From NCBI GenBank assembly GCA_963681505.1, contig OY811971.1, positions 2,903,730 through 2,967,729 of the forward strand: 64,000 nt of DNA, in the 5' to 3' direction. Both the position numbers and the translations under genes were made by a program. The notes beneath the pieces are model-generated. The model was not told the DNA's origin, did no database searches, and worked only from the letters and a program-made list of their open reading frames with translations. Shown here one piece after another: positions 1 to 64,000 of this stretch (the first letter of the stretch is position 1; each line of letters starts with the position of its first letter). The DNA is from Eunapius fragilis. Lineage: Eukaryota > Porifera > Demospongiae > Spongillida > Spongillidae.

Positions 1-114
1 TGAGAGTAGTGAAATTTTGTAGTGGTGAGGGTGTGATGATGTGAGGCTTGTGGTAATATGGTGATGTGAGAATGGTGAGGTAATGATTGGAACTGCCTCA
101 TCATTGCAGACGGA
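1..114. other. Flank of the duplicated zinc-finger block (no gene)
   Basis: This GT-rich stretch matches 17870-17975 and 62700-62840 almost base for base, so it is the edge of the block that recurs through the window. In all copies it leads directly into the 42-bp minisatellite. No coding potential is seen. Confidence 0.7.
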
Positions 115-905
115 CTAAGATGCACCTGGTGAGGACCAAGATGGTGGTAGTGATATGAACACCTGGTCTGGTGAGGGCCAAGATGGTGGAGGTGCTGTGA
201 GCGCCTGGTCTGGTGAGGACCAAGAAGGTGGAGGTGTTAATTGTGAGCGCCTCGTCTGGTGAAGACCAAGATGGTGGAGGGGTTGTGGGCACCTGGTCTG
301 GTGAAAACCAAGATGGTGGCAGTGATATGAACACCTGGTCTGGTGAGGACCAAGATGATGGAGGTGTTGTGAACACCTGGTCTGGTGAGGACCAGTGTTA
401 TGAGCACCTGGTCTGGTGAGGACCAAGATGGTAGAGGTGTTGTGAGCACCTGGTCTGGTGAGGACCAAGATGGTAGAGGTGTTGTGAGCACCTGGTCTGG
501 TGAGGACCAAGATGGTGGAGGCGTTATGCGCACCTGGTCTGGTGAGGACCAAGATGGTGGAGGTGATGTGAGCATCTGGGGTCTGGTGAGGAACAAGATG
601 GTGGTGTTGTGAGCACCTGGTCCTGGTGAGGACCAAGATGGTAGAGGTTTTGTGAGCACCTGGGTCTGGTGAAGACCAATATGTTGGAGGTGTTGTGAGC
701 ACCTGGGTCTGGTGAGGACCAAAATGGTGGAGGTGTTGTGAGCACCTGGTCTGGTGAAGACCAAGATGGTGGAGGTGTTGTCAGCACCTGGTCTGGTGAA
801 GACCATTATGGTGATGGTGTTGTGAGCACCTGGGTCTGGTGAGGACCAAGATGGTGGAAGTGTTGTGAGTACCTGGTCTGGTGAGGACCAAAATGGTGAA
901 GATGA
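115..905. repeat. 42-bp minisatellite, array 1
   Basis: About 19 tandem copies of a 42-bp unit whose core reads CCTGGTCTGGTGAGGACCAA, with drifted copies near both ends. Each unit contains TGGTC and GACCA arms around a 7-nt loop, so single strands can form a short hairpin in every unit. Because 42 is divisible by 3, several frames stay open and give artificial 14-residue repeat peptides, which I do not regard as genes. The same unit recurs at 17986-18495 and 62846-62960, always in the same position of the duplicated block. Confidence 0.92.
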
Positions 906-1527
906 AATTGGTGACTAAGAAGGTGGAGGTAGGATACAAATCAAGGTGGAGATTAATGCACTTAATCAGTGCAATTTTCACTTCTCAGCTCTCATGTGAC
1001 AAGTCACAAGAGAACCACTACTTTGTATTGGTGACTTCGTTAGCAGGATAAAGAATAGAACCACATGACAATGGATAATCCTGTGCTAGCAACATGTATA
1101 TGTCGCCTCCCACCCCCAATACACACATGTACATGCATTATATCTCTATAAGAGCCCTCCCCTCCCCTCATCTGAGTTCTGGCATGGTATTGTGTGTTCC
1201 ATTCATGCATGATATCAAAGTGGATGTGAAACCGGCTAAGGCTACATGACGTAAAGATATCACATCATCCTCCTTGGCACCAACACAAAAGTAACAAACA
1301 CACCCACGTTGGTGGAGCACTTACAATGAGATGTGTGGCATGGTGATCAGTCTAACGTGTGTGGCAGGGGTAGCCGTGGTTACAGATTTAAGGCAACCAT
1401 AAAGCCCAAAACCAACACAGACAGCACAGAATTACAAGTAGTTATGGCAATTTTACACTAATAATCTACTACTGTACACAATACATTCCATTTCATATTA
1501 TGTGTGTATGCTTGTTTGTTGTATGCA
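906..1527. other. 3' flank of zinc-finger exon 1 copy (no gene)
   Basis: This region aligns with 18500-19140 and 49200-49500. Shared stretches include the segment around 950-1010 and the one around 1250-1450. No separate gene is visible. It probably holds the 3' untranslated region of the minus-strand zinc-finger gene plus intergenic sequence. Confidence 0.6.
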
Positions 1528-2090
1528 TCATGCATTGGTCATTGTATTTGGATCTTGGGAGTTGGAGCAGTGCTGGAGATGATATTTCAAACCTCTCTTG
1601 GTCACATATTTCTTGTCACATCCTGCAGAGAGACATCTTAACTTCTCACCAAGGTGTTTTCTACCATGCCTTTTCAGAGCAGAAATGGACCTGAAAGATT
1701 TCCTGCAGAAACACTTATAAGGTCGATCATTGCTGTGGACCATCATATGGTATGTGAGACTTGAGCTGTAGGAGAACTGCTTGTTGCAAATAGTACACTT
1801 GAAATTTGCAGCTCCTGTGTGGACAACCATGTGCTTCTTCAGATATCCGTTACAAACAAATGCCTTCCCACATTCAGAACACCGGCAGTTCTTTTCTTGT
1901 GTATGGACAACCATGTGTGCTTTCAGATTTCCTTTTAGACTAAATGCCTTCCCACATTCAGAACACTGATAATTCTTTTCATTTGTATGGACAACTATGT
2001 GCCTTGTCAGATCTCCCTTATGACCAAATGCCTTCCCACATGTGGAGCACTCGTGCTTTTTTGCAGCTGTGCTCATCTTCCTTGGGTGAG
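1528..2090 (-). CDS. C2H2 zinc-finger protein 1, finger exon (exon 2)
   Basis: This exon encodes six zinc fingers at a 28-residue period. Counting from the conserved Met (codon at 2076-2074), three canonical fingers start near residue 10, then comes one of type CTIC, one non-canonical finger with a CxC pair (KCFC), and a final CX4C finger ending in HLQHC. The linkers read HTxEKNY/C rather than the usual TGEKP. The protein probably binds DNA in the nucleus (family knowledge). An AG at 2092-2091 is conserved before all four paralogous finger exons. Splicing there joins in phase to the donor at 17388, so I start the exon at 2090. Upstream of the acceptor a stop blocks the longer reading frame seen in the paralogue at 19141, which supports splicing. 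The C-terminal tail (SQDPNTMTNA) is shared with three paralogues. It is the shortest copy, with six fingers against 12-14. Confidence 0.82.
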
Positions 2091-2810
2091 CTATATATGT
2101 ATGGATAACATTCAGCCATTAATAACAAAGACACGAATTTACAATACTTTCAGCAGTGTCCTGATGTTATGACCCCCATTTGTCAATTTGGGTAATGTTG
2201 AGCACGCTGAACTGATGGGTTTATATGCATGGCCCCTCCGGATCAATGCGTATAAACGGCCCCAATGAATGAAGAATGAGCTGAATCTCTATCAACAACC
2301 AATTAACACAGTTAATTAATTAACTAATTAATTAATTAACCAATTAACACAGTTCACACGATCGCGATTCGCTGGATATGCGGATATCTCAAACATTATA
2401 ATGTAGTGATGTATATGATTATACAAGTGGCTTTTCACAACAGAATATGTCACACAACATATTGCAAACTTATATCCCTAAGACTTAGAAAGCCTTCTCA
2501 CTTGTTGCCCCATACCTCTCCCTCCACTATTCTCATGCCCAGACCCTAAAATATATGCAACAGCTGTGGGTGGATCTCCGCTACGATCCATACATAGGGT
2601 TTACCGTGGAAATGTTGACCAGTGGAATGCAATGAATAATATTGTACAATTATTGCTAAGCAATAACTGATCATAATCACCTAACAACCCTAATAAGAGC
2701 ACATAAAGGCTACAACTGTTCTTTGTGTAGCAAACACGGCCTAACCGCACAAGGTTAAGCAAGGCCCTAATACGAGCGCATCAGATCATTTGGTTGGGAG
2801 TTGCCAAAGT
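2091..2810. other. Intron or upstream part of zinc-finger gene 1
   Basis: Aligns with 20199-20820, 42848-43270 and 51028-51480 in the other blocks. It contains an AT-rich run of TTAA/TTAATT near 2310-2345. No open coding region is supported. Confidence 0.55.
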
Positions 2811-2925
2811 GGATTGGGAGTAGTGCCCAGGCCACAGTGGATTGGGAGTAGTGCCCAGGCCACAGTGGATTGGGAGTAGTGCTCAGGCAACAGTGGATTG
2901 GGAGTAGTGCCCAGGCCACAATTAT
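2811..2925. repeat. 28-bp minisatellite, array 1 (4 copies)
   Basis: Four tandem copies of a 28-bp unit with core GTGGATTGGGAGTAGTGCCC. The same unit is expanded at 21565-21852, 43275-43762 and 51480-51765, so copy number varies from 4 to about 17 between blocks. The reading frames through it are repeat artefacts, since 28 bp times 3 gives an 84-bp open cycle in all phases. Confidence 0.9.
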
Positions 2926-2961
2926 TTTCTTCACCCTGTTCCAATAGTTCTCAGTATTCTG

Positions 2962-2993
2962 TGTATGTGTGTGTGTGTGTGTGTATGTGTGTA
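2962..2993. repeat. (TG)n microsatellite
   Basis: Alternating TG with occasional TATG interruptions, just before the Merlin-like remnant. A shorter form is present at the equivalent place in block 2 (about 21901). Confidence 0.85.
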
Positions 2994-3025
2994 CCCCCTG
3001 TAGTCTTGTTCACTAACTCGACAGT

Positions 3026-3480
3026 ATGGTTAACTGTCTCGTGCTGCAGATGAGGGATATCCCTAGCTATACGCCGCTCACTCATCTTAGTGGATGTATG
3101 TGTGTTAAGGTGGATCACAGCACGGCAGTAGACGTCTATCAGTGGCTAAGGGAAGTGTGTTCAACCAGGTTCATTAATGACTTGCCTGCAGTGCTTGGCA
3201 GCCCAGGGATTGTAGCCCAGGTTGACAAATCCCTTTATAAATATAAGCCAAAGGTACCAGTTTACAAACACTCACACAGCACAAATGCACATGTATTGTC
3301 TTGTTTTATTAAGCCTCACAAAGGAAGGGAAGGGCTGACTACGAACGTGGGTCTTCGGGAAGGTGGACACCTCTAAAACACCATCTCTCAACTTCATGCA
3401 GATGGTGGACACACGTGATTCTGCCACCACACTACCCATTATTCTCATACTGCTCCAGGAACTACACTCAGAAGTATTTT
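3026..3480 (+). pseudogene. Merlin-type (IS1595-like) DDE transposase remnant
   Basis: The peptide at 3060-3260 contains YQWLREVCSTRF, then LGSPGIVAQVDKSLYKYK. This fits the first catalytic region of Merlin/ISXO2-like transposases, with the Asp in QVDKS followed by KYK. After a gap of about 60 bp, a KGREG-type segment (about 3320-3340) and fragments of the APGTTLRS region (about 3450) continue the family order. The gap starts with GTACCA and ends with TTAAG, so it may be an old intron. Frameshifts and loss of the second and third catalytic regions make it a pseudogene. Its closest relative in the window is 21947-22500. The family assignment is from motif memory. Confidence 0.68.
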
Positions 3481-3486
3481 GTCTCA

Positions 3487-3786
3487 CTAAAAATTCAGTA
3501 ACATGAGCCATTGCTGCAATGTAAGCTGAGATCTGGCAAAGATACTTCCATCTCTCACTGAACGGCGTGTTTTACACTTCCACCCTAAAGTATTCACAAA
3601 TCTTTCAAGAACATTCAAGCATGGGTGCATGACAGCTGAAACAGTTCGGGTAAAAATACACGTTGCATACTGTATGATCCATCTACAATCCTCCGGCACC
3701 CACACAATGCACATATGCTTCCACTTAGTGCACTGCACAGATCGTGTAAGTTCATTTCGGCATTTAAATAATTTTATCACCCCCAA
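3487..3786 (-). pseudogene. Merlin-like N-terminal remnant, inverted
   Basis: On the minus strand the peptide ends WKCKTRRSVRDGSIFARSQ followed by LTLQQWLMLL. This resembles the Cys-bearing N-terminal region and the R-x-GS-F motif found ahead of the DDE domain in Merlin transposases. It lies immediately next to, but opposite in strand to, the DDE remnant at 3026-3480. The same inverted arrangement recurs at about 36905-37180, 44391-44650 and 53710-53990. It is clearly not a working gene. Confidence 0.55.
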
Positions 3787-3918
3787 ACATTATGGGGCCT
3801 ATATCAATAAATGCCATTCTAGCATAGTATATATGACCAGGTTTGAGATGTCGTGCATTTCCCGCGAATCGACTGTTAATTGGTACGTTTAATGAGATTC
3901 AGCAGATGGAAATTAGAT

Positions 3919-4465
3919 TTAACCCTTGAAGTGCGGAAGGCCCTTTATGTGCCCATGCAACAACTATGATGTTATATAGTCTCACACAGTTGGGAGGATA
4001 CCGCCTGGTTTCATCGTTTGCAGAAGCCACTCAGGGCTGAGCATATAATATGTTGGAAAGATTACTGATACATGGCCTGCCAGCCTGAGAGCGAGATAAA
4101 TTAGTACACATCCGTCTGCGGTTTTTTGGAACTGTGTGCGGTGAACCGCACGCAGGGCTGCAATGGAAGCAATACGAAAGTTAATTCTCTATTCTCAGTA
4201 CATGCATGTACTCATGTTGCTTCCATTGAAGCCCTAAGAAAAAAACACAGACGAATGCATGTGTACTAACTTATCACGCTCGCCAGCTGGCAGGCCATCT
4301 ATCAGTAATCTTTACCCGCGACGTATTACACGTATATCCTCAGCTCTGATCATGAGTGGCTGCTACATATGATGAAACCAGGCGGTAACCTCGCAACTGT
4401 GTGAGGCTATGTAACATCAAAGTTGTTTCATGGGCACAATTACAAAAAGGGCCTTCCGCACTTAA
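3919..4465. mobile_element. TTAA-target foldback MITE, copy 1
   Basis: The left end is TTAA followed by CCCTTGAAGTGCGGAAGGCC. The right end carries GGGCCTTCCGCACTTAA, and the two halves are inverted copies over much of the length, with a spacer near 4180-4230. The right terminus has lost several bases compared with copy 2 at 35233-35782. The uninterrupted sequence at 37278 and 54165 shows the empty site. TTAA duplication and CCC...GGG ends are typical of piggyBac-type elements. No transposase is encoded. Confidence 0.8.
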
Positions 4466-5098
4466 TCCCATCAGTTGGGCATCGTGCTCAACCTCAGCGA
4501 GACGGGGCAACAAAGTGAAATCTGTTACCTGTTACCTGTTCCTGTTACATCGGGGAGTCCAAACGTAATCGGATAGAGGCTCTCCATACTTCCTTGCCTG
4601 TCCAAAAGGGTGTACCATACCCCTCTCTCCCCCGCCGCGCACAACAAAACTATGCCTCTCTCCCTCCATAGACTTATTTCTAGATTCACCGCTGTGACTA
4701 AGATCAGAATTTAAACACTCTAACTGCATGGACGATCGGAGCCATGGTAGCAACCGGCGCCACGCTAAAATAATTTTAGGATCGATTCGCTCGCGTGTTT
4801 GTATCTATACTACATTAAGATACTGACTGGACTTACTGGTCGTCTTCCTGCAGCGTTTAAAAAGATAGCTCAGCCATGATACACTTATTTACTAATCTCG
4901 TTCCCAGGCCCTTCTGTGCAAAAAAATGAGGGAAGAGGGGGCTCATATGATGGAAGATGAAACAGCTATTGAATGATCTTTGGATATCGAATATGTTAAC
5001 AGTCGTCTCATCTCCGAAAAGCTTCTTTCTGATGTACCGGTACTTGATGTTATGGCGTTTGTCGCAAACTCCGGCCCGCGGTTCCGGCTGAATACCCT
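4466..5098. repeat. Non-coding module repeated in every block
   Basis: Contains the segment around 4545-4640 (GGGGAGTCCAAACGTAATCG and onwards), which recurs near 37370, 44930, 46670, 55155 and 55890, and the segment 5080-5100, which recurs near 47370, 54740 and 56600. A minus-strand frame across 4532-4753 is repeated elsewhere, but its frame and length are not conserved, so I treat it as non-coding. Confidence 0.6.
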
Positions 5099-5236
5099 GT
5101 TAATTTATTACCGAATGGAAGCTAGCCCCACATTCCTCAGCCCCACATTCCTTGCGGTTTAACACTTGCATACTGAACATCGGCGCGCGCGGTCTAAGCT
5201 ATATAGCTATATGTAGCGAACAAGGGAGATTCTAAC

Positions 5237-5407
5237 ATGGCTTCGGTACTTACTGCCAGCGATTTGAGTGCAAAGAAGGTTACGTTTGCGCAGCAGCTGA
5301 ATACGTCCTTTCAAAGAACAAGCTATAACGAGAAATCGAAGCGGCACCGATGTGGCGCGCCAATACCAGTGACTCGCAGAGATAGTGTAAGCACTCCAGA
5401 GTTATAG
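5237..5407 (+). CDS. Short ORF at left end of the foldback element, unknown
   Basis: A 56-codon frame that starts MASVLTASDLSAKK and ends in the first satellite monomer. The start has a good eukaryotic context (AACATGG). It lies between the terminal repeat and the satellite arm, where a promoter and first exon of an element transcript could be. I recognise no domain. It could equally be chance. Confidence 0.3.
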   Translation: MASVLTASDLSAKKVTFAQQLNTSFQRTSYNEKSKRHRCGAPIPVTRRDSVSTPEL

Positions 5408-8400
5408 CCTCACATTGCTATGCATGTTGTCTGCCAATACAGGCATATAGATGAGAGCTTACAATAAATGGAACATAGATGGCGAATATCTTCATCCAGG
5501 AAGGGGTGTGGTCAAACTCAGTGATCCACAGAGACAGAGTGAGCGCTCCAGAGTACTGCTGGTATATAGCCTCACATTTCTATGCATGTTGTCTGCCAAT
5601 ACAGGCATACAGATGAGAGCTTACAATACATGGAACCAAGATGGCCGAATATCTTCATCCAGGAAGGGGTGTGGTCAAACACAGTGATCCACTAAGACAG
5701 TGTGAGCACTCCAGAGTACTGCTGGTGTGTAGCCTCACATTGCTATGCATGTTGTCTGCCAATACAGGCATGTACAAGTGAGCCTTCATTTCATGGAGCC
5801 AAGATGGCTGAATATCTTCATCCAGGAAGGGGTGTGGTCAAACCCAGCGATCCACTAAGACAGTGTGAGCACTCCAGAGTACTGCTGGTGTGTAGCCTCA
5901 CATTGCTATGCATGTTGTCTGCCAATATAGGCATGTACAAGTGAGCCTTCATTTCATGGAGCCAAGATGGCCGAATATCTTAATCCAGGAAGGGGTGTGG
6001 TCAAACCCAGTGATCCACTAAGACAGTGTGAGCACTCCAGAGTACTGCTGGTGTATAGCCTCACATTGCTATGCATGTTGTCTGCCAATACAGGCATGTA
6101 CAAGTGAGCCTTCATTTCATGGAGCCAAGATGGCCGAATATCTTCATCCAGGAAGGGGTGTGGTCAAACCCAGTGATCCACAGAGATAGTGTGAGTACTC
6201 CAGAGTACTGCTGGTGTATAGCCTCACATTGCTATGCATGTTGTCTGCCAATACAGGCATGTACAAGTGAGTCTTCATTTCATGGATCCAAGATGGCCGA
6301 ATATCTTCATCCAGGAAGGGGTGTGGTCAAACCCAGTGATCCACTAAGACAGTGTGAGCACTCCAGAGTACTGCTGGTGTATAGCCTCACATTGCTATGC
6401 ATGTTGTCTGCCAATACAGGCATGTACAAGTGAGCCTTCATTTCATGGAGCCAAGATGGCCGAATATCTTCATCCAGGAAGGGGTGTGGTCAAACCCAGT
6501 GATCCACAGAGATAGTGTGAGTACTCCAGAGTACTGCTGGTGTATAGCCTCACATTGCTATGCATGTTGTCTGTCAATACAGGCATGTACAAGTGAGCCT
6601 TCATTTCATGGAGCCAAGATGGCCGAATATCTTCATCCAGGAAGGGGTGTGGTCAAACCCAGTGATCCACTAAGACAGTGTGAGCACTCCAGAGTACTGC
6701 TGGTGTATAGCCTCACATTGCTATGCATGTTGTCTGCCAATATAGGCATGTACAAGTGAGCCTTCATTTCATGGAGCCAAGATGGCCGAATATCTTAATC
6801 CAGGAAGGGGTGTGGTCATACCCAGTGATCCACTAAGACAGTGTGAGCACTCCAGAGTACTGCTGGTGTATAGCCTCACATTGCTATGCATGTTGTCTGC
6901 CAATACAGGCATGTACAAGTGAGCCTTCATTTCATGGAGCCAAGATGGCCGAATATCTTCATCCAGGAAGGGGTGTGGTCAAACCCAGTGATCCACAGAG
7001 ATAGTGTGAGTACTCCAGAGTACTGCTGGTGTATAGCCTCACATTGCTATGCATTTTGTCTGTCAATACAGGCATGTACAAGTGAGCCTTCATTTCATGG
7101 AGCCAAGATGGCCGAATATCTTCATCCAGGAAGGGGTGTGGTCAAACCCAGTGATCCACTAAGACAGTGTGAGCACTCCAGAGTACTGCTGGTGTATAGC
7201 CTCACATTGCTATGCATGCTGTCTGCCAATATAGGCATGTACAAGTGAGCCTTCATTTCATGGAGCCAAGATGGCCGAATATCTTAATCCAGGAAGGGGT
7301 GTGGTCAAACCCAGTGATCCACAGAGACAGAGTGAGCACTCCAGAGTACTGCTGGTGTATAGCCTCACATTGCTATGCATGTTGTCTGTCAATACAGGCA
7401 TGTACAAGTGAGCCTTCATTTCATGGAGCCAAGATGGCTGAATATCTTCATCCAGGAAGGGGTGTGGTCAAACCCAGTGATCCACTAAGACAGTGTGAGC
7501 ACTCCAGAGTACTGCTGGTGTATAGCCTCACATTGCTATGCATGTTGTCTGCCAATACAGGCATGTACAAGTGAGCCTTCATTTCATGGAGCCAAGATGG
7601 CCGAATATCTTCATCCAGGAAGGGGTGTGGTCAAACCCAGTGATCCACAGAGATAGTGTGAGTACTCCAGAGTACTGCTGGTGTATAGCCTCACATTGCT
7701 ATGCATTTTGTCTGTCAATACAGGCATGTACAAGTGAGCCTTCATTTCATGGAGCCAAGATGGCCGAATATCTTCATCCAGGAAGGGGTGTGGTCAAACC
7801 CAGTGATCCACTAAGACAGTGTGAGCACTCCAGAGTACTGCTGGTGTATAGCCTCACATTGCTATGCATGCTGTCTGCCAATATAGGCATGTACAAGTGA
7901 GCCTTCATTTCATGGAGCCAAGATGGCCGAATATCTTAATCCAGGAAGGGGTGTGGTCAAACCCAGTGATCCACAGAGACAGAGTGAGCACTCCAGAGTA
8001 CTGCTGGTGTATAGCCTCACATTGCTATGCATGTTGTCTGTCAATACAGGCATGTACAAGTGAGCCTTCATTTCATGGAGCCAAGATGGCTGAATATCTT
8101 CATCCAGGAAGGGGTGTGGTCAAACCCAGCGATCCACTAAGACAGTGTGAGCACTCCAGAGTACTGCTGGTGTGTAGCCTCACATTGCTATGCATGTTGT
8201 CTGCCAATACAGGCATGTACAAGTGAGCCTTCATTTCATGGAGCCAAGATGGCCGAATATCGTCATCCAGGAAGGGGTGTGGTCAAACCCTGTGATCCAC
8301 TAAGACAGTGTGAGCACTCCAGAGTACTGCTGGTGTATAGCCTCACATTGCTATGCATGTTGTCTGCCAATACAGGCATGTACAAGTGAGCCTTCATTTC

Positions 8401-9868
8401 ATGGAGCCAAGATGGCCGAATATCTTCATCCAGGAAGGGGTGTGGTCAAACCCAGTGATCCACTAAGACAGTGTGAGCACTCCAGAGTACTGCTGGTGTA
8501 TAGCCTCACATTGCTATGCATGTAGTCTGCCAATATAGGCATGTACAAGTGAGCCTTCATTTCATGGAGCCAAGATGGCCGAATATCTTAATCCAGGAAG
8601 GGGTGTGGTCAAACCCAGTGATCCACTAAGACAGTGTGAGCACTCCAGAGTACTGCTGGTGTATAGCCTCACATTGCTATGCATGTTGTCTGCCAATACA
8701 GGCATGTACAAGTGAGCCTTCATTTCATGGAGCCAAGATGGCCGAATATCTTAATCCAGGAAGGGGTGTGGTCAAACCCAGTGATCCACAGAGACAGAGT
8801 GAGCACTCCAGAGTACTGCTGGTGTATAGCCTCACATTGCTATGCATGTTGTCTGTCAATACAGGCATGTACAAGTGAGCCTTCATTTCATGGAGCCAAG
8901 ATGGCTGAATATCTTCATCCAGGAAGGGGTGTGGTCAAACCCAGCGATCCACTAAGACAGTGTGAGCACTCCAGAGTACTGCTGGTGTGTAGCCTCACAT
9001 TGCTATGCATGTTGTCTGCCAATATAGGCATGTACAAGTGAGCCTTCATTTCATGGAGCCAAGATGGCCGAATATCTTAATCCAGGAAGGGGTGTGGTCA
9101 AACCCAGTGATCCACAGAGACAGAGTGAGCACTCCAGAGTACTGCTGGTGTATAGCCTCACATTGCTATGCATGTTGTCTGCCAATACAGGCATGTACAA
9201 GTGAGCCTTCATTTCATGGAGCCAAGATGGCCGAATATCTTCATCCAGGAAGGGGTGTGGTCAAACCCAGTGATCCACAGAGATAGTGTGAGTACTCCAG
9301 AGTACTGCTGGTGTATAGCCTCACATTGCTATGCATGTTGTCTGCCAATACAGGCATGTACAAGTGAGCCTTCATTTCATGGAGCCAAGATGGCCGAATA
9401 TCGTCATCCAGGAAGGGGTGTGGTCAAACCCTGTGATCCACTAAGACAGTGTGAGCACTCCAGAGTACTGCTGGTGTATAGCCTCACATTGCTATGCATG
9501 TTGTCTGCCAATACAGGCATGTACAAGTGAGCCTTCATTTCATGGAGCCAAGATGGCCGAATATCTTCATCCAGGAAGGGGTGTGGTCAAACTCAGTGAT
9601 CCACAGAGACAGAGTGAGCACTCCAGAGTACTGCTGGTCTATAGCCTCACATTGCTATGCATGTTGTCTGCCAATACAGGCATGTACAAGTGAGCCTTCA
9701 TTTCATGGAGCCAAGATGGCCAAATACCTTCATCCAGGAAGGGGTGTGGTCAAACCCAGTGATCCACAGAGACAGAGTGAGCACTCCAGAGTACTGCTGG
9801 TGTATAGCCTCACATTGCTATGCATGTTGTCTGCCAATACAGGCATGTACATAGGAGCCTTCATTTAA
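5375..9868 (+). repeat. 163-bp satellite, left arm (about 27 copies)
   Basis: Tandem monomers of 163 bp run from GTGAGCACTCCAGAGTACTG through CCAAGATGGCCGAATATC. Most copies carry the GTACAAGTGAGCCTTCATTT variant. The first two carry the AGATGAGAGCTTACAATA variant. A higher-order repeat of four monomers (652 bp) is seen: the rare GCATTTTGTC change occurs at 7051 and again at 7703. Open frames through this array are by-products of the repeat. Confidence 0.95.
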
Positions 9869-10355
9869 TGGATCCAAGATGGTCAATTATCTTATCTTCC
9901 ACATGACTGAGTAAATTAATATCTGTGTTCTACTGCCTCAGATTGACTTTTCTTTTCTCATGTCATATTTTTACATGGACTGCAAGATGTCAGTCAGACT
10001 TATTTGTTGATTACAGTGAATAGTTTCTTGTGACTTTCTTTTTTTTTTTAATGAGTACATGTGTGCTTTAAGCTTATGGATTGTGGGTGATAATCACTAA
10101 TATAGATGTTTTGATTTTTATTGCGGGTAGCTGGTGGGAGTGATTAGCTCTCCTGTGGTGTTTCCCGCAACCTGCTCTGCTAATACCGATCCGTGCAGCA
10201 CACCTTCCTCCATTGCAAGTGGTACAGTTACTTCTTTCTTCTTTGTTCTCTTGTTGGTTGCTTCGCTGTGGAGCCCAGTTATGGTATTTGCTTGTTTTTG
10301 GAATGACGAGTTTCAATTGAATGATGTAATCTATTTCGTGTGTGGTGTCCCTGGA
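9869..10355. other. Left core boundary of the foldback element
   Basis: Unique sequence between the left satellite arm and the first recognised exon. It has a T-rich run (10029-10050). An open frame extends upstream of the Met at 10356 and includes a hydrophobic stretch at about 10223-10290. I regard this as probable 5' untranslated or intron sequence, because nothing in it resembles a known domain. Confidence 0.4.
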
Positions 10356-10610
10356 ATGAAGCCAAAGCGCAAGCATTGTATTGATCACGAACGGCTCGTT
10401 GCTGTTTTGATGCAGAAAGGCATTCCGCTGCCAAATGCGTCACGATCTGCCCCAGATGGATACTGGTTTTTGGTTGCCCAAGCACTATCCGGCTTCAAGT
10501 ACCCCTCTTCAAAGTATACCTATGCAGTGTATAAGTATTGGTTGAGTAACAGGAATCGAATGCAAGCCATTGCACAGGAGGACGCAATAGATCACAAAAC
10601 ACATGCAGAG
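10356..10610 (+). CDS. Foldback-element gene, exon (N-terminal part)
   Basis: Encodes 85 residues starting MKPKRKHCIDHERLVAVL and containing YTYAVYKYWLSNRNRMQAI. It ends at a good donor (CAGAG then GTATAG at 10611). A short intron of 48 bp leads in the same phase to 10659. I do not recognise the domain. The basic start and aromatic-rich middle would fit a DNA-binding N-terminus, but that is inference. The start could also lie at 10134 in the same frame, which would add a hydrophobic segment. Confidence 0.5.
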
Positions 10611-10658
10611 GTATAGTTTCCTGCAATAGACATGGTACCTTATTGTAATCATGCATAG

Positions 10659-10715
10659 GCCACATGCACCACCACTGAAATGGTGAATAATGACAACTCA
10701 GAGTGCGATGATGAG
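10659..10715 (+). CDS. Foldback-element gene, 57-bp exon
   Basis: A phase-0 mini-exon of 19 codons, acidic at its end (NSECDDE). It is bounded by CATAG at 10654-10658 and GTATAT at 10716. The preceding intron (10611-10658) is 48 bp. The call rests only on the splice signals and the phase fit, as there is no domain evidence. Confidence 0.35.
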
Positions 10716-11967
10716 GTATATAAGGCTTTGCGCCGATTTTTTTTTAATCATGCTATTTTTTGAAGCCACTATATTGTCTATGCCATCAACCATATGATTC
10801 AGAAAGGTAGGGTTGTCGTATTATTTTTTGGTTCCTATATCATGCATCATTTATCGGAACCTACGCGAGTAGGTTCCATATAGGAATCCTGCAGTATCAT
10901 GAATGTCATTAAAAAAACGTCACTCGCGTCTAGCGGGACAGCCAAGAGTCGGGTCACTTCGCTTTTAGTGGCAATCGAGCAATATCAAAAAGGAGAACAG
11001 TTCTGCGTTATATCTGTGTCATAAGACGGTGTACTTTTAGAGAACAAAAATACTCGTCCCCATCGTCCGTACCCAGTCCCACCTAAAATTTCTCCTCCGT
11101 CGTCGTCTTCTTCTTCTTCTTCCTTCGGGATAGCATAACTCACGACAGGAACGTTTGTAAAGCACGCCATGTGTACCAATCGCTTCAGGATGTGTCCGCA
11201 TGTTATCTTCAGGTATCTGTTAGACGCCTAACCGATCGGGCAATTGGCTGAAGCTAGTAGTACCTTATTTGGTGTTGATCTACAAATAGCACATTACATC
11301 AGCTATCACAATGTTCATGACGCACCAGTATAATATAACCAGCGTTATCAAATTCGATGGTTTTACCATATAATCTCATGAGGACAATTCTGATTCCACT
11401 CGAGCATCTAAAAGTGGAAAGATCCAGATGCTGCCATGCAGATCTGCCAAACGTGCGTATGTCAAGCGCGGTACCGAAAGGAAGAACAAAACGACCACCC
11501 AAAGGTACGTTTATACGGCATCGATAAATGTTGGATCGATAAATTATAAGCATGCATATGGTATATCGCTAAAATGGAAGGAATAGTTTTGTTACAGCGG
11601 TAGAGATACTGCGTCTCTCCGTTTTACAGTAATATGCGCTGTTTGAAATGTGTGTATAACGCCAAAGTTGCTTACGTCAGTTTGGTCATGTATTGTGGTG
11701 CATGGTTTATCTGATTATAGCGTGAGATCAGTTTACTTAGAGTGCATTTATTCTTTGTATTATATGGCTTCGCTTTTAACCTTTATCAATCCTTTGCTCC
11801 TCAATGGAGATAGTCTGGGGACTAGTGTAATATTTGGTACACACCTCAACAGAATTGCAGATCCTAATATAAACCTGTCATGCTCGCGCAAGTTGACGTT
11901 TATGCTACCTTATTCTATGCGTTTCAAAAACTAAATACAATACCAAATGCACCAGAAAAATTTAGGA
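10716..11967. other. Core of foldback element without recognised exon
   Basis: No convincing exon is visible. The first Cys pair of the PHD-like finger encoded at 12261-12400 should be here if the gene is intact. Minus-strand frames at 10985-11179 and 11299-11553 show no recognisable domain. Confidence 0.45.
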
Positions 11968-12251
11968 AACAAGTAATAAAAACATTCTCTACACGAGAAG
12001 GTTGGTGGTATATAGGAATCAAAGGTGAGATGGTGTAAAAAGCAAGGGAACAAGGCTTCTGATTGAAAACGAAAAATGAAATAGACCTATATTAGCATGC
12101 ACATTAAAATATGACAACATGCTGCTAATATAGGTCTATTTCATTTTTCGTTTTCAATCAGAAGCCTTGTTCCCTTGCTTTTTACACCATCTCACCTTTG
12201 ATTCCTATATACCACCAACCTTCTCGTGTAGAGAATGTTTTTATTACTTGT
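11968..12251. repeat. Near-perfect inverted repeat, about 130-bp arms
   Basis: The left arm (about 11968-12096) and right arm (about 12123-12251) are reverse complements with hardly any mismatch, around a loop of roughly 26 nt. The right arm ends just before the acceptor of the PHD-like exon at 12261. RNA from either strand would form a long hairpin. The near-identity implies a recent origin, or an assembly artefact. Confidence 0.88.
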
Positions 12252-12260
12252 TGTCATTAG

Positions 12261-12400
12261 GTTTATGATAGGCTGTGACTATTGTGCTGAATGGTACCAT
12301 GGCAGTTGTGTGGGTGTTACACCTGAAGAGGCGAAGATTGATGCTTACAGATGTCCAAAATGTGTATCACAGTCCATTGATTCACCATTGTATACAGATG
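12261..12400 (+). CDS. Foldback-element gene, PHD-finger-like exon
   Basis: The peptide [20 protein letters not shown] and the following YRCPKC match the second half of a PHD finger: CxxC, then W-Y-H-G-x-C-V-G-V, then CPxC. PHD fingers usually read histone H3 tails, and they occur in some transposases. The first Cys pair would have to come from an upstream exon that I cannot locate. The exon is bounded by CATTAG at 12255-12260 and GTTAGT at 12401, and ends in phase 1. Confidence 0.68.
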
Positions 12401-12462
12401 GTTAGTGATAAGAATACTTGCCCTTGAAATGTATATTGTGAACCTTATATATGTAAATAAAG

Positions 12463-12512
12463 GAATAACTGAATCCCATTCTGTAAGAGATGGAAGCATG
12501 CACAATCAAGAG
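12463..12512 (+). CDS. Foldback-element gene, 50-bp exon
   Basis: The acceptor is AAATAAAG (AG at 12461-12462) and the donor is GAG then GTAGAT at 12513. The 50 nt plus the single base left from the PHD exon give 17 whole codons. This restores phase 0 for the next exon at 12573. The flanking introns are 62 bp (12401-12462) and 60 bp (12513-12572). The call rests on phase and splice signals. Confidence 0.45.
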
Positions 12513-12572
12513 GTAGATTAAACACATGTTTTGTGCATCTTGTTCCCTGGCTGGTATTGTTTTTATTTATAG

Positions 12573-13568
12573 CTACCAGCATTGATAGAGGAGGGTGCAA
12601 TGTCAATTTTGCAATTACAGCCTACAATCACAGATCTGGAGTTGCCGCCATCAGGAGATTTTTCATTGAGCAGAGTTGTATGGGATGCGAACTTTGCAGG
12701 AGAAAAAGTATCCCCATCATGGGTACATCTTTGTGCTGCCGGGCTGTCAAAGCTCAATCAGTTCTGTTCCTTTGCCTTTAGGAGGCACTGGAAAAAGAAA
12801 ACCATTTCTCGTAAATCTTCAATATTTGTTTTCAAGGCTAGAGCCTACTGCACATTTTCAGGCTGCAATGTATCTGCAATGCCTTTAGTAAAATCCTGTG
12901 ATGTTGCTAGTGATGAAGTGACCATACATGTTGAATGTTCAGGACGTATATGCCACACAATTGGTGAAAAACATGCCCGTCGTTTTAGTCATTGCATTAG
13001 AAAAGACCTGTAAAAAAGTTTCCAAGATACTCATATTGCTCCATCAAAAGAATATCTCAATAGATTACTTAAACTGACTGATGAACAGTTTGCTGCTGGA
13101 AATAGAGATGCTGTAGGTGCTACTACTTCAGTTTTGAAGAAGATATCTTCAGAAGCAAGATTGGTGCAACAAGAGCATACCGACCTAGTTACATCTCTCA
13201 CTATCCTTAGGAAAAAACTAATAGACCGTCAAGACAAGGCACAAGTCTTAAACAAAAAGATTACTCCTATTCAAGGATTCATACAGTGCATCCAAGCTCA
13301 CCCATTTTCTGTGATATGCTTTAATGACACTAGTGTTCGACTGTACCATGAAATGGCTAAGTATAGCCCACTGTTTTGTGATGCAACTGGCACCATTGTG
13401 TCAGTACCAAAAATAGACGGTGTTAAAACAACAGTGTACTATTATTCAATTGAGATAAAACATCCTGTCGATGGAAAAGCTCCTATCCCAGTTGCAGAAC
13501 TAATCACAAATGACCATACGGTTCTTTCATTGTGCTACTTCATGGAGACCTTTCGTCGTGCAGGACTG
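12573..13568 (+). pseudogene. DDE (MULE-like) transposase segment, one stop codon
   Basis: A 332-codon stretch is open except for TAA at 13011-13013. The first part has Cys/His pairs around YCTFSGCNVS and HVECSGRICH, which may be a zinc-binding DNA-recognition domain. The second part includes YSPLFCDATGTIVSVP, where the Asp fits the first catalytic residue of a DDE domain, then YYYSIEIKHP and PVAELITNDHTVLS. It ends at CTG, followed by GTATTT and a possible 31-bp intron that restores the frame at 13600. MULE relationship is inferred from the D...D...CxxH order. It could be an unclassified superfamily. Confidence 0.62.
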
Positions 13569-13599
13569 GTATTTTAGTGCAATAACTAATCCATTGCAG

Positions 13600-13793
13600 T
13601 TCATAATAGACCGCAGCATGGTGTTGCTGCTTAGCATACTCCACGTATACAATTCAGAATCCTTGCAAGATTACCTTGAACGCACATTCAGAATCGTAAC
13701 AGGATCAGGAACTGTTAATGATTTCAGAAAGGTGTCACCACATGCATGTACCAGTCATGTAATGCACTCAGCTAGCAAGAACTGCAAAAAGTG
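13600..13793 (+). CDS. Foldback-element gene, exon with second catalytic Asp and CxxH
   Basis: Begins FIIDRSMVLLLSIL, where Asp fits the second catalytic position. Further on is HACTSHVMHSASKNCKKW, which contains the CxxH seen between the second Asp and Glu of MULE transposases. It ends at a donor (AAAAAGTG then GTAAGC, 13794). The acidic third residue and C-terminus are not found downstream. Removing the 31-bp segment 13569-13599 keeps the frame, but a plain +1 frameshift is an equal explanation. Confidence 0.55.
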
Positions 13794-14559
13794 GTAAGCA
13801 AAGCTTTTTTTCAAAATTAAATGATAGTACATCCTTTTGAAAGTTGCAACTTTATTAGTATATATTCCACCATAATGACATGCTTATGTAAGAGTGCACA
13901 GCACATCTACAAGTTTAGTGGATCTATATGCATAGCATCAATTAAATGTACTGTTGCTCATATTTTTCTCCTTCTTATGACATTTATTTGCACACGACCA
14001 TGAGAAGGAGGTTTATCTCTATATCATGATTTATACCATGCTGGGTATACGTAGATAGGAACATATAAGTAGTTCAGGTGTCTCAATACCTCCACACAGG
14101 TTTGGCCTGAGGTAAGAAATCAAGGTAACTCCCCACCAGTGAAAATAATCATACTGTCATCCAGATCATCACTACCCTCATAATGAAGAAATATGCAATA
14201 GATCATAAGCAAGCCGTTGGATATTATCTTCAACACACACTACCCATTTAATTGTATTTTTAATGGGACAAATACTGCCACTCTACTTTAAAAACAGTTG
14301 CTTCCGTTTTTTGCTTTAAAATATCTCATTCAGCTTTCTTTGTCACTGGTTTTGTACTTGCATAACAAATCACAAATGTTAATAAATTCATAAACAAAGA
14401 AATACAAAAAACAACTAAAATGTGTTCATTCCAACAATACATGAAAACAACATAGTAATAAACGAGGCAATACAAGACCTCATTGTAAGCGATTACCTCT
14501 TCCCCACACATATGTGCCATTCCTATGAAAGGCGAGGGCATGGCTGTAGTGGATAGTCA
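13794..14559. other. Right core of the foldback element, no gene seen
   Basis: AT-rich sequence with no recognisable exon. A possible acceptor (CACACAG at about 14100) is followed within 12 bases by another donor (GAG then GTAAGA), which I could not connect to coding sequence. Confidence 0.4.
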
Positions 14560-16720
14560 ACATGCATAGCAATGTGAGGATACACCAGCAGTACTCTGGA
14601 GTGCTCACACTGTCTCTGTGGACCGCTGGGTTTGACCACACCCCTTCCTGGATGAAGATATTCGGCCATCTTGGCTCCATGAAATGAAGGCTCACTTGTA
14701 CATGCCTATATTGGCAGACAACATGCATAGCATTGTGAGGCTATACACCAGCAGTACTCTGGAGTGCTCACTCTGTCTCTGTGGATCACTGGGTTTGACC
14801 ACACCCCTTCCTGGATGAAGATATTCGGCCATCTTGCCTCCATTTATTGTAAGCTCTCATCTATATGCCTGTATTGGCAGACAACATGCATAGCAATGTG
14901 AGGCTATACACTAGCAGTACTCTGGAGTGCTCACACTATCTCTGTGGATCACTGGGTTTGACCACACCCCTTCCTGGATGAAGATACTCGGCCATCTTGG
15001 CTCCATGAAATGAAGGCTCACTTGTACATGCCTGTATTGGCAGACAACATGCATAGCAATGTGAGGCTATACACCAGCAGTACTCTGGAGTGCTCACACT
15101 ATCTCTGTGGATCACTGGGTTTGACCACACCCCTTCCTGGATGAAGATATTCGGCCATCTTGCCTCCATTTATTGTAAGCTCTCATCTATATGCCTGTAT
15201 TGGCAGACAACATGCATAGCAATGTGAGGCTATACACCAGCAGTACTCTGGAGTGCTCACACTATCTCTGTAGATCACTGGGTTTGACCACACCCCTTCC
15301 TGGATGAAGATATTCGGCCATCTTGCCTCCATTTATTGTAAACTCTCATCTATATGCCTGTATTGGCAGACAACATGCATAGCAATGTGAGGCTATACAC
15401 TAGCAGTACTCTGGAGTGCTCACACTATCCTTGTGGATCACTGGGTTTGACCACACCCCTTCCTGGATGAAGATATTCGGCCATCTTGGCTCCATGAAAT
15501 GAAGGCTCACTTGTACATGCCTGTATTGGCAGACAACATGCATAGCAATGTGAGGCTATACACCAGCAGTACTCTGGAGTGCTCATACTATCTCTGTGGA
15601 TCACTGGGTTTGACCACACCCCTTCCTGGATGAAGATATTCGGCCATCTTGCCTCCATTTATTGTAAGCTCTCATCTATATGCCTGTATTGGCAGACAAC
15701 ATGCATAGCAATGTGAGGCTATACACCAGCAGTACTCTGGAGTGCTCACACTATCTCTGTGGATCACTGGGTTTGACCACACCTCTTCCTGGATGAAGAT
15801 ATTCGGCCATCTTGGCTCCATTTATTGTAAGCTCTCATCTATATGCCTGTATTGGCAGACAACATGCATAGCAATGTGAGGCTATACACCAGCAGTACTC
15901 TGGAGTGCTCACACTATCCTTGTGGATCACTGGGTTTGACCACACCCCTTCCTGGATGAAGATATTCGGCCATCTTGGCTCCATGAAATGAAGGCTCACT
16001 TGTACATGCCTGTATTGGCAGACAACATGCATAGCAATGTGAGGTTATACACCAGCAGTACTCTGGAGTGCTCACACTATCTCTGTGGATCACTGGGTTT
16101 GACCACACCCCTTCCTGGATGAAGATATTCGGCCATCTTGCCTCCATTTATTGTAAGCTCTCATCTATATGCCTGTATTGGCAGACAACATGCATAGCAA
16201 TGTGAGGCTATACACCAGCAGTACTCTGGAGTGCTCACACTATCTCTGTGGATCACTGGGTTTGACCACACCTCTTCCTGGATGAAGATATTCGGCCATC
16301 TTGGCTCCATTTATTGTAAGCTCTCATCTATATGCCTGTATTGGCAGACAACATGCATAGCAATGTGAGGCTATACACCAGCAGTACTCTGGAGTGCTCA
16401 CACTATCTCTGTGGATCACTGGGTTTGACCACACCCCTTCCTGGATGAAGATATTCGGCCATCTTGGCTCCATGAAATGAAGGCTCACTTGTATATGCCT
16501 GTATTGGCAGACAACATGCATAGCAATGTGAGGCTATACACTAGCAGTACTCTGGAGTGCTCACACTATCTCTGTGGATCACTCACTGGGTTTGACTACA
16601 CCCCTTCCTGGATGAAGATATTCGGCCGTCTTAGCTCCATTGGAGGCGCACGCTTCTATGGAGAAGATATGCATGCCTCTATTGGCTGACAAACGAGCAT
16701 ATACACCAGCAGTACTCTGG
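14560..16720 (-). repeat. 163-bp satellite, right arm in inverted orientation (about 13 copies)
   Basis: The same monomer as 5375-9868 but reverse-complemented. Here two monomer types alternate as one GAAATGAAGGCTCACTTGTA type followed by two TTATTGTAAGCTCTCATCTA types. This gives a 489-bp higher-order unit, with the first type at about 15003, 15491, 15982 and 16471. The last copies near 16560-16720 are decayed and include a small ACTC insertion. Confidence 0.94.
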
Positions 16721-16868
16721 AATGCTAACCGGTTTTGGTCAAACCCCTTCTTGGATGGGGGTGGTCAGAATCTTGTAGTTCTTCTAGTCCATGTAGATGT
16801 ACGTAGCTGCATTGGCATACAAGTGACCGATCCGATATACTCCAGTACTTGTAGGGTATACACTTGCA

Positions 16869-16889
16869 TATATATATATATATATATAC
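16869..16889. repeat. (AT)n microsatellite
   Basis: About ten AT dinucleotides within the right end of the foldback element, between the decayed satellite and the terminal inverted repeat. Confidence 0.85.
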
Positions 16890-17388
16890 GCTGTCTTTTA
16901 CTCAACTGTTCTGTTCCTTCAACGTTTCGATAAGTTATTTTATTTCTATTTACGAACCGGCCGCTCATTATCAAAATAACAATCTGACCGCAGGAATGTG
17001 AGGCGAATGTGAGGCTGAGGAATGTGGGGCTAACTTCTACGCGGTTAATCTCTTACCATTCTTCCGAACAGAAAATGATCCATGCAATAGAGCCTGCCTT
17101 AGTTTCATTCGTATATGCGCAATCGCGGATAGAGAGGTGCTGAAATCCGCTACTGCACCGATAAATAAGTCACTCACTGTACAGCAATCCCATAAGGATT
17201 CATGTGCTTGCAATACAAAAACTAAGTCATAACCCGTGGGGGGCTCAGCCTCCCCCATCCGACCTTGATACATGAGAGGAAAATTGCGCCCCCCCCCCTC
17301 CCCTCCTGTTGTTGGAGTCAGTGTCACATCAGCTCACAATTGCAACACATCTAATTTATCCAAAAATACAGGGATTGGAAATGCTTAC

Positions 17389-17725
17389 TGAGCGGTGAGT
17401 GGAGGAGAGGACAATGCTCTAAGAGTTCAATAGGCACTTCGAGGATAGGCCTGGGGCCCTGTGCTGGGGCCCTATGTTGTAGGACAAACTCGGGATCAGC
17501 TGACCCAAACATGTCATCAAGGAGTTCTTCCTCCTTGACAACAGCACCACACCCATTCCTGGGACAGGGTACCAAAGTCTCGTTCACTGACCACGCCCTT
17601 ACCTCCGCCACATTGTCAAAGGTCTCCTCCTCCTGCTTCACAACACTGGGCACACCCTGGCTGACAGTGTCTGCAGCATAGATGGTCACGTTCTGGAGAT
17701 GGTGGGGCTGTGAGTCCTCCATCAT
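17389..17725 (-). CDS. Zinc-finger gene 1, N-terminal exon (exon 1)
   Basis: Encodes 112 residues beginning MMEDSQPHHLQNVTIYAADT. An acidic stretch with VVKQEEE fits a SUMO-acceptor consensus and could be a regulatory region. On the minus strand the reading frame meets CTCA then GTAAGC (donor at 17388-17383), leaving phase 1. The acceptors in front of the four finger exons (2090, 20198, 42847, 51027) all supply the two missing bases and continue in frame into the fingers. The nearest downstream finger exon is 1528-2090, about 15.3 kb away across the foldback element. Copies at 47766-48066, 56889-56946 and 63690-64000 are broken. No RNA evidence is available. It could also splice to another finger exon only by trans or read-through means. 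Confidence 0.66.
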
Positions 17726-17985
17726 CAGGGAGGAGCCTGCCTCAGCACTGGGGACTTGGGATAGATGGAGGAGGCTGGTGCAGCTGAAAGCCCTCTAGCT
17801 GGAGGGTGGTGATGTGAGGGTTTAGTGATATGTGAGCAATTTGAGCTCAAGGATGGTGAGGGTGGTGATGATTTGAGGGTAGTGAAATTTTGTAGTGGTG
17901 AGGGTGTGAGGCTTGTGGTGATATGGGTAGTGATGTGAGAATGGTGAGGTAATGATTGGAACTGCCTCATCATCGCAGATGGACC
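17726..17985. other. Promoter-side flank of zinc-finger exon 1 (block 2 start)
   Basis: Corresponds to 62582-62845 and overlaps 1-114 in content. It includes CAGCACTGGGGACTTGGGAT at about 17743, the empty site of the CACTA-like insertion at 56953-62581. If exon 1 starts a transcript, the promoter should be here or in the adjacent minisatellite. No TATA-like element was recognised. Confidence 0.45.
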
Positions 17986-18495
17986 AAGATAGTGGAGGTG
18001 TTGTGAGCACCTGGTCTGGTGAGGACCAAGATGGTGGAGGTGTTATGAGCACCTGGTCTGGTGAGGACCAAGATGGTGAAGGTGTTGTGAGCACCTGGTC
18101 TGGTGAGGACCAAGATGGTGCAGGTGTTGTGGGCACCTGGTCTGGTGAGGACCAAGATGGTGGAGGTGTTGTGAGCACCTGGTCTGGTGAGGACCATGAC
18201 GGTGGAGGTGTAGTGATCACATGGTCTGGTGAGGACCAAGACAGTGCAGGTGTTGTGAGCACCTGGTCTGGTGAAGACCAAGACGGTGCAGGTGTTGTGA
18301 GCACCTGGTCTGGTGAGGACCAAGATGGTGGAGGTGTTGTGAGCATCTGGTGAGGACCAAGATGGTGAAGGTATTGTGAGCACATGGTCTGGTGAGGACC
18401 AAGATGTTGGAGGTGCTGTGAGCACCTGGTCTGGTGAGGACCAGGAGAGTGGAGGTGTTGTGAGTACCTGGTCTGGTGAGGACCAAAATGGTGAA
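17986..18495. repeat. 42-bp minisatellite, array 2 (about 12 copies)
   Basis: The same unit as array 1, with higher identity between copies. It lies directly beside the promoter side of the minus-strand exon at 17389-17725. Confidence 0.92.
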
Positions 18496-19140
18496 GATGG
18501 GATTCGTGACTAAGAAGGTGGAGGTTCGATGCAGACCAAAAAGGTGGAGATTAATGCACTGAATCAGTGCAATTTTCCACTGTTCACTTCTCAGCTCTCA
18601 TGTGACAAGTCACAAGGGAACCACTACTTTGTATTGGTGACTTTGGTAGCAGGAAAAAAAAAGAACAGAACCACATGCCAATGGATCTAAATGAAGGTGT
18701 CCTGTGCTAACAACATGCATCTACATGCATAATAGCTCTATTAGAGCCCTTGGGACCGTCTTCTAAGTTCTGGTATGGCATTGAAAAATAATGTTCCCTT
18801 CATGCATGATATCAAAGAGGATATGAAATTAAGGCTGTAAGAAATAAAGATATCACATCATCCTCCTTGGCACCAATACAAAAGTAACAAACACACCCAT
18901 GTTGGTGGAGCACTTACAATGATATGTGCGGCATGGTGATCAGTCTAACAAGTGTGGCAGGGGTAGCCATGGTTACAGATTTAAGGCAACCATAAATCCA
19001 AAAACCAATACAGACAGCACATGCAGAATTACAACTATTCATGGAAAATTTACACCAACACATAATAATGTACTACTGCACAAAATACATTCCATTTCAT
19101 ATTACGTTTGTAATGTGTGCACGCTTGTTTGTTGTATGTA

Positions 19141-20198
19141 TCATGCATTGGTCATTGTATTTGGATCTTGGGAGTTGGAGCAGTGGTGGAGATGATATTT
19201 CAAACCACTCTTGGTCACATACTTCTTGTCACATCCTTCAGAGGGACATCTTAACTTCTCACCAAGGTGTTTTCTGCCATGGCTTTTAAGAGCAGAAATG
19301 GACCTGAAAGATTTCCTGCAGAAACACTTATAAGGTCTATCATTGCTGTGGACCATCATATGGTATGTGAGACTTGCACTGTAGGAATACTGCATGTTGC
19401 AAATAGTACACTTGAAATTCGTGGCTCCTGTGTGGACAACCATGTGTCTCGTAAGATTTTGCTTTGTACCAAATGACTTCCCACATTCAGAACACCAGTA
19501 CTTCTTTTCTTGTGTATTGACAACCATGCGTTTTTTCAGATTTTTGTTTTGACTAAATGCCATCTCACATTCAGAAAACTGATAGTTCTTTTCATGCATA
19601 TGGACAAACATGTGCCTCGTCAGACCCCCTTTACGACCAAATGCTTTCCCACATTTAGAACACTGATAGTTCTTTTCATGTGTATGAACAACCATGTGTT
19701 TCTTCAGATTTCCTTGTAGACTAAATGCCTTCCCACACACAGAACGCTGATAGTTCTTTTCTTTTGTATGGATAACCATGTGTTTCTTAAGATCTCCCTT
19801 ATGACCAAATGCCTTCCCACATTCAGAACACTGATATCTCTTTTCTCGTGTATGGACAACTGTGTGTGTTTTCAGATTATCAAATGCCTTCTCACATTCA
19901 GAATACTGATGGTTCTTCTCTTGCATATGGACAACCATGTGCTTCATCAGATCTCCCTTACGACTAAATGCCTTCCCACATTCAGAGCACTGATAGTTCT
20001 TTTCTTTCGTATGGACAACCATGTGTTTCGTCAGATTTCCTTTTACACTAAATGCCTTCCCACACCCAGAACACTGATAGTTCTTTTCCTTCGTATGGAC
20101 AACCATATGCCTCGTCATATCTCCCTTATGACCAAATCTCTTCCCACATTTAGAACACCGATACTGCTTAGCTGCTGTGCTCATCTTCCTTGGGTGAG
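19141..20198 (-). CDS. C2H2 zinc-finger protein 2, finger exon
   Basis: Twelve fingers at 28-residue spacing, sharing the N-terminal HPRKMSTAA and the C-terminal CxC and CX4C fingers with paralogue 1. Three fingers are damaged: one has YSEC and is shortened, one has QRSVC and one has QFSEC, each losing the first Cys. An AG before 20198 matches the conserved acceptor. The same frame is also open 19 bases further to an ATG at 20217, so an unspliced short form starting there or at the conserved Met (20184) is possible. This block has no N-terminal exon of its own. Predicted to be a nuclear DNA-binding protein, from family knowledge. Confidence 0.78.
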
Positions 20199-20827
20199 CT
20201 ATACGTATAGATAACATTCAACCAGTAATAACAAAATTCAAAGAGACAGAATTTACAATATTTTCAACAATGTCCTGATTTCATGAACCTCATTTGTCAA
20301 AAACTCAATTCCGAGGGGCGGGATCAATGTTGAGCATGCCAAACTGATGGGGTTAAATCTAATTTATACGTATGGCCCATGCCTAAAGACGGCCCCAATG
20401 AATGAAGAATGAGCTGAATCTCATTAAACCTATCAACAACCAATTAACACAGTTCACATGATCGATTCATGGGATATGCAGATATCTCAAACCTGATAAT
20501 GTAATGATGTCTATGATTATGTCACTCAATATATATCCCTAAGGCTTCAAAAGCCTTCTCACCTGTTGCCTATACCTCTCCCACCACTAGTCCCGTGCCC
20601 AGACCCTAAAATATACGCAACAGCTGCGGGTGGATCACCGCTACGCTCCATACATAGGGTTTTCTGTGGAAATGTTGACCAGTGGAATGCAATGAATAAT
20701 ATTGTACAATAATTGCTGAGCATTAACTTATCATGATCACCTAACAACCCTAATAAGAGCACATCAAGGTTACAACTGTTCTTTTTATAGCAAACTCAGC
20801 ATAAGCCTAACACAAGGTTAAGCTGGG
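20199..20827. other. Upstream flank of zinc-finger exon 2 (no gene)
   Basis: Aligns with 2091-2770. It ends in AAGCTGGG (20820-20827), the left target duplication of the hAT element. Confidence 0.55.
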
Positions 20828-21523
20828 CAGTGCCATAGAGAGGTGGGGGGGAGGGGGATAAGCAGAGTAAGTTACCCCGGGCCTCAGTGTGTTAAGGGCC
20901 TCTGGGTCCAGAAAATACAAACAGACATCCGATCGTGCGTTTGTGCGGAATTCCACAATATGCACCATATTTATTTCATTATTTGAATCGAGGTTATATT
21001 TCTATGCCCACAAGAAATATTATTAGTCAAACCCAATAGAATTTAGTATTTACGGTATCAAATTAACACTCTCTTGCATGAACCGAGCGCGCCGCCATGG
21101 GGGTGGGGGGTCCAATAGAGGTGTCCTTTTGTTCAATTATTATATAGTGCAAGCTGATCACTCTTCATTCGTCTAAGTGATCAAAAATGCGGCGATTTGA
21201 AAGAGGTGCTAGTAAACGGAAAAGGGCTCACCACCATGATACAGGAAGGGTTGCAGGGTCTTTCCCTCCTCTGCATTGAATCTGAGTTGGCCAGAACTGT
21301 CAACAATGAGTCAGTGATTTAGTCTTTTGCTCGAAAAAAAAAGTCGAAAAGCACCCATATGACATTTACATGTACAATACTGGTGCAGTGGAGTGTAAAA
21401 AGTTTCATGAAACTATTCCTACAATTGGGGTGGTTGGGGGAATCTTCGTCAAAAAAATGTGATGCTTGGCAAGGGTGAGGGGCCTCATTACCCCGGGCCT
21501 CCATGCCACTCTCAACGGACCTG
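20828..21523 (+). mobile_element. Internally deleted hAT element, 8-bp target duplication
   Basis: The 696-bp insertion starts CAGTGCCATAGAGAG and ends with the reverse complement of CAGGTCCGTTGAGAG. It is flanked by the direct repeat AAGCTGGG at 20820-20827 and 21524-21531. Block 1 lacks the insertion (about 2760). A short peptide RFERGASKRKRAHHH near 21187 resembles the N-terminus of TTF-type hAT transposases. The rest of the transposase is gone, so the copy is non-autonomous. Confidence 0.8.
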
Positions 21524-21564
21524 AAGCTGGGCCCTAATACGATCAAATCATTTGGTTGGGAAGA

Positions 21565-21852
21565 GGCACAGTGGATTGGGAGCAGTGCCCAGGCCACAGT
21601 GGATTGGGAGTAGTGCCCAGGCCACAGTGGATTGGGAGTAGTGCCCAGGCCACAGTAGATTGAGAGTGGTGCCCAGGCCACAGTGGATTGGGAGTAGTGC
21701 CCAGGCCACAGTGGATTGAGAGTGGTGCCCAGGCCACAGTGGATTGGGAGTAGTGCCCAGGCCACAGTGGATTGGGAGTAGTGCCCAGGCCACAGTGGAT
21801 TGGGAGTAGTGCCTATAGGCCACAGTGGATTGGGAGTAGTGCCCAGGCCACA
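21565..21852. repeat. 28-bp minisatellite, array 2 (about 10 copies)
   Basis: The same unit as 2811-2925, with a GAGAGTGGT variant in two copies and one copy stretched by TATA (about 21810). Confidence 0.92.
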
Positions 21853-21946
21853 ATTATATTAAATCTTTTCTTTACCCTGTTCCAATAGCTCTCAGTATTC
21901 TGTGTGTGTGTGTACCTCCTATAGTTCTGTTCACTAACTCGACAGT

Positions 21947-22181
21947 ATGGTTAACTGTCTCGTGCTGCAGATGAGGGATATCCCTAGCTATATGCCGCTC
22001 ACTCATCTGAGTGGATGTATGTGTGTTAAGGTGGATCACAGCACGGCAGTAGACGTCTATCAGTGGCTAAGGGAAGTGTGTTCAACCAGGTTCATTAATG
22101 ACTTGCCTGCAGTGCTTGGCAGCCCAGGGATTGTAGCCCAGGTTGACAAATCCCTTTTTAAATATAAGCTTAAGGTACCAG

Positions 22182-22265
<84 letters not shown>

Positions 22266-22500
22266 TACGCGTACTCACAGAACACAAATGCGCATGTATT
22301 GTCTTGTTTTATTAAGTATCACAGAGGAAGACGGGCCGACTACGAACAGTGGGTCTTAGGGATGGCGGGCACCTCTAAACACCATCTCTCTGCTTCATGC
22401 AGATGGTGGACACGCGTGATGCTGCCACGCTACTACCTATTATTCGAGCCCATGCTGCTCCAGGAACTACACTCAGAGAGTAAAGGGTTCTGTATCAACC
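21947..22500 (+). pseudogene. Merlin-type transposase remnant, block 2
   Basis: Nearly identical to 3026-3480. After QVDKSLFKYK the coding sequence is split by GTACCAG...(CA)n...TTAAG and resumes as YHRGRRADYEQWVLGM, a well-preserved piece of the Merlin DDE core. Then follow a MVDT-like segment and a GTTLRES-like end near 22470, in shifted frames. It is inactive because of frameshifts and the missing last catalytic region. The split position and its GT...AG borders suggest an original intron later expanded by the CA repeat. Confidence 0.72.
22184..22262. repeat. (CA)n microsatellite, about 39 units
   Basis: A pure CA run of nearly 80 bp inside the presumed intron of the Merlin remnant. The homologous position in block 1 (3266-3290) has only a few CA units. 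Confidence 0.97.
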
Positions 22501-22573
22501 AAAAGTGCAGTAACATGAGCCATTGCAGCAATGTGGCAAAGAACCTTCCGTCTCAAGAACATTCAAGCATAGG

Positions 22574-22874
22574 CATAGGCAGATCCAGGGGGGGGTGGGG
22601 GGTGGTGCCTAGGGTGCCCGGGCACCCCCCTCCAAGGTCCAGTCAATACTTAATTCATTAACTATGTATTTTATTAAAATTCATTTCTATGTCCTAGTTC
22701 TCGGTGGCACGTGTTATGAAACATCAAAAGTCGCATTTTAAGTTGCTTCAGCCAATTGTCTGTATACACGTTACCGTATGAGCGCTATGGTTATTGCGCT
22801 TATAATTTACCATGCCCCACCCTTCATTAATATTCATATGTACCACCCAACTGAAAATCCTGGATCTGCCTATG
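22574..22874. mobile_element. 301-bp MITE with 16-bp terminal inverted repeats
   Basis: Starts CATAGGCAGATCCAGG and ends with its exact reverse complement. The flanks are the direct repeat ATAGG (22569-22573 and 22875-22879), and the uninterrupted sequence at 44510-44520 shows the empty site. The CA...TG ends with a GGATCC-like core and 5-bp duplication match the hAT element at 37545-40864, so it may be mobilised by that family. Truncated relatives lie at about 45293-45530 and 52413-52668. Confidence 0.88.
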
Positions 22875-22979
22875 ATAGGTGAGTGACAGCCAGCTGAAAC
22901 AGTTCTGGTAAAAATAACGTTGTGTATTGTATGAAACATTATGGGACCTACATGTATGTCGATAAATGCCATTCTTGCA

Positions 22980-23337
22980 TCGACGCTACTACCTACTATT
23001 CAGGCCCAAACTGCTCCAGGAACTACACTCAGAAGCAGCCCCGGATCCAGCATAGGCCCCATTAATATGAAATGGTGCCCCTCTGGCACCAATTGCTGCC
23101 CCCTCCCCCCCCCACCCCATGCACTATCACACATACAAACAAAGGCAAGCAACCCTCACACTTTTTGTATCGTGCCTGAAGCATACAACACCCCCCCTCC
23201 CAATTTTCGTATCGGGCCTGAAGCTGACAGCACCCCCCCCCCCCCCCCCACACACACACACCCCACCCACCGCTTTTCGTATCGCGGGTCTAAACCCTCT
23301 CATTCGGAAAATCCTATATCCACCCCTGGCTACACAT
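22980..23337. repeat. Merlin tail fragment and C-rich/CA-rich module
   Basis: Contains the fragment encoding the CTCCAGGAACTACACTCAG (APGTTLRS-like) segment, followed by C-tracts and short (CA) runs. The same order occurs near 45715-46060 and 52800-53640, so it is part of the duplicated block. Frames through it are poly-Pro or poly-Gly artefacts. Confidence 0.6.
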
Positions 23338-23453
23338 AATGGGGTTAACGAGTTAACCACGGTTAATGAAGGAAGGCAACTGTGCATGCGCATTACTAAT
23401 ACCAAGCACGTGGCGTAACGGCAGCAGGGCAGCGACGAAAATTATTTTTATTT
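23338..23453 (+). repeat. DIRS element A, terminal repeat A1
   Basis: Matches 36490-36607 (A2) with few differences, including GCATGCGCATTACTAATACC and CGTAACGGCAGCAGGGCAGC. Confidence 0.88.
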
Positions 23454-23470
23454 GCTGGTGATGAGGAATC

Positions 23471-23656
23471 ATGTCGGACGAAGAGTCTAGCAGTGGCCTA
23501 GTCCAGGCGAACGGTGACGGCCAGGATGTCAAGCTTCAAAGGATGGTGGCACGGATCGTAAAGCAGGCAATAGAGGCTGAGCGAGCCAAGTCCACGGCGC
23601 CTGTGGGGACGAGCCAAGCTGGCGGTCACTCTGTTTCCGGTAGGCGTAATTTATAG
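23471..23656 (+). CDS. Short leader ORF of DIRS element A
   Basis: A 61-codon frame starting MSDEESSSGLVQANGDG, just inside A1, with an RIVKQAIEAERAK segment predicted to be helical. It may be the N-terminus of Gag or a separate short ORF. No domain is recognised. It ends before a GCCGTC-rich region. Confidence 0.4.
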   Translation: MSDEESSSGLVQANGDGQDVKLQRMVARIVKQAIEAERAKSTAPVGTSQAGGHSVSGRRNL

Positions 23657-23794
23657 CGTACATTCTCCCACTTGTGGGATGACGGGCCTCGGCTCTTTAG
23701 TACTAGCTTGCATGGTATCGCATGGTCCCATCGCGATGGGGCATTGAATTGGCTTATAATTAGATTGGTAAACCGTGGGGTACAGGCGCTAAGG

Positions 23795-24012
23795 GCCGTG
23801 GTAATTCACCATTTAGAGGCCGTCAGGCCGTATTATAGCAGCCGTCATGCCGCTTATTTAAGAAGCCGTCGGGCTGTAAAAAAAAAATAGCCGTCATGCC
23901 GTAAAATAGCCGTCGAGCCGTATGTTATAATAGTCTTCATGCCGATTATTAAGCCGTCGTGCCGTCAAACAGCCGGTGGGCCGTATGTTATAATAGCCGT
24001 CTTGCCGTAAAG
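23795..24012. repeat. Irregular GCCGTCxTGCCGTA repeats
   Basis: About ten degenerate copies of an 18-30-bp unit (AGCCGTCATGCCGTAAAATA-like) between the leader ORF and Gag of DIRS element A. The unit can pair with itself only weakly. The function is unknown. Confidence 0.75.
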
Positions 24013-24084
24013 AAGAGAATAAGAGTCACAATAGAATCGGTAGTGCTTTTTTTGTGCATGTGGCTTGGTAGACAGGGAGGATGA

Positions 24085-25206
24085 AGAGTTAATTTGTTAA
24101 GGGGGTATTAATTTTATTAATTGGTCATTTGCCATGCTACCGTAGAGTTGGGTTCAATGCCGTCAACGGGCGATCTGCAAGATGCCGGGATTCCGACCAC
24201 AGTAGAGCACGGTGGTCAGGAACCACTGGAAGCCGAAGCAACCTGTTTGATGCTGACCGCCGTACCCCAGAGCCCTCAATGGAGGAGGGTTGAGAACAAG
24301 CAGGTGGGAGTGAGCATCGGGGAAAGCATGGCACCTGTTCCGAGGAAGATGGCAGAGAAGATCTGGAGGTAGGAGTATGTGGAGTTGAGGGACCTGCTTC
24401 CAGAGAACGGGATGTTCAGGGCGGAGGAAGGGTCGACCAATCCTCTAGGTGGAGTACGACGACGGCGGCAAATAACGGACGTGCACATGTGGGTCCAGTA
24501 TTTTGCGGTATACATTGGGGTAATGTCGCAAAAGTACCCGGAGGCCGTTCCTGAGCTATTCGCGTACATCATTCTCATTGTTCGTAGAAGCCGGGAGTTT
24601 GCTGAGCTGACCTGGGCGCGGTACGATTCAGAGTACCGTCGCCACGCTGCAAACTCTGGCAACATGCAGTGGTCCCGGATCAACCCTTCGATGTACGCAG
24701 TCCATTTCACCAGAAAAGCCCTAGCCGTCACGCCACGCTGTGAGCTGTGTGCCTCAGTTTTCCACACGTCAAAAGATTGCCCGTTCTCCACGAAAACAGA
24801 AATGGAAAAGACACTCGAGGCGGTGCTGTCGGCATGCACCCCAGCTAATCTTGGCTCTACCGATCGCGAGTGCAACGAAGTGTGCCGAAAATGGAATGAC
24901 AAGCGCTGCAACTACCAGTGGTGCCGCTACCGGCACGTTTGTTTGTCTTGTGGGGGAGCGCATCCGGTGAAGCACTGCCCATTGGATCAAAAAAGAGCAA
25001 ATTCGGGGCCAACCTCCCAGGGCCAACAAATACATTTTCATGTCGTTTGGCAATTAGACAGGAAATATGCTCCCGCCGTAATGCGAGCAAATGGAGTGTG
25101 GGAGTGGTGCCACGTGGTGGCAGGTTTAAAGGTCAGGAAAGGCGGGAAGATAGGCATTCTAGGCACTTGTGCATGCCACACTTACCTGCTTTTTTCCTGC
25201 GAATAA
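24085..25206 (+). pseudogene. Gag-like protein of DIRS element A
   Basis: The frame is continuous from about 24121 to a TAG at 24370, then from 24373 to 25206. The conserved part (24460-24960) has TDVHMWVQYFAVYIGVMSQ, a WARYDSEYRRHAA segment, then Cys/His clusters RCELC, HTSKDCP and CRYRHVCLSCGGAHPVKHC. This order is typical of Gag-like proteins encoded by DIRS-order elements, where the Cys-rich end probably binds nucleic acid. The internal stop and the loss of a link to RT (the second DIRS-like element follows) make it non-functional. Confidence 0.7.
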
Positions 25207-25208
25207 GA

Positions 25209-25930
25209 TGAGCGAAGTTCAAGGAAACAGTCAGCAGTCCTCTGGTGCGACGCAGAACGCAACGGATACTCTGGCCCTTGATCTGGCGGCGATCACGAGC
25301 TCCCAAACTGAGCTCCGGCAGATCCGTGAAGAAATGCGGCAGTCTCAGGAGGATACGGCCGTCAAGTTGGCCCAGATGAGGAAGGATCGGCCTTTCCAAT
25401 TCCAGAAGAAGGGCCACGAGGAGCAGTACCAATTCAACCAGAGCGTTGAGGGCAAGTTTGCCAAAGCGGAGGCTCAGCTGCAGAAGGCGGAGCGGCTGCT
25501 GGGTGATGGTCCGGCAAAAGCGGCAGTTGAAAAAGCAAAGACCGCGCTGAAGGAAGGTGAGGAGCTTGTCGCCCACACGCAAAAGCTGATCAAGGTCGCC
25601 GATCAATCAGAATTTGGCTGGGCGGTCGTCACGGAATACGAGGCTGACGTTCTCGCCATGGATGCGGACGATGAGCGGCGCCTTGAGAGAGCCGAAAAAG
25701 CCACGGAGTGGAAGATGGCGGCCAAGCGGAAAAAACTGGCGACAGGCTCACAGGCCAAGAAATTGGCATCGGGCCCGCCTGCTGGCGAACGTGACTTCAC
25801 TAAGCGTGTCAAGAAGAATGGGGTTTGTTTCGGCTATGGCGAGCCAGGTCATTTTAGAAAGGACATACCGGTAACATATCCTATGCTGCCCAATGATTCA
25901 TATGAGTGTGCTGTGCGGTGGAATAGGTAA
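25209..25930 (+). CDS. Gag-like protein of DIRS-like element B
   Basis: A 240-residue frame starting MSEVQGNSQQSSGATQNATD. It is rich in charged helices and likely coiled-coil (residues about 30-170: FQKKGHEEQYQFN, LLGDGPAKAAVEKAKTALKE). Near the C-terminus VCFGYGEPGHFRKDIP looks like a CCHC knuckle that has lost its second and fourth Cys. The order (helical Gag, knuckle, then RT) fits YR-retroelements of marine invertebrates. Base composition is GC-richer than the RT that follows, and the frame overlaps the RT frame slightly at 25893. Confidence 0.62.
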
Positions 25931-27447
25931 TGATGCTGTTGATGAGCACATGGGTAGGTGTTGGGAATCCTCACAAGGCGAGTGCATTCCAGTAAAGGGT
26001 GTTAAGGGGTGTTTGAGGGAACATGTTAGTTACTGGATTGAGGTGCTTAAGGCTCCCAAGTGGATCATTGATGTTATTAAGGAAGGTTATGTTCTACTCC
26101 TTTTCACTGAACCCACAGTATATAGGAAGGCTAACCAAAAATCAGCATTGAATAACATAGAATTTGTTGATAATGCAGTGTTAGATCTGGTGCAGGGTGG
26201 TTATGTAGAACCAGTGGTTAGTACCCCTCATGTTTGTAGTCCCCTGTCAGTGGTTGAGAACAGCAGTGGTAAAAAACGTCTTGTAATCAATCTGCGACAT
26301 GAGAATCGTTTTTTATGGAAGCAGAAGTTTAAGTATGAAGATTTGCGTGTTGCAATGATGCTCTTCAGATCAGGTGAGCTCATGTTTGCATTCGATTTGA
26401 AGTCTGGGTACCACCATGTGGAAATTGCACGCCATCATCAGAAATTTTTGGGTTTCAAATGGAAGGGGCAAAATTATGTGTTTGTTGTTTTACCATTTGG
26501 GTTGTTTGCAGCCCATACCTGTTTACTAAGTTAATGCGTCCATTTGTAAGATTTTGGAGGGCTAGAGAGGCCTTAAAGCCATTATGTACCTGGATGATGG
26601 GATATGTTCTGTGGAAGGTAAAAAGGAGGCAGACCTAGCCAGCCAATTTGTACAGGATACCTTGAATAAGGCAGGCGTGGTTGTTAATGACAAGAAGTCT
26701 AGTTGGAATCCATCACACTGCATGACGTGGTTAGGATTTGACGTAGACCTGTCACATGGCTGTATTTCAGTACCTGAGAAGAGGCTGTCTCAGTTGCATA
26801 AATTACTGAATGATAAGGGTACCGAGGAATACCTTGCAGCCAAGCAGATAGCTAGCCTTGTAGGGAAGATAATATCCATGTCAATGGCTCTGGGCCCAAT
26901 AGCTAGATTCATGACTAGAAGCTTGTATGCATTGCTTGAGAGTAGGGATACATGGTGTGACCTGCTAGAGGTAACTCCAGAAGCAAGGGTAGAAATGGAA
27001 TTTTGGAAGATATCATTATCCTTGTATAATGGTCAGCCTATTTGGTGCAAGCCTTCAGCAGTAGCAGTTGTGTACTCAGATGCAAGTGACATAGGATATG
27101 GAGGGTACATTGTATACCACGGTTACCATGTAGCGCATGGCAACTGGACTCATGAAGAGGCAGCCAAAAGCTCAACATGGCGAGAGCTGGTTGCTGTTGG
27201 TAGAGTGTTGGAAGCAATAGCTTTGCTTCTCAAAGGTTTGCATGTGCGTTGGTTTTCAGATAATCAGAATGTGGTGCGCATAATACAGCATGGTAGTCGA
27301 AAAGCACACTTACAGGTTGAAGCCATGAAAATATTGGAGATCTGTATAAAACATCAGATTCTTATTGAACCAGACTGGGTCCCTAGGGGGAGAACCAACT
27401 GGCAGACTACATTAGCAGAATATCAGATTATGATGATTGGCAGTTAG
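25893..27447 (+). pseudogene. Reverse transcriptase/RNase H of DIRS-like element B
   Basis: RT motifs appear in order: GYVEPVVSTPHVCSPLSVVE, KKRLVINLR, LMFAFDLKSGYHHVEI (catalytic Asp), VLPFGL, then a frameshift near 26515-26583, then MYLDDGI (YxDD). An RNase H region follows with VVYSDASDIGYGGYIV, STWRELVAV and WFSDNQNVVRII, which supply the usual Asp and Glu residues. The frame is lost again near 27440. RT would copy the element RNA, but the frameshifts argue that this copy is inactive. Confidence 0.82.
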
Positions 27448-27772
27448 ACCCATTTGTCTTTAACTGTTTGGATGGGTTATGGGGCCCACACTCGGTGGAT
27501 CGTTTTGCAAATGATTACAATGCTCAGATTGTACGGTTTAACTCAAGGTTTGCTAGTGTTGGGGCTGAAGCTATTGATGCATTTACAGTGCATTGGGGTG
27601 GGGGAGAAAACAATTGGTGGTGTCCTCCCCCCAGTTTGATCATAAGGGTCATTCGGCATGCGGAGGTATGCAAAGCAAAGGGTACCTTGGTTGTACCTTA
27701 CTGGGAATCTGCCCCATTTTGGTCTGTTCTGTGTCCTGATGGATCATGTTTTGCCCCATCGTGGTAGCAGTG
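27448..27772 (+). pseudogene. C-terminal extension of element B polyprotein
   Basis: The frame from 27468 encodes WGPHSVDRFA, FNSRFASVGAEAIDAFTVHW, ENNWWCPPPSLI and WESAPFWSV. This block regularly follows RNase H in DIRS-order polyproteins. It is out of frame with the preceding 27447 stop. Confidence 0.6.
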
Positions 27773-27904
27773 TGTGATCTGCCATTGTCCAAGCATGTTT
27801 CAACGTGGGAGGTCAGGTAGTGTGTTGTTCAATGGGCAGATGCCCAACACCCCTGTTTTGGCAATGAGAATAGAGTTTTAGTGGAGTGCCAGTGTTTGGC
27901 AGTG

Positions 27905-28110
27905 TGGCATGTTGGGCATGCCCTGTGCTGTTTGTTGATAAGCTGTGTTTTGTGCTACCTCAGCGGTAAGGAATTGTGGCAGTGGGCAATAAGGGTGTGA
28001 CTAGAGGGTCTGTGACATGCTGGGCATGCCCTGTGATGATTATTGATGAGCTGTGTGAGCTACCTCAGTGGTGAGGAATTGTGGCAGTGGCCAATAATGT
28101 TTGACCAGAG
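27905..28110. repeat. Two-copy tandem duplication (period about 110 bp)
   Basis: Segments beginning at about 27907 and about 28015 share CATGCTGGGCATGCCCTGTG-like starts, TACCTCAGYGGTRAGGAATT and GTGGCAGTGG. It lies between RT and recombinase of element B and looks non-coding. Confidence 0.75.
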
Positions 28111-28253
28111 GGTCAGACATGGACCAAGGAATGAGATGGTTATGTGGTATATACCATGCTCAGTTGGTCAGTACACGTGACTGGTATGTCACTTCTAGAC
28201 CCAGGAAAAGGCTAGGAGCCTTGGGATCTTGACTGGGGCTTAACCATTTTTGG

Positions 28254-29297
28254 TTGGGCCAGTGGGTCAGTAGTTACTACTGTTTTCCTTTTCTCTCTTT
28301 CAGATGTACTTGCAGCAGGTGTCTGGCCTCAACTGAAGGATCTTCAAGACCCAGAATTGCAGCGGCTAGCACAGCTCTTCCAGCTACTATCCTTCATAGC
28401 AGAGCAGACAGGACTGTGCAAAACTACCTAGGTGCTTTCGGACGATGGAAACGTTGGGCAGAGGCACACCAGGATGTGCCAAGTTTCCCAGTGCAGGACA
28501 TACATCTGGCTCTGTACCTGGGTGAGTCTGTTGAGTCAAAATCAGCCGTTGAGGAGGCTGTTTATGCCTTGGATTGGCTGCACGGAGTGGCAGGGTTGGG
28601 ACCACTGGGTTCCACCCCTATTGTGCAGGCCACGTTGGCAGGTCTTAGGCGTGCATTGGCACAACCTAAGGTCCGTAAGGAACCTGTCACGGCTGAGATG
28701 TTGCAAGCCATGGTGGCTTCTGTGGGTGTTGACCCATCCCTGTCCCAGATTAGGTTGCTGGCCATTTGCCTGGTGGCTTTTGCTGGCTTCTTGCGTTGTG
28801 ATGAGTTGCTTAAACTCAGGTGTTCAGATGTGTCATTCAGTGCTGAAAGCATGGTGCTCAAGATCAATTCTAGCAAAACTGACCAGTATAGGCAGGGGGA
28901 TAGTTTGCTGATTGCACGTACCGGTCAAAGTACATGTCCAGTGGCAATGATGGAGCGTTATTTTGTGATGGGTGGTGTTAGTAGTGGGTCCAGTGAGAAG
29001 TTGTTTAGAGGCATTGTGCACACTAAACAAGGGGAAAAGTTGAGAGCATCTGGAGGTATTAGCTATTCTCGACTCCGAGAGCTGTTGTTGGAAAAGATTG
29101 CTGAATTGAGTATGGACCCAAAGCTATTTGGAATGCCCAGCTTGCGTGCAGGCGGGGCCACAGCTGCAGCTAATGCTGGGGTCAATGATCGCATGTTCAA
29201 AAGGCATGGTAGATGGCGTTCTGAGTCAGCCAAAGATGGTTATGTGAAGGATTCTGTAGAGAAGCGTCTCTCAGTTTCAAAGCAGTTGGGTATTTAG
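28254..29297 (+). CDS. Tyrosine recombinase of DIRS-like element B
   Basis: An open frame of about 300 conserved residues starting near SRADRTVQNYLGAFGRWKRW (28395). It shows FAGFLRCDELLKLRCSD (first catalytic Arg), SLRAGGATAAANAG (second Arg), KRHGRWRSE and DGYVKDS (nucleophile Tyr). In the HxxR position the His is replaced (MPSLR), which would impair catalysis. The true start is uncertain: an acceptor-like TTTCAG at 28298-28303 opens another frame with DPELQRLAQL, which continues only through a frameshift near 28370. The enzyme would integrate the circular element without target duplication. It is the best-preserved long mobile-element frame in the window. Confidence 0.82.
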   Translation: MGQWVSSYYCFPFLSFRCTCSRCLASTEGSSRPRIAAASTALPATILHSRADRTVQNYLGAFGRWKRWAEAHQDVPSFPVQDIHLALYLGESVESKSAVEEAVYALDWLHGVAGLGPLGSTPIVQATLAGLRRALAQPKVRKEPVTAEMLQAMVASVGVDPSLSQIRLLAICLVAFAGFLRCDELLKLRCSDVSFSAESMVLKINSSKTDQYRQGDSLLIARTGQSTCPVAMMERYFVMGGVSSGSSEKLFRGIVHTKQGEKLRASGGISYSRLRELLLEKIAELSMDPKLFGMPSLRAGGATAAANAGVNDRMFKRHGRWRSESAKDGYVKDSVEKRLSVSKQLGI

Positions 29298-29541
29298 TCA
29301 GTCCCGTTCTTTGTGTATCTATTGTACATGGTGTACGTTGTGGCAATGCACATGCAGTCGGTGCCATACCAATGATGTTTGTGTCAGCCTGTGTGGGTTG
29401 GGTCCTGAAAATGGTAGCATGAGGCGGGAGCCTAAGAGGCCTCATGTGTAGTACTTTGATTATTAATAGTGTGAAGTGTGGAATTATTGTTGCTTGGTTA
29501 GCTAATTGTTTCAATGTCAATCATGGTTACTGCCGGTTAAT
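29298..29541. other. 3' end of element B (boundary not resolved)
   Basis: Non-coding sequence between the recombinase stop and the point where element A coding resumes. Terminal repeats of element B could not be recognised, so its exact ends (near 25.1 and 29.5 kb) remain open. Confidence 0.4.
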
Positions 29542-31335
29542 CATCATTGCAGGTTATTACCAATATACTGCCGATCAACTAGCGATCGACCGATGTAGAC
29601 CATCGAACAGCACCACCCGTATACCGATGGGAGGATTGGCAGCTATTAACACACCGTTACAATGGCAAGCATGGGAGAGGGCCCTTCGTACTCATCCAGA
29701 TAAACAATTCACCGAGTATGTGGTATCCGGTTTACGAGAGGGGTTTAGAGTTGGCATCAAGTACCCCCGACCATGCCGCAGTAGCGCGGACAATATGCAT
29801 TCGGTAAGAGAGCATGCACAGGTGGTTCGTGACTACCTATCAAACGAATGAGCTGAAGGTCGTATTTTAGGTCCGTTGTCTCTACCATGGTCCGACGAGA
29901 TCCACGTAAGCCGTTTTTGGTGTGATCCCAAAGGGAGCTAGTGGTAAATGGAGACTGATATTGGACCTGTCATCCCCTGAAGGGGCGAGTGTGAATGACG
30001 GAATCGACTCCGACCTGTGCTCGCTGAAGTACGCCACAGTCGATTAGGCAGCCGAGCTGATGTTTCGGCTCGGCCGAGGAGCGTTGATGGCAAAAGTGGA
30101 CATCAAACAGGCTTATCGTCGAGTCCCTGTTCATCCCGACCATCGAGGGCTCCTTGGCATGCGCTTCAAAGGGGCGACGTATATGGACACCGTTCTTCCG
30201 TTTGGGTTGCGATCGGCTCCGAAGGTGTTCAACGCTGTGACTGATGCTCTAGAATGGGTGTGTCGGAGGCAAGGAGTGAGTAATATCATCCACTACCTTG
30301 ATGATTTCTTCAACATCGGTTCTCCACATATGGTGGAGTGCATTAGCAACCTCACGGCACTGCGCATAGCCTTCGACATTCTGGGGGCTCCCCTTGCAGA
30401 GCATAAAACTGTTGGTCCAGCAAAGTCGATCGTTTTTTCTTGGTGTCAACCTGGACTTGTGTAGCTTATTCGTGTAGCTTACAGCTGAGCTTACCAGAGG
30501 AGAAACTCAGGGACCTGAAGGCGCTCAGGATGAAATGTGACAACTGCAAGAGATTTGAAGTTCCTCGTGGGGAAGCTCGAGAATGCTTGCAAGGTGGTCC
30601 GTCCAGGGAGGTCGTTCCTGCGCAGGATGATCGACCTGCTCCGGGGTGTCAAGTCTAACCGGAGACTGGTACGTTTAAATTCGTCCTTTCGTTCGGACCT
30701 GCTGTGGTGGCACCACTTCCTATCAGGCTGGAATGGCGTGTCAGCGTTGGACGGAAAATACCTCAAGTCAGCCCAGCCAGATGTGGTGGTTCACTGTGAC
30801 GCTTCGGGGTTCATTGGTTGTGCAGCTTAGTGGTTCGAGGGATGGCTGCACAGAGGTTGTGGCCGCTTCGATAACACCCAAGGAGACGCTTCCAGTGGTG
30901 TTTGCCTGTGCAGAATGGGGTCAGTTGTGGAGGAACAAACGGATCCGGGTCTACTGCGATAACGAAGCGGCCGTAGCGAACTTGAACTCAGATCGGTCTA
31001 AAGAGCCATGGTCAATATACATGATTCGGTGCCTATTTTTTATCAAGGCAATCTATGGTTTGTAGCTGGAGGTTCTCCACCTGCACGGAAAGATGAACAC
31101 TTTAGCCGATGCTCTGTCCCATAATGATTTTGCCTACTTTCATTCACAGGTACCCGGAGCCCGCCGCTATCAGGTCCCAGCACAGGTTCTGAATCTGTTG
31201 GTCCTTGAGCACCCGGATTGGACCTCGGTTGCCTGGACGCAATTGGTCATGAATTATTCTCAGTGGGCTCAGCGACATCAACAAGAAACTCCTACCAATC
31301 TGGAGCAAGCGCTATGTCGATTTTTGTTCATCTAA
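29542..31335 (+). pseudogene. Reverse transcriptase/RNase H of DIRS element A
   Basis: The coding sequence resumes with LQWQAWERALRTHPDK and GFRVGIKY. RT motifs follow: SGKWRLILDLSSP, GALMAKVDIKQAYR (catalytic Asp), LPFGLRSAPKVF and IIHYLDDFF (YxDD). An RNase H part has VVVHCDASGFIGCAA and VYCDNEAAVANL. Stops occur at 29849 and 30045, and frameshifts near 29930, 30440, 30830 and 31065. It is a decayed copy. Confidence 0.82.
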
Positions 31336-31342
31336 AAGTTTA

Positions 31343-31546
31343 AATCCTTTCCCCGTGGCGGAGCGAACGCTATCGTTATTTTTGGCTTATCGATATACCG
31401 AGGGGCTGTTGGGGAATACGGCAAAAACGTACCTGGCGGGGATAAAGTACACCCAGATCGCAATGGGCCTCGCAATCTCTGAGATGCAGCAATTAGAATA
31501 CATCGTCAAAGGTTTTCGGAAATTGTCTGGGGGTAAGGCGTGCCTG
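31343..31546 (+). pseudogene. Tyrosine recombinase of element A, N-terminal part
   Basis: Encodes MAERTLSLFLAYRYTEGLL, NTAKTYLAGI and YIVKGFRKLSGGKACL, the SAM-like core-binding domain of DIRS recombinases. The frame is cut by the Ginger-like element and resumes at 34978 with PRLPIIPVILEKL. Joining the two sides gives a continuous reading. Confidence 0.75.
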
Positions 31547-31702
31547 TCACGAAAAATTTCATCCAGGCAAAATTTCATCCTCGGATTAATTTTTGCAAGT
31601 CACATCCGGCCAAAAATTATCCGACCCTGCAAATTTTCATCCTACCCATCCTTTTGTTAGCGCCACGTGTGACTGTCAGCTTATTTGAAACAGCCTCGCC
31701 TA

Positions 31703-32390
31703 GAATGGAATATGATAGCTCCGAAGACATTGTGGACTTCGTATATGTCTATTTGACTGGAAAGGGGTACCCTTCAAATTGCACTTCGTCTATGAAAAGG
31801 CAAATTAGGCAGCGGTCATCGATGTTTGTAGTCGTTAACGGAGAGCTGCATTATAAGAAAGGACAAGATCAGGTATACTGGGCTGTTGGACACACCTCGT
31901 GCTTATGACTTTATCGCACATAACTTTAGACTGTCAGATACATCCAGGACAGGAAAGAAAGAACAAAAATTGCGTTATCCTGTCACGTTGATGCTACGTC
32001 AGGACACATGGGTTTGAAAAAAAGATTAGCCCGAATCACGGAGAGATTTGCTTGGAAAGGCATGACTGAAGATGTAAAGAGCATTGTAAGTCCGTATAAA
32101 CATTTCATTCTAATTTATTTGTACTTATGCAGATCTCAACATGTGATCAGTGCCAGCGCGTCCATTCAAAGTTGACAACCGCCACATCTGAACTCCACCC
32201 TGTACCTGTACAGTCACCTTGGTTTCATGTTGGAATAGATTTTGTGGGTCCTGTAACCCCTGAATCAGTTCATGGAAATAATTACATATTAACCCTGATT
32301 ACATATTAACCAAGTGGGTGGAAGCAGTTCCCCTTCCAACAAAGGAGGCTCAAGGAATTGCAAAATCACTTCTGAAGGTACATGTATGAG
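31703..32390 (+). pseudogene. Ginger-like integrase, N-terminal zinc and core region
   Basis: DFVYVYLTGKGYPSN and VNGELHYKKGQ are followed, in a shifted frame, by CHVDATSGHMGLKKRLARIT. After a GTAAGT...GCAG intron of 47 bp (32086-32132) comes STCDQCQRVHSKL, which completes an HHCC zinc motif. The core starts WFHVGIDFVGPV (first catalytic Asp) and continues to DYILTKWVEAVPLPTK (second Asp) after a small frameshift near 32297. The region with the third catalytic residue (Glu) seems absent between 32390 and 32430, so this copy could not be active. Confidence 0.78.
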
Positions 32391-32420
32391 TGATTTAGCT
32401 GATTTTCATGATGCAAGAGT

Positions 32421-33192
32421 ATCCTACCCAATCTGATGAAGTACTCCATTGTCATTCCTATTGAGCTGACATACATGGATCCAGGAAGCCAATTGTTGAG
32501 CAATTACACGAAGTCCTCAGAAAGTGTTGTGCCGGTAAACATAATGGTGTTATGTATTTTCTATGCAAAACTGTATCTTGTATACATTTTGACATATGTG
32601 ATCACAATCCTTTTCTTTCAGATTGATTTTGTAGGTGGTCTGAATAAGCATAGGCAGGAGATACTTGAGAGGGTGGAAAAAAACATATCAATCGCGCAGA
32701 AAAGGCAAAAAACTGCATATGACCAGAAGCATGCCAATCCATGCAAATTTCAGGTTGGTACAAGTATGCGTATGAATAATTGCAGACATGTAGATACATG
32801 TTTTTATTGTGTATATTCCACAAGTGGGCATGGAGGTGCTTCAAAAGGATTTCAGGAGGTCTAAACGCAAAGGAGGAAAAATGGATCCCAAATGGCTGAG
32901 CCCAAGCCAGATAACTCATGACCTTGGTAAAGGCTTTTACTCTCTTGTGACATTAGATCAAAAAAAGATTGTGACCAAGAGGATCAAAGGTGCTCACCTC
33001 AAGTTATACCTACGTCCACCTTCATCTTCTCACAGTCCACACCCCCTGCATCCCCCACCTGTCCCCACCACCGGCATCCCTCATCTGTCCACACCACCAG
33101 CATCCCCTCATCAGCCCACACCACCAGCATCTCCTCACCTGTCCACACCACCTGAGGTTGTGGACAAAGGCAATGAAGACAAAAGAAGTGAA
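32421..33192 (+). pseudogene. Ginger-like integrase, C-terminal part
   Basis: LMKYSIVIPIELTY at 32430-32480 resembles the end of the Ginger core. A segment with EKNISIAQKRQKTAYDQKHA and FQVGTSM follows. A gap with a possible intron (GTTGGT...TCCACAAG) precedes MEVLQKDFRRSKRKGGKMDP, KWLSPSQITHDLGKGFYSLV and RIKGAHLKLYL, the conserved tail of this family. A Pro/Ser/Thr-rich linker (33015-33160) leads to the OTU region. Confidence 0.72.
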
Positions 33193-33196
33193 TTAA

Positions 33197-33479
33197 CTCT
33201 TTCGTGGGCAGCTGCGCAATATTGCGCCGTAACGTACCTATGCCGGTGGGCGGGTGCGCAATTTTGCGCAGCAGGTGCACAATCTACATTCGTAACACGT
33301 AACATGGCAACAAAGATATTTCACTTCTATAACGTTTTCTCGTCCCAAAACGGGTAACGTATCTTGTAAAAGTCACCTACCACCAAGAAAAACCACGTTA
33401 GAAACTTGTACGCTTTTAACGCGCAATAACAATTAAACGACCCGCCCACGGCAATAATTGACTTCCGCCCGTTAAAGAG
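33197..33479. mobile_element. 283-bp TTAA-target MITE inside the Ginger-like element
   Basis: Flanked by TTAA at 33193-33196 and 33480-33483. The ends read CTCTTTCGTGGGC and, inverted, CTCTTTAACGGGC. Taking out the insert with one TTAA restores an open reading frame (RSE then LNHKALHEQL) in the Ginger-like coding region. This shows the precise empty site. It carries no coding region. Confidence 0.86.
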
Positions 33480-33483
33480 TTAA

Positions 33484-34160
33484 ATCACAAAGCACTTCAT
33501 GAACAGCTTTATTCCCCACACCTGTTGCGTTTATGGCGAACTGGTGCATGTGAGCTGTTTTACAAAGCTGAAGATGACGAAGAATTAGATGTAAGCTCTC
33601 ACTCATTTCACATTTAAATTTTAATGGAACTTTCTTCATTATGTGCACAGGAAAAAACATTGCATCTGCAGAAGGATGAATTTGCCCAGAGTAAAGATCT
33701 AACTGTGTCTCTTTGGATAGATTACCGAATGTACTTTGGAGAATCACCTATAATAAGGGAAAGAATACAACACTCTACTCACACCTTTTCTCATCCCTGG
33801 ATGATATGTGCAGTGTAGTTGAAGGAATAGAACTTGTTATGTTTTGGTGCACATCAAGTAGCATATCAACTAAACCACTGCAAGTTCTAGAGAAAACTTA
33901 CTTTCTCATGTTTGCATTATATCTAGATAACTTCTGCCAGTGTGTATACGACACAAGAAAGTTGTGCCTAAATGGAGACATTACCTGCCTACTATCATTC
34001 AATGGGGAGCATGCCATTACAGCTTCTTCATGTTTAAAAGTAGTGAATGAGGAGACAGTGGATATGATAAGCTACTTACCTGTGTGCAGAGTTGGCAAGA
34101 AAATATATGTATTCTACTTGGGCTCAAATTTCTTCATGGAAATCAAATTCATTGCCAGAA
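33484..34160 (+). pseudogene. Ginger-like coding region between integrase and OTU
   Basis: Includes LLRLWRTGACELFYKAEDDE, then after a probable intron (GTAAGC...CACAG, about 33593-33650) further frames with MFWCTSSSI, LYLDNFCQCVYDT and ISYLPVCRVGKKIYV. I do not recognise this domain. It shows frameshifts near 33780 and 34160. Confidence 0.45.
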
Positions 34161-34206
34161 GCCATCAATGATTGGAATTTCACAGGCCCCTTTGGCAATA
34201 GGAAGG

Positions 34207-34591
34207 AGATGGAAATTGCTTCTTTCGAACAATTGCACAAACTCTAACTGGCTCACAAGAGGACCATGATGAAATCCGTTTAATGATCACTTCCTTCATG
34301 ATGCACAATGCTTCCAAATTGTCCTGCCTCCTTGATCCACACGAGTCAATGGAAGATTACATGCAGCAAACAAGAATGCAGTCTCTAAATGTGTGGGCTA
34401 CAGAAGTAGAAATCATTGCTGCTGCAACCATGTTACACACAGCAATTTGTGTATTTGCACCATCAGGAGGAATCTACAAATGGTTAAAGCACTCCCCAGT
34501 TATAAAGGAGATATCCAAAGACAGCCATCAGGATGAACCCATTTTTATCACCAACATTGGGAATCATTTTGAAACTGTTAAGAAGATGTAA
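34207..34591 (+). pseudogene. OTU-type cysteine protease domain
   Basis: In the frame from 34207 the peptide GDGNCFFRTIAQTLTGSQED holds the Asp and Cys of the OTU catalytic centre. It continues through DEIRLMITSFMMHN, YMQQTRMQSLNVWATEVEII and ICVFAPSGGIYKWLKHSP to a stop at about 34589. A catalytic His should follow near the end (NIGNHFETV is a candidate). OTU proteases remove ubiquitin, and in transposons the role is not settled. The upstream join is frameshifted. Confidence 0.78.
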
Positions 34592-34977
34592 ATGTAATTC
34601 TGCCATGTCTCATGATGGGTATTATTCGCTTATGCAAGCACCATGCAAAGAAGAATAACAAGCGGTGTGATGTGAAAAATCTGTTCTGCTTTGCCATGCC
34701 TTAATTGAGTGGCTACTGCATGTAGTTCAATTCATTCGTCCAAGCATGTATAAAAATCACAATGCATAGGATAAAATTTGGCAGCTAAAATTAGTCCTAC
34801 ATTACAACTATGATGATGATTTGCAGTGTGGGATGATTTCTGGCTGCAAAAAAATATCCTAAGATGAAATTTTGCTGCAATAAATCATCCTAAGATCATT
34901 TTTAGCAGCAAAATTTCATCCCATGGGATGAAATATTTCATCCTAGGATACTTTTTAGGTAGGATACTTTTTGCCAT
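34592..34977. other. 3' region of the Ginger-like element
   Basis: AT-rich non-coding sequence with several degenerate AAATTTCATCC/GGATGAAAT repeats (34860-34960) that mirror the left end at about 31551-31580. These may be subterminal transposase-binding repeats. Confidence 0.6.
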
Positions 34978-35232
34978 GACACTCCCGCGCCTTCCAATAA
35001 TCCCGGTAATCCTAGAGAAGCTAAGAAAGTACTGGGCGTCCTCCAGCAAGTTCGAGCGGCATGACTCCACCATGTTATGGGCGGCGGCGTGCATGTGCTT
35101 CTTTGGTTTCCTTCGTAAGAGGGAGGTGGTCGTACCATCCGACACTGGGTACGACCCGGCAGTTCATCTCAGCTACGGGGATGTAAATGTTGACGAAGTG
35201 CACAAACCAAGCTACGTTGAAGTGACCATTAA
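34978..35232 (+). pseudogene. Tyrosine recombinase of element A, middle part
   Basis: Encodes PIIPVILEKLRKYWASSSKF, AACMCFFGFLRKREVVVPSD (first catalytic Arg region) and PSYVEVTI, where the TTAA MITE at 35233 interrupts it. The frame is otherwise open. Confidence 0.8.
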
Positions 35233-35782
35233 CTCTTAAAGTGCGGAAGGCCCTTTTTGTGCCCATGCAATAACTATGATGTTATATAGTCTGCACAGTT
35301 GCGAGGCTACCGCCTGGTTACATCGTTTGCAGCAGCCACTCAGAGATGAGCATATATATAATTATAATACGTTGGAAAGATTACTGATACAAGGCCTGCC
35401 AGGTGGAGAGCTAGTACACATCCGTCTGTGGTTTTTCTTTGCAACAGTGTGCGGTGTACCACTTGCTTGCAGGGCTCTTCAATGGAAGCTATACGAAAGT
35501 TATTTCTCTATTCTCAGGACATTTATTGCTTCCACGAAGAGCCCTGCAAGCAAGCGGTACACTGCACACAGTTCCAAAGAAAAACCACAGACGGATGTGT
35601 ACTAATTTATCCATCTCTCCAGCTGGCGGGCCATGTATCAGTAATCTTTCCAACGTATTAAATGCTCAGTTCTGAGTGGCTGCAGCACACGATGAAACCA
35701 GGCGGTAGTCTCACGACTGTGTAGACTATATAACATCATAGTTGTTGCATGGGCACAAAAAGGGCCTTCCGCACTTCAAGGG
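35233..35782. mobile_element. TTAA-target foldback MITE, copy 2
   Basis: A 550-bp element with TTAA at both sides (35229-35232 and 35783-35786). The ends are CTCTTAAAGTGCGGAAGGCC and the inverted CCCTTGAAGTGCGGAAGGCC, and the two halves fold back over most of the length. Removing it with one TTAA joins VEVTI to KASKTNPF and restores the recombinase frame. It is homologous to 3919-4465. Confidence 0.92.
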
Positions 35783-36189
35783 TTAAAGCATCGAAAACGA
35801 ACCCGTTTCGAAAAGGGGTTAATGTGTATCGAGGGACAACTGGAGTAGCGCTCTGCCCCGTGGCAGCAATCTTGAGCTACATGGTCAGCAGGGGTTCTCG
35901 CCCCGGGCCCTTCTTCACGTTCAGTGACCATCGCCCACTAACCAGGGATCGCCTGGTAAAAGAGGTGCGTCAAGCCATGCGAGTCTCCGGCATAGACGAC
36001 AAGCTGTACTCGGGACACAGCTTTAGGATCGGCGCAGCAACCACAGCAGCATCATGCGGCCTGCAAGATTCCCTAATCAAGACGTTGGGTCGTTGGGAAA
36101 GTGCCGCCTACACGATTTATATCCGGACTCCCAGAACCAAACATTGTGGCGTCACAGCTAAGCTGGTAGTAACGGCTAGGCAAAACTAA
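35783..36189 (+). pseudogene. Tyrosine recombinase of element A, C-terminal part
   Basis: Encodes NPFRKGVNVYRGTTGVALCP, GHSFRIGAATTAASCGL (HxxR box with His and Arg present), LGRWESAAY (catalytic His replaced by Trp, as is common) and the Tyr in AYTIYIRTP. The coding sequence runs to a stop at 36189. The catalytic set looks complete here, but the gene is cut twice by insertions. Confidence 0.85.
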
Positions 36190-36344
36190 CGCGAGGATAA
36201 TAAAGGACCGACCAGGCATAGGTTATGGAGTGATTATTATTCATTTTATTGTAAAAGTGAGTTCCCTGGAATCGGTAGTGCATGTAGACCATGTACATGT
36301 ACCATAATGCTTGGGGGGAAGTGGTTCGATAACGACCACTCCTT

Positions 36345-36806
36345 GGGGGATGGGGACTGCAGGGTCCCCTCCAACCCCCCCAAGCTCGATAATGGGGCAA
36401 TACGTTGCCCCACCCAACTTAGATTACCGCAAACCTAGTACTGGTACCACATGTACCTGACGACCAGATTACATGCCTGACTACTCATTAAATGGGGTTA
36501 ATGAGTTAACCAAGGTTAATGAAGGAAGGCAACTGTGCATGCGCATTACTAATACCAAGCACGTGGCGTAACGGCAGCAGGGCAGCGACTAAGATTATTT
36601 TTATTTTTCAATTTTTTTATATTCTCCAGACACGCATGGTCTGTGAAATCTAAGGGGAAAGGGGGGATGGGGACTGCCGCGTCCCCTCCAACCCCCCCAA
36701 GCTCGATAATGGGGCCATACGTTGCCCCACCCAACTTAGATTACCGCAAACCTTGTACTGGTACACACATGTACCTGACGACCCGATTACACGCCTGACT
36801 ACTCAA
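36345..36806 (+). repeat. DIRS element A, terminal repeats B1, A2 and B2
   Basis: B1 (36345-36488) and B2 (36661-36806) share GGGGATGGGGACTGC, CCCCAAGCTCGATAATGGGG and ACGTTGCCCCACCCAACTTA. Between them lies A2 (36490-36607), equal to A1 at 23338-23453. B1 and B2 differ at only a few positions. Confidence 0.92.
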
Positions 36807-37544
36807 TAACATTCATTGTCAATGTGCCACCCCTTCCGTAAAACTTCCCCCACCCCCCCCCCACGCCCCCCATAGCCAAATCCAGGATCCGGGGCTGCTC
36901 AGAAGTATCTAGTACAGAGTTTTTTTTCAACCAAAAGTGCAGTAACATGAGCCATTGCTGCAATGTAAGCTGAGATGAGGCAAAATCCATCTCTCACTGA
37001 ACAGCGTGTTTTACACTTCCAACCTAAAGTACCTCACAAATCTTTCCGAGAACATTCAAGCATGGTGCATGACAGCTGAATCAGTTCAGGTAAGAATACA
37101 TGTTGTGTATTGTATGATCCATCTTCACAACACACATATGCTTCCACTTAGTGCACTGCACAGATCCAGCAATTTAAATAACATCAGCCGGACCCCCAAA
37201 CATTATGGGACCTATGTTCATAGTATCCCGCGAATCGACTACGTTTAATGAGATTCAGTAGATGGAAATTAGACTTAACCCCATCAGTTGGGCATCGAGC
37301 TCAACCTCAGCGAGACGGGGCAACAAAGTGAAACCTGTTACCTGTTACCTGTTCCTGTTACATCGCGGGGAGCCCAATCGTAATCGGATAGAGGCTCTCC
37401 ATACTTCATAGCCTGCCCAAATGGGTGCCCCATACCCCTCTCTCCCCCACCGCACCACAACAAAATTATGCCTCTCTCTCTCTCTCCATAGACTTATTCC
37501 TAGATTCACCGCTGTGACTATAACCGGTATTCAAAAACTCTAAC
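36807..37544. repeat. Block 2 continued: inverted Merlin remnant and module
   Basis: The minus strand at 36905-37180 again encodes SSQLTLQQWLMLL and HFWLKKNSVLDTS, the N-terminal Merlin remnant. The repeated non-coding module (GGGGAGCCCAATCGTAATCG, about 37375) follows. It ends at the CTAAC target duplication of the hAT element. Confidence 0.6.
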
Positions 37545-37812
37545 CAGTGGCGGATACGGGGGGGGGGGGGGCAAACCCGGCCTATGCCCCCCCTAACTAA
37601 TAAGGATACGCCTCCTGTCCATTGTAATGAATTTAATTACATGTCATCAGCGCCGCACTGTCTTAGCCTAGACCTGTTGTACGTGTTAATTACCATCCCT
37701 GACACGTGGCCCTTTTTCAATTGTGCTATTGAGCGTTCAGATCGTACAGTGCGAATTTCAATTGCCTAAAGGAAAGTAGTAGATCTGCGGCATCCTCTGT
37801 CATCCGAATCCC

Positions 37813-37864
37813 ATGGCTAAGCGTCAGCTGACTATAGCTGAAGTGTTTGCGGCGAGCAAAAAGG
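37813..37864 (+). CDS. hAT transposase, N-terminal exon
   Basis: Starts MAKRQLTIAEVFAASKK and reaches a donor (AAGG then GTATGT at 37865). QLTIAEVF fits a PCNA-interacting (PIP) box, which is found at the start of many related hAT transposases. Without splicing the frame stops after 21 codons. The next exon probably starts near 37919-37925 (GCGAAGAAAGCAGAG onward). The acceptor was not fixed. Confidence 0.5.
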
Positions 37865-38345
37865 GTATGTGCCAATGAATCGTTAATTATACGAGCAAGA
37901 TTTTACAAAATTCATTTTGTAGCGAAGAAAGCAGAGTCCACTCTTGAGTGCCTTCAAGACCCTGATTTGGCAACATTGCCAGAAGTTTTGAGAGCGAACC
38001 ACGTTAGTGCCCTCCCCAAAGTTCGGTGCATTTTACCAATCATATATATGTGCAGTAGCTACCAGTCAGGAACCAGTACTAGTACAAAGTCAATGTACCA
38101 ACCATGACCAAGAAGGTATACATACACATGACAAAGCATCCACGAGCAGTGCAGCGAGTACTTCTGCAATTGATCTCAGTAAGCTGTACATATTGATAGA
38201 GTGATACCTAAAGCATTTTAATATATTCCGTACACACAATGCATGCATAACAAGAATTTCAGCACGCATACATGTACATGAATCTTGTACGTGCATTTAT
38301 AAAACCTGCAGCTGTCAGCATCATAATGGTAATTCTTTTATTCAG

Positions 38346-40637
38346 ATGCTTGACATTAAGCACTATGCTTGTAGTGGACAATTTATAACCGATGATGTTA
38401 AGCATCAGTTGTTGGAAAACCGTGAGCCTGAGAAAAGTTTCAAATTTCTTCCTAAGCAATATGCAATGAAGTTATCAAAGACAGGGTATGTAAATAGGTA
38501 CTGCTCTCGGGAATGGTTCAGAAAGTTTGACTTCATAAGCTATTCGAAATCAGAGGATGGTTTATATTGCCTTGCATGTGTTTTATTTCCTGATACATCT
38601 CATCGTCGCCCCAAGAAACTAATTACAGAGCCATATCAAAATTGGAAAGATGAAATGGAAGACTTGCTGAGACATGCAAGTTGTGATTACCATATTAACT
38701 CATTGACAAAATTGGATGCATTTAAAAGTACCTACAAAAGCTCACACACAAGGATTGACATTGTGATAGTACTAGTGCAGTTAAAAGAAATAGAGAAATT
38801 TTGAAATCCTTGATAAAATGTTTGCAGTTTTGTGGTAGGCAAGAAATTGGGCTTCAAGGCCACAGGGATGATGATACTCATCATATTTTAAACAAAGGCA
38901 ATTTTAAAGCACTTATTCAATTTCGAATTGATGTTGGTGACAAGGTATTAGAAAACCACCTTATATTTAGTAACTGCAGTAGGAATGCAACGTATACTTC
39001 AAAAACGTCTCAAAATGATCTTTTGCTTTGCATGAAGGAGTTTATCCAAAATGTAATTGTAAATGAAATTAAAAACCAAAACATAGGTCCCTACTTTGGT
39101 ATACAATGTGATGAAGTGCGTGATAGCAGCAATTGGGAACAATTGGGTCTAGTTGTACGATACCTAAAACATTTTACTCCAGTGGAAAGACTGTTGGAAT
39201 TTGTACCATGCACTCAAACCACTGGTGAAGCACTATGCGAGAATACAATTGGCACTCTTGCAAAAGCCAGCCTTGACATTTCATTTTGTCACTCTCAGAC
39301 ATTGGATGGTGCAGGTAATATGGCTGGAAAACATGTTGGTTGTGCTGCGCTGATAACCAAAGCATCACCAAAAGCATTATACCACTACTGCTGCAGCCAT
39401 GATCTCAATTTGGCATTATGCAAAAGCTGTGAAATAAAAGAAGTTCACCTTATGCTAGACAGTTTGAAACAATTAGGAATGTTTTTCAAGTATTCTCCAA
39501 AAAGAAGTCGAAGGCTAGAGCAAGCAATTGAAGATTTTAATAGTCACGAATCACCAGCAAACCAAATCAAGAAAACAAAGTTTGGTTTATTTTGTGAGAC
39601 AAGATGGGTTGAAAAGCATACCACCCTTCTTGACTTTGATCTCCTTTATAAACCACTGCTTTCCTGCTTGGATGCAATAGGTTCACACTTGAATCTAATT
39701 GGGATGCTAAAACAAAAGTTGATGCTTATGGATTAATGAAACGAATTAGTGACTCCACTTTCATAGCCTGTTTCCAAACTATTCTACATTACTTTGGATA
39801 CTTAAGGGGAATAAGCTCAATGCTGCAGGGTTCTACACTTGATGTCATCAAATGGTTGGCACAGTTAAGTCGAAGATCATTGCTACAAGGAATGATGGCA
39901 ATGAATTTGATAAAGTGTATGGAAATATGCTAGGAATGGCTGAACGTGCAGGTATGGACACCCTTGATGTACCTAGAATATGTGAAAGACAAACACAGAG
40001 GAACAATGTTCCTGCTAGATCACCAAAAGAATATTTTAAATTGGCTGTTTTTATTCCATATTTGGACTGTCTCATTCAGCAATTAGATCTTCGATTTTCT
40101 GATTTGACTATTCAAGGATTACGAGCATTATGTTTAATTCCTTCGCATCTTTTCAAAGATGAGGAAGAGACTATCGTTGCAGATGACCTATACAAGTTTT
40201 ATAGTGATGATTTGCCTTTTCCACAATCATTTCATCAAGAGATTGCGCTTTGGAAAACCATGTGGGATAATTCCTCTATTAAACCAAACTCTCTTGTCAC
40301 AACCATAGCAGACAAAAATGCATCCCCTACCATGTTCCCAATATTACAACTATCATTAATCATGGGTCTGTATAAACTAGTGTGGCCAGGCACTGGAGCG
40401 ATAATAAGCTACTGCTATTGACCTCTGTAACACCAAGTGGAGTGGAAAGAGCTAATGCCTCTTTGAAGTTTATTTAAAATGTCTATCGCAGCACTATGGG
40501 AGAAGACAGATTTAATGCGTTAATGTTATTGTATGTGCACAAAGATATTGAACTTAATATTGATGCTATCATTGACAGCTATAGCCGAAAATACCCTCGG
40601 AGGATGCTTCTAATTGACCCTATTTTTGATGTGTGAC
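38346..40637 (+). pseudogene. hAT (TTF/DUF4371-type) transposase, decayed
   Basis: The N-terminal part has YCSREWFRKFDFISYS and LYCLACVLFPD, a TTF-type zinc finger. The core has YFGIQCDEVRDSS (first Asp), QTLDGAGNMAGKHVGC (second Asp), HYCCSHDLNLALCKS and GLFCETRWVEKH. The C-terminal dimerisation part has TSVTPSGVERANASL (catalytic Glu) and MLLYVHKDIEL, ending IDPIFDV at about 40636. Frameshifts lie near 38760, 39740, 39850 and 40400, and a TAA at about 40467-40469. The enzyme would cut and paste the element by a DDE mechanism. This copy is dead. Confidence 0.85.
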
Positions 40638-40864
40638 TGTTATAGGTACCTTTAATCATTTTGTATCCGTGAATACATGTTTACAATTTCCAAGTGCAAA
40701 AACAAAACCCCAAGTGGCTAGGGTTTTGGGGCAGGAATGATGGTCCTTACTGCGCTTTCCCAGACACTCTGGCAAGTTTGGAGGGGAACGCCCCCATTCC
40801 CATCCCTATATGCCCCCCCCCCCCCCCCCCCCCCCCCTAACACAAAATCCTGTATCCGCCCCTG

Positions 40865-41489
40865 CTAACTGCATGGACGATCGGAGCCAAGGTTAGTTTC
40901 GTACCCAGACCCAGATTCCCAACAGCTGCGGATGGATTACATCACCGCTACGTGGAAAGTGGGTCTGACTCATAGGTCGAACTTTTTTTTGTTCTGTGGA
41001 TCCTGAGTGTTAGGCAATCTTTGTGTCGTCACAAAAGTTTTTGTCGTCATATACTAATTATTGTGTCGTCATAGCTAATTACCTGGCTCAAAACACCGAA
41101 AGAACGTGCATTCCACCGCGCGCTTAGTAAGAATTAGGAAGCACACAACAGACACATGTCTTTTTATGACTGTGGCATGAGAAACAGTATACCTTAAACA
41201 ATTTAGTTCCAGAAAGCACGCAGGAAGCAGCTGCTCCAAAAGATAGAAAGGAACGTTGAGGTTGAGGTTTTTCGGGATGATAGGGGCAGGTGGCCTGGCT
41301 TCCACTCGCCTCTCCCGTTCTCATCGAGTCTCTAGCCGTGCGCAGTCGCGGGCGCGTCCATGTCCTTGTAGTCCTTGTAACACTCCTGGCCACCATGGAG
41401 GCTTATTTTCTCAGACCCGAGCGGGTATTAAAGCCTTAAAAACAGTCACGCTCGAGGAGAAGACTCCAATTAGAGTACTAAAACACAGA
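40865..41489. other. End of block 2 and unique spacer (no gene)
   Basis: Starts with the block module (ACTGCATGGACGATCGGAGC), then unique sequence with three GTCGTCA motifs (41037-41075). Frames at 41075-41498 show no recognised domain. Block 3 begins at about 41480. Confidence 0.45.
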
Positions 41490-41612
41490 CAATACTGAAT
41501 TACAAGTAGTCATGGCAATTTTACACTGAAAGGTAATAATCTACAACGGTGAACAATGCGTTGCATATCAATTATGTTAGTAATGTGTGTGCAAGCTTGT
41601 TTGTTGTATGTA

Positions 41613-42847
41613 TCATGCATTGGTCATTGTATTTGGATCATGGGAGTTGGAGCAGTGCTGGAGATGATATTTCAAACCACTCTTGGTCACATATTTTTTG
41701 TCACATCCTTCAGAGGGACATCTTAACTTCTCACCAAGGTGTTTTCTGCCATGCCTTTTGAGAGCAGAAATGGACCTGAAAGATTGCCTGCAGAAACACT
41801 TATAAGGTCGATCATTGCTGTGGACCATCATATGGTATTGGAGACTTGAACTGTAGGAATACTGCTTGTTGCAAATAGTACACTTGAAATTTGTGGCTCC
41901 TGTGTGTACAACCATGTGTCTCGTAAGATACTGCTTTTGACCAAATGCCTTCCCACATTCAGAACACCAGTAGTGCTTTTCTTTTGTATGGATAACCATG
42001 TGCTTCTTAAGATCTCCCTTGTGGCTAAATGCTTTCTCACATTCAGAACACTGATAGTTCTTTTCTTTTGTATGGACAACCATGTGCCTCATCAGACTTC
42101 CCTTTCGACCAAATGACTTCCCACAATCAGAACACTGATATTTCTTTTGTTGCGTATGGACAACCATGTGTGCCTTCAGATTTACATTTTGCCTAAATGC
42201 CTTCCCACATTCAGAACACTGATACTTCTTTTCTTGCAAATGGACAACCATGTGCCTCTTCAGATTTTCCTTACGACCAAATGCCTTCCCACATTCAGAA
42301 CATTGATAGTTCTTTTCTTTTGTATGGACAACCATGTGTTCCTTCAGATGTCCTTTCAGACTAAATGCCTTCCCACATTCAGAACACAGATAGTTCTTTA
42401 CTTGTGTATGCATAACCATGTGCCTCGTCAAATCTCCCTTACGACCAAATGCCTTCCCACATTCAGAACACTGATATCTCTTTTCTGGTGAATGGACAAC
42501 CATGTGTGTTTTCAGTTTATCCTTTTGATCAAATGCCTTCTCACATTCAGAACACTGATAGTTCTTTTCAAGTGTATGGATAACCATATGCCTCATCAGT
42601 GTTTCCTTTCGACCAAATGCCTTCCCACATTCAGAGCACTGATAGTTCTTTTCTTTTGTATGAACAACCATGTGTTTCTTCAGACTTCCTTTTAGACTAA
42701 ATGCCTTCCCACATTCAGAGCACTGATAGTTCTTTACTTTTGTATGGACAACCATGTGCCTCGTCAGATCTCCCTTATGACCAAATGCCTTCCCACATTC
42801 CAGACATTCGTGCATTATTTCAGCTATGCTCATCTTCCTTGATTGAG
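41613..42847 (-). CDS. C2H2 zinc-finger protein 3, finger exon
   Basis: Fourteen fingers in one exon. The conserved Met (MSIAEIMHEC) is at 42833 and the conserved AG acceptor precedes 42847. An in-frame Met further upstream (42887) could be used if the exon is not spliced. All fingers have intact CxxC and HxxxH sets except the shared CxC and CX4C types at the end. Many fingers are YQCSECGKAF with differing contact residues (SLKGSL, GRKETL, DQKDKL, RQNVNL, GQKQYL), so DNA specificity should differ from the paralogues. The exon-1 copy upstream (47766-48066) has two stop codons. Nuclear DNA binding is expected. Confidence 0.85.
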
Positions 42848-43274
42848 CTATATATTTATATGGATAAAATTCAGCCATTAATAACAAATTTACAAATTTA
42901 CAATGATTTTCAACAATGTCCTGATGTCATGAACATCATTTCAGTGGGATCAACGTTGAGCACGCCAAACTGAGGGGTAAATTTAATTTATACACATCAC
43001 CCCTCTGGATCAATGCCTACAGAGGTTCCCAAAGAATGAAGAATGAGCTGAATCTCATTAAACCTATCAACAACCAATTAATACAGTTCCAATATCTCAA
43101 ACCTGGTCACATTATAATGTTGTGATATTTATGATTATAAAAGTGGCTTTCCACCACAGAACATGTCACATAACATATTGCAAACTTCTATCCCTAAGGC
43201 TTCGAAAGCTGTCTCACTTGTTGCTCCATACTTCTCCCTCCACTAGTCTGGTGCCAAGACCCTCAGATATATCC
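42848..43274. other. Upstream flank of zinc-finger exon 3 (no gene)
   Basis: Aligns with 2091-2800 and 51028-51480, with deletions. Nothing coding is seen. Confidence 0.55.
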
Positions 43275-43762
43275 CACAGTGGATTGGGAGTAGTGCCCAG
43301 GCGACAGAGGATTGCGAGTAGTGCCCAGGCGACAGTGGATTGGGAGTAGTGCCCAGGCCACAGTGGATTGGGAGTAGTGCCCAGGCCACAGTGGATTGGG
43401 AATAGTGCCCAGGCCACAGTGGATTGGGAGTAGTGCCCAGGCCATAGTGGATTGGGAATAGTGCCCAGGCCACAGTGGATTGGGAGTAGTGCCCAGGCCA
43501 TAGTGGATTGGGAGTAGTGCCCAGGCCACAGTGGATTGGGAGTAGTGCCCAGGCCATAGTGGATTGGGAATAGTGCCCAGGCCACAGTGGATTGGGAATA
43601 GTGCCCAGGCCACAGTGGATTGGGAGTAGTGCCCAGGCCATAGTGGATTGGGAATAGTGCCCAGGCCACAGTGGATTGGGAGTAGTGCCCAGGCCACAGT
43701 GGATTGGGAATAGTGCCCAGGCCACAGTGGATTGGGAATAGTGCCCAGGCCACAGTGGATTC
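43275..43762. repeat. 28-bp minisatellite, array 3 (about 17 copies)
   Basis: The longest array of this unit. Two alternating variants (GGGAGTAGT and GGGAATAGT, CCACAG and CCATAG) form longer repeated groups, which suggests recent unequal exchange. Confidence 0.94.
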
Positions 43763-44265
43763 GTTGTACTGAGTCAGCGACGTTGTTACAGTCCTATCAC
43801 AAGGCCAAGCACTATGGCTCTCCCCTAATTCACGCTGTCTACTTGAGAATTTACTGGCGCAAATACGCGCTTACACATCCCTCTAAATACACAATCAAAC
43901 AATATTACCACACTTAAAGCAACCGGTAGTCCAAACTAGCTGAATAGCAACGAGCTGTCTGGATATTATGTTGTGAACGAACAGGATACTCTGGGTAACC
44001 AAACCATAGACACGTGATAATGACACCAAAAAAATACCACTGGAAGGACAATAAACGCATGCCTGCAATCTGATTGGCGTGCCAACATTCTGGTGCACTG
44101 GTCAACTATTACCATGGTAAAGTCTCCAGACCCTTTGTGATGTATATTGGGGTCTGGGCACCACACTATCCCTCTACATAATTCATATCGGTAACTGATG
44201 GCTGTGAACACAGTTCAAAATCTTAAATCTTTTCTTCACCCTGCTACAATAGCTCTTGGTATTCT
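43763..44265. other. Unique insertion region, no gene recognised
   Basis: About 400 bp not found in the other blocks (43763-44190). Overlapping minus-strand frames occur here without recognisable domains. Block sequence resumes near 44200. Confidence 0.4.
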
Positions 44266-44650
44266 GTGTTCATGCAGATGGTGGACACACATGATGCTGC
44301 CATACTACTACCTATTATTTGAGCCCACACTGCTCCAGGAACTACACTCAGAAAGTAAAGGGTTCCGTTATCAACCAAAATTGCAGTAACATGAGCCATT
44401 GCTGCAATGTAAGCTGAGATCTGGCAAAGATACTTCCATCTCTCACTGAACAGCGTGTTTTACACTTCCACCCTAAAGTATCTCAAAATCTTTCTGAGAA
44501 CATTCAAGCATAGGTGCATGACAGCTGAAACAGTTCAGGTCAGAATACATGTTGTGTAGTGTATGATCCATCTACAATCCTCCAGCATCCACACAACACA
44601 CATATGCTAGCTTCCACTTAGTGCACTGCACAGATCTTGCAAGTAAATTT
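44266..44650. pseudogene. Merlin remnants, block 3 (two opposite halves)
   Basis: On the plus strand, CATGCAGATGGTGGACACAC to CAGGAACTACACTCAG (44270-44355) is the APGTTLRS-type tail. On the minus strand, 44391-44650 holds the LTLQQWLMLL-type N-terminal part. The arrangement equals 3400-3786. Confidence 0.6.
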
Positions 44651-45044
44651 TGGCTATTAAAGAAGCCAAACCTCCAATCATTAAGGAACCTATGTCGATA
44701 GATGCCATTCATGCATAGAAAACTGACTATATATGCTCTTATATTTCCAGGCTTGAGATGTCGTGCATATCTCGCGAATCTAAATGTTAATTGGAAGGTC
44801 TAATGAGATTCAGTAGATGTAGAAATTAGATTTAACCCTATCGGTTAGGTGTCGTGCTCAACCTCAGCGTGCCGGGTAACAAAGTGAAACCTATGGATAC
44901 CAGTTCTGATCCTGTTACATCGGGGAGTCCAAACGTAATCGGATAGAGGCTCTCCATACTTCCTTGCCTGTCCAAAAGGGTGTACCATACCCCTCTTTCC
45001 CTCGCCGCTCCACAACAAATTTATGCCTCTAATATTTTAAGCCA

Positions 45045-45265
45045 AAGGTACCTGTTTACACACACTCACACAACACAAATGCACATCATTTGTATTGATT
45101 TATTAAGTATCACAGAGGAAGGGAAGGGACTACTAACACTGGGTCTTCGGGATATGTTGGACATCTCTAAAACACTATCTCTCTGCTTCATGCAGATGGT
45201 GGACACACTGCTATCCATTATTCGAGCCCATACTGCTCTAGGAAATAGACTCAGAAAGTAAAGGG
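45045..45265 (+). pseudogene. Merlin DDE fragment, second copy in block 3
   Basis: In one frame it encodes ISKTLSLCFMQMVDT, then LLSIIRAHTALGNRL. This shows the in-frame order of the segments that are scattered elsewhere. It is truncated on both sides. Confidence 0.62.
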
Positions 45266-45292
45266 GGTTTAGTATCGACCAAAAGTGCAGTA

Positions 45293-45530
45293 GCCCCCCC
45301 TCCAAGGTCCAGTCAATAATTAACTGTGTACTTTATTAAATTTCATTCTATGTCCTAGTCCTCGGTGAAGCGTGTTATGAAACGTCAAAGTAGCATTTTA
45401 AGTTGCTTCAGCCAATTATCTGTATACACATTACCTACGGTTATGGCGCTTATAATTTACCATTCCCCACCCTTCATTAATATTCATATGCACTACCCAG
45501 CTGAAAATCCTGGATCCGCCTATGATAGGT
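45293..45530. mobile_element. Truncated relative of the 301-bp MITE
   Basis: Shares CCCCCCTCCAAGGTCCAGTC and the right end AAAATCCTGGATCCGCCTAT with 22574-22874. The left terminal repeat is missing. Confidence 0.7.
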
Positions 45531-47040
45531 GCATGACAGCTGAAACAGTTTGGGTAAAAATACACGATGTGTATTGAATGAAACATAATGGGACCTATGT
45601 CGATAAATGCCATTCTTACATAGTATATGCACTCTTATATGCCCAGGTTTGAGATGTTGTGCATATCCCGTGAATCGATGCTACTACCTATACTGCTTTA
45701 TTAGTGCCCATGCTGCTCCAGGAACTACACTCAGAAGCAGTCTCGGATCCAGCATAGGCCCCATTAATATGAAATGCTGCCCCTCTGGCAACAATTGCCG
45801 CCCCCCCCCCACCCCCCACACACACACACACTATAACGCACACAAAGATATACAGGTAAATCATCGTACGACAAGCAGCCCCCGCCCCCACACACACCCT
45901 CATACACATTTTGTATCATGCATGGAGCATACAACCACCCCCCCCCTCCCGATTTGCATATCGGGCCTGAAGTGGATAGCACACACACACACCCCCCCCC
46001 CCTGCTTTTTGTATCGCGGGTTTAAAACTCGTTTGGAAAACCTGTATCCGCCTCTGGCTACGCGTACATTCATTTTCAATGTGCAGCCCCTTCCGTAACC
46101 TCCCCCCTCCCCACCACATCCTCCCATAGCCAAATCCTGGATCCAGGCTGCTCAGAAGTATCTAGTACAGAAGTGCAGTACAATGAGCCATTGCTGCAAG
46201 ATCTGTCAAAGATACTTATCTCTCACTGAAAGACGTGTTTTACACTTCCACCCTAAAGTACCTCACAAATCTTTCCGAGAACATTCAAGCATGGTGCATG
46301 ACAGCTGAAACAGTTCAGGTAAGAATACACGTTGTGTATTGTATGACCCATCTAAAATACTCCAGCACCCACACAACACACATGTTTCCACTTAGGGCAC
46401 TGTAATATAGAAGCCGAACCCCTAATCATTAAGGGACCTATGTCGATAAATGCCATTCTTGCATAGAAAACCGGCTATATATATGCTCTTATATTACCAG
46501 GTTTGAGATGTCGTGCATATCCTGCGAATCGAACTGTTAATTGGAAGGTCTAATGAGATTCAGTAGATGTAGAAATTAGATTTAACCCATCGGTTAGGCG
46601 TCATGCTCAACCTCAGCGTGCCGGGTAACAAAGTGAAACCTATGGATACCAGTTCTGTTCCTGTTACATCGGGGAGTCCAAACGTGATCGGATAGAGGCT
46701 TTCCATACTTCCTTGCCTGTCCAAAAGGGTGTACCATACCCCTCTCTCCCCCGCCGCTCCACAACAAATTTATGCCTCTCTCCCTTCATAGACTTATTAT
46801 TCCTAGATTCTCCGCTGTTACTAAGATCAGAATCCAAAAACTCTAACTGCATGGACGATCGGAGCCATGGTAGCAACCGGCGCCACTCGTTAATATAATT
46901 TTAGGATCGATTCGCTCGCGTGTTTTTATCTATATTATATGCACTAAGATACTGACTAGACTTACCGGTCTTCTTCCAGTAGTGTTTAACCAGAGATAGT
47001 TCTATGAGACACTTTATAGTTTTCAATCACTAGTCTCGTT
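45531..47040. repeat. Block 3 modules: C-rich/CA-rich tracts and Merlin fragments
   Basis: Contains a Merlin tail near 45715, C-tracts and CA runs (45800-45990), an inverted Merlin N-terminal fragment near 46170-46420, and the GGGGAGTCC module near 46670. No functional gene is seen. Confidence 0.55.
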
Positions 47041-47107
47041 CCCAGGCCCTTCTGTACAATAAAAATAGTGCGGGGGGGGGGGGGGGGGGGGGGGGGGGTT
47101 GGGGGGT

Positions 47108-47163
47108 AGTCTGGGGACCCGACTGATGGCTAATAGTACAGCCATCAGTCGGGTTCCCAGACT
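47108..47163. repeat. Hairpin flanked by long G-tracts
   Basis: Arms 47108-47131 and 47140-47163 are 24-bp inverted repeats with one mismatch and an 8-nt loop. Runs of about 27-31 G lie on each side (47072-47098 and 47165-47195). Confidence 0.9.
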
Positions 47164-47194
<31 letters not shown>

Positions 47195-47644
47195 CTCGAA
47201 AAGTCATACGTACATTTCATATGATGGAATATGAAAGAGTTATTGAATGTTCTTTGGATAACAAATATGTTAGCAGTCGTCTCTTCTCCGCAAAGCTTCT
47301 TTTCAGGTGTACCGGTTACTATAGGTAATAATAACCGCACTTTGTGACTGCGTTTGTCGCAAAACTCCCAGCAGTACCGGCTGAATATCCGTTAACCCTC
47401 CAACAAAGTTCCTATTTTCAGAACAAACCATGATCCATGCAATAGAACCTGCCTTCGTTTCATTCGTATACGCGCAGTCGCGGATAGAGGTGCTGAAATC
47501 CGCTCCTGCACCGATAAATAAACCGCTCACTGTACTGCAATCTCGAAGATTGAACATGATATGGATTCGTATGCTTGCAATACATTTATTCATAACCCAT
47601 GGGGGGCTCATCCTCCCCTATCCGACCTTAACTATTTAAGAGGG

Positions 47645-47677
47645 TAATTGCCCCCCCCCCCCCCCCCCCCCCCCCCT
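47645..47677. repeat. Long C homopolymer
   Basis: A C-tract of about 26-28 bases at the same block position as a ten-base C-tract at 17290 and a C-tract at about 56850-56885. Its length may be unreliable in the assembly. Confidence 0.85.
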
Positions 47678-47765
47678 CCCCACCTGTTGGTGGAGTCAAT
47701 GACATATTCACAATTGCAACACATCTCATTTATCCAAAAATACAGGGATTGGAAATGCATACTAA

Positions 47766-48066
47766 GCAGTGAGTGGAGGAGGGGACAATGCACTAAGAAT
47801 TAAATAGGTACTTCGAGGATAGGCCTGGGGCCCTGTGCTGTGGTCCTATGTTGTAGGCCAGACTCAGGATCAGCCGACCCGAACATGTCATCAATGAGTT
47901 CTTCCTCCATGAAAACAGCACCATCCCCATTCCTGGGACAAGGTAACAACGTCTCGTTCACTGACTATGCACACACCTCCGCCATGCCATCAAAGATCTC
48001 CTGCTTCACAAGGCTGGGCATACCCTGGCTAACAGTGCCTGCAGCGTACATGGTCACGTTCTGGAG
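47766..48066 (-). pseudogene. Broken copy of zinc-finger exon 1 (block 3)
   Basis: Minus-strand similarity to 17389-17725: QNVTMYAAGTVSQGMPSLVK, SVNETLLPCPRNGDGAV and DDMFGSADPESGLQHR. Two in-frame stops interrupt it, one at the Trp of the RAW motif. It lacks the MEDSQPHH start, because unrelated sequence begins at about 48067. Confidence 0.75.
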
Positions 48067-48598
48067 ATTTGAGACATAAGCTAGTAGTTCGACCATATCA
48101 GCAGGTAAACGCCCAGACATTACGCTAACGTAGGTGGTGAAGCATCATCTCAATAAACTCCCATGACCAGATGCGTACTGCAGCCTTCGATGGGACTGGC
48201 TGAACGCCCTACCCTATGAAAATGCCCACAGCAGCCCCCGATTGCTGCGAAATTATCGCCGCCACTGTATCGGTACGTGAATCCACCAGAGTGACAACGT
48301 GGTGGAGTTCAGAGCCGCGACCAACCGAGCCTGAGGGCTGCAGATTGGTGGAGCTGAGAGGCACCGTCCTGAGGGGCCGCTGATTAGTGGAGCTGAGAGA
48401 CCCCCGACCATCTGGGCTGATGGGAGTAGGTGGAGCTGAGAGTCCCCGACATGAGGGACTAGACGGTCCATCCTGCTTGACTCCTCCGCCAATCTCAGAT
48501 ACAGCCACCACACTTTGTTCATCTACCAAAGGCCGCACCCGTCCCCTAACCCTCCGCACGAGAAAACAACAATGGGCTACCCCACTCACTGACAGCAC
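48067..48598 (-). CDS. Uncertain coding region, possibly Gag-like
   Basis: A 129-codon minus-strand frame (48209-48598) rich in Ser/Pro/Arg, starting MLSVSGVAHCCFLVRRVRGR. It is followed, in another frame (about 48070-48200), by a peptide with VSVMSGRLPADMVELLAYV that loosely resembles the helical part of DIRS Gag proteins. It sits as an insertion at the truncated exon-1 copy. Assignment is weak. Confidence 0.25.
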
Positions 48599-49960
48599 AG
48601 GGGCACTGATGGATAAATAGTTATTAACAGTGGTTAGCTTTGATATTCATAATTATTAACAGTCCATAGATATTGTCACCAGCACCCCCGCACGGTCATT
48701 AAATGGAATAGCCCAAATAACAAGGCCACAATCCGAAAAACAAAATACACACGCAAGGTGCCCCACTGTACATGCATGTGCAACAGAAAACCGCCGAGGC
48801 TGTCACGTGGTGACAATAACACGCATGCGGGATGCAATGCATTGCTTGCTCTGCGGCCCATTAACCTCTGTTAACAAACGTTAACCTCTGTATGCATAAT
48901 AGCTCCATTAGAGTCCTCGGGACCCTCTTCAGAGTTCTGGCATGGTATTGAAAAATAAAGTTCCCTTCATGCATGATATCAACAAGGATATGAAATTAAA
49001 GCAATATGATGCAAGAGCCCGCTATGAGTCTCGATGAATGAAAAAAAGTTCTGCACTGGGCTCGGCCGTCACTTTTTAAAAACGTACCAGTATTGGGCGT
49101 GGTTTAGGTGGGTTTATCGCTGCGACGTCGCATCGCGTCGCAGGAATAGAAATTTTTTCTATTAATGCGACGTCGCATCGCCTCGTGTCGCGGGGTCGTG
49201 CGTCAATTTGTGAACAAGGCTTAAGACTGCAAGCAGTAAAGATATATCACATCATCCTCCTTGGCACCAACACAAAAGTAACAAACACACCCACGTTGGT
49301 GGAGCACTTCCAATGAGATGTGCGGCATGGTGATCAGTCTAACGGGTTTGGCAGGGGTAGCCGTGGTTACAGATTTAAGGCAACCATAAAGCCCAAAACA
49401 TATAAAGACACCACATGCAGAATTACAAGTAGTCATGGCGATTTTACACTGACACGTAATAATGCACTACTGTGCATAATACATTGCATTTTATATTGTG
49501 TGCATACTTGTTTGTTGTATGCATTATGCATTGGTCATAGCATTGGGATCTTGTGTCCTTTTCGCTTGCTATATCTTACTAATGGGCTGGAGTCACGTTT
49601 TGTTAAAGATGGTAGTCCTCCAGGTTTGGATGCAGACACACTTCCGTGGCTCCACGAGCAAAAAAAATTAGTGCATGCACAGTACTCTTGAGATCTTCTG
49701 GTGTACTAGTATTGTAGACATTAGGTACTGCGTATGTTCTCCTGCCTATTTAACATCCTGTTTGCACTGTGTGCAAATGCAATGGTTATTACTATGTATG
49801 TATGCATGTATGTATATACGTATGTACGTATGTGTGTATATGTATTAAATGAAAATAAAACACAGAGCACAAATTATCGAGATAATAGCAATCTCCAAAA
49901 CTTGACTAAACTAATTACATTCCGTTTCTAGTAAAGAGTACACGTTAGCTTGTGTATATA
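48599..49960. other. Start of block 4 with small insertions, no gene
   Basis: Block 4 starts at about 48890 (cf. 18735). Insertions include 49020-49210, with two GCGACGTCGCATCGC palindromic motifs (49123 and 49169), and 49545-49930, with a TATG-type microsatellite (49795-49845). A frame at 49320-49691 changes from block sequence into the insertion and is not considered a gene. Confidence 0.45.
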
Positions 49961-51027
49961 TCATTCATTGGACACTGGTGTTGGATCTTCGGAGTAGGAG
50001 CAGTGCTGGAGATGATATTTCAAACCACTCTTGGTCACATATTTCTTGTCACATCCTTCAGAGGGACATCGTAACTTCTCACCAAGGTGTTTTCTGCCAT
50101 GCTTTTTAAGAGCAGAAATGGACCTGAAAGATTGCCTGCAGAAACACTTATAAGGTCGATCATTGCTGTGGACCATCATATGGTATTGCAGACTTGAACT
50201 GTAGGAATAATGCTTGTTGCAAATAGTACACTTGAAATTTGTGGCTCCTGTGTGTACAACCATGTGTCTCGTAAGATATTGCTTTTGACCAAATGCCTTC
50301 CCACATTCAGAACACCAGTAGTGCTTTTCTTTTGTATGGATAACCATGTGCTTCTTAAGATCTCCCTTATGGCCAAATGCCTTCCCACATTCAGAACACT
50401 GATAGTTCTTTTCTTTTGTATGGACAATCAAGTGCCTCTTCAAACTTCCGTTGTGACCAAATGCCTTCCCACAATCAGAACACTGATAGTTCTTTTCTTG
50501 TGTATGGACAACCATGTGTGTCTTCAGATGTACATTTTGCTTAAATGCTTTCCCACATTCAGAACACTGATACTTCTTTTCTTGCGAATGGACAACCATG
50601 TGCCTCTTCAAATGTTCCTTACGACCAAATGCCTTCCCACATTCAGAACATTGATAGTTTTTTTCTTTTGTATGGACAACCATATGTCCCTTCAGATGTC
50701 CTTTCAGACTAAATGCCTTCCCACATTCAGAACATTGATAGTTCTTTTCTTTTGTATGGACCACCATGTGTTCCTTCAGATGTCCTTTCAGACCAAATGC
50801 CTTCCCACATTCCAAACACTGATATCTCTTTTCTCGTGAATGGACAACCATGTGTGTTTTCAGTGTTTCCTTTCGACCAAATGCCTTCCCACATTCAGAA
50901 CACTGATAGTTCTTTTCATGCATATGAACAACCATGTGTCTCTTCAGATTTCCCTTATGACCAAATGCCTTCCCACATTCAGAACACCTGTGCTTTATTT
51001 CAGCTATGCTCATCTTCCTTGGGTGAA
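49961..51027 (-). CDS. C2H2 zinc-finger protein 4, finger exon
   Basis: Twelve fingers at 28-residue spacing. The conserved Met (MSIAEIKHRC) is at 51013 and the conserved TATAG acceptor precedes 51027. The unspliced frame remains open to an ATG at 51139. The finger order is close to paralogue 3 but lacks some fingers and differs in contact helices (KQNVHL, GHNGSL, GRKEHL). All canonical fingers look intact. The C-terminus ends SYSEDPTPVSNE instead of the SNSxDPNTMTNA tail of the other three copies, because an insertion breaks homology right after the CX4C finger. Its upstream exon-1 copy at 56889 is destroyed, so expression would need the alternative start. Confidence 0.84.
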
Positions 51028-51479
51028 CTATAAATTTATATGGATAATATTCAGTCATTAATAACAAATTCGAATTTACAATGATTTTCAACAATGTCCT
51101 CATGTCATGAACCTCATTTGAAAAACTCAGTGGGATCAATGTTGAGCACGCTGACTGATGGGGTTAAATCTAATTTATACGCACAGGCCCTCTGGATCGA
51201 TGCCTATACATACGGCCCCATAGAATTAAGAATGCGCTAAATCTCATTAAACCTATCAACAACACAGTTCACAAAGTCGATTTATGGGAAATGCCAATAT
51301 CTCAGACCTGGTCACATTATAATAATGTAGTGATAACTATGATTATACTAGTGGCTTTCCACCAGAGAACATTTCACACAACATATTGCAAACTTATATC
51401 CCTAAGGCTTCGAAAGCATTCTCAGCTGTTGCGTCATACTTCTCCCTCCACTAGTCTAGTGCCCAGACCTAAAATATAT

Positions 51480-51765
51480 GCCACAGTCGATTGGGAGTAG
51501 TGCCCAGGCCACAGTGGATTGGGAGTAGTGCCCAGGCCCATGTGGATTGGGAGTAGTGCCCAGGCCACAGTGGATTGGGAGTAGTGCCCAGGCCACAGTG
51601 GATTGGGAGTAGTGCCCAGGCCACAGTGGATTGAGAGTAGTGCCCAGGCCACAGTGGATTGGGAGTAGTGCCCAGGCCACAGTGGATTGGGAGTAGTGCC
51701 CAGGCCACAGTGGATTGGGAGTAGTGCCCAGGCCACAGTGGATTGGAAGTAGTGCCCAGGCTACA
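51480..51765. repeat. 28-bp minisatellite, array 4 (about 10 copies)
   Basis: The same unit as the other three arrays, with one CCCATGTGG variant at 51537. Confidence 0.93.
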
Positions 51766-51954
51766 AATATCTTTAATCTTTCTTCACCCTGTTCCCCAAT
51801 AGCTCTCGGTATTCTGTGTGTGGGCACTACAATATCCCTCTACATAATTCATCTTAGTAACTGATGGCTGTGAACAGCCTTCATAATCTTAAATCTTTTC
51901 TTCAACCTGTATGTGTGTGTGCCTCCTGTAGTCCTGTTCACTAACTCAGCAGTA

Positions 51955-52375
51955 TGGTTAACTGTCTCATGCTGCAGATGAGGGATATCCATAGCAAAGG
52001 CCGTCCACTCATCTGAGTGGATGTATGTGTGTTAAGGTGGTTCACAGCAAGGCAGGGGACGTCTACCAATGGCTAAGGGAAGTGTGTTCAACCAGATTCA
52101 TTAATGACTTGCCTGCGCAGCCCAGGGATTATAGCCCACGTTGACAAATCCCTTTTTTAATATAAGCCAAAGGTACCAGTTTACACACACTCACACAACA
52201 CAAATGGACATGTATTGTTTTATTAAGTATCACAGTTGAAGGGAAGGGACTACTGGCACTGGGTCTTCGGGATATGTTGGACATCTCTAAAACACCATCT
52301 CTCTGCTTCATGCAGATGGTGGACACACTGCTATCCATTATTCAAGCCCATACTGCTCTAGGAAATAGACTCAGA
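51955..52375 (+). pseudogene. Merlin remnant, block 4
   Basis: Homologous to 3026-3480: starts MVNCLMLQMRDI, but a small change near 51990 shifts the frame and a stop follows. The later part (52225-52375) encodes LCFMQMVDT and IIQAHTALGNRL-like pieces. Confidence 0.65.
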
Positions 52376-52412
52376 AAATAAAGGGGGTTTAGTATCGACC
52401 AAAAGTGCAGTA

Positions 52413-52668
52413 GCCCCCCCTCCAAGGTCCAGTCAATAATTAACATTAACTGTGTACTTTATTAAATTTAATTCTATGTCCTAGTCCTCGGTGGAGCGTG
52501 TTATGAAACATCAAAGTAGCATTTTAAGTTGCTTCAGCCAATTGTCTGTATACACATTACCGTATGAGTGCTACGGTTATGGCGTTCATAATTTACTACG
52601 CCCCACCTTTCATTAATATTCATATGCACCACCCAACTAAAAATCCTGGATCCGCCTATGATAGGTGC
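52413..52668. mobile_element. Truncated relative of the 301-bp MITE, block 4
   Basis: The same internal sequence and right end as 22574-22874 and 45293-45530, again without the left terminal repeat. Confidence 0.7.
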
Positions 52669-55256
52669 ATGACAGCTGAAACAGTTTGGGTAAGAATACA
52701 CGTTGTGTATTGAATGAAACATTATGGGACCTATGCCATTCTTGCATACTCTTATATGACGAGGTTTGATATGTTGTGCTTATCCTGTGAATCGACAATA
52801 CTACCTACTATTCGGGCCCATACTGCTCAGGAACTACACTCAGCAGCAGCTCCGGATCCAGCATAGGCTTGGGGGGAGGGGAGGGGGCCGCCGCCCCCCC
52901 TCCCCTCTTTCCATTTATATGAAATGCTGCCCCTCTGGCACTAATTGCTGCTGCCCCTCCCCCCACGCATTGTCACGCACACAAAGATATACTGGTAAAT
53001 CATAGAATGGCAAGCAGTCCCCCGCCCCCCACACCCACTTTTTGTATCATGCCTGGAGCATACAACCCGCCCCCCCTCCCGATTTTCATATCGGGCCTGA
53101 AGTGGATAGCAGCCACACCCTCCCCCCTGCTTTTTGGATCGCGGGTTTACACCTCATTTGGAAAACCTTATCTGCCTCTGGCTACACGTACGTTGTCAAT
53201 GTGCAGCCCCTTACGTAACCCCCTCCCCCTCCCCGCCCCATCCGCCCAGGAACTACACTCAGAAGCTGCCCTGGATCCAGCATAGGCTTGGGGGGGGGGG
53301 GGGGGGGCAGTGGGGTGGCCAACCCCCCCCCCCCCCCCCCCCCCCATAATCTGAAATGCCGCCCCTCTGGCACCAATTGCGCCCCCCAGCCCCACTCTAC
53401 CCCCATGCACTATCACGCACACAAGATATATTGTACAGCAAGCAGCCCCCTCCACCCCCCACACACACACACACTTACTGTATCATGCCTCAAGCATACA
53501 ACACACCCCCGTCCCGTTTTCGTATCGGGCCTGAAGCAGACAGCCCCCCCAAGCCCCCAATTTCATATCGCTGGTCTAAACCCCCCCCCCCCCTCCCGTT
53601 TTGAAAAATCCTGTATCTGCCCCTGGCAACCCATACATTCATTGTCAATGTGCCACAAAACCACACACACCCCATAGCCAAATCCTGGATCCAGGCTGCT
53701 CAGAAGTATTTAGTACAGAAGTGCAGTAACATGAGCCATTGCTGCAATGTAAGCTGAGATCTGGCAAAGATACTTCCATCTCTCACTGAACGGCGTGTTT
53801 TACACTTCCACCCTAAAGTACCTCACAAATCGTTTCGAGAACATTCAAGCATAGGTGCGTGACAGCTGAAACAGTTCAGGTAAGAATACACGTTGTGCAT
53901 TTTATGATCCATCTACAATAATCCTCCAGCACCCACACAACACACATATGCTTCCACTTAGGGCACTGCACAGATCTTGCAAGTTAATTATGGCTATTAA
54001 AGAAGCCGAACCCCCAATCATTAAGGGACTTATGTCAATAAATGCCATTCATGCTTAGAAAACCGACTATATATGCTCTTATATAACGATTTCGTGCATA
54101 TCCCGCGAATCGAACTGTTAATTGGTACGTATAATGAGATTCAGTAGATGTACAAATTAGATTTAACCCCATCGGTTGGGCTTCGTACTCAACCAGCGTG
54201 CCAGGTAACAAAGTGAAACCTATATATACCACTTCTGTTCACTTCTGTTCACTTCTGTTCCTGACTTATTCCTAGATTCGCAGCTGTGACTAAGATCAGA
54301 ATTCTGAAACTCTAGATCTAACTGCATGGACGATCGTAGCCATGGTAGCCACTCGTTAAATAATTTTAGGATCGATTCGCTCGCGTGTTTGTATCTATAT
54401 TACATGCGCTAAGATATTTGATTGGACTTACTGACTTACTGGTCTTCTTCCAGCAGCGGTAACCAGAGATAGTATACAGATAACTCAGCAATGAGACACT
54501 TATTCTAAAATCACTAATCCAGTACCCAGGCCCTTCTGTGCAATTAAAGCGGGGGGTGGGAGGGGGGGGGGGGGGGGGGGGATGAAATAGTTATTGAATG
54601 TTCTTTGGATATTGACAGTCGTTTCATCTCCGAAAAGCTCCTTTCTGATGTATCGGTACTTGATGTTACATGTACTAGAAAAAACAATAACGGCACTTTG
54701 TAACAGCGTTTGTCGCAAAACTCTCGGAGTCGCGGTACCGGCTGAATACCCGTTAACCCTCCAACACAGTTCTTATCATTCTTCAGAATAGATGCATGCA
54801 ATAGAGCCAGCCTTCGTTTCAATAAGCATATAGAGAGGTGCTGAAATCCGCTAAATAAGTCACTCACTGTACAGTGTACAACAATCTCCGGACTCTCGAA
54901 GAACATGATATGGATTCATGTGCTTGAGTTACATTTATTCATAACCTGTGGGGGGGGCTTGCATAGAAAACCGACTATATATGCTCTTTTAAAACCGATG
55001 TCCTGCATATCCCGCGAATCGAACTACGTTTTTAATGAGTTCAGTAGATGTACAAATTAGATTTAACCCCATCGGTTGGGCGTCGTCCTCAACCTCATGC
55101 AGCGTGCCGGGTAACAAAGTGAAACCTGTTACCTGTTGCCTGTTCCTGTTACATCGGAGAGTCCAATCGTAATCGGATAGATACTTCCCTGCCCTTGCCT
55201 GTCCAAAAGGGTGCACCATACCCTCCCCCACCCCCACCCCCGCCCTCGCTCCACAG
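52669..55256. repeat. Block 4 modules: duplicated G/C-rich tracts and Merlin fragments
   Basis: Two partial copies of the segment from the Merlin tail to the C-tract (about 52830-53170 and 53245-53640). They are followed by an inverted Merlin N-terminal remnant (53710-53990) and two copies of the segment with GATTTAACCCCATCGGTTGG (54162 and 55062). There are long G or C runs at 53289-53307, about 53325-53345 and 54566-54580. No functional gene is seen. Confidence 0.55.
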
Positions 55257-55827
55257 CAAATCTGCTTTCCATTTCACTTATAATAGAATCCAAAAAGGGA
55301 ATAACACGTCAATAATCACATGCAGAAGTAACTTCTGGATTTGGTCTCGTCTGCCGTCCTCTTATTACTCGAGGCATTCCTTCTTCACTACCTATATTTC
55401 TGTGTTCAAAAGCAGTGCTTTACCATATATTCTATTGTCAGTGCTCAGTGTGTACATTTTCCCTGAGTGTTTTGTAATGCTTCATGATTTCAGTTATCTT
55501 CTTGAAACCAAAGTACACTTCCTGCAGTCTTTCTTGTAAGCATCCAGCAATTGGCTTATAGATTTTTGCCAGATAATGATTCACTGGGTTTTTGACGATA
55601 AATCCCCTGTAGTGCATGCAAGTTATAAGATTTAGTTTGTGATAAAATTTCATTTTTTTACACTAGTTGTGTAGCGTTTTGAACGTGATGAAGTAAAAAA
55701 GCGTTGGCGTCCCCTGGGGGAGTTTACAGCGCTCCCCCAAACCCCCTTGCTGAGGATTGCTGGCCCCTACCTCTACCCACCCCCCACCCACCTATAATCC
55801 TGGATCAGCGCCTGATTATGCCTCTCT
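55257..55827. mobile_element. Insertion with hAT-like right end
   Basis: Interrupts the block module between CAGCAAAT and TTATGCCTCT. The right end reads TAATCCTGGATCAGCGCCTG, close to the hAT terminus at 40850-40864. The left terminus was not recognised. There is no transposase. Confidence 0.45.
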
Positions 55828-56144
55828 CCCTCTATAGACTTATGGTTCTTTTCTAGGACGTCCCCCCCCCCTCCCAATTATTAAAAATCATCGGGGAGTC
55901 CAAACGTAATCGGATAGAGGCTCTCCATACTTCCTTGCCTGTCCAAAAGGGTGCACCATACCCCTCTCTCCCCCGCCGCTCCCGCTCAACAACAAATTTA
56001 TGCCTCTCTCCCTCTGATCCATATACTTATTCCTAGATTCACCGCTGTGACTAAGACCAGTATTCAAAAACTCTAACTTAAACTGCATGGACGATCGGAG
56101 CCATGGTAGCAACCGGCGCCACTCGTTAATATAATGCGCCTATC

Positions 56145-56400
56145 ATTTTTACGTGAGGCCCCCCCTCCCCCCCCCCCCCGCCCCCCCAGGGGCATTGGGA
56201 GGGATTTGACTTTTATTAAAGCAAACTGCCCCTGGTTAATATGCGGTCAAATGTCTACACTACGTGGTCTGATAAAAGGTCAAATGCGTGCCCGACTATA
56301 GTCAAATGGTCAGTAATGATATTCATGCGTCAAATCCCCACCTAATCCCGACATCGCCCCGGGAGGAGGGGGGGGGGGGGGGGAAAGGCTCACGTAACAA
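56145..56400. mobile_element. MITE-like insertion with TTACGTGAGGCC ends
   Basis: The left TTACGTGAGGCC (about 56149) and right GGCTCACGTAA (about 56388) are inverted, with C- and G-tracts just inside. It interrupts the module between TTAATATAAT and TAGGATCGATTCG. Exact ends are unresolved. Confidence 0.5.
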
Positions 56401-56888
56401 TAATACGTGCATAAATGTAGGATCGATTCGCTCGCGTGTTTGTATCGATGTGTGGACTTCTTCCAGCAGCGAGATAATATATAGCTCAGGCCCTTCTGTG
56501 CAATAAAAATGAGGGGGGGTCGTCTCCGAAAAGCTTCTCAGTTTCTGATAATAACCGCACTTTGTAACGGCGTTTGTCGCAAAACTCCCGCGGTACCGGC
56601 TGAATACCCGTTAACCCTACAACACAGTCTTCCGAACAGACTATATGATCCATGCAATAGAACCTGCCTTAGTTTCATTCATATATGCGCAGTCGGGATA
56701 GAGAATCCGCTACTGCACCCGCGATAAATAAGTCACTCACTGTACAGCAATCTCGAAGAACATGATATGGATTCATGTGCTTGCAATATGACAACATGGT
56801 TAAATTTAGTCATAACCCATAGGGGGCTCAGTCTCCCCCATCCGACTTGATACACGTTGCCCCCCCCCCCCCCCCCCCCCCCCCCTCC

Positions 56889-56946
56889 AGCGTAGATGGT
56901 CACGTTCTGGTGGGGCTGTGAGTCCTCCATCATCAGGGAGGAGCCT
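56889..56946 (-). pseudogene. Truncated copy of zinc-finger exon 1 (block 4)
   Basis: The minus strand reads MMEDSQPHQNVTIYAG, then runs into a long G-tract. Most of the exon is deleted. The CACTA-like insertion begins a few bases upstream at 56953. Confidence 0.75.
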
Positions 56947-57155
56947 GCCTCACACAGCAATTCGGCCGTCCGCACGCGGGTGATTACAAACTACGCATTC
57001 AGTCATGCATCCGTGCATATCACAAAGCGTGCACTCACGATTAACGTAATCCCATTATATTTCACCGCCCAATCCTGTACGGGAATATCATTAAACGGCC
57101 TTTTAACCCTCTCCTCACGTATGATTGAATTTGAATTCGAATACCACTTTACGAC

Positions 57156-57218
57156 ATGCACGCCGAGGATACAGCTGCAGTAGAGATTAGAGAACAGGTC
57201 CGACGAATTTTAATTAAG
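57156..57218 (+). CDS. Possible first exon inside the CACTA-like element
   Basis: Encodes MHAEDTAAVEIREQVRRILI plus one Lys and ends at a strong donor (AAG then GTATGTAAG at 57219). It precedes the satellite array. No downstream exon was found. Without splicing the frame runs into the satellite. Confidence 0.3.
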
Positions 57219-57329
57219 GTATGTAAGGTCAAAAAAGCTAGTTTTCTAATGCCTGAAACCGAAAACAATGTGCACTCGTTGTCGCTCAGGGGTCAGAACA
57301 AGGCTATAGCTAGTTGTATGTACTCACAT

Positions 57330-60300
57330 TGGTCTGAGGCCTCACCACAATGGTCTGAGGCCTCACCACAATGGTCTTCTTAGGGTGATGTGATTCTGAA
57401 GGGTGTGGCTATGTTCGGTGAGTAATTTTCTCTAATAATGATATACACACGGAAATGTGTATCATACAGTACATTTCATTGTATGTGACGCAAGGTTTGT
57501 CCAGTAGGCTTCACATTGGTAGGAGACATCACCCCAATGGTCTTCTGAGGTTCACGTGATTCTGATGGGTGTGGCTATCTCAGGTGAGTTGTTTGTCACT
57601 AATAATGGTATACATACTGACGTGAGTATCACTGCATTTCATTGTATGTGACGCAAGGTTTGTCCAGTAAGCTTCAGATTGGTATGTATCTAATGGTCTT
57701 CTGAGGGTCACGTGATTCTGAAGGGTGTGGCTATCTCAGGTGAGTTGTTTGTCGCTAATAATGGTATACATACTGACGTGAGTATCACTGCATTTCATTG
57801 TATGTGACCCAAAGTTTGTCCAGTAAGCTTCAGATTGGTATGAGACATCACCCTAATGGTCTTCTGAGGGTCACGTGATTCTGAAGGGTGTGGCTATCTC
57901 AGGTGAGTTGTTTGTCGCTAATAATGGTATACATACTGACGTGAGTATCACTGCATTTCATTGTATGTGACGCAGGGTTTGTCCAGTAAGCTTCAGATTG
58001 GTATGAGACATCACCCCAATGGTCTTCTGAGGGTCACGTGATTCTGAAGGGTGTGGCTATCTCAGGTGAGTCGTTTGTCACTAATAATGGTATACATACT
58101 GACGTGAGTATCACTGCATTTCATTGTATGTGACGCAAGGTTTGTTCAGTAAGCTTCAGATTGGTATGAGACATCACCCTAATGGTCTTCTGAGGGTCAC
58201 GTGATTCTGAAGGGTGTGGCTATCTCAGGTGAGTCGTTTGTCACTAATAATGGTATACATATTGACGTGAGTATCACTGCATTTCATTGTATGTGACGCA
58301 AGGTTTGTCCAGTAAGCTTCAGATTGGTATGAGACATCACCCTAATGGTCTTCTGAGGGTCACGTGATTCTGAAGGGTGTGGCTATCTCAGGTGAGTTGT
58401 TTGTCGCTAATAATGGTATACATACTGACGTGAGTATCACTGCATTTCATTGTATGTGACGCAAGGTTTGTTCAGTAAGCTTCAGATTGGTATGAGACAT
58501 CACCCTAATGGTCTTCTGAGGGTCACGTGATTCTGAAGGGTGTGGCTATCTCAGGTGAGTCGTTTGTCACTAATAATGGTATACATATTGACGTGAGTAT
58601 CACTGCATTTCATTGTATGTGACGCAAGGTTTGTCCAGTAAGCTTCAGATTGGTATGAGACATCACCCTAATGGTCTTCTGAGGGTCACGTGATTCTGAA
58701 GGGTGTGGCTATCTCAGGTGAGTTGTTTGTCGCTAATAATGGTATACATACTGACGTGAGTATCACTGCATTTCATTGTATGTGACGCAAGGTTTGTCCA
58801 GTAAGCTTCAGATTGGTATGTATCTAATGGTCTTCTGAGGGTCACGTGATTCTGAAGGGTGTGGCTATCTCAGGTGAGTTGTTTGTCGCTAATAATGGTA
58901 TACATACTGACGTGAGTATCACTGCATTTCATTGTATGTGACCCAAAGTTTGTCCAGTAAGCTTCAGATTGGTATGAGACATCACCCTAATGGTCTTCTG
59001 AGGGTCACGTGATTCTGAAGGGTGTGGCTATCTCAGGTGAGTTGTTTGTCGCTAATAATGGTATACATACTGACGTGAGTATCACTGCATTTCATTGTAT
59101 GTGACGCAGGGTTTGTCCAGTAAGCTTCAGATTGGTATGAGACATCACCCCAATGGTCTTCTGAGGGTCACGTGATTCTGAAGGGTGTGGCTATCTCAGG
59201 TGAGTCGTTTGTCACTAATAATGGTATACATACTGACGTGAGTATCACTGCATTTCATTGTATGTGACGCAAGGTTTGTTCAGTAAGCTTCAGATTGGTA
59301 TGAGACATCACCCTAATGGTCTTCTGAGGGTCACGTGATTCTGAAGGGTGTGGCTATCTCAGGTGAGTCGTTTGTCACTAATAATGGTATACATATTGAC
59401 GTGAGTATCACTGCATTTCATTGTATGTGACGCAAAGGTTTGTCCAGTAAGCTTCAGATTGGTATGAGACATCACCCTAATGGTCTTCTGAGGGTCACGT
59501 GATTCTGAAGGGTGTGGCTATCTCAGGTGAGTTGTTTGTCGCTAATAATGGTATACATACTGACGTGAGTATCACTGCATTTCATTGTATGTGACGCAAG
59601 GTTTGTCCAGTAAGCTTCAGATTGGTATGAGACATCACCTCAATGGTCTTCTGAGGGTCATGTGATTCTGAAGGGTGTGGCTATCTCAGGTGAGTCGTTT
59701 GTCACTAATAATTTTATTCATACTGACGTGAGTATCACTGCATTTCATTGTATGTGACGCAAGGTTTGTCCAGTAAGCTTCAGATTGGTATGAGACATCA
59801 CCCCAATGGCCTTCTGAGGGTCACGTGATTCTGAAGGGTGTGGCTATCTCAGGTGAGTCGTTTGTCACTAATAATTTTATTCATACTGACGTGAGTATCA
59901 CTGCATTTCATTGTATGTGACGCAAGGTTTGTCCAGTAAGCTTCAGATTGGTATGAGACATCACCCCAATGGCCTTCTGAGGGTCACGTGATTCTGAAGG
60001 GTGTGGCTATCTCAGGTGAGTCGTTTGTCACTAATAATGGTATACATATTGACGTGAGTATCACTGCATTTCATTGTATGTGACGCAAGGTTTGTCCAGT
60101 AAGCTTCAGATTGGTATGAGACATCACCCCAATGGCCTTCTGAGGGTCACGTGATTCTGAAGGGTGTGGCTATCTCAGGTGAGTCGTTTGTCACTAATAA
60201 TGGTATACATACTGACGTGAGTATCACTGCATTTCATTGTATGTGACGCAAGGTTTGTCCAGTAAGCTTCAGATTGGTATGAGACATCACCCCAATGGCC

Positions 60301-60835
60301 TTCTGAGGGTCACGTGATTCTGAAGGGTGTGGCTATCTCAGGTGAGTTGTTTGTCACTAATAAAGGTATACATACTGACGTGAGTATCACTACATTTCAT
60401 TGTATGTGACGCAAGGTTTGTCCAGTAAGCTTCAGATTGGTATGAGACATCACCCCAATGGTCTTCTGAGGGTCGCGTGATTCTGAAGGGTGTGGCTATC
60501 TCAAGTGAGTCGTTTGTCACTAATAATGGTATACATACTGACGTGACTATCACTACATTTCGATGTATGTGACGCAAGGTTTGTCCAGTAAGCTTCAGAT
60601 TGGTATGAGACATCACCCCAATAGCCTTCTGAGGGTCACGTGATTCTGAAGGGTGTGGCTATCTCAGGTGAGTTGTTTGTCACAATAATAGTATACATAC
60701 TGACGTGAGTATCACTACTTTTCATTGCATGTGACGCAAGGTTTGTCCAGTGTGCTTCAATTTGGTCTGAGGCCTCACCCCAATGGTCTTCTAAGGATAA
60801 GTGACTATGCAGCACTCACTGGAAATGCATCAAGA
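57330..60835 (+). repeat. Second 163-bp satellite (about 21 copies)
   Basis: The monomer includes GGGTCACGTGATTCTGAAGG, GTATACATACTGACGTGAGT and GTTTGTCCAGTAAGCTTCAG. The start of CTGAAGGGTG recurs at 57881, 58044, 58207 and 58370, that is every 163 bp. A shortened monomer (TATGTATCTAATGG) at 57690 and again at about 58820 marks a higher-order repeat of seven monomers (about 1130 bp). Flanking copies are more divergent. Every monomer has a palindromic TCACGTGA and a GGTGAGT splice-donor-like site. Confidence 0.95.
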
Positions 60836-61229
60836 ATCTGTTCACCTATCAGAGTCATGTTAATGAATAGTTTTTCATATAGTTGACTTGGTTCTGTGTA
60901 CAGTGCTACACAAGTATATAACCACACACAAAAAAGTCATCCACCTGCTGCACAAGGTGGAAGTAGGAACGACTCAGAATGGCACGAGCATTAGCTCTAA
61001 TTAGTGAGTGACTGAGGCGACGAAATAGGTCAGTCAATGCCTTGGTTATTTTTATGAAGAAAAGCATTATTTTATATATTTCTTGGACGATGGCATATGC
61101 TTCAGCTTGCCCTGGAGACTATGTTCTGCTGCTGCGTGATGTTACTTGTTATATGCATCGCATAAAGAGGCGGGGCACGCAAACAATCTATCGCTAGAAT
61201 GTACATCGTTCTCTCGGTGTCTGCTTTGG
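60836..61229. other. Unique part of the CACTA-like element, no gene
   Basis: No open coding frame is seen. It leads into the small MITE at 61230. Confidence 0.4.
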
Positions 61230-61366
61230 GGCCATCCATAAATTACGTCACGCCGAAGGGTCCCCAGCATGCAGGGTGGTAGCAGCCAGTGTGACGATGT
61301 TGTATACATGAAGCATGCATCAAGTATCGGAGGGGTCCATATAGGTGACGTAATTTATGAATGGCC
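61230..61366. mobile_element. 137-bp MITE nested in the CACTA-like element
   Basis: Terminal inverted repeats of 21 bp with one mismatch: the left starts GGCCATCCATAAATTACGTC and the right is its reverse complement. The family and target duplication are not resolved. Confidence 0.78.
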
Positions 61367-61488
61367 GCTCATATCAATTATACAAAAACTCAGGATGCCA
61401 ACTCCAACCTCCCACTATGGATATGTGTCTTTCAGAATGCCTCACGCTCTCAGCAAGCGAGGTCTGCGATCGCCATGTCATTAGTACA

Positions 61489-61516
61489 ACCAGAGATCAT
61501 ATATATGATCTCTGGT
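61489..61516. repeat. Perfect 28-bp palindrome
   Basis: ACCAGAGATCATAT followed directly by its reverse complement. No spacer. It may be a hairpin or the remnant of an inverted insertion. Confidence 0.95.
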
Positions 61517-62403
61517 AAAACATGACGACGCATGCGCTATGGTAATAGCAGCCACGTGAATCACGTGATGATTATTTTCGTCTCGCGTCGGTAAGTATGG
61601 CTCACATAATGTGTTTTTGATAGGATGTATGACCGCTGTGGAACACTGCATCTTCCATTGTAAGTCTGAGAGGTGCCATTTTATTCCAAAATCGTCAAAC
61701 GAAAGCCAGGTGAGTTACCTTTAGCCTACATTCGTTTTGAATTGAAAGCTTTGCTTGTCAGGAAATAGTGTATTGGGATAACGTTCTGCGATTCAATTTA
61801 GGCAGGTTGTTGGTTAGTAATGACGGCCGACTACGCTGCACACCGAGGTGAGCTGTCAATTACGTGTTTTTATGTGGCACTTTGTTTGTTCCAAGGCGTA
61901 ACGTCGGAAACAGAATAATGGTGTTCTCTACTGCATTATGGCTGAAAATTTGGATTCCTTGATCTACCTGCAGCATCGTGGCTGAAAAAGAGCGCTAAAA
62001 CGTACGTGATGTAACAGTACATCGTTATTGTTACCCTTTTCCTTCCGCTCAAATGGCGGTGTATTCTACGTGCATTCGGGTTGAACTGTTCTAAAGAAAG
62101 GTGTTGTGGAAGTCAGATGTTAAAACTTCACAATCAATTGCTCGGAGGTAAGGCCATGTTTTGGTGAAAGTGTTGTTTCAGTTATGCTTTCTTTTTTTAC
62201 GAACAGGTTTGTTCTCTATCAACTTTGTATGATTTATAGATTTGTATTTGTAAACTTGAAACATTAAATTTTTTGACTGCGATCACTAACTAATAATAGT
62301 ATTAACTAGTATATTTAACTTTCCTTACGTCATACGATAATTCTATTACGCGTACACGGTAGGTTCCTCGGTCACGTACAAAATTGCACGTTCGCGCGCG
62401 ACG
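61517..62403. other. Region with five consensus splice donors, no ORF
   Basis: GTAAGT at about 61591 and 61661, GTGAGT at about 61710, GTGAGC at about 61849 and GTAAGG at about 62150, each preceded by an exon-like G or AG. Two CACGTG motifs lie at 61554 and 61565. It could be a promoter region with alternative first exons. No acceptor or coding exon was identified. Confidence 0.35.
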
Positions 62404-62581
62404 TTGCTCTCGAAATACCCCGTGCGCATACAAATAATCCTCCGGGACCGAGAAATCATTCGTATGAAATCGGTCCACTCACGATTTCGAGAGCACATGG
62501 CGCGCAAAATTCGAAAGCACGCTCATCCGGGTGATATTGCGTGCTGTCACAGGCCCGGAATCAAAGCCCTGAATTGCTGTG

Positions 62582-62845
62582 TCAGCACTGGGGACTTGGG
62601 ATAGAGATGGAGGAGGCAAGCCAACTCGTGCATATGAAAGCCCTGTAGCTGGTGTGTGGTGATATGAGGGTTTAGTGATATGTGAGCAATTTGATCTCTA
62701 GGATGGTGAGGGTAGTGATGTTTTGGGAGTAATGAAATTTTTTAGAGGTGAGGGTGTGATGATGTGAGGCTTGTGGTAATATGGGTAGTGATGTGAGAAT
62801 GGTGCAGGTAATGATTGGAACTGCCTCGCCATCGCAGACGGACCA
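62582..62845. other. Start of block 5 (flank of 42-bp minisatellite)
   Basis: Aligns with 17738-17985 and, in part, with 1-114. It carries the same GTGAGCAATTTG and GGAACTGCCTC segments. Confidence 0.65.
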
Positions 62846-62960
62846 AGATAATGGAGGTGTTGTGAACACCTGGTGAGGACAAAGATGGTGAAGGTGTTGT
62901 GAGCACTTGGTCTAGTGAGGACAAAGATGGTGGAGGAGTTGTGAGCACCTGGTCTGGCGA
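62846..62960. repeat. 42-bp minisatellite, array 3 (about 3 copies)
   Basis: Three degenerate copies of the unit, cut off by unrelated sequence at about 62960. Confidence 0.85.
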
Positions 62961-63690
62961 TTCGATTGCAATGTCGCTTGCACGTAAAGTCACGTAAATT
63001 CATTTGCAACCCTGACGTTACAGATTACGTTGACATCAGGTTTACGTACCCGCGTTCACACCGTTTACTCACTGGGTAAGGATTACGGTCGTAATCTTCA
63101 TATCATCCGTGTGTTTGCGCGTGAGTACGTGCCATCAGCAGGTATATCTGTATAAGGATCCAGTGATTATGGTACAGATTGCTCATGTGCTGGAATGTCG
63201 GAGTGAAGGAGTAGAAACACTGCATTGCATTAGCTCAGCCCATGTGAAAGAAAACGCAGGTACTACTTCAAGAGGAAGCAGAAAGAAATAGTGCCAATGG
63301 TTGCAAAATGACAGTAGAATGAAATAAATAACTAATATTCTTATGACTCAATATTGTGACATCTCAATATCTTGATTAGTATGGCTTGATTATATTTATT
63401 AAATTTCATTCATAAATCATAAATGGTTATGGAATTGATATTGGCCTATATAATGAGAGTAGCATTAAATAAAATAACTAATATTATTATGATTAAATAA
63501 TTTAAGATCTCAAATTTTTGATATCTTGATTACTATGGCTTCATTATATCTATTAAAATTCATTGATAAGTTATGGAAATGATATTGGCTTATATAACGG
63601 AAATCGTAATATGTATATAAAATGTATGAAAAAAAAATGTCTACATCACCCTTATATCTAAATCACTGTGTGCTGTCTGTGAAGGACATG
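62961..63690. other. Insertion between block 5 pieces, no recognised gene
   Basis: A 60-codon plus-strand frame (63109-63291) has no recognisable domain. An AT-rich tandem duplication of about 130-150 bp follows (about 63318-63470 and 63471-63600), sharing ATATCTTGATTA and GATATTGGCYTATATAA. Confidence 0.4.
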
Positions 63691-64000
63691 TCTGCAGCCA
63701 TGTTTATTGAGCGCTGAGTGGAGGAGGGGACAATGCTCTCAGGTTTAAATAGGATGCAAACAGGTCGTCAAGGAGTTCTTCCTCCTTGACAGCAGCACCC
63801 TCACATTCCTGGGACAACGTCTCGTCCACATGAAGAGTGACGCTCACTGACCACAACCCACACATGATGCTCCTCCCTCCACACCATCAAAGGTCTCCTC
63901 CTCCAGCTTCACAACACTGGGCACACCCTGGCTGACAGTTTCTGCAGCGTAGATGGTCACGTTCTGGAGATGGTGGGGCTGTGAGTCCTCCATCATCAGG
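63690..64000 (-). pseudogene. Broken copy of zinc-finger exon 1 (block 5)
   Basis: The minus strand starts MEDSQPHHLQNVTIYAAETV near the right window edge, then PSVVKLEEETFDGVEGG, and reaches a stop after an insertion relative to 17389-17725. The 3' part (63720-63830) is alignable but out of frame. It may belong to a further block beyond the window. Confidence 0.72.

Follow-up and report, generated by a model that had tools for sequence, protein, structure and literature searches.

The window analysed here, a stretch of 64,000 nucleotides from the sponge Eunapius fragilis (GCA_963681505.1, contig OY811971.1, positions 2,903,730 to 2,967,729), contains a gene between two inverted satellite arrays, and we were interested whether gene and arrays form one mobile element and, if so, of which kind. 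From its ends, its copies elsewhere in the genome and the content of its fuller relatives, it is very probably a Rehavkus-like DNA transposon of the cut-and-paste type, present here as a defective copy.

Limits of the element and target-site duplication

Comparison of the termini over 19 copies with both ends paired identified the insertion as a single unit of 11,936 bp. A terminal inverted repeat of 33 bp (94%; 5118-5150 and 17005-17037) was lengthened by this comparison, and as the copies share a terminal 5'-ACCG at both sides, the limits of the element are 5110 and 17045. Three paralogous sites in the window (about 47.4, 54.75 and 56.6 kb) are uninterrupted by the insert and have a few short indels near the site.

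5110-17045, + strand: whole element, defective copy (termini of 19 paired copies; empty paralogous sites)
5101-5109, + strand: left target-site duplication TAATTTATT (copy comparison)
5110-5152, + strand: left terminal inverted repeat with the 15-bp doublet AGCCCCACATTCCTC x1.9 at 5124-5152 (TRF; copy comparison)
17003-17045, - strand: right terminal inverted repeat (copy comparison)
17046-17054, + strand: right target-site duplication TAATCTCTT, 7/9 against the left one (copy comparison)
47350-47460, + strand: paralogous empty site 1 (sequence comparison within the window)
about 54700-54820 and about 56560-56680: paralogous empty sites 2 and 3 (within-window comparison)

The first-pass annotation had proposed one insertion with terminal inverted repeats and empty paralogous sites, which agrees with these results, and a 14-bp imperfect target duplication, which does not: the real length is 9 bp, and the duplication of the window copy is imperfect. 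The shorter length follows from the perfect 9-mers of ten other copies and of nine elements in a sister family, the chance of one given 9-bp match being about 4e-6 at equal base frequencies. The additional letters were traced to ACC of the left terminus, GT of the right terminus and chance matches in the host DNA.

Copies in the host genome

Further copies sharing both termini, with independent duplications, had been expected and are present. The 19 paired copies range from 0.8 to 19 kb; their ends were paired from coordinates, with partnerless end matches kept outside this number, and all counts from the genome searches are lower bounds, as only the best candidates were scored. Ten copies have a perfect 9-bp duplication (one of them in poly-C and hence weak), one matches at 8/9 and the window copy at 7/9, and seven were scored as having none, including the pair C2:13170005 with flanks matching 5/9 by eye, C5:11382116 with a changed right terminus, and C7 and C3:3663383 with degraded left termini. 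A copy of 16,253 bp is flanked at both sides by AAATCATCT and has arms of 32.7 and 13.4 monomers, and one of 6,686 bp lies between two copies of TGAATTTTA, its arms numbering 24.7 and 9.5 monomers and its core measuring only about 0.5 kb. As the latter retains both arrays and hardly any core between perfect duplications, the arrays move as arms, in line with the earlier proposal that satellite DNA is carried in this form.

Satellite arms

As first described, both arms are tandem arrays built from one 163-bp satellite and lie in inverted orientation (27.7 and 13.4 monomers by blastn, the second figure taking in a degenerate edge). TRF matches were 95% in the left and 93% in the right array, and an inverted match between the arms extends over up to 2,004 nt at 93-94%.

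5403-9893, + strand: left arm, 163-bp satellite array, 27.6 copies by TRF (27.7 by blastn)
14558-16641, - strand: right arm, array of this satellite in inverted orientation, 12.8 copies by TRF (13.4 by blastn)

Among the loci fetched from the host genome, the satellite is present at 7/8 left ends and 26/30 right ends, and the satellite matches listed (best of 550, with 40 of 80 candidates scored) fall at 11 places, each with an element end. Left-arm monomers of three copies had their nearest match in the left arms of other copies (26/26, 31/31 and 19/23, the last with four ties). For right-arm monomers, 9/12 (two nearest to left arms, one tie) and 12/12 were nearest to right arms in two copies, and 3/9 in the 6.7-kb copy (three nearest to left arms, three ties); side-specific inheritance of the arms is clear in two copies only.

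A possible recurrence of the terminal 15-bp motif in each monomer (AGCCTCACATTGCT against AGCCCCACATTCCT) was discarded, as shuffled sequences matched equally well in 34/400 and 48/400 cases for the window family; the corresponding numbers were 366, 267 and 250 of 400 for three sister arrays and 312/400 for the unrelated 57-kb array. This second 163-bp array (57351-60796) was considered as a like arm and rejected, having no sequence relation to the first, and no such end motif occurs elsewhere in the window. Tandem arrays and gene clusters are plentiful in the window.

Core gene

The following features were assigned between the arms.

10356-10610, + strand: predicted N-terminal coding exon with its ATG at 10356 and a splice donor placed by eye (partly conserved with a sister family)
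10751-10806, + strand: PHD finger, first half, 5' exon edge not fixed (profile match)
10855-12247, no strand assigned: intronic secondary insertion of 1.39 kb, lying between the two PHD exons; its right side has a palindrome (11968-12252)
12261-12400, + strand: PHD finger, second half (profile match)
12573-13797, + strand: transposase exon with D at 13380-13382, D at 13609-13611 and CxxH (CTSH) at 13747-13758 (sequence reading)
14100-14110, no strand assigned: internal deletion junction (comparison with the 16-kb copy)

Joining the two PHD exons gave a complete finger (PF00628, E = 3.7e-10, profile 1-47 of 47), and together with the D..D..CTSH segment this bears out the PHD/DDE-like gene that had been annotated. 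The transposase exon is open over 410-427 codons in four copies; that of the window is interrupted by an in-frame stop codon (13011-13013) and, near 13565, by a frame break. At the deletion junction about 4.9 kb of the 16-kb copy is absent, comprising the candidate third catalytic residue and the USP-like and Ulp1-like exons. With these two lesions and the loss of the 3' gene portion, the window copy is defective.

Sister families and fuller copies

Fifteen transposase exons were compared and fell into five families with 44-57% identity between them. In the two sister families that were opened the ends are akin to those of the window family and the arm satellites are unrelated (163, 173 and 153 bp), and one of them has perfect 9-bp duplications in 9/10 elements and none in the remaining one. 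The view of the sister elements excludes the C23 right arm and the C3 left end. Both arms were visible in one sister element, which carries a different satellite in each, so that neither arm is an inverted copy of the other. Arms formed by a single inverted satellite are thus not a rule in the wider group.

Fuller copies encode PHD, DDE, USP-like and Ulp1-like domains, an unusual combination related to chromatin and ubiquitin; the candidate third acidic residue is the E in T[SA]GTIEAWN. When conserved blocks were joined and trimmed by eye, Pfam searches gave UCH (C19) matches in three families with E = 5.2e-18, 4.3e-12 and 7.9e-18, and Peptidase_C48 matches with E = 1.4e-9, 2.1e-11 and 5.1e-9; single C19 exons stayed under the Pfam cut-offs, and single C48 exons, scored only in part, gave no C48 match. 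Between families, pS of 0.77-0.80 (saturated) and pN of 0.26-0.28 over four pairs point to purifying selection. Within families dN/dS was 0.06, 0.33, 0.58 and 1.9 (few changes), and recent constraint is therefore not uniform. A search for relatives in viral contigs gave four pattern matches, none of them confirmed.

Relationship to known transposons

Two traits of the element are of the MULE type, namely the 9-bp duplication and the terminal inverted repeats. The transposase has D..D..CxxH and a candidate E; the catalytic motif order of MULEs is D..D..CxxH followed by E. Homology to MULEs found no support in the profile comparisons: the 410-aa transposase exon gave no match in Pfam, including the MULE transposase domain (PF10551) above its cut-off, and PF10551 matches at least 45 other places in the same genome, none of these coinciding with the places listed for the transposase exon. 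Alignment by hhalign to seven MULE proteins encoded in this genome, based on shallow alignments, reached a probability of 0.8% (E = 0.069) over 41 columns outside the catalytic motifs. A PDB profile search with the transposase returned no relative.

Rehavkus is a little-studied, MULE-related DNA transposon group in Repbase. As far as the accessible part of its description goes, it has a PHD finger in the transposase, a 9-bp duplication and a minisatellite before the 3' terminal inverted repeat (PMC6446971); Rehavkus-1_TC of Tribolium castaneum has a 164-bp satellite in inverted termini, and the hosts in the 2019 survey are Arthropoda or Annelida. PHD finger, 9-bp duplication and satellite repeats at the termini are common to Rehavkus and the sponge element. 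Compared with what is described of Rehavkus in these excerpts, the arms of the sponge element are much longer (27.7 and 13.4 monomers, and up to 32.7 in a further copy), families whose satellites are unrelated occur side by side in one genome, and USP-like and Ulp1-like domains, unmentioned there, are encoded. Likened by description rather than by transposase alignment, Rehavkus would be the closest known kind.

A new superfamily resembling Rehavkus in plan only (PHD finger, 9-bp duplication, satellite arms) would account for a transposase that matches no Pfam, PDB or MULE profile and for two proteases absent from the accessible Rehavkus descriptions. We consider this improbable, as PHD finger, 9-bp duplications and satellite termini of about 164 bp coincide with published Rehavkus elements, as far as these are described there, and D..D..CxxH with a later E coincides with MULEs.

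FB-NOF of Drosophila melanogaster, with a foldback plan and tandem-repeat arms, had been named as matching in outline in the first-pass annotation; its arm repeats are short and its core is probably different from that of the window family. An origin of this type, with simple-repeat arms and later capture of a core, would fit the inverted tandem arrays round a core, the many non-autonomous copies and the variable arm length, but is highly unlikely given arm monomers of about 163 bp, a core gene that accompanies akin ends in the sister families, and a sister element whose arms differ in satellite. Rehavkus, by the available description, is nearer in its PHD finger, 9-bp duplication and the 164-bp satellite termini in Tribolium. 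Insertion, PHD/DDE-like gene, satellite arms and further copies of the initial interpretation remain, without the 14-bp duplication and the FB-NOF plan.

A chance flanking of a gene by independent satellite arrays built stepwise can be dismissed despite the abundance of tandem arrays and gene clusters in the window, since the paralogous sites are empty, the arm-core-arm unit recurs at many sites with the same ends and 9-bp duplications, including array-bearing copies, and the satellite matches listed (best of 550) lie within element copies; neither a lack of both-end copies nor a stepwise assembly, named beforehand as evidence against an insertion, was encountered.

Single features are known from other elements, as far as the accessible parts of the two papers cited here go. 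The foldback element Tetris of Drosophila virilis, a source of satellite arrays, has 220-bp internal tandem repeats in its terminal inverted repeats and 8-10-bp duplications, and resembles the window family in the repeat-holding termini, the duplications and the satellite supply; no transposase was found for it, and its repeats share a stretch with their own terminus (PMC4079207), whereas no significant match between monomer and end motif was found in the window family. Ginger1 transposases, which are integrase-like and in this unlike the window family, carry Ulp1 or OTU domains, one of them Ulp1 plus PHD; Ulp1 also occurs in Mutator elements, and a Trichomonas protein with transposase and peptidase C19 is mentioned (PMC2836005). 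Neither an element with PHD, C19 and C48 nor satellite arms were found in the part of that paper at hand, and a PHD/DDE transposon with both USP-like and Ulp1-like proteases was not found there or among the listed results of literature searches over open-licence full texts, Repbase reports lying outside these searches.

Proposed mechanism and implications

The Rehavkus-like reading is supported by ACCG termini that hold a 15-bp doublet, by 9-bp duplications, many dispersed copies and arm lengths that vary by copy, and by the core gene of a fuller copy, in which PHD and D-D-CxxH are joined by a candidate for the third acidic residue and by USP-like and Ulp1-like domains. On this basis the transposase would bind the ends, excise the unit and reinsert it at a cut staggered by 9 bp. 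The satellite arms would be passengers inside the ends, gaining or losing whole monomers by unequal exchange, and core-less copies would become satellite foldbacks mobilised in trans. Judged by their motifs, the PHD finger may anchor the complex on chromatin, and removal of ubiquitin and SUMO at insertion or repair may be the task of the two proteases.

A more far-reaching possibility, which we put forward tentatively and regard as rather doubtful, is a superfamily with an exchangeable slot for satellite arms, in which PHD finger, deubiquitinase and deSUMOylase act on the chromatin of the arms, and which would be a dedicated maker and disperser of new satellites. If so, ends and gene would be conserved while each family has its own unrelated satellite, with monomers repeatedly near nucleosome length (153-173 bp in the sponge and 164 bp in the beetle). 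With families that have akin ends and unrelated satellites of like length, one can test whether selection acts on the length of the arms, through chromatin, or the arms merely accumulate. As arrays of tens of monomers lie between ends with 9-bp duplications, one can count, a copy at a time, how they spread by transposition; each jump would bring ready-made satellite blocks to a new site, which bears on the origin of dispersed satellite arrays.

Element ends and insertion site

The window corresponds to C1:2903730-2967729 of the host genome (219 Mb, 24 contigs). Searches of this genome with the terminal sequences gave 44 matches for the left end and 45 for the right, and pairing these by coordinates led to 19 copies with both ends, spanning 0.8-19 kb. 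The terminus common to the paired copies is 5'-ACCG, most of them having ACCGAATGGAAGCTAGCC at the left end and ACCGCGTAGAAGTTAGCC at the right end, and the boundaries of the element in the window were therefore placed at 5110-17045. A terminal inverted repeat of 33 bp (94%) pairs 5118-5150 with 17005-17037. Directly outside the termini, 9-bp direct repeats were perfect in 10 of the 19 copies (one of them in poly-C), matched at 8/9 positions in one and at 7/9 in the window element, while in 7/19 the duplication was absent or an end altered. Further copies sharing both termini and independent duplications, as proposed by the first-pass annotation, were thus found; its 14-bp target duplication is actually 9 bp, the 9-mer having been merged with terminal ACC and GT.

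The flank hosting the insertion has several paralogous copies inside the window: the host sequences to the left and right of it recur at three further places (~47.4, ~54.75 and ~56.6 kb), all uninterrupted and without the insert, short indels excepted. The window further contains minisatellites and ORFs encoding C2H2 zinc-finger arrays. Minisatellites with periods of 42 bp and 28 bp recur among the zinc-finger repeats, which suggests that whole units were tandemly duplicated.

Minisatellites of 42 bp and 28 bp (window positions)
126-898, 17981-18493, 62840-62955: first group
2803-2920, 21567-21852, 43274-43761, 51480-51765: second group

ORF matches to RT, RNase H-like and, weakly, tyrosine recombinase lie in a row at 24373-29294, all under Pfam cut-offs, an arrangement like that of a DIRS-type retroelement. 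The ORF at 38759-39733 contains DUF4371 (E = 2.1e-15), a domain frequent in hAT-like transposases.

Satellite arms

Arms of the window element
5403-9893: left arm, 163-bp monomer array, inverted relative to 14558-16641
14558-16641: right arm, 163-bp monomer array, inverted relative to 5403-9893

Arm length and monomer number vary from copy to copy: 27.7 and 13.4 monomers were measured in the window element and, likewise, 32.7 and 13.4 in a fuller copy of 16,253 bp that AAATCATCT borders on either side. In a 6,686-bp copy, bordered on either side by TGAATTTTA, the arms number 24.7 and 9.5 monomers and are separated by just ~0.5 kb. As this nearly coreless copy has both arms and the duplication, multi-kb arrays moved as arms without a gene of their own, and arms have moved both with and without the core; the earlier proposal that satellite DNA is spread as transposon arms was borne out. 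Around the fetched ends, the satellite was present in 7/8 left-end and 26/30 right-end loci. The monomer gave 550 genome matches (40/80 candidates scored), and among those listed an element end was found at every one of 11 places. Monomers of the window element and the 16-kb copy were mostly nearest to same-arm monomers of other copies, as would be expected if transposition passes arms on; in the same comparison the 6.7-kb copy did not show this nearness in its right arm.

A second 163-bp tandem array in the window (57351-60796, 21 copies) is unrelated in sequence to these arms. Its 186 genome matches form scattered short arrays, partly in inverted pairs (contig C1 near 13.85 Mb and 20.34/20.37 Mb), and it may be an arm of another mobile element.

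Core gene

The PHD-like finger and D...D...CxxH segment noted in the first pass were both recovered, the former as a complete PHD finger spread over two exons, the latter as CDATG, IIDRS and CTSH in the following exon, where four of the copies read keep an open frame of 410-427 codons. Across five families the two D residues, the C and the H do not vary. In the window copy the transposase exon is interrupted by a stop codon and by a frame break; the remainder of the gene is deleted. The gene extends further in the 16-kb copy, first with a block kept in three families, T[SA]GTIEAWN[FY]ILKK, which offers a candidate third acidic residue, then with a USP-like domain that has the Cys box NLCWLNSVLQ and the His box HHG....GHC, and then with a Ulp1-like domain (HW, DSLH, Q..N..DCG). 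On single exons, UCH matches were weak and under cut-off, yet collinear (profile 2-24, 137-179 and 216-243; E = 0.18, 0.037 and 0.11). Joined conserved blocks from three families, chosen by between-family conservation and trimmed by eye with approximate exon borders, gave E = 5.2e-18, 4.3e-12 and 7.9e-18 for UCH and 1.4e-9, 2.1e-11 and 5.1e-9 for Peptidase_C48.

A 1.39-kb secondary insertion within the element (10855-12247) is absent in the four other copies compared (L040, L041, L044, L045); its right side holds a near-perfect 285-bp palindrome (11968-12252, 96%).

Sister families

Protein searches of the host genome yielded 65 and 70 exon hits, and the 15 transposase proteins compared fell into five groups with 44-57% identity between groups. 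Four between-group pairs (pS 0.77-0.80, saturated; pN 0.26-0.28) indicate a constrained protein under purifying selection between groups; within groups the ratio was 0.06 to 1.9, based on few changes. Two sister groups were opened, with both ends seen for the C23 group and the right end for the C3 element. These ends read ACCGCTTGGAAGTTAGCACCACATTCCTCAGCACCACATTCC or close to it and are, by sequence, clearly akin to those of the window family. Apart from one 32-bp stretch, the sister satellites resemble neither one another nor the satellite of the window element.

Sister arm satellites
C23 left: 163 bp
C3 left: 173 bp
C3 right: 153 bp

Perfect 9-bp duplications flank 9/10 paired C23-group copies, including two (on C2 and C4) without a transposase exon among the matches. 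The C23-group satellite gave 352 matches (32/32 candidates scored), and 16/16 places among those listed adjoin a C23-group end; the 173-bp satellite gave 281 (34/34 scored), lying upstream of its own group's transposase exon in 7/9 places among those listed, two C1 blocks being taken as one. As left and right arms of the C3 element hold different satellites, inverted arms are not required in the wider group. Both sister families (C23:917217, C3:2311829) have one end in common, identical over at least 124 bp but lying on opposite sides relative to the genes, which suggests that ends were exchanged between families.

Relationship to known transposons and proposed mechanism

The likeness to FB-NOF in outline noted earlier stands for the foldback plan with tandem-repeat arms, but the Rehavkus plan fits better and FB-NOF is presumably the weaker match. 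Tests of the transposase against canonical MULEs were negative. Such MULEs (PF10551) also occur in the host genome, at 45 places, with six matches in open frames of at least 800 codons. Satellite termini are already known from Rehavkus, which is described as having a PHD finger, a 9-bp duplication and a minisatellite preceding the 3' TIR (PMC6446971) and, in a 9.5-kb Tribolium element, inverted termini that contain a 164-bp satellite (PMC10218199). The foldback Tetris is likewise satellite-bearing (PMC4079207). As its plan (PHD finger, 9-bp duplication, satellite termini) fits that published description of Rehavkus, yet the MULE tests were negative, we call the element Rehavkus-like and a candidate member of that group. 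Transposases accompanied by a Ulp1, OTU, PHD or C19 domain are on record (PMC2836005). Searches of open-licence full texts turned up neither an element that combines PHD, DDE, USP-like and Ulp1-like domains nor several families in the same genome whose ends and gene are akin while their arm satellites are unrelated.

The transposase would bind the terminal doublet, with cut-and-paste following, and coreless copies would be mobilised in trans. The arms would be passengers that grow or shrink through unequal exchange. It has been suggested that the Ulp1 and OTU domains of other transposons take part in transposition or repair (PMC2836005), and the PHD finger and two proteases may act here on chromatin, ubiquitin and SUMO at integration or repair.
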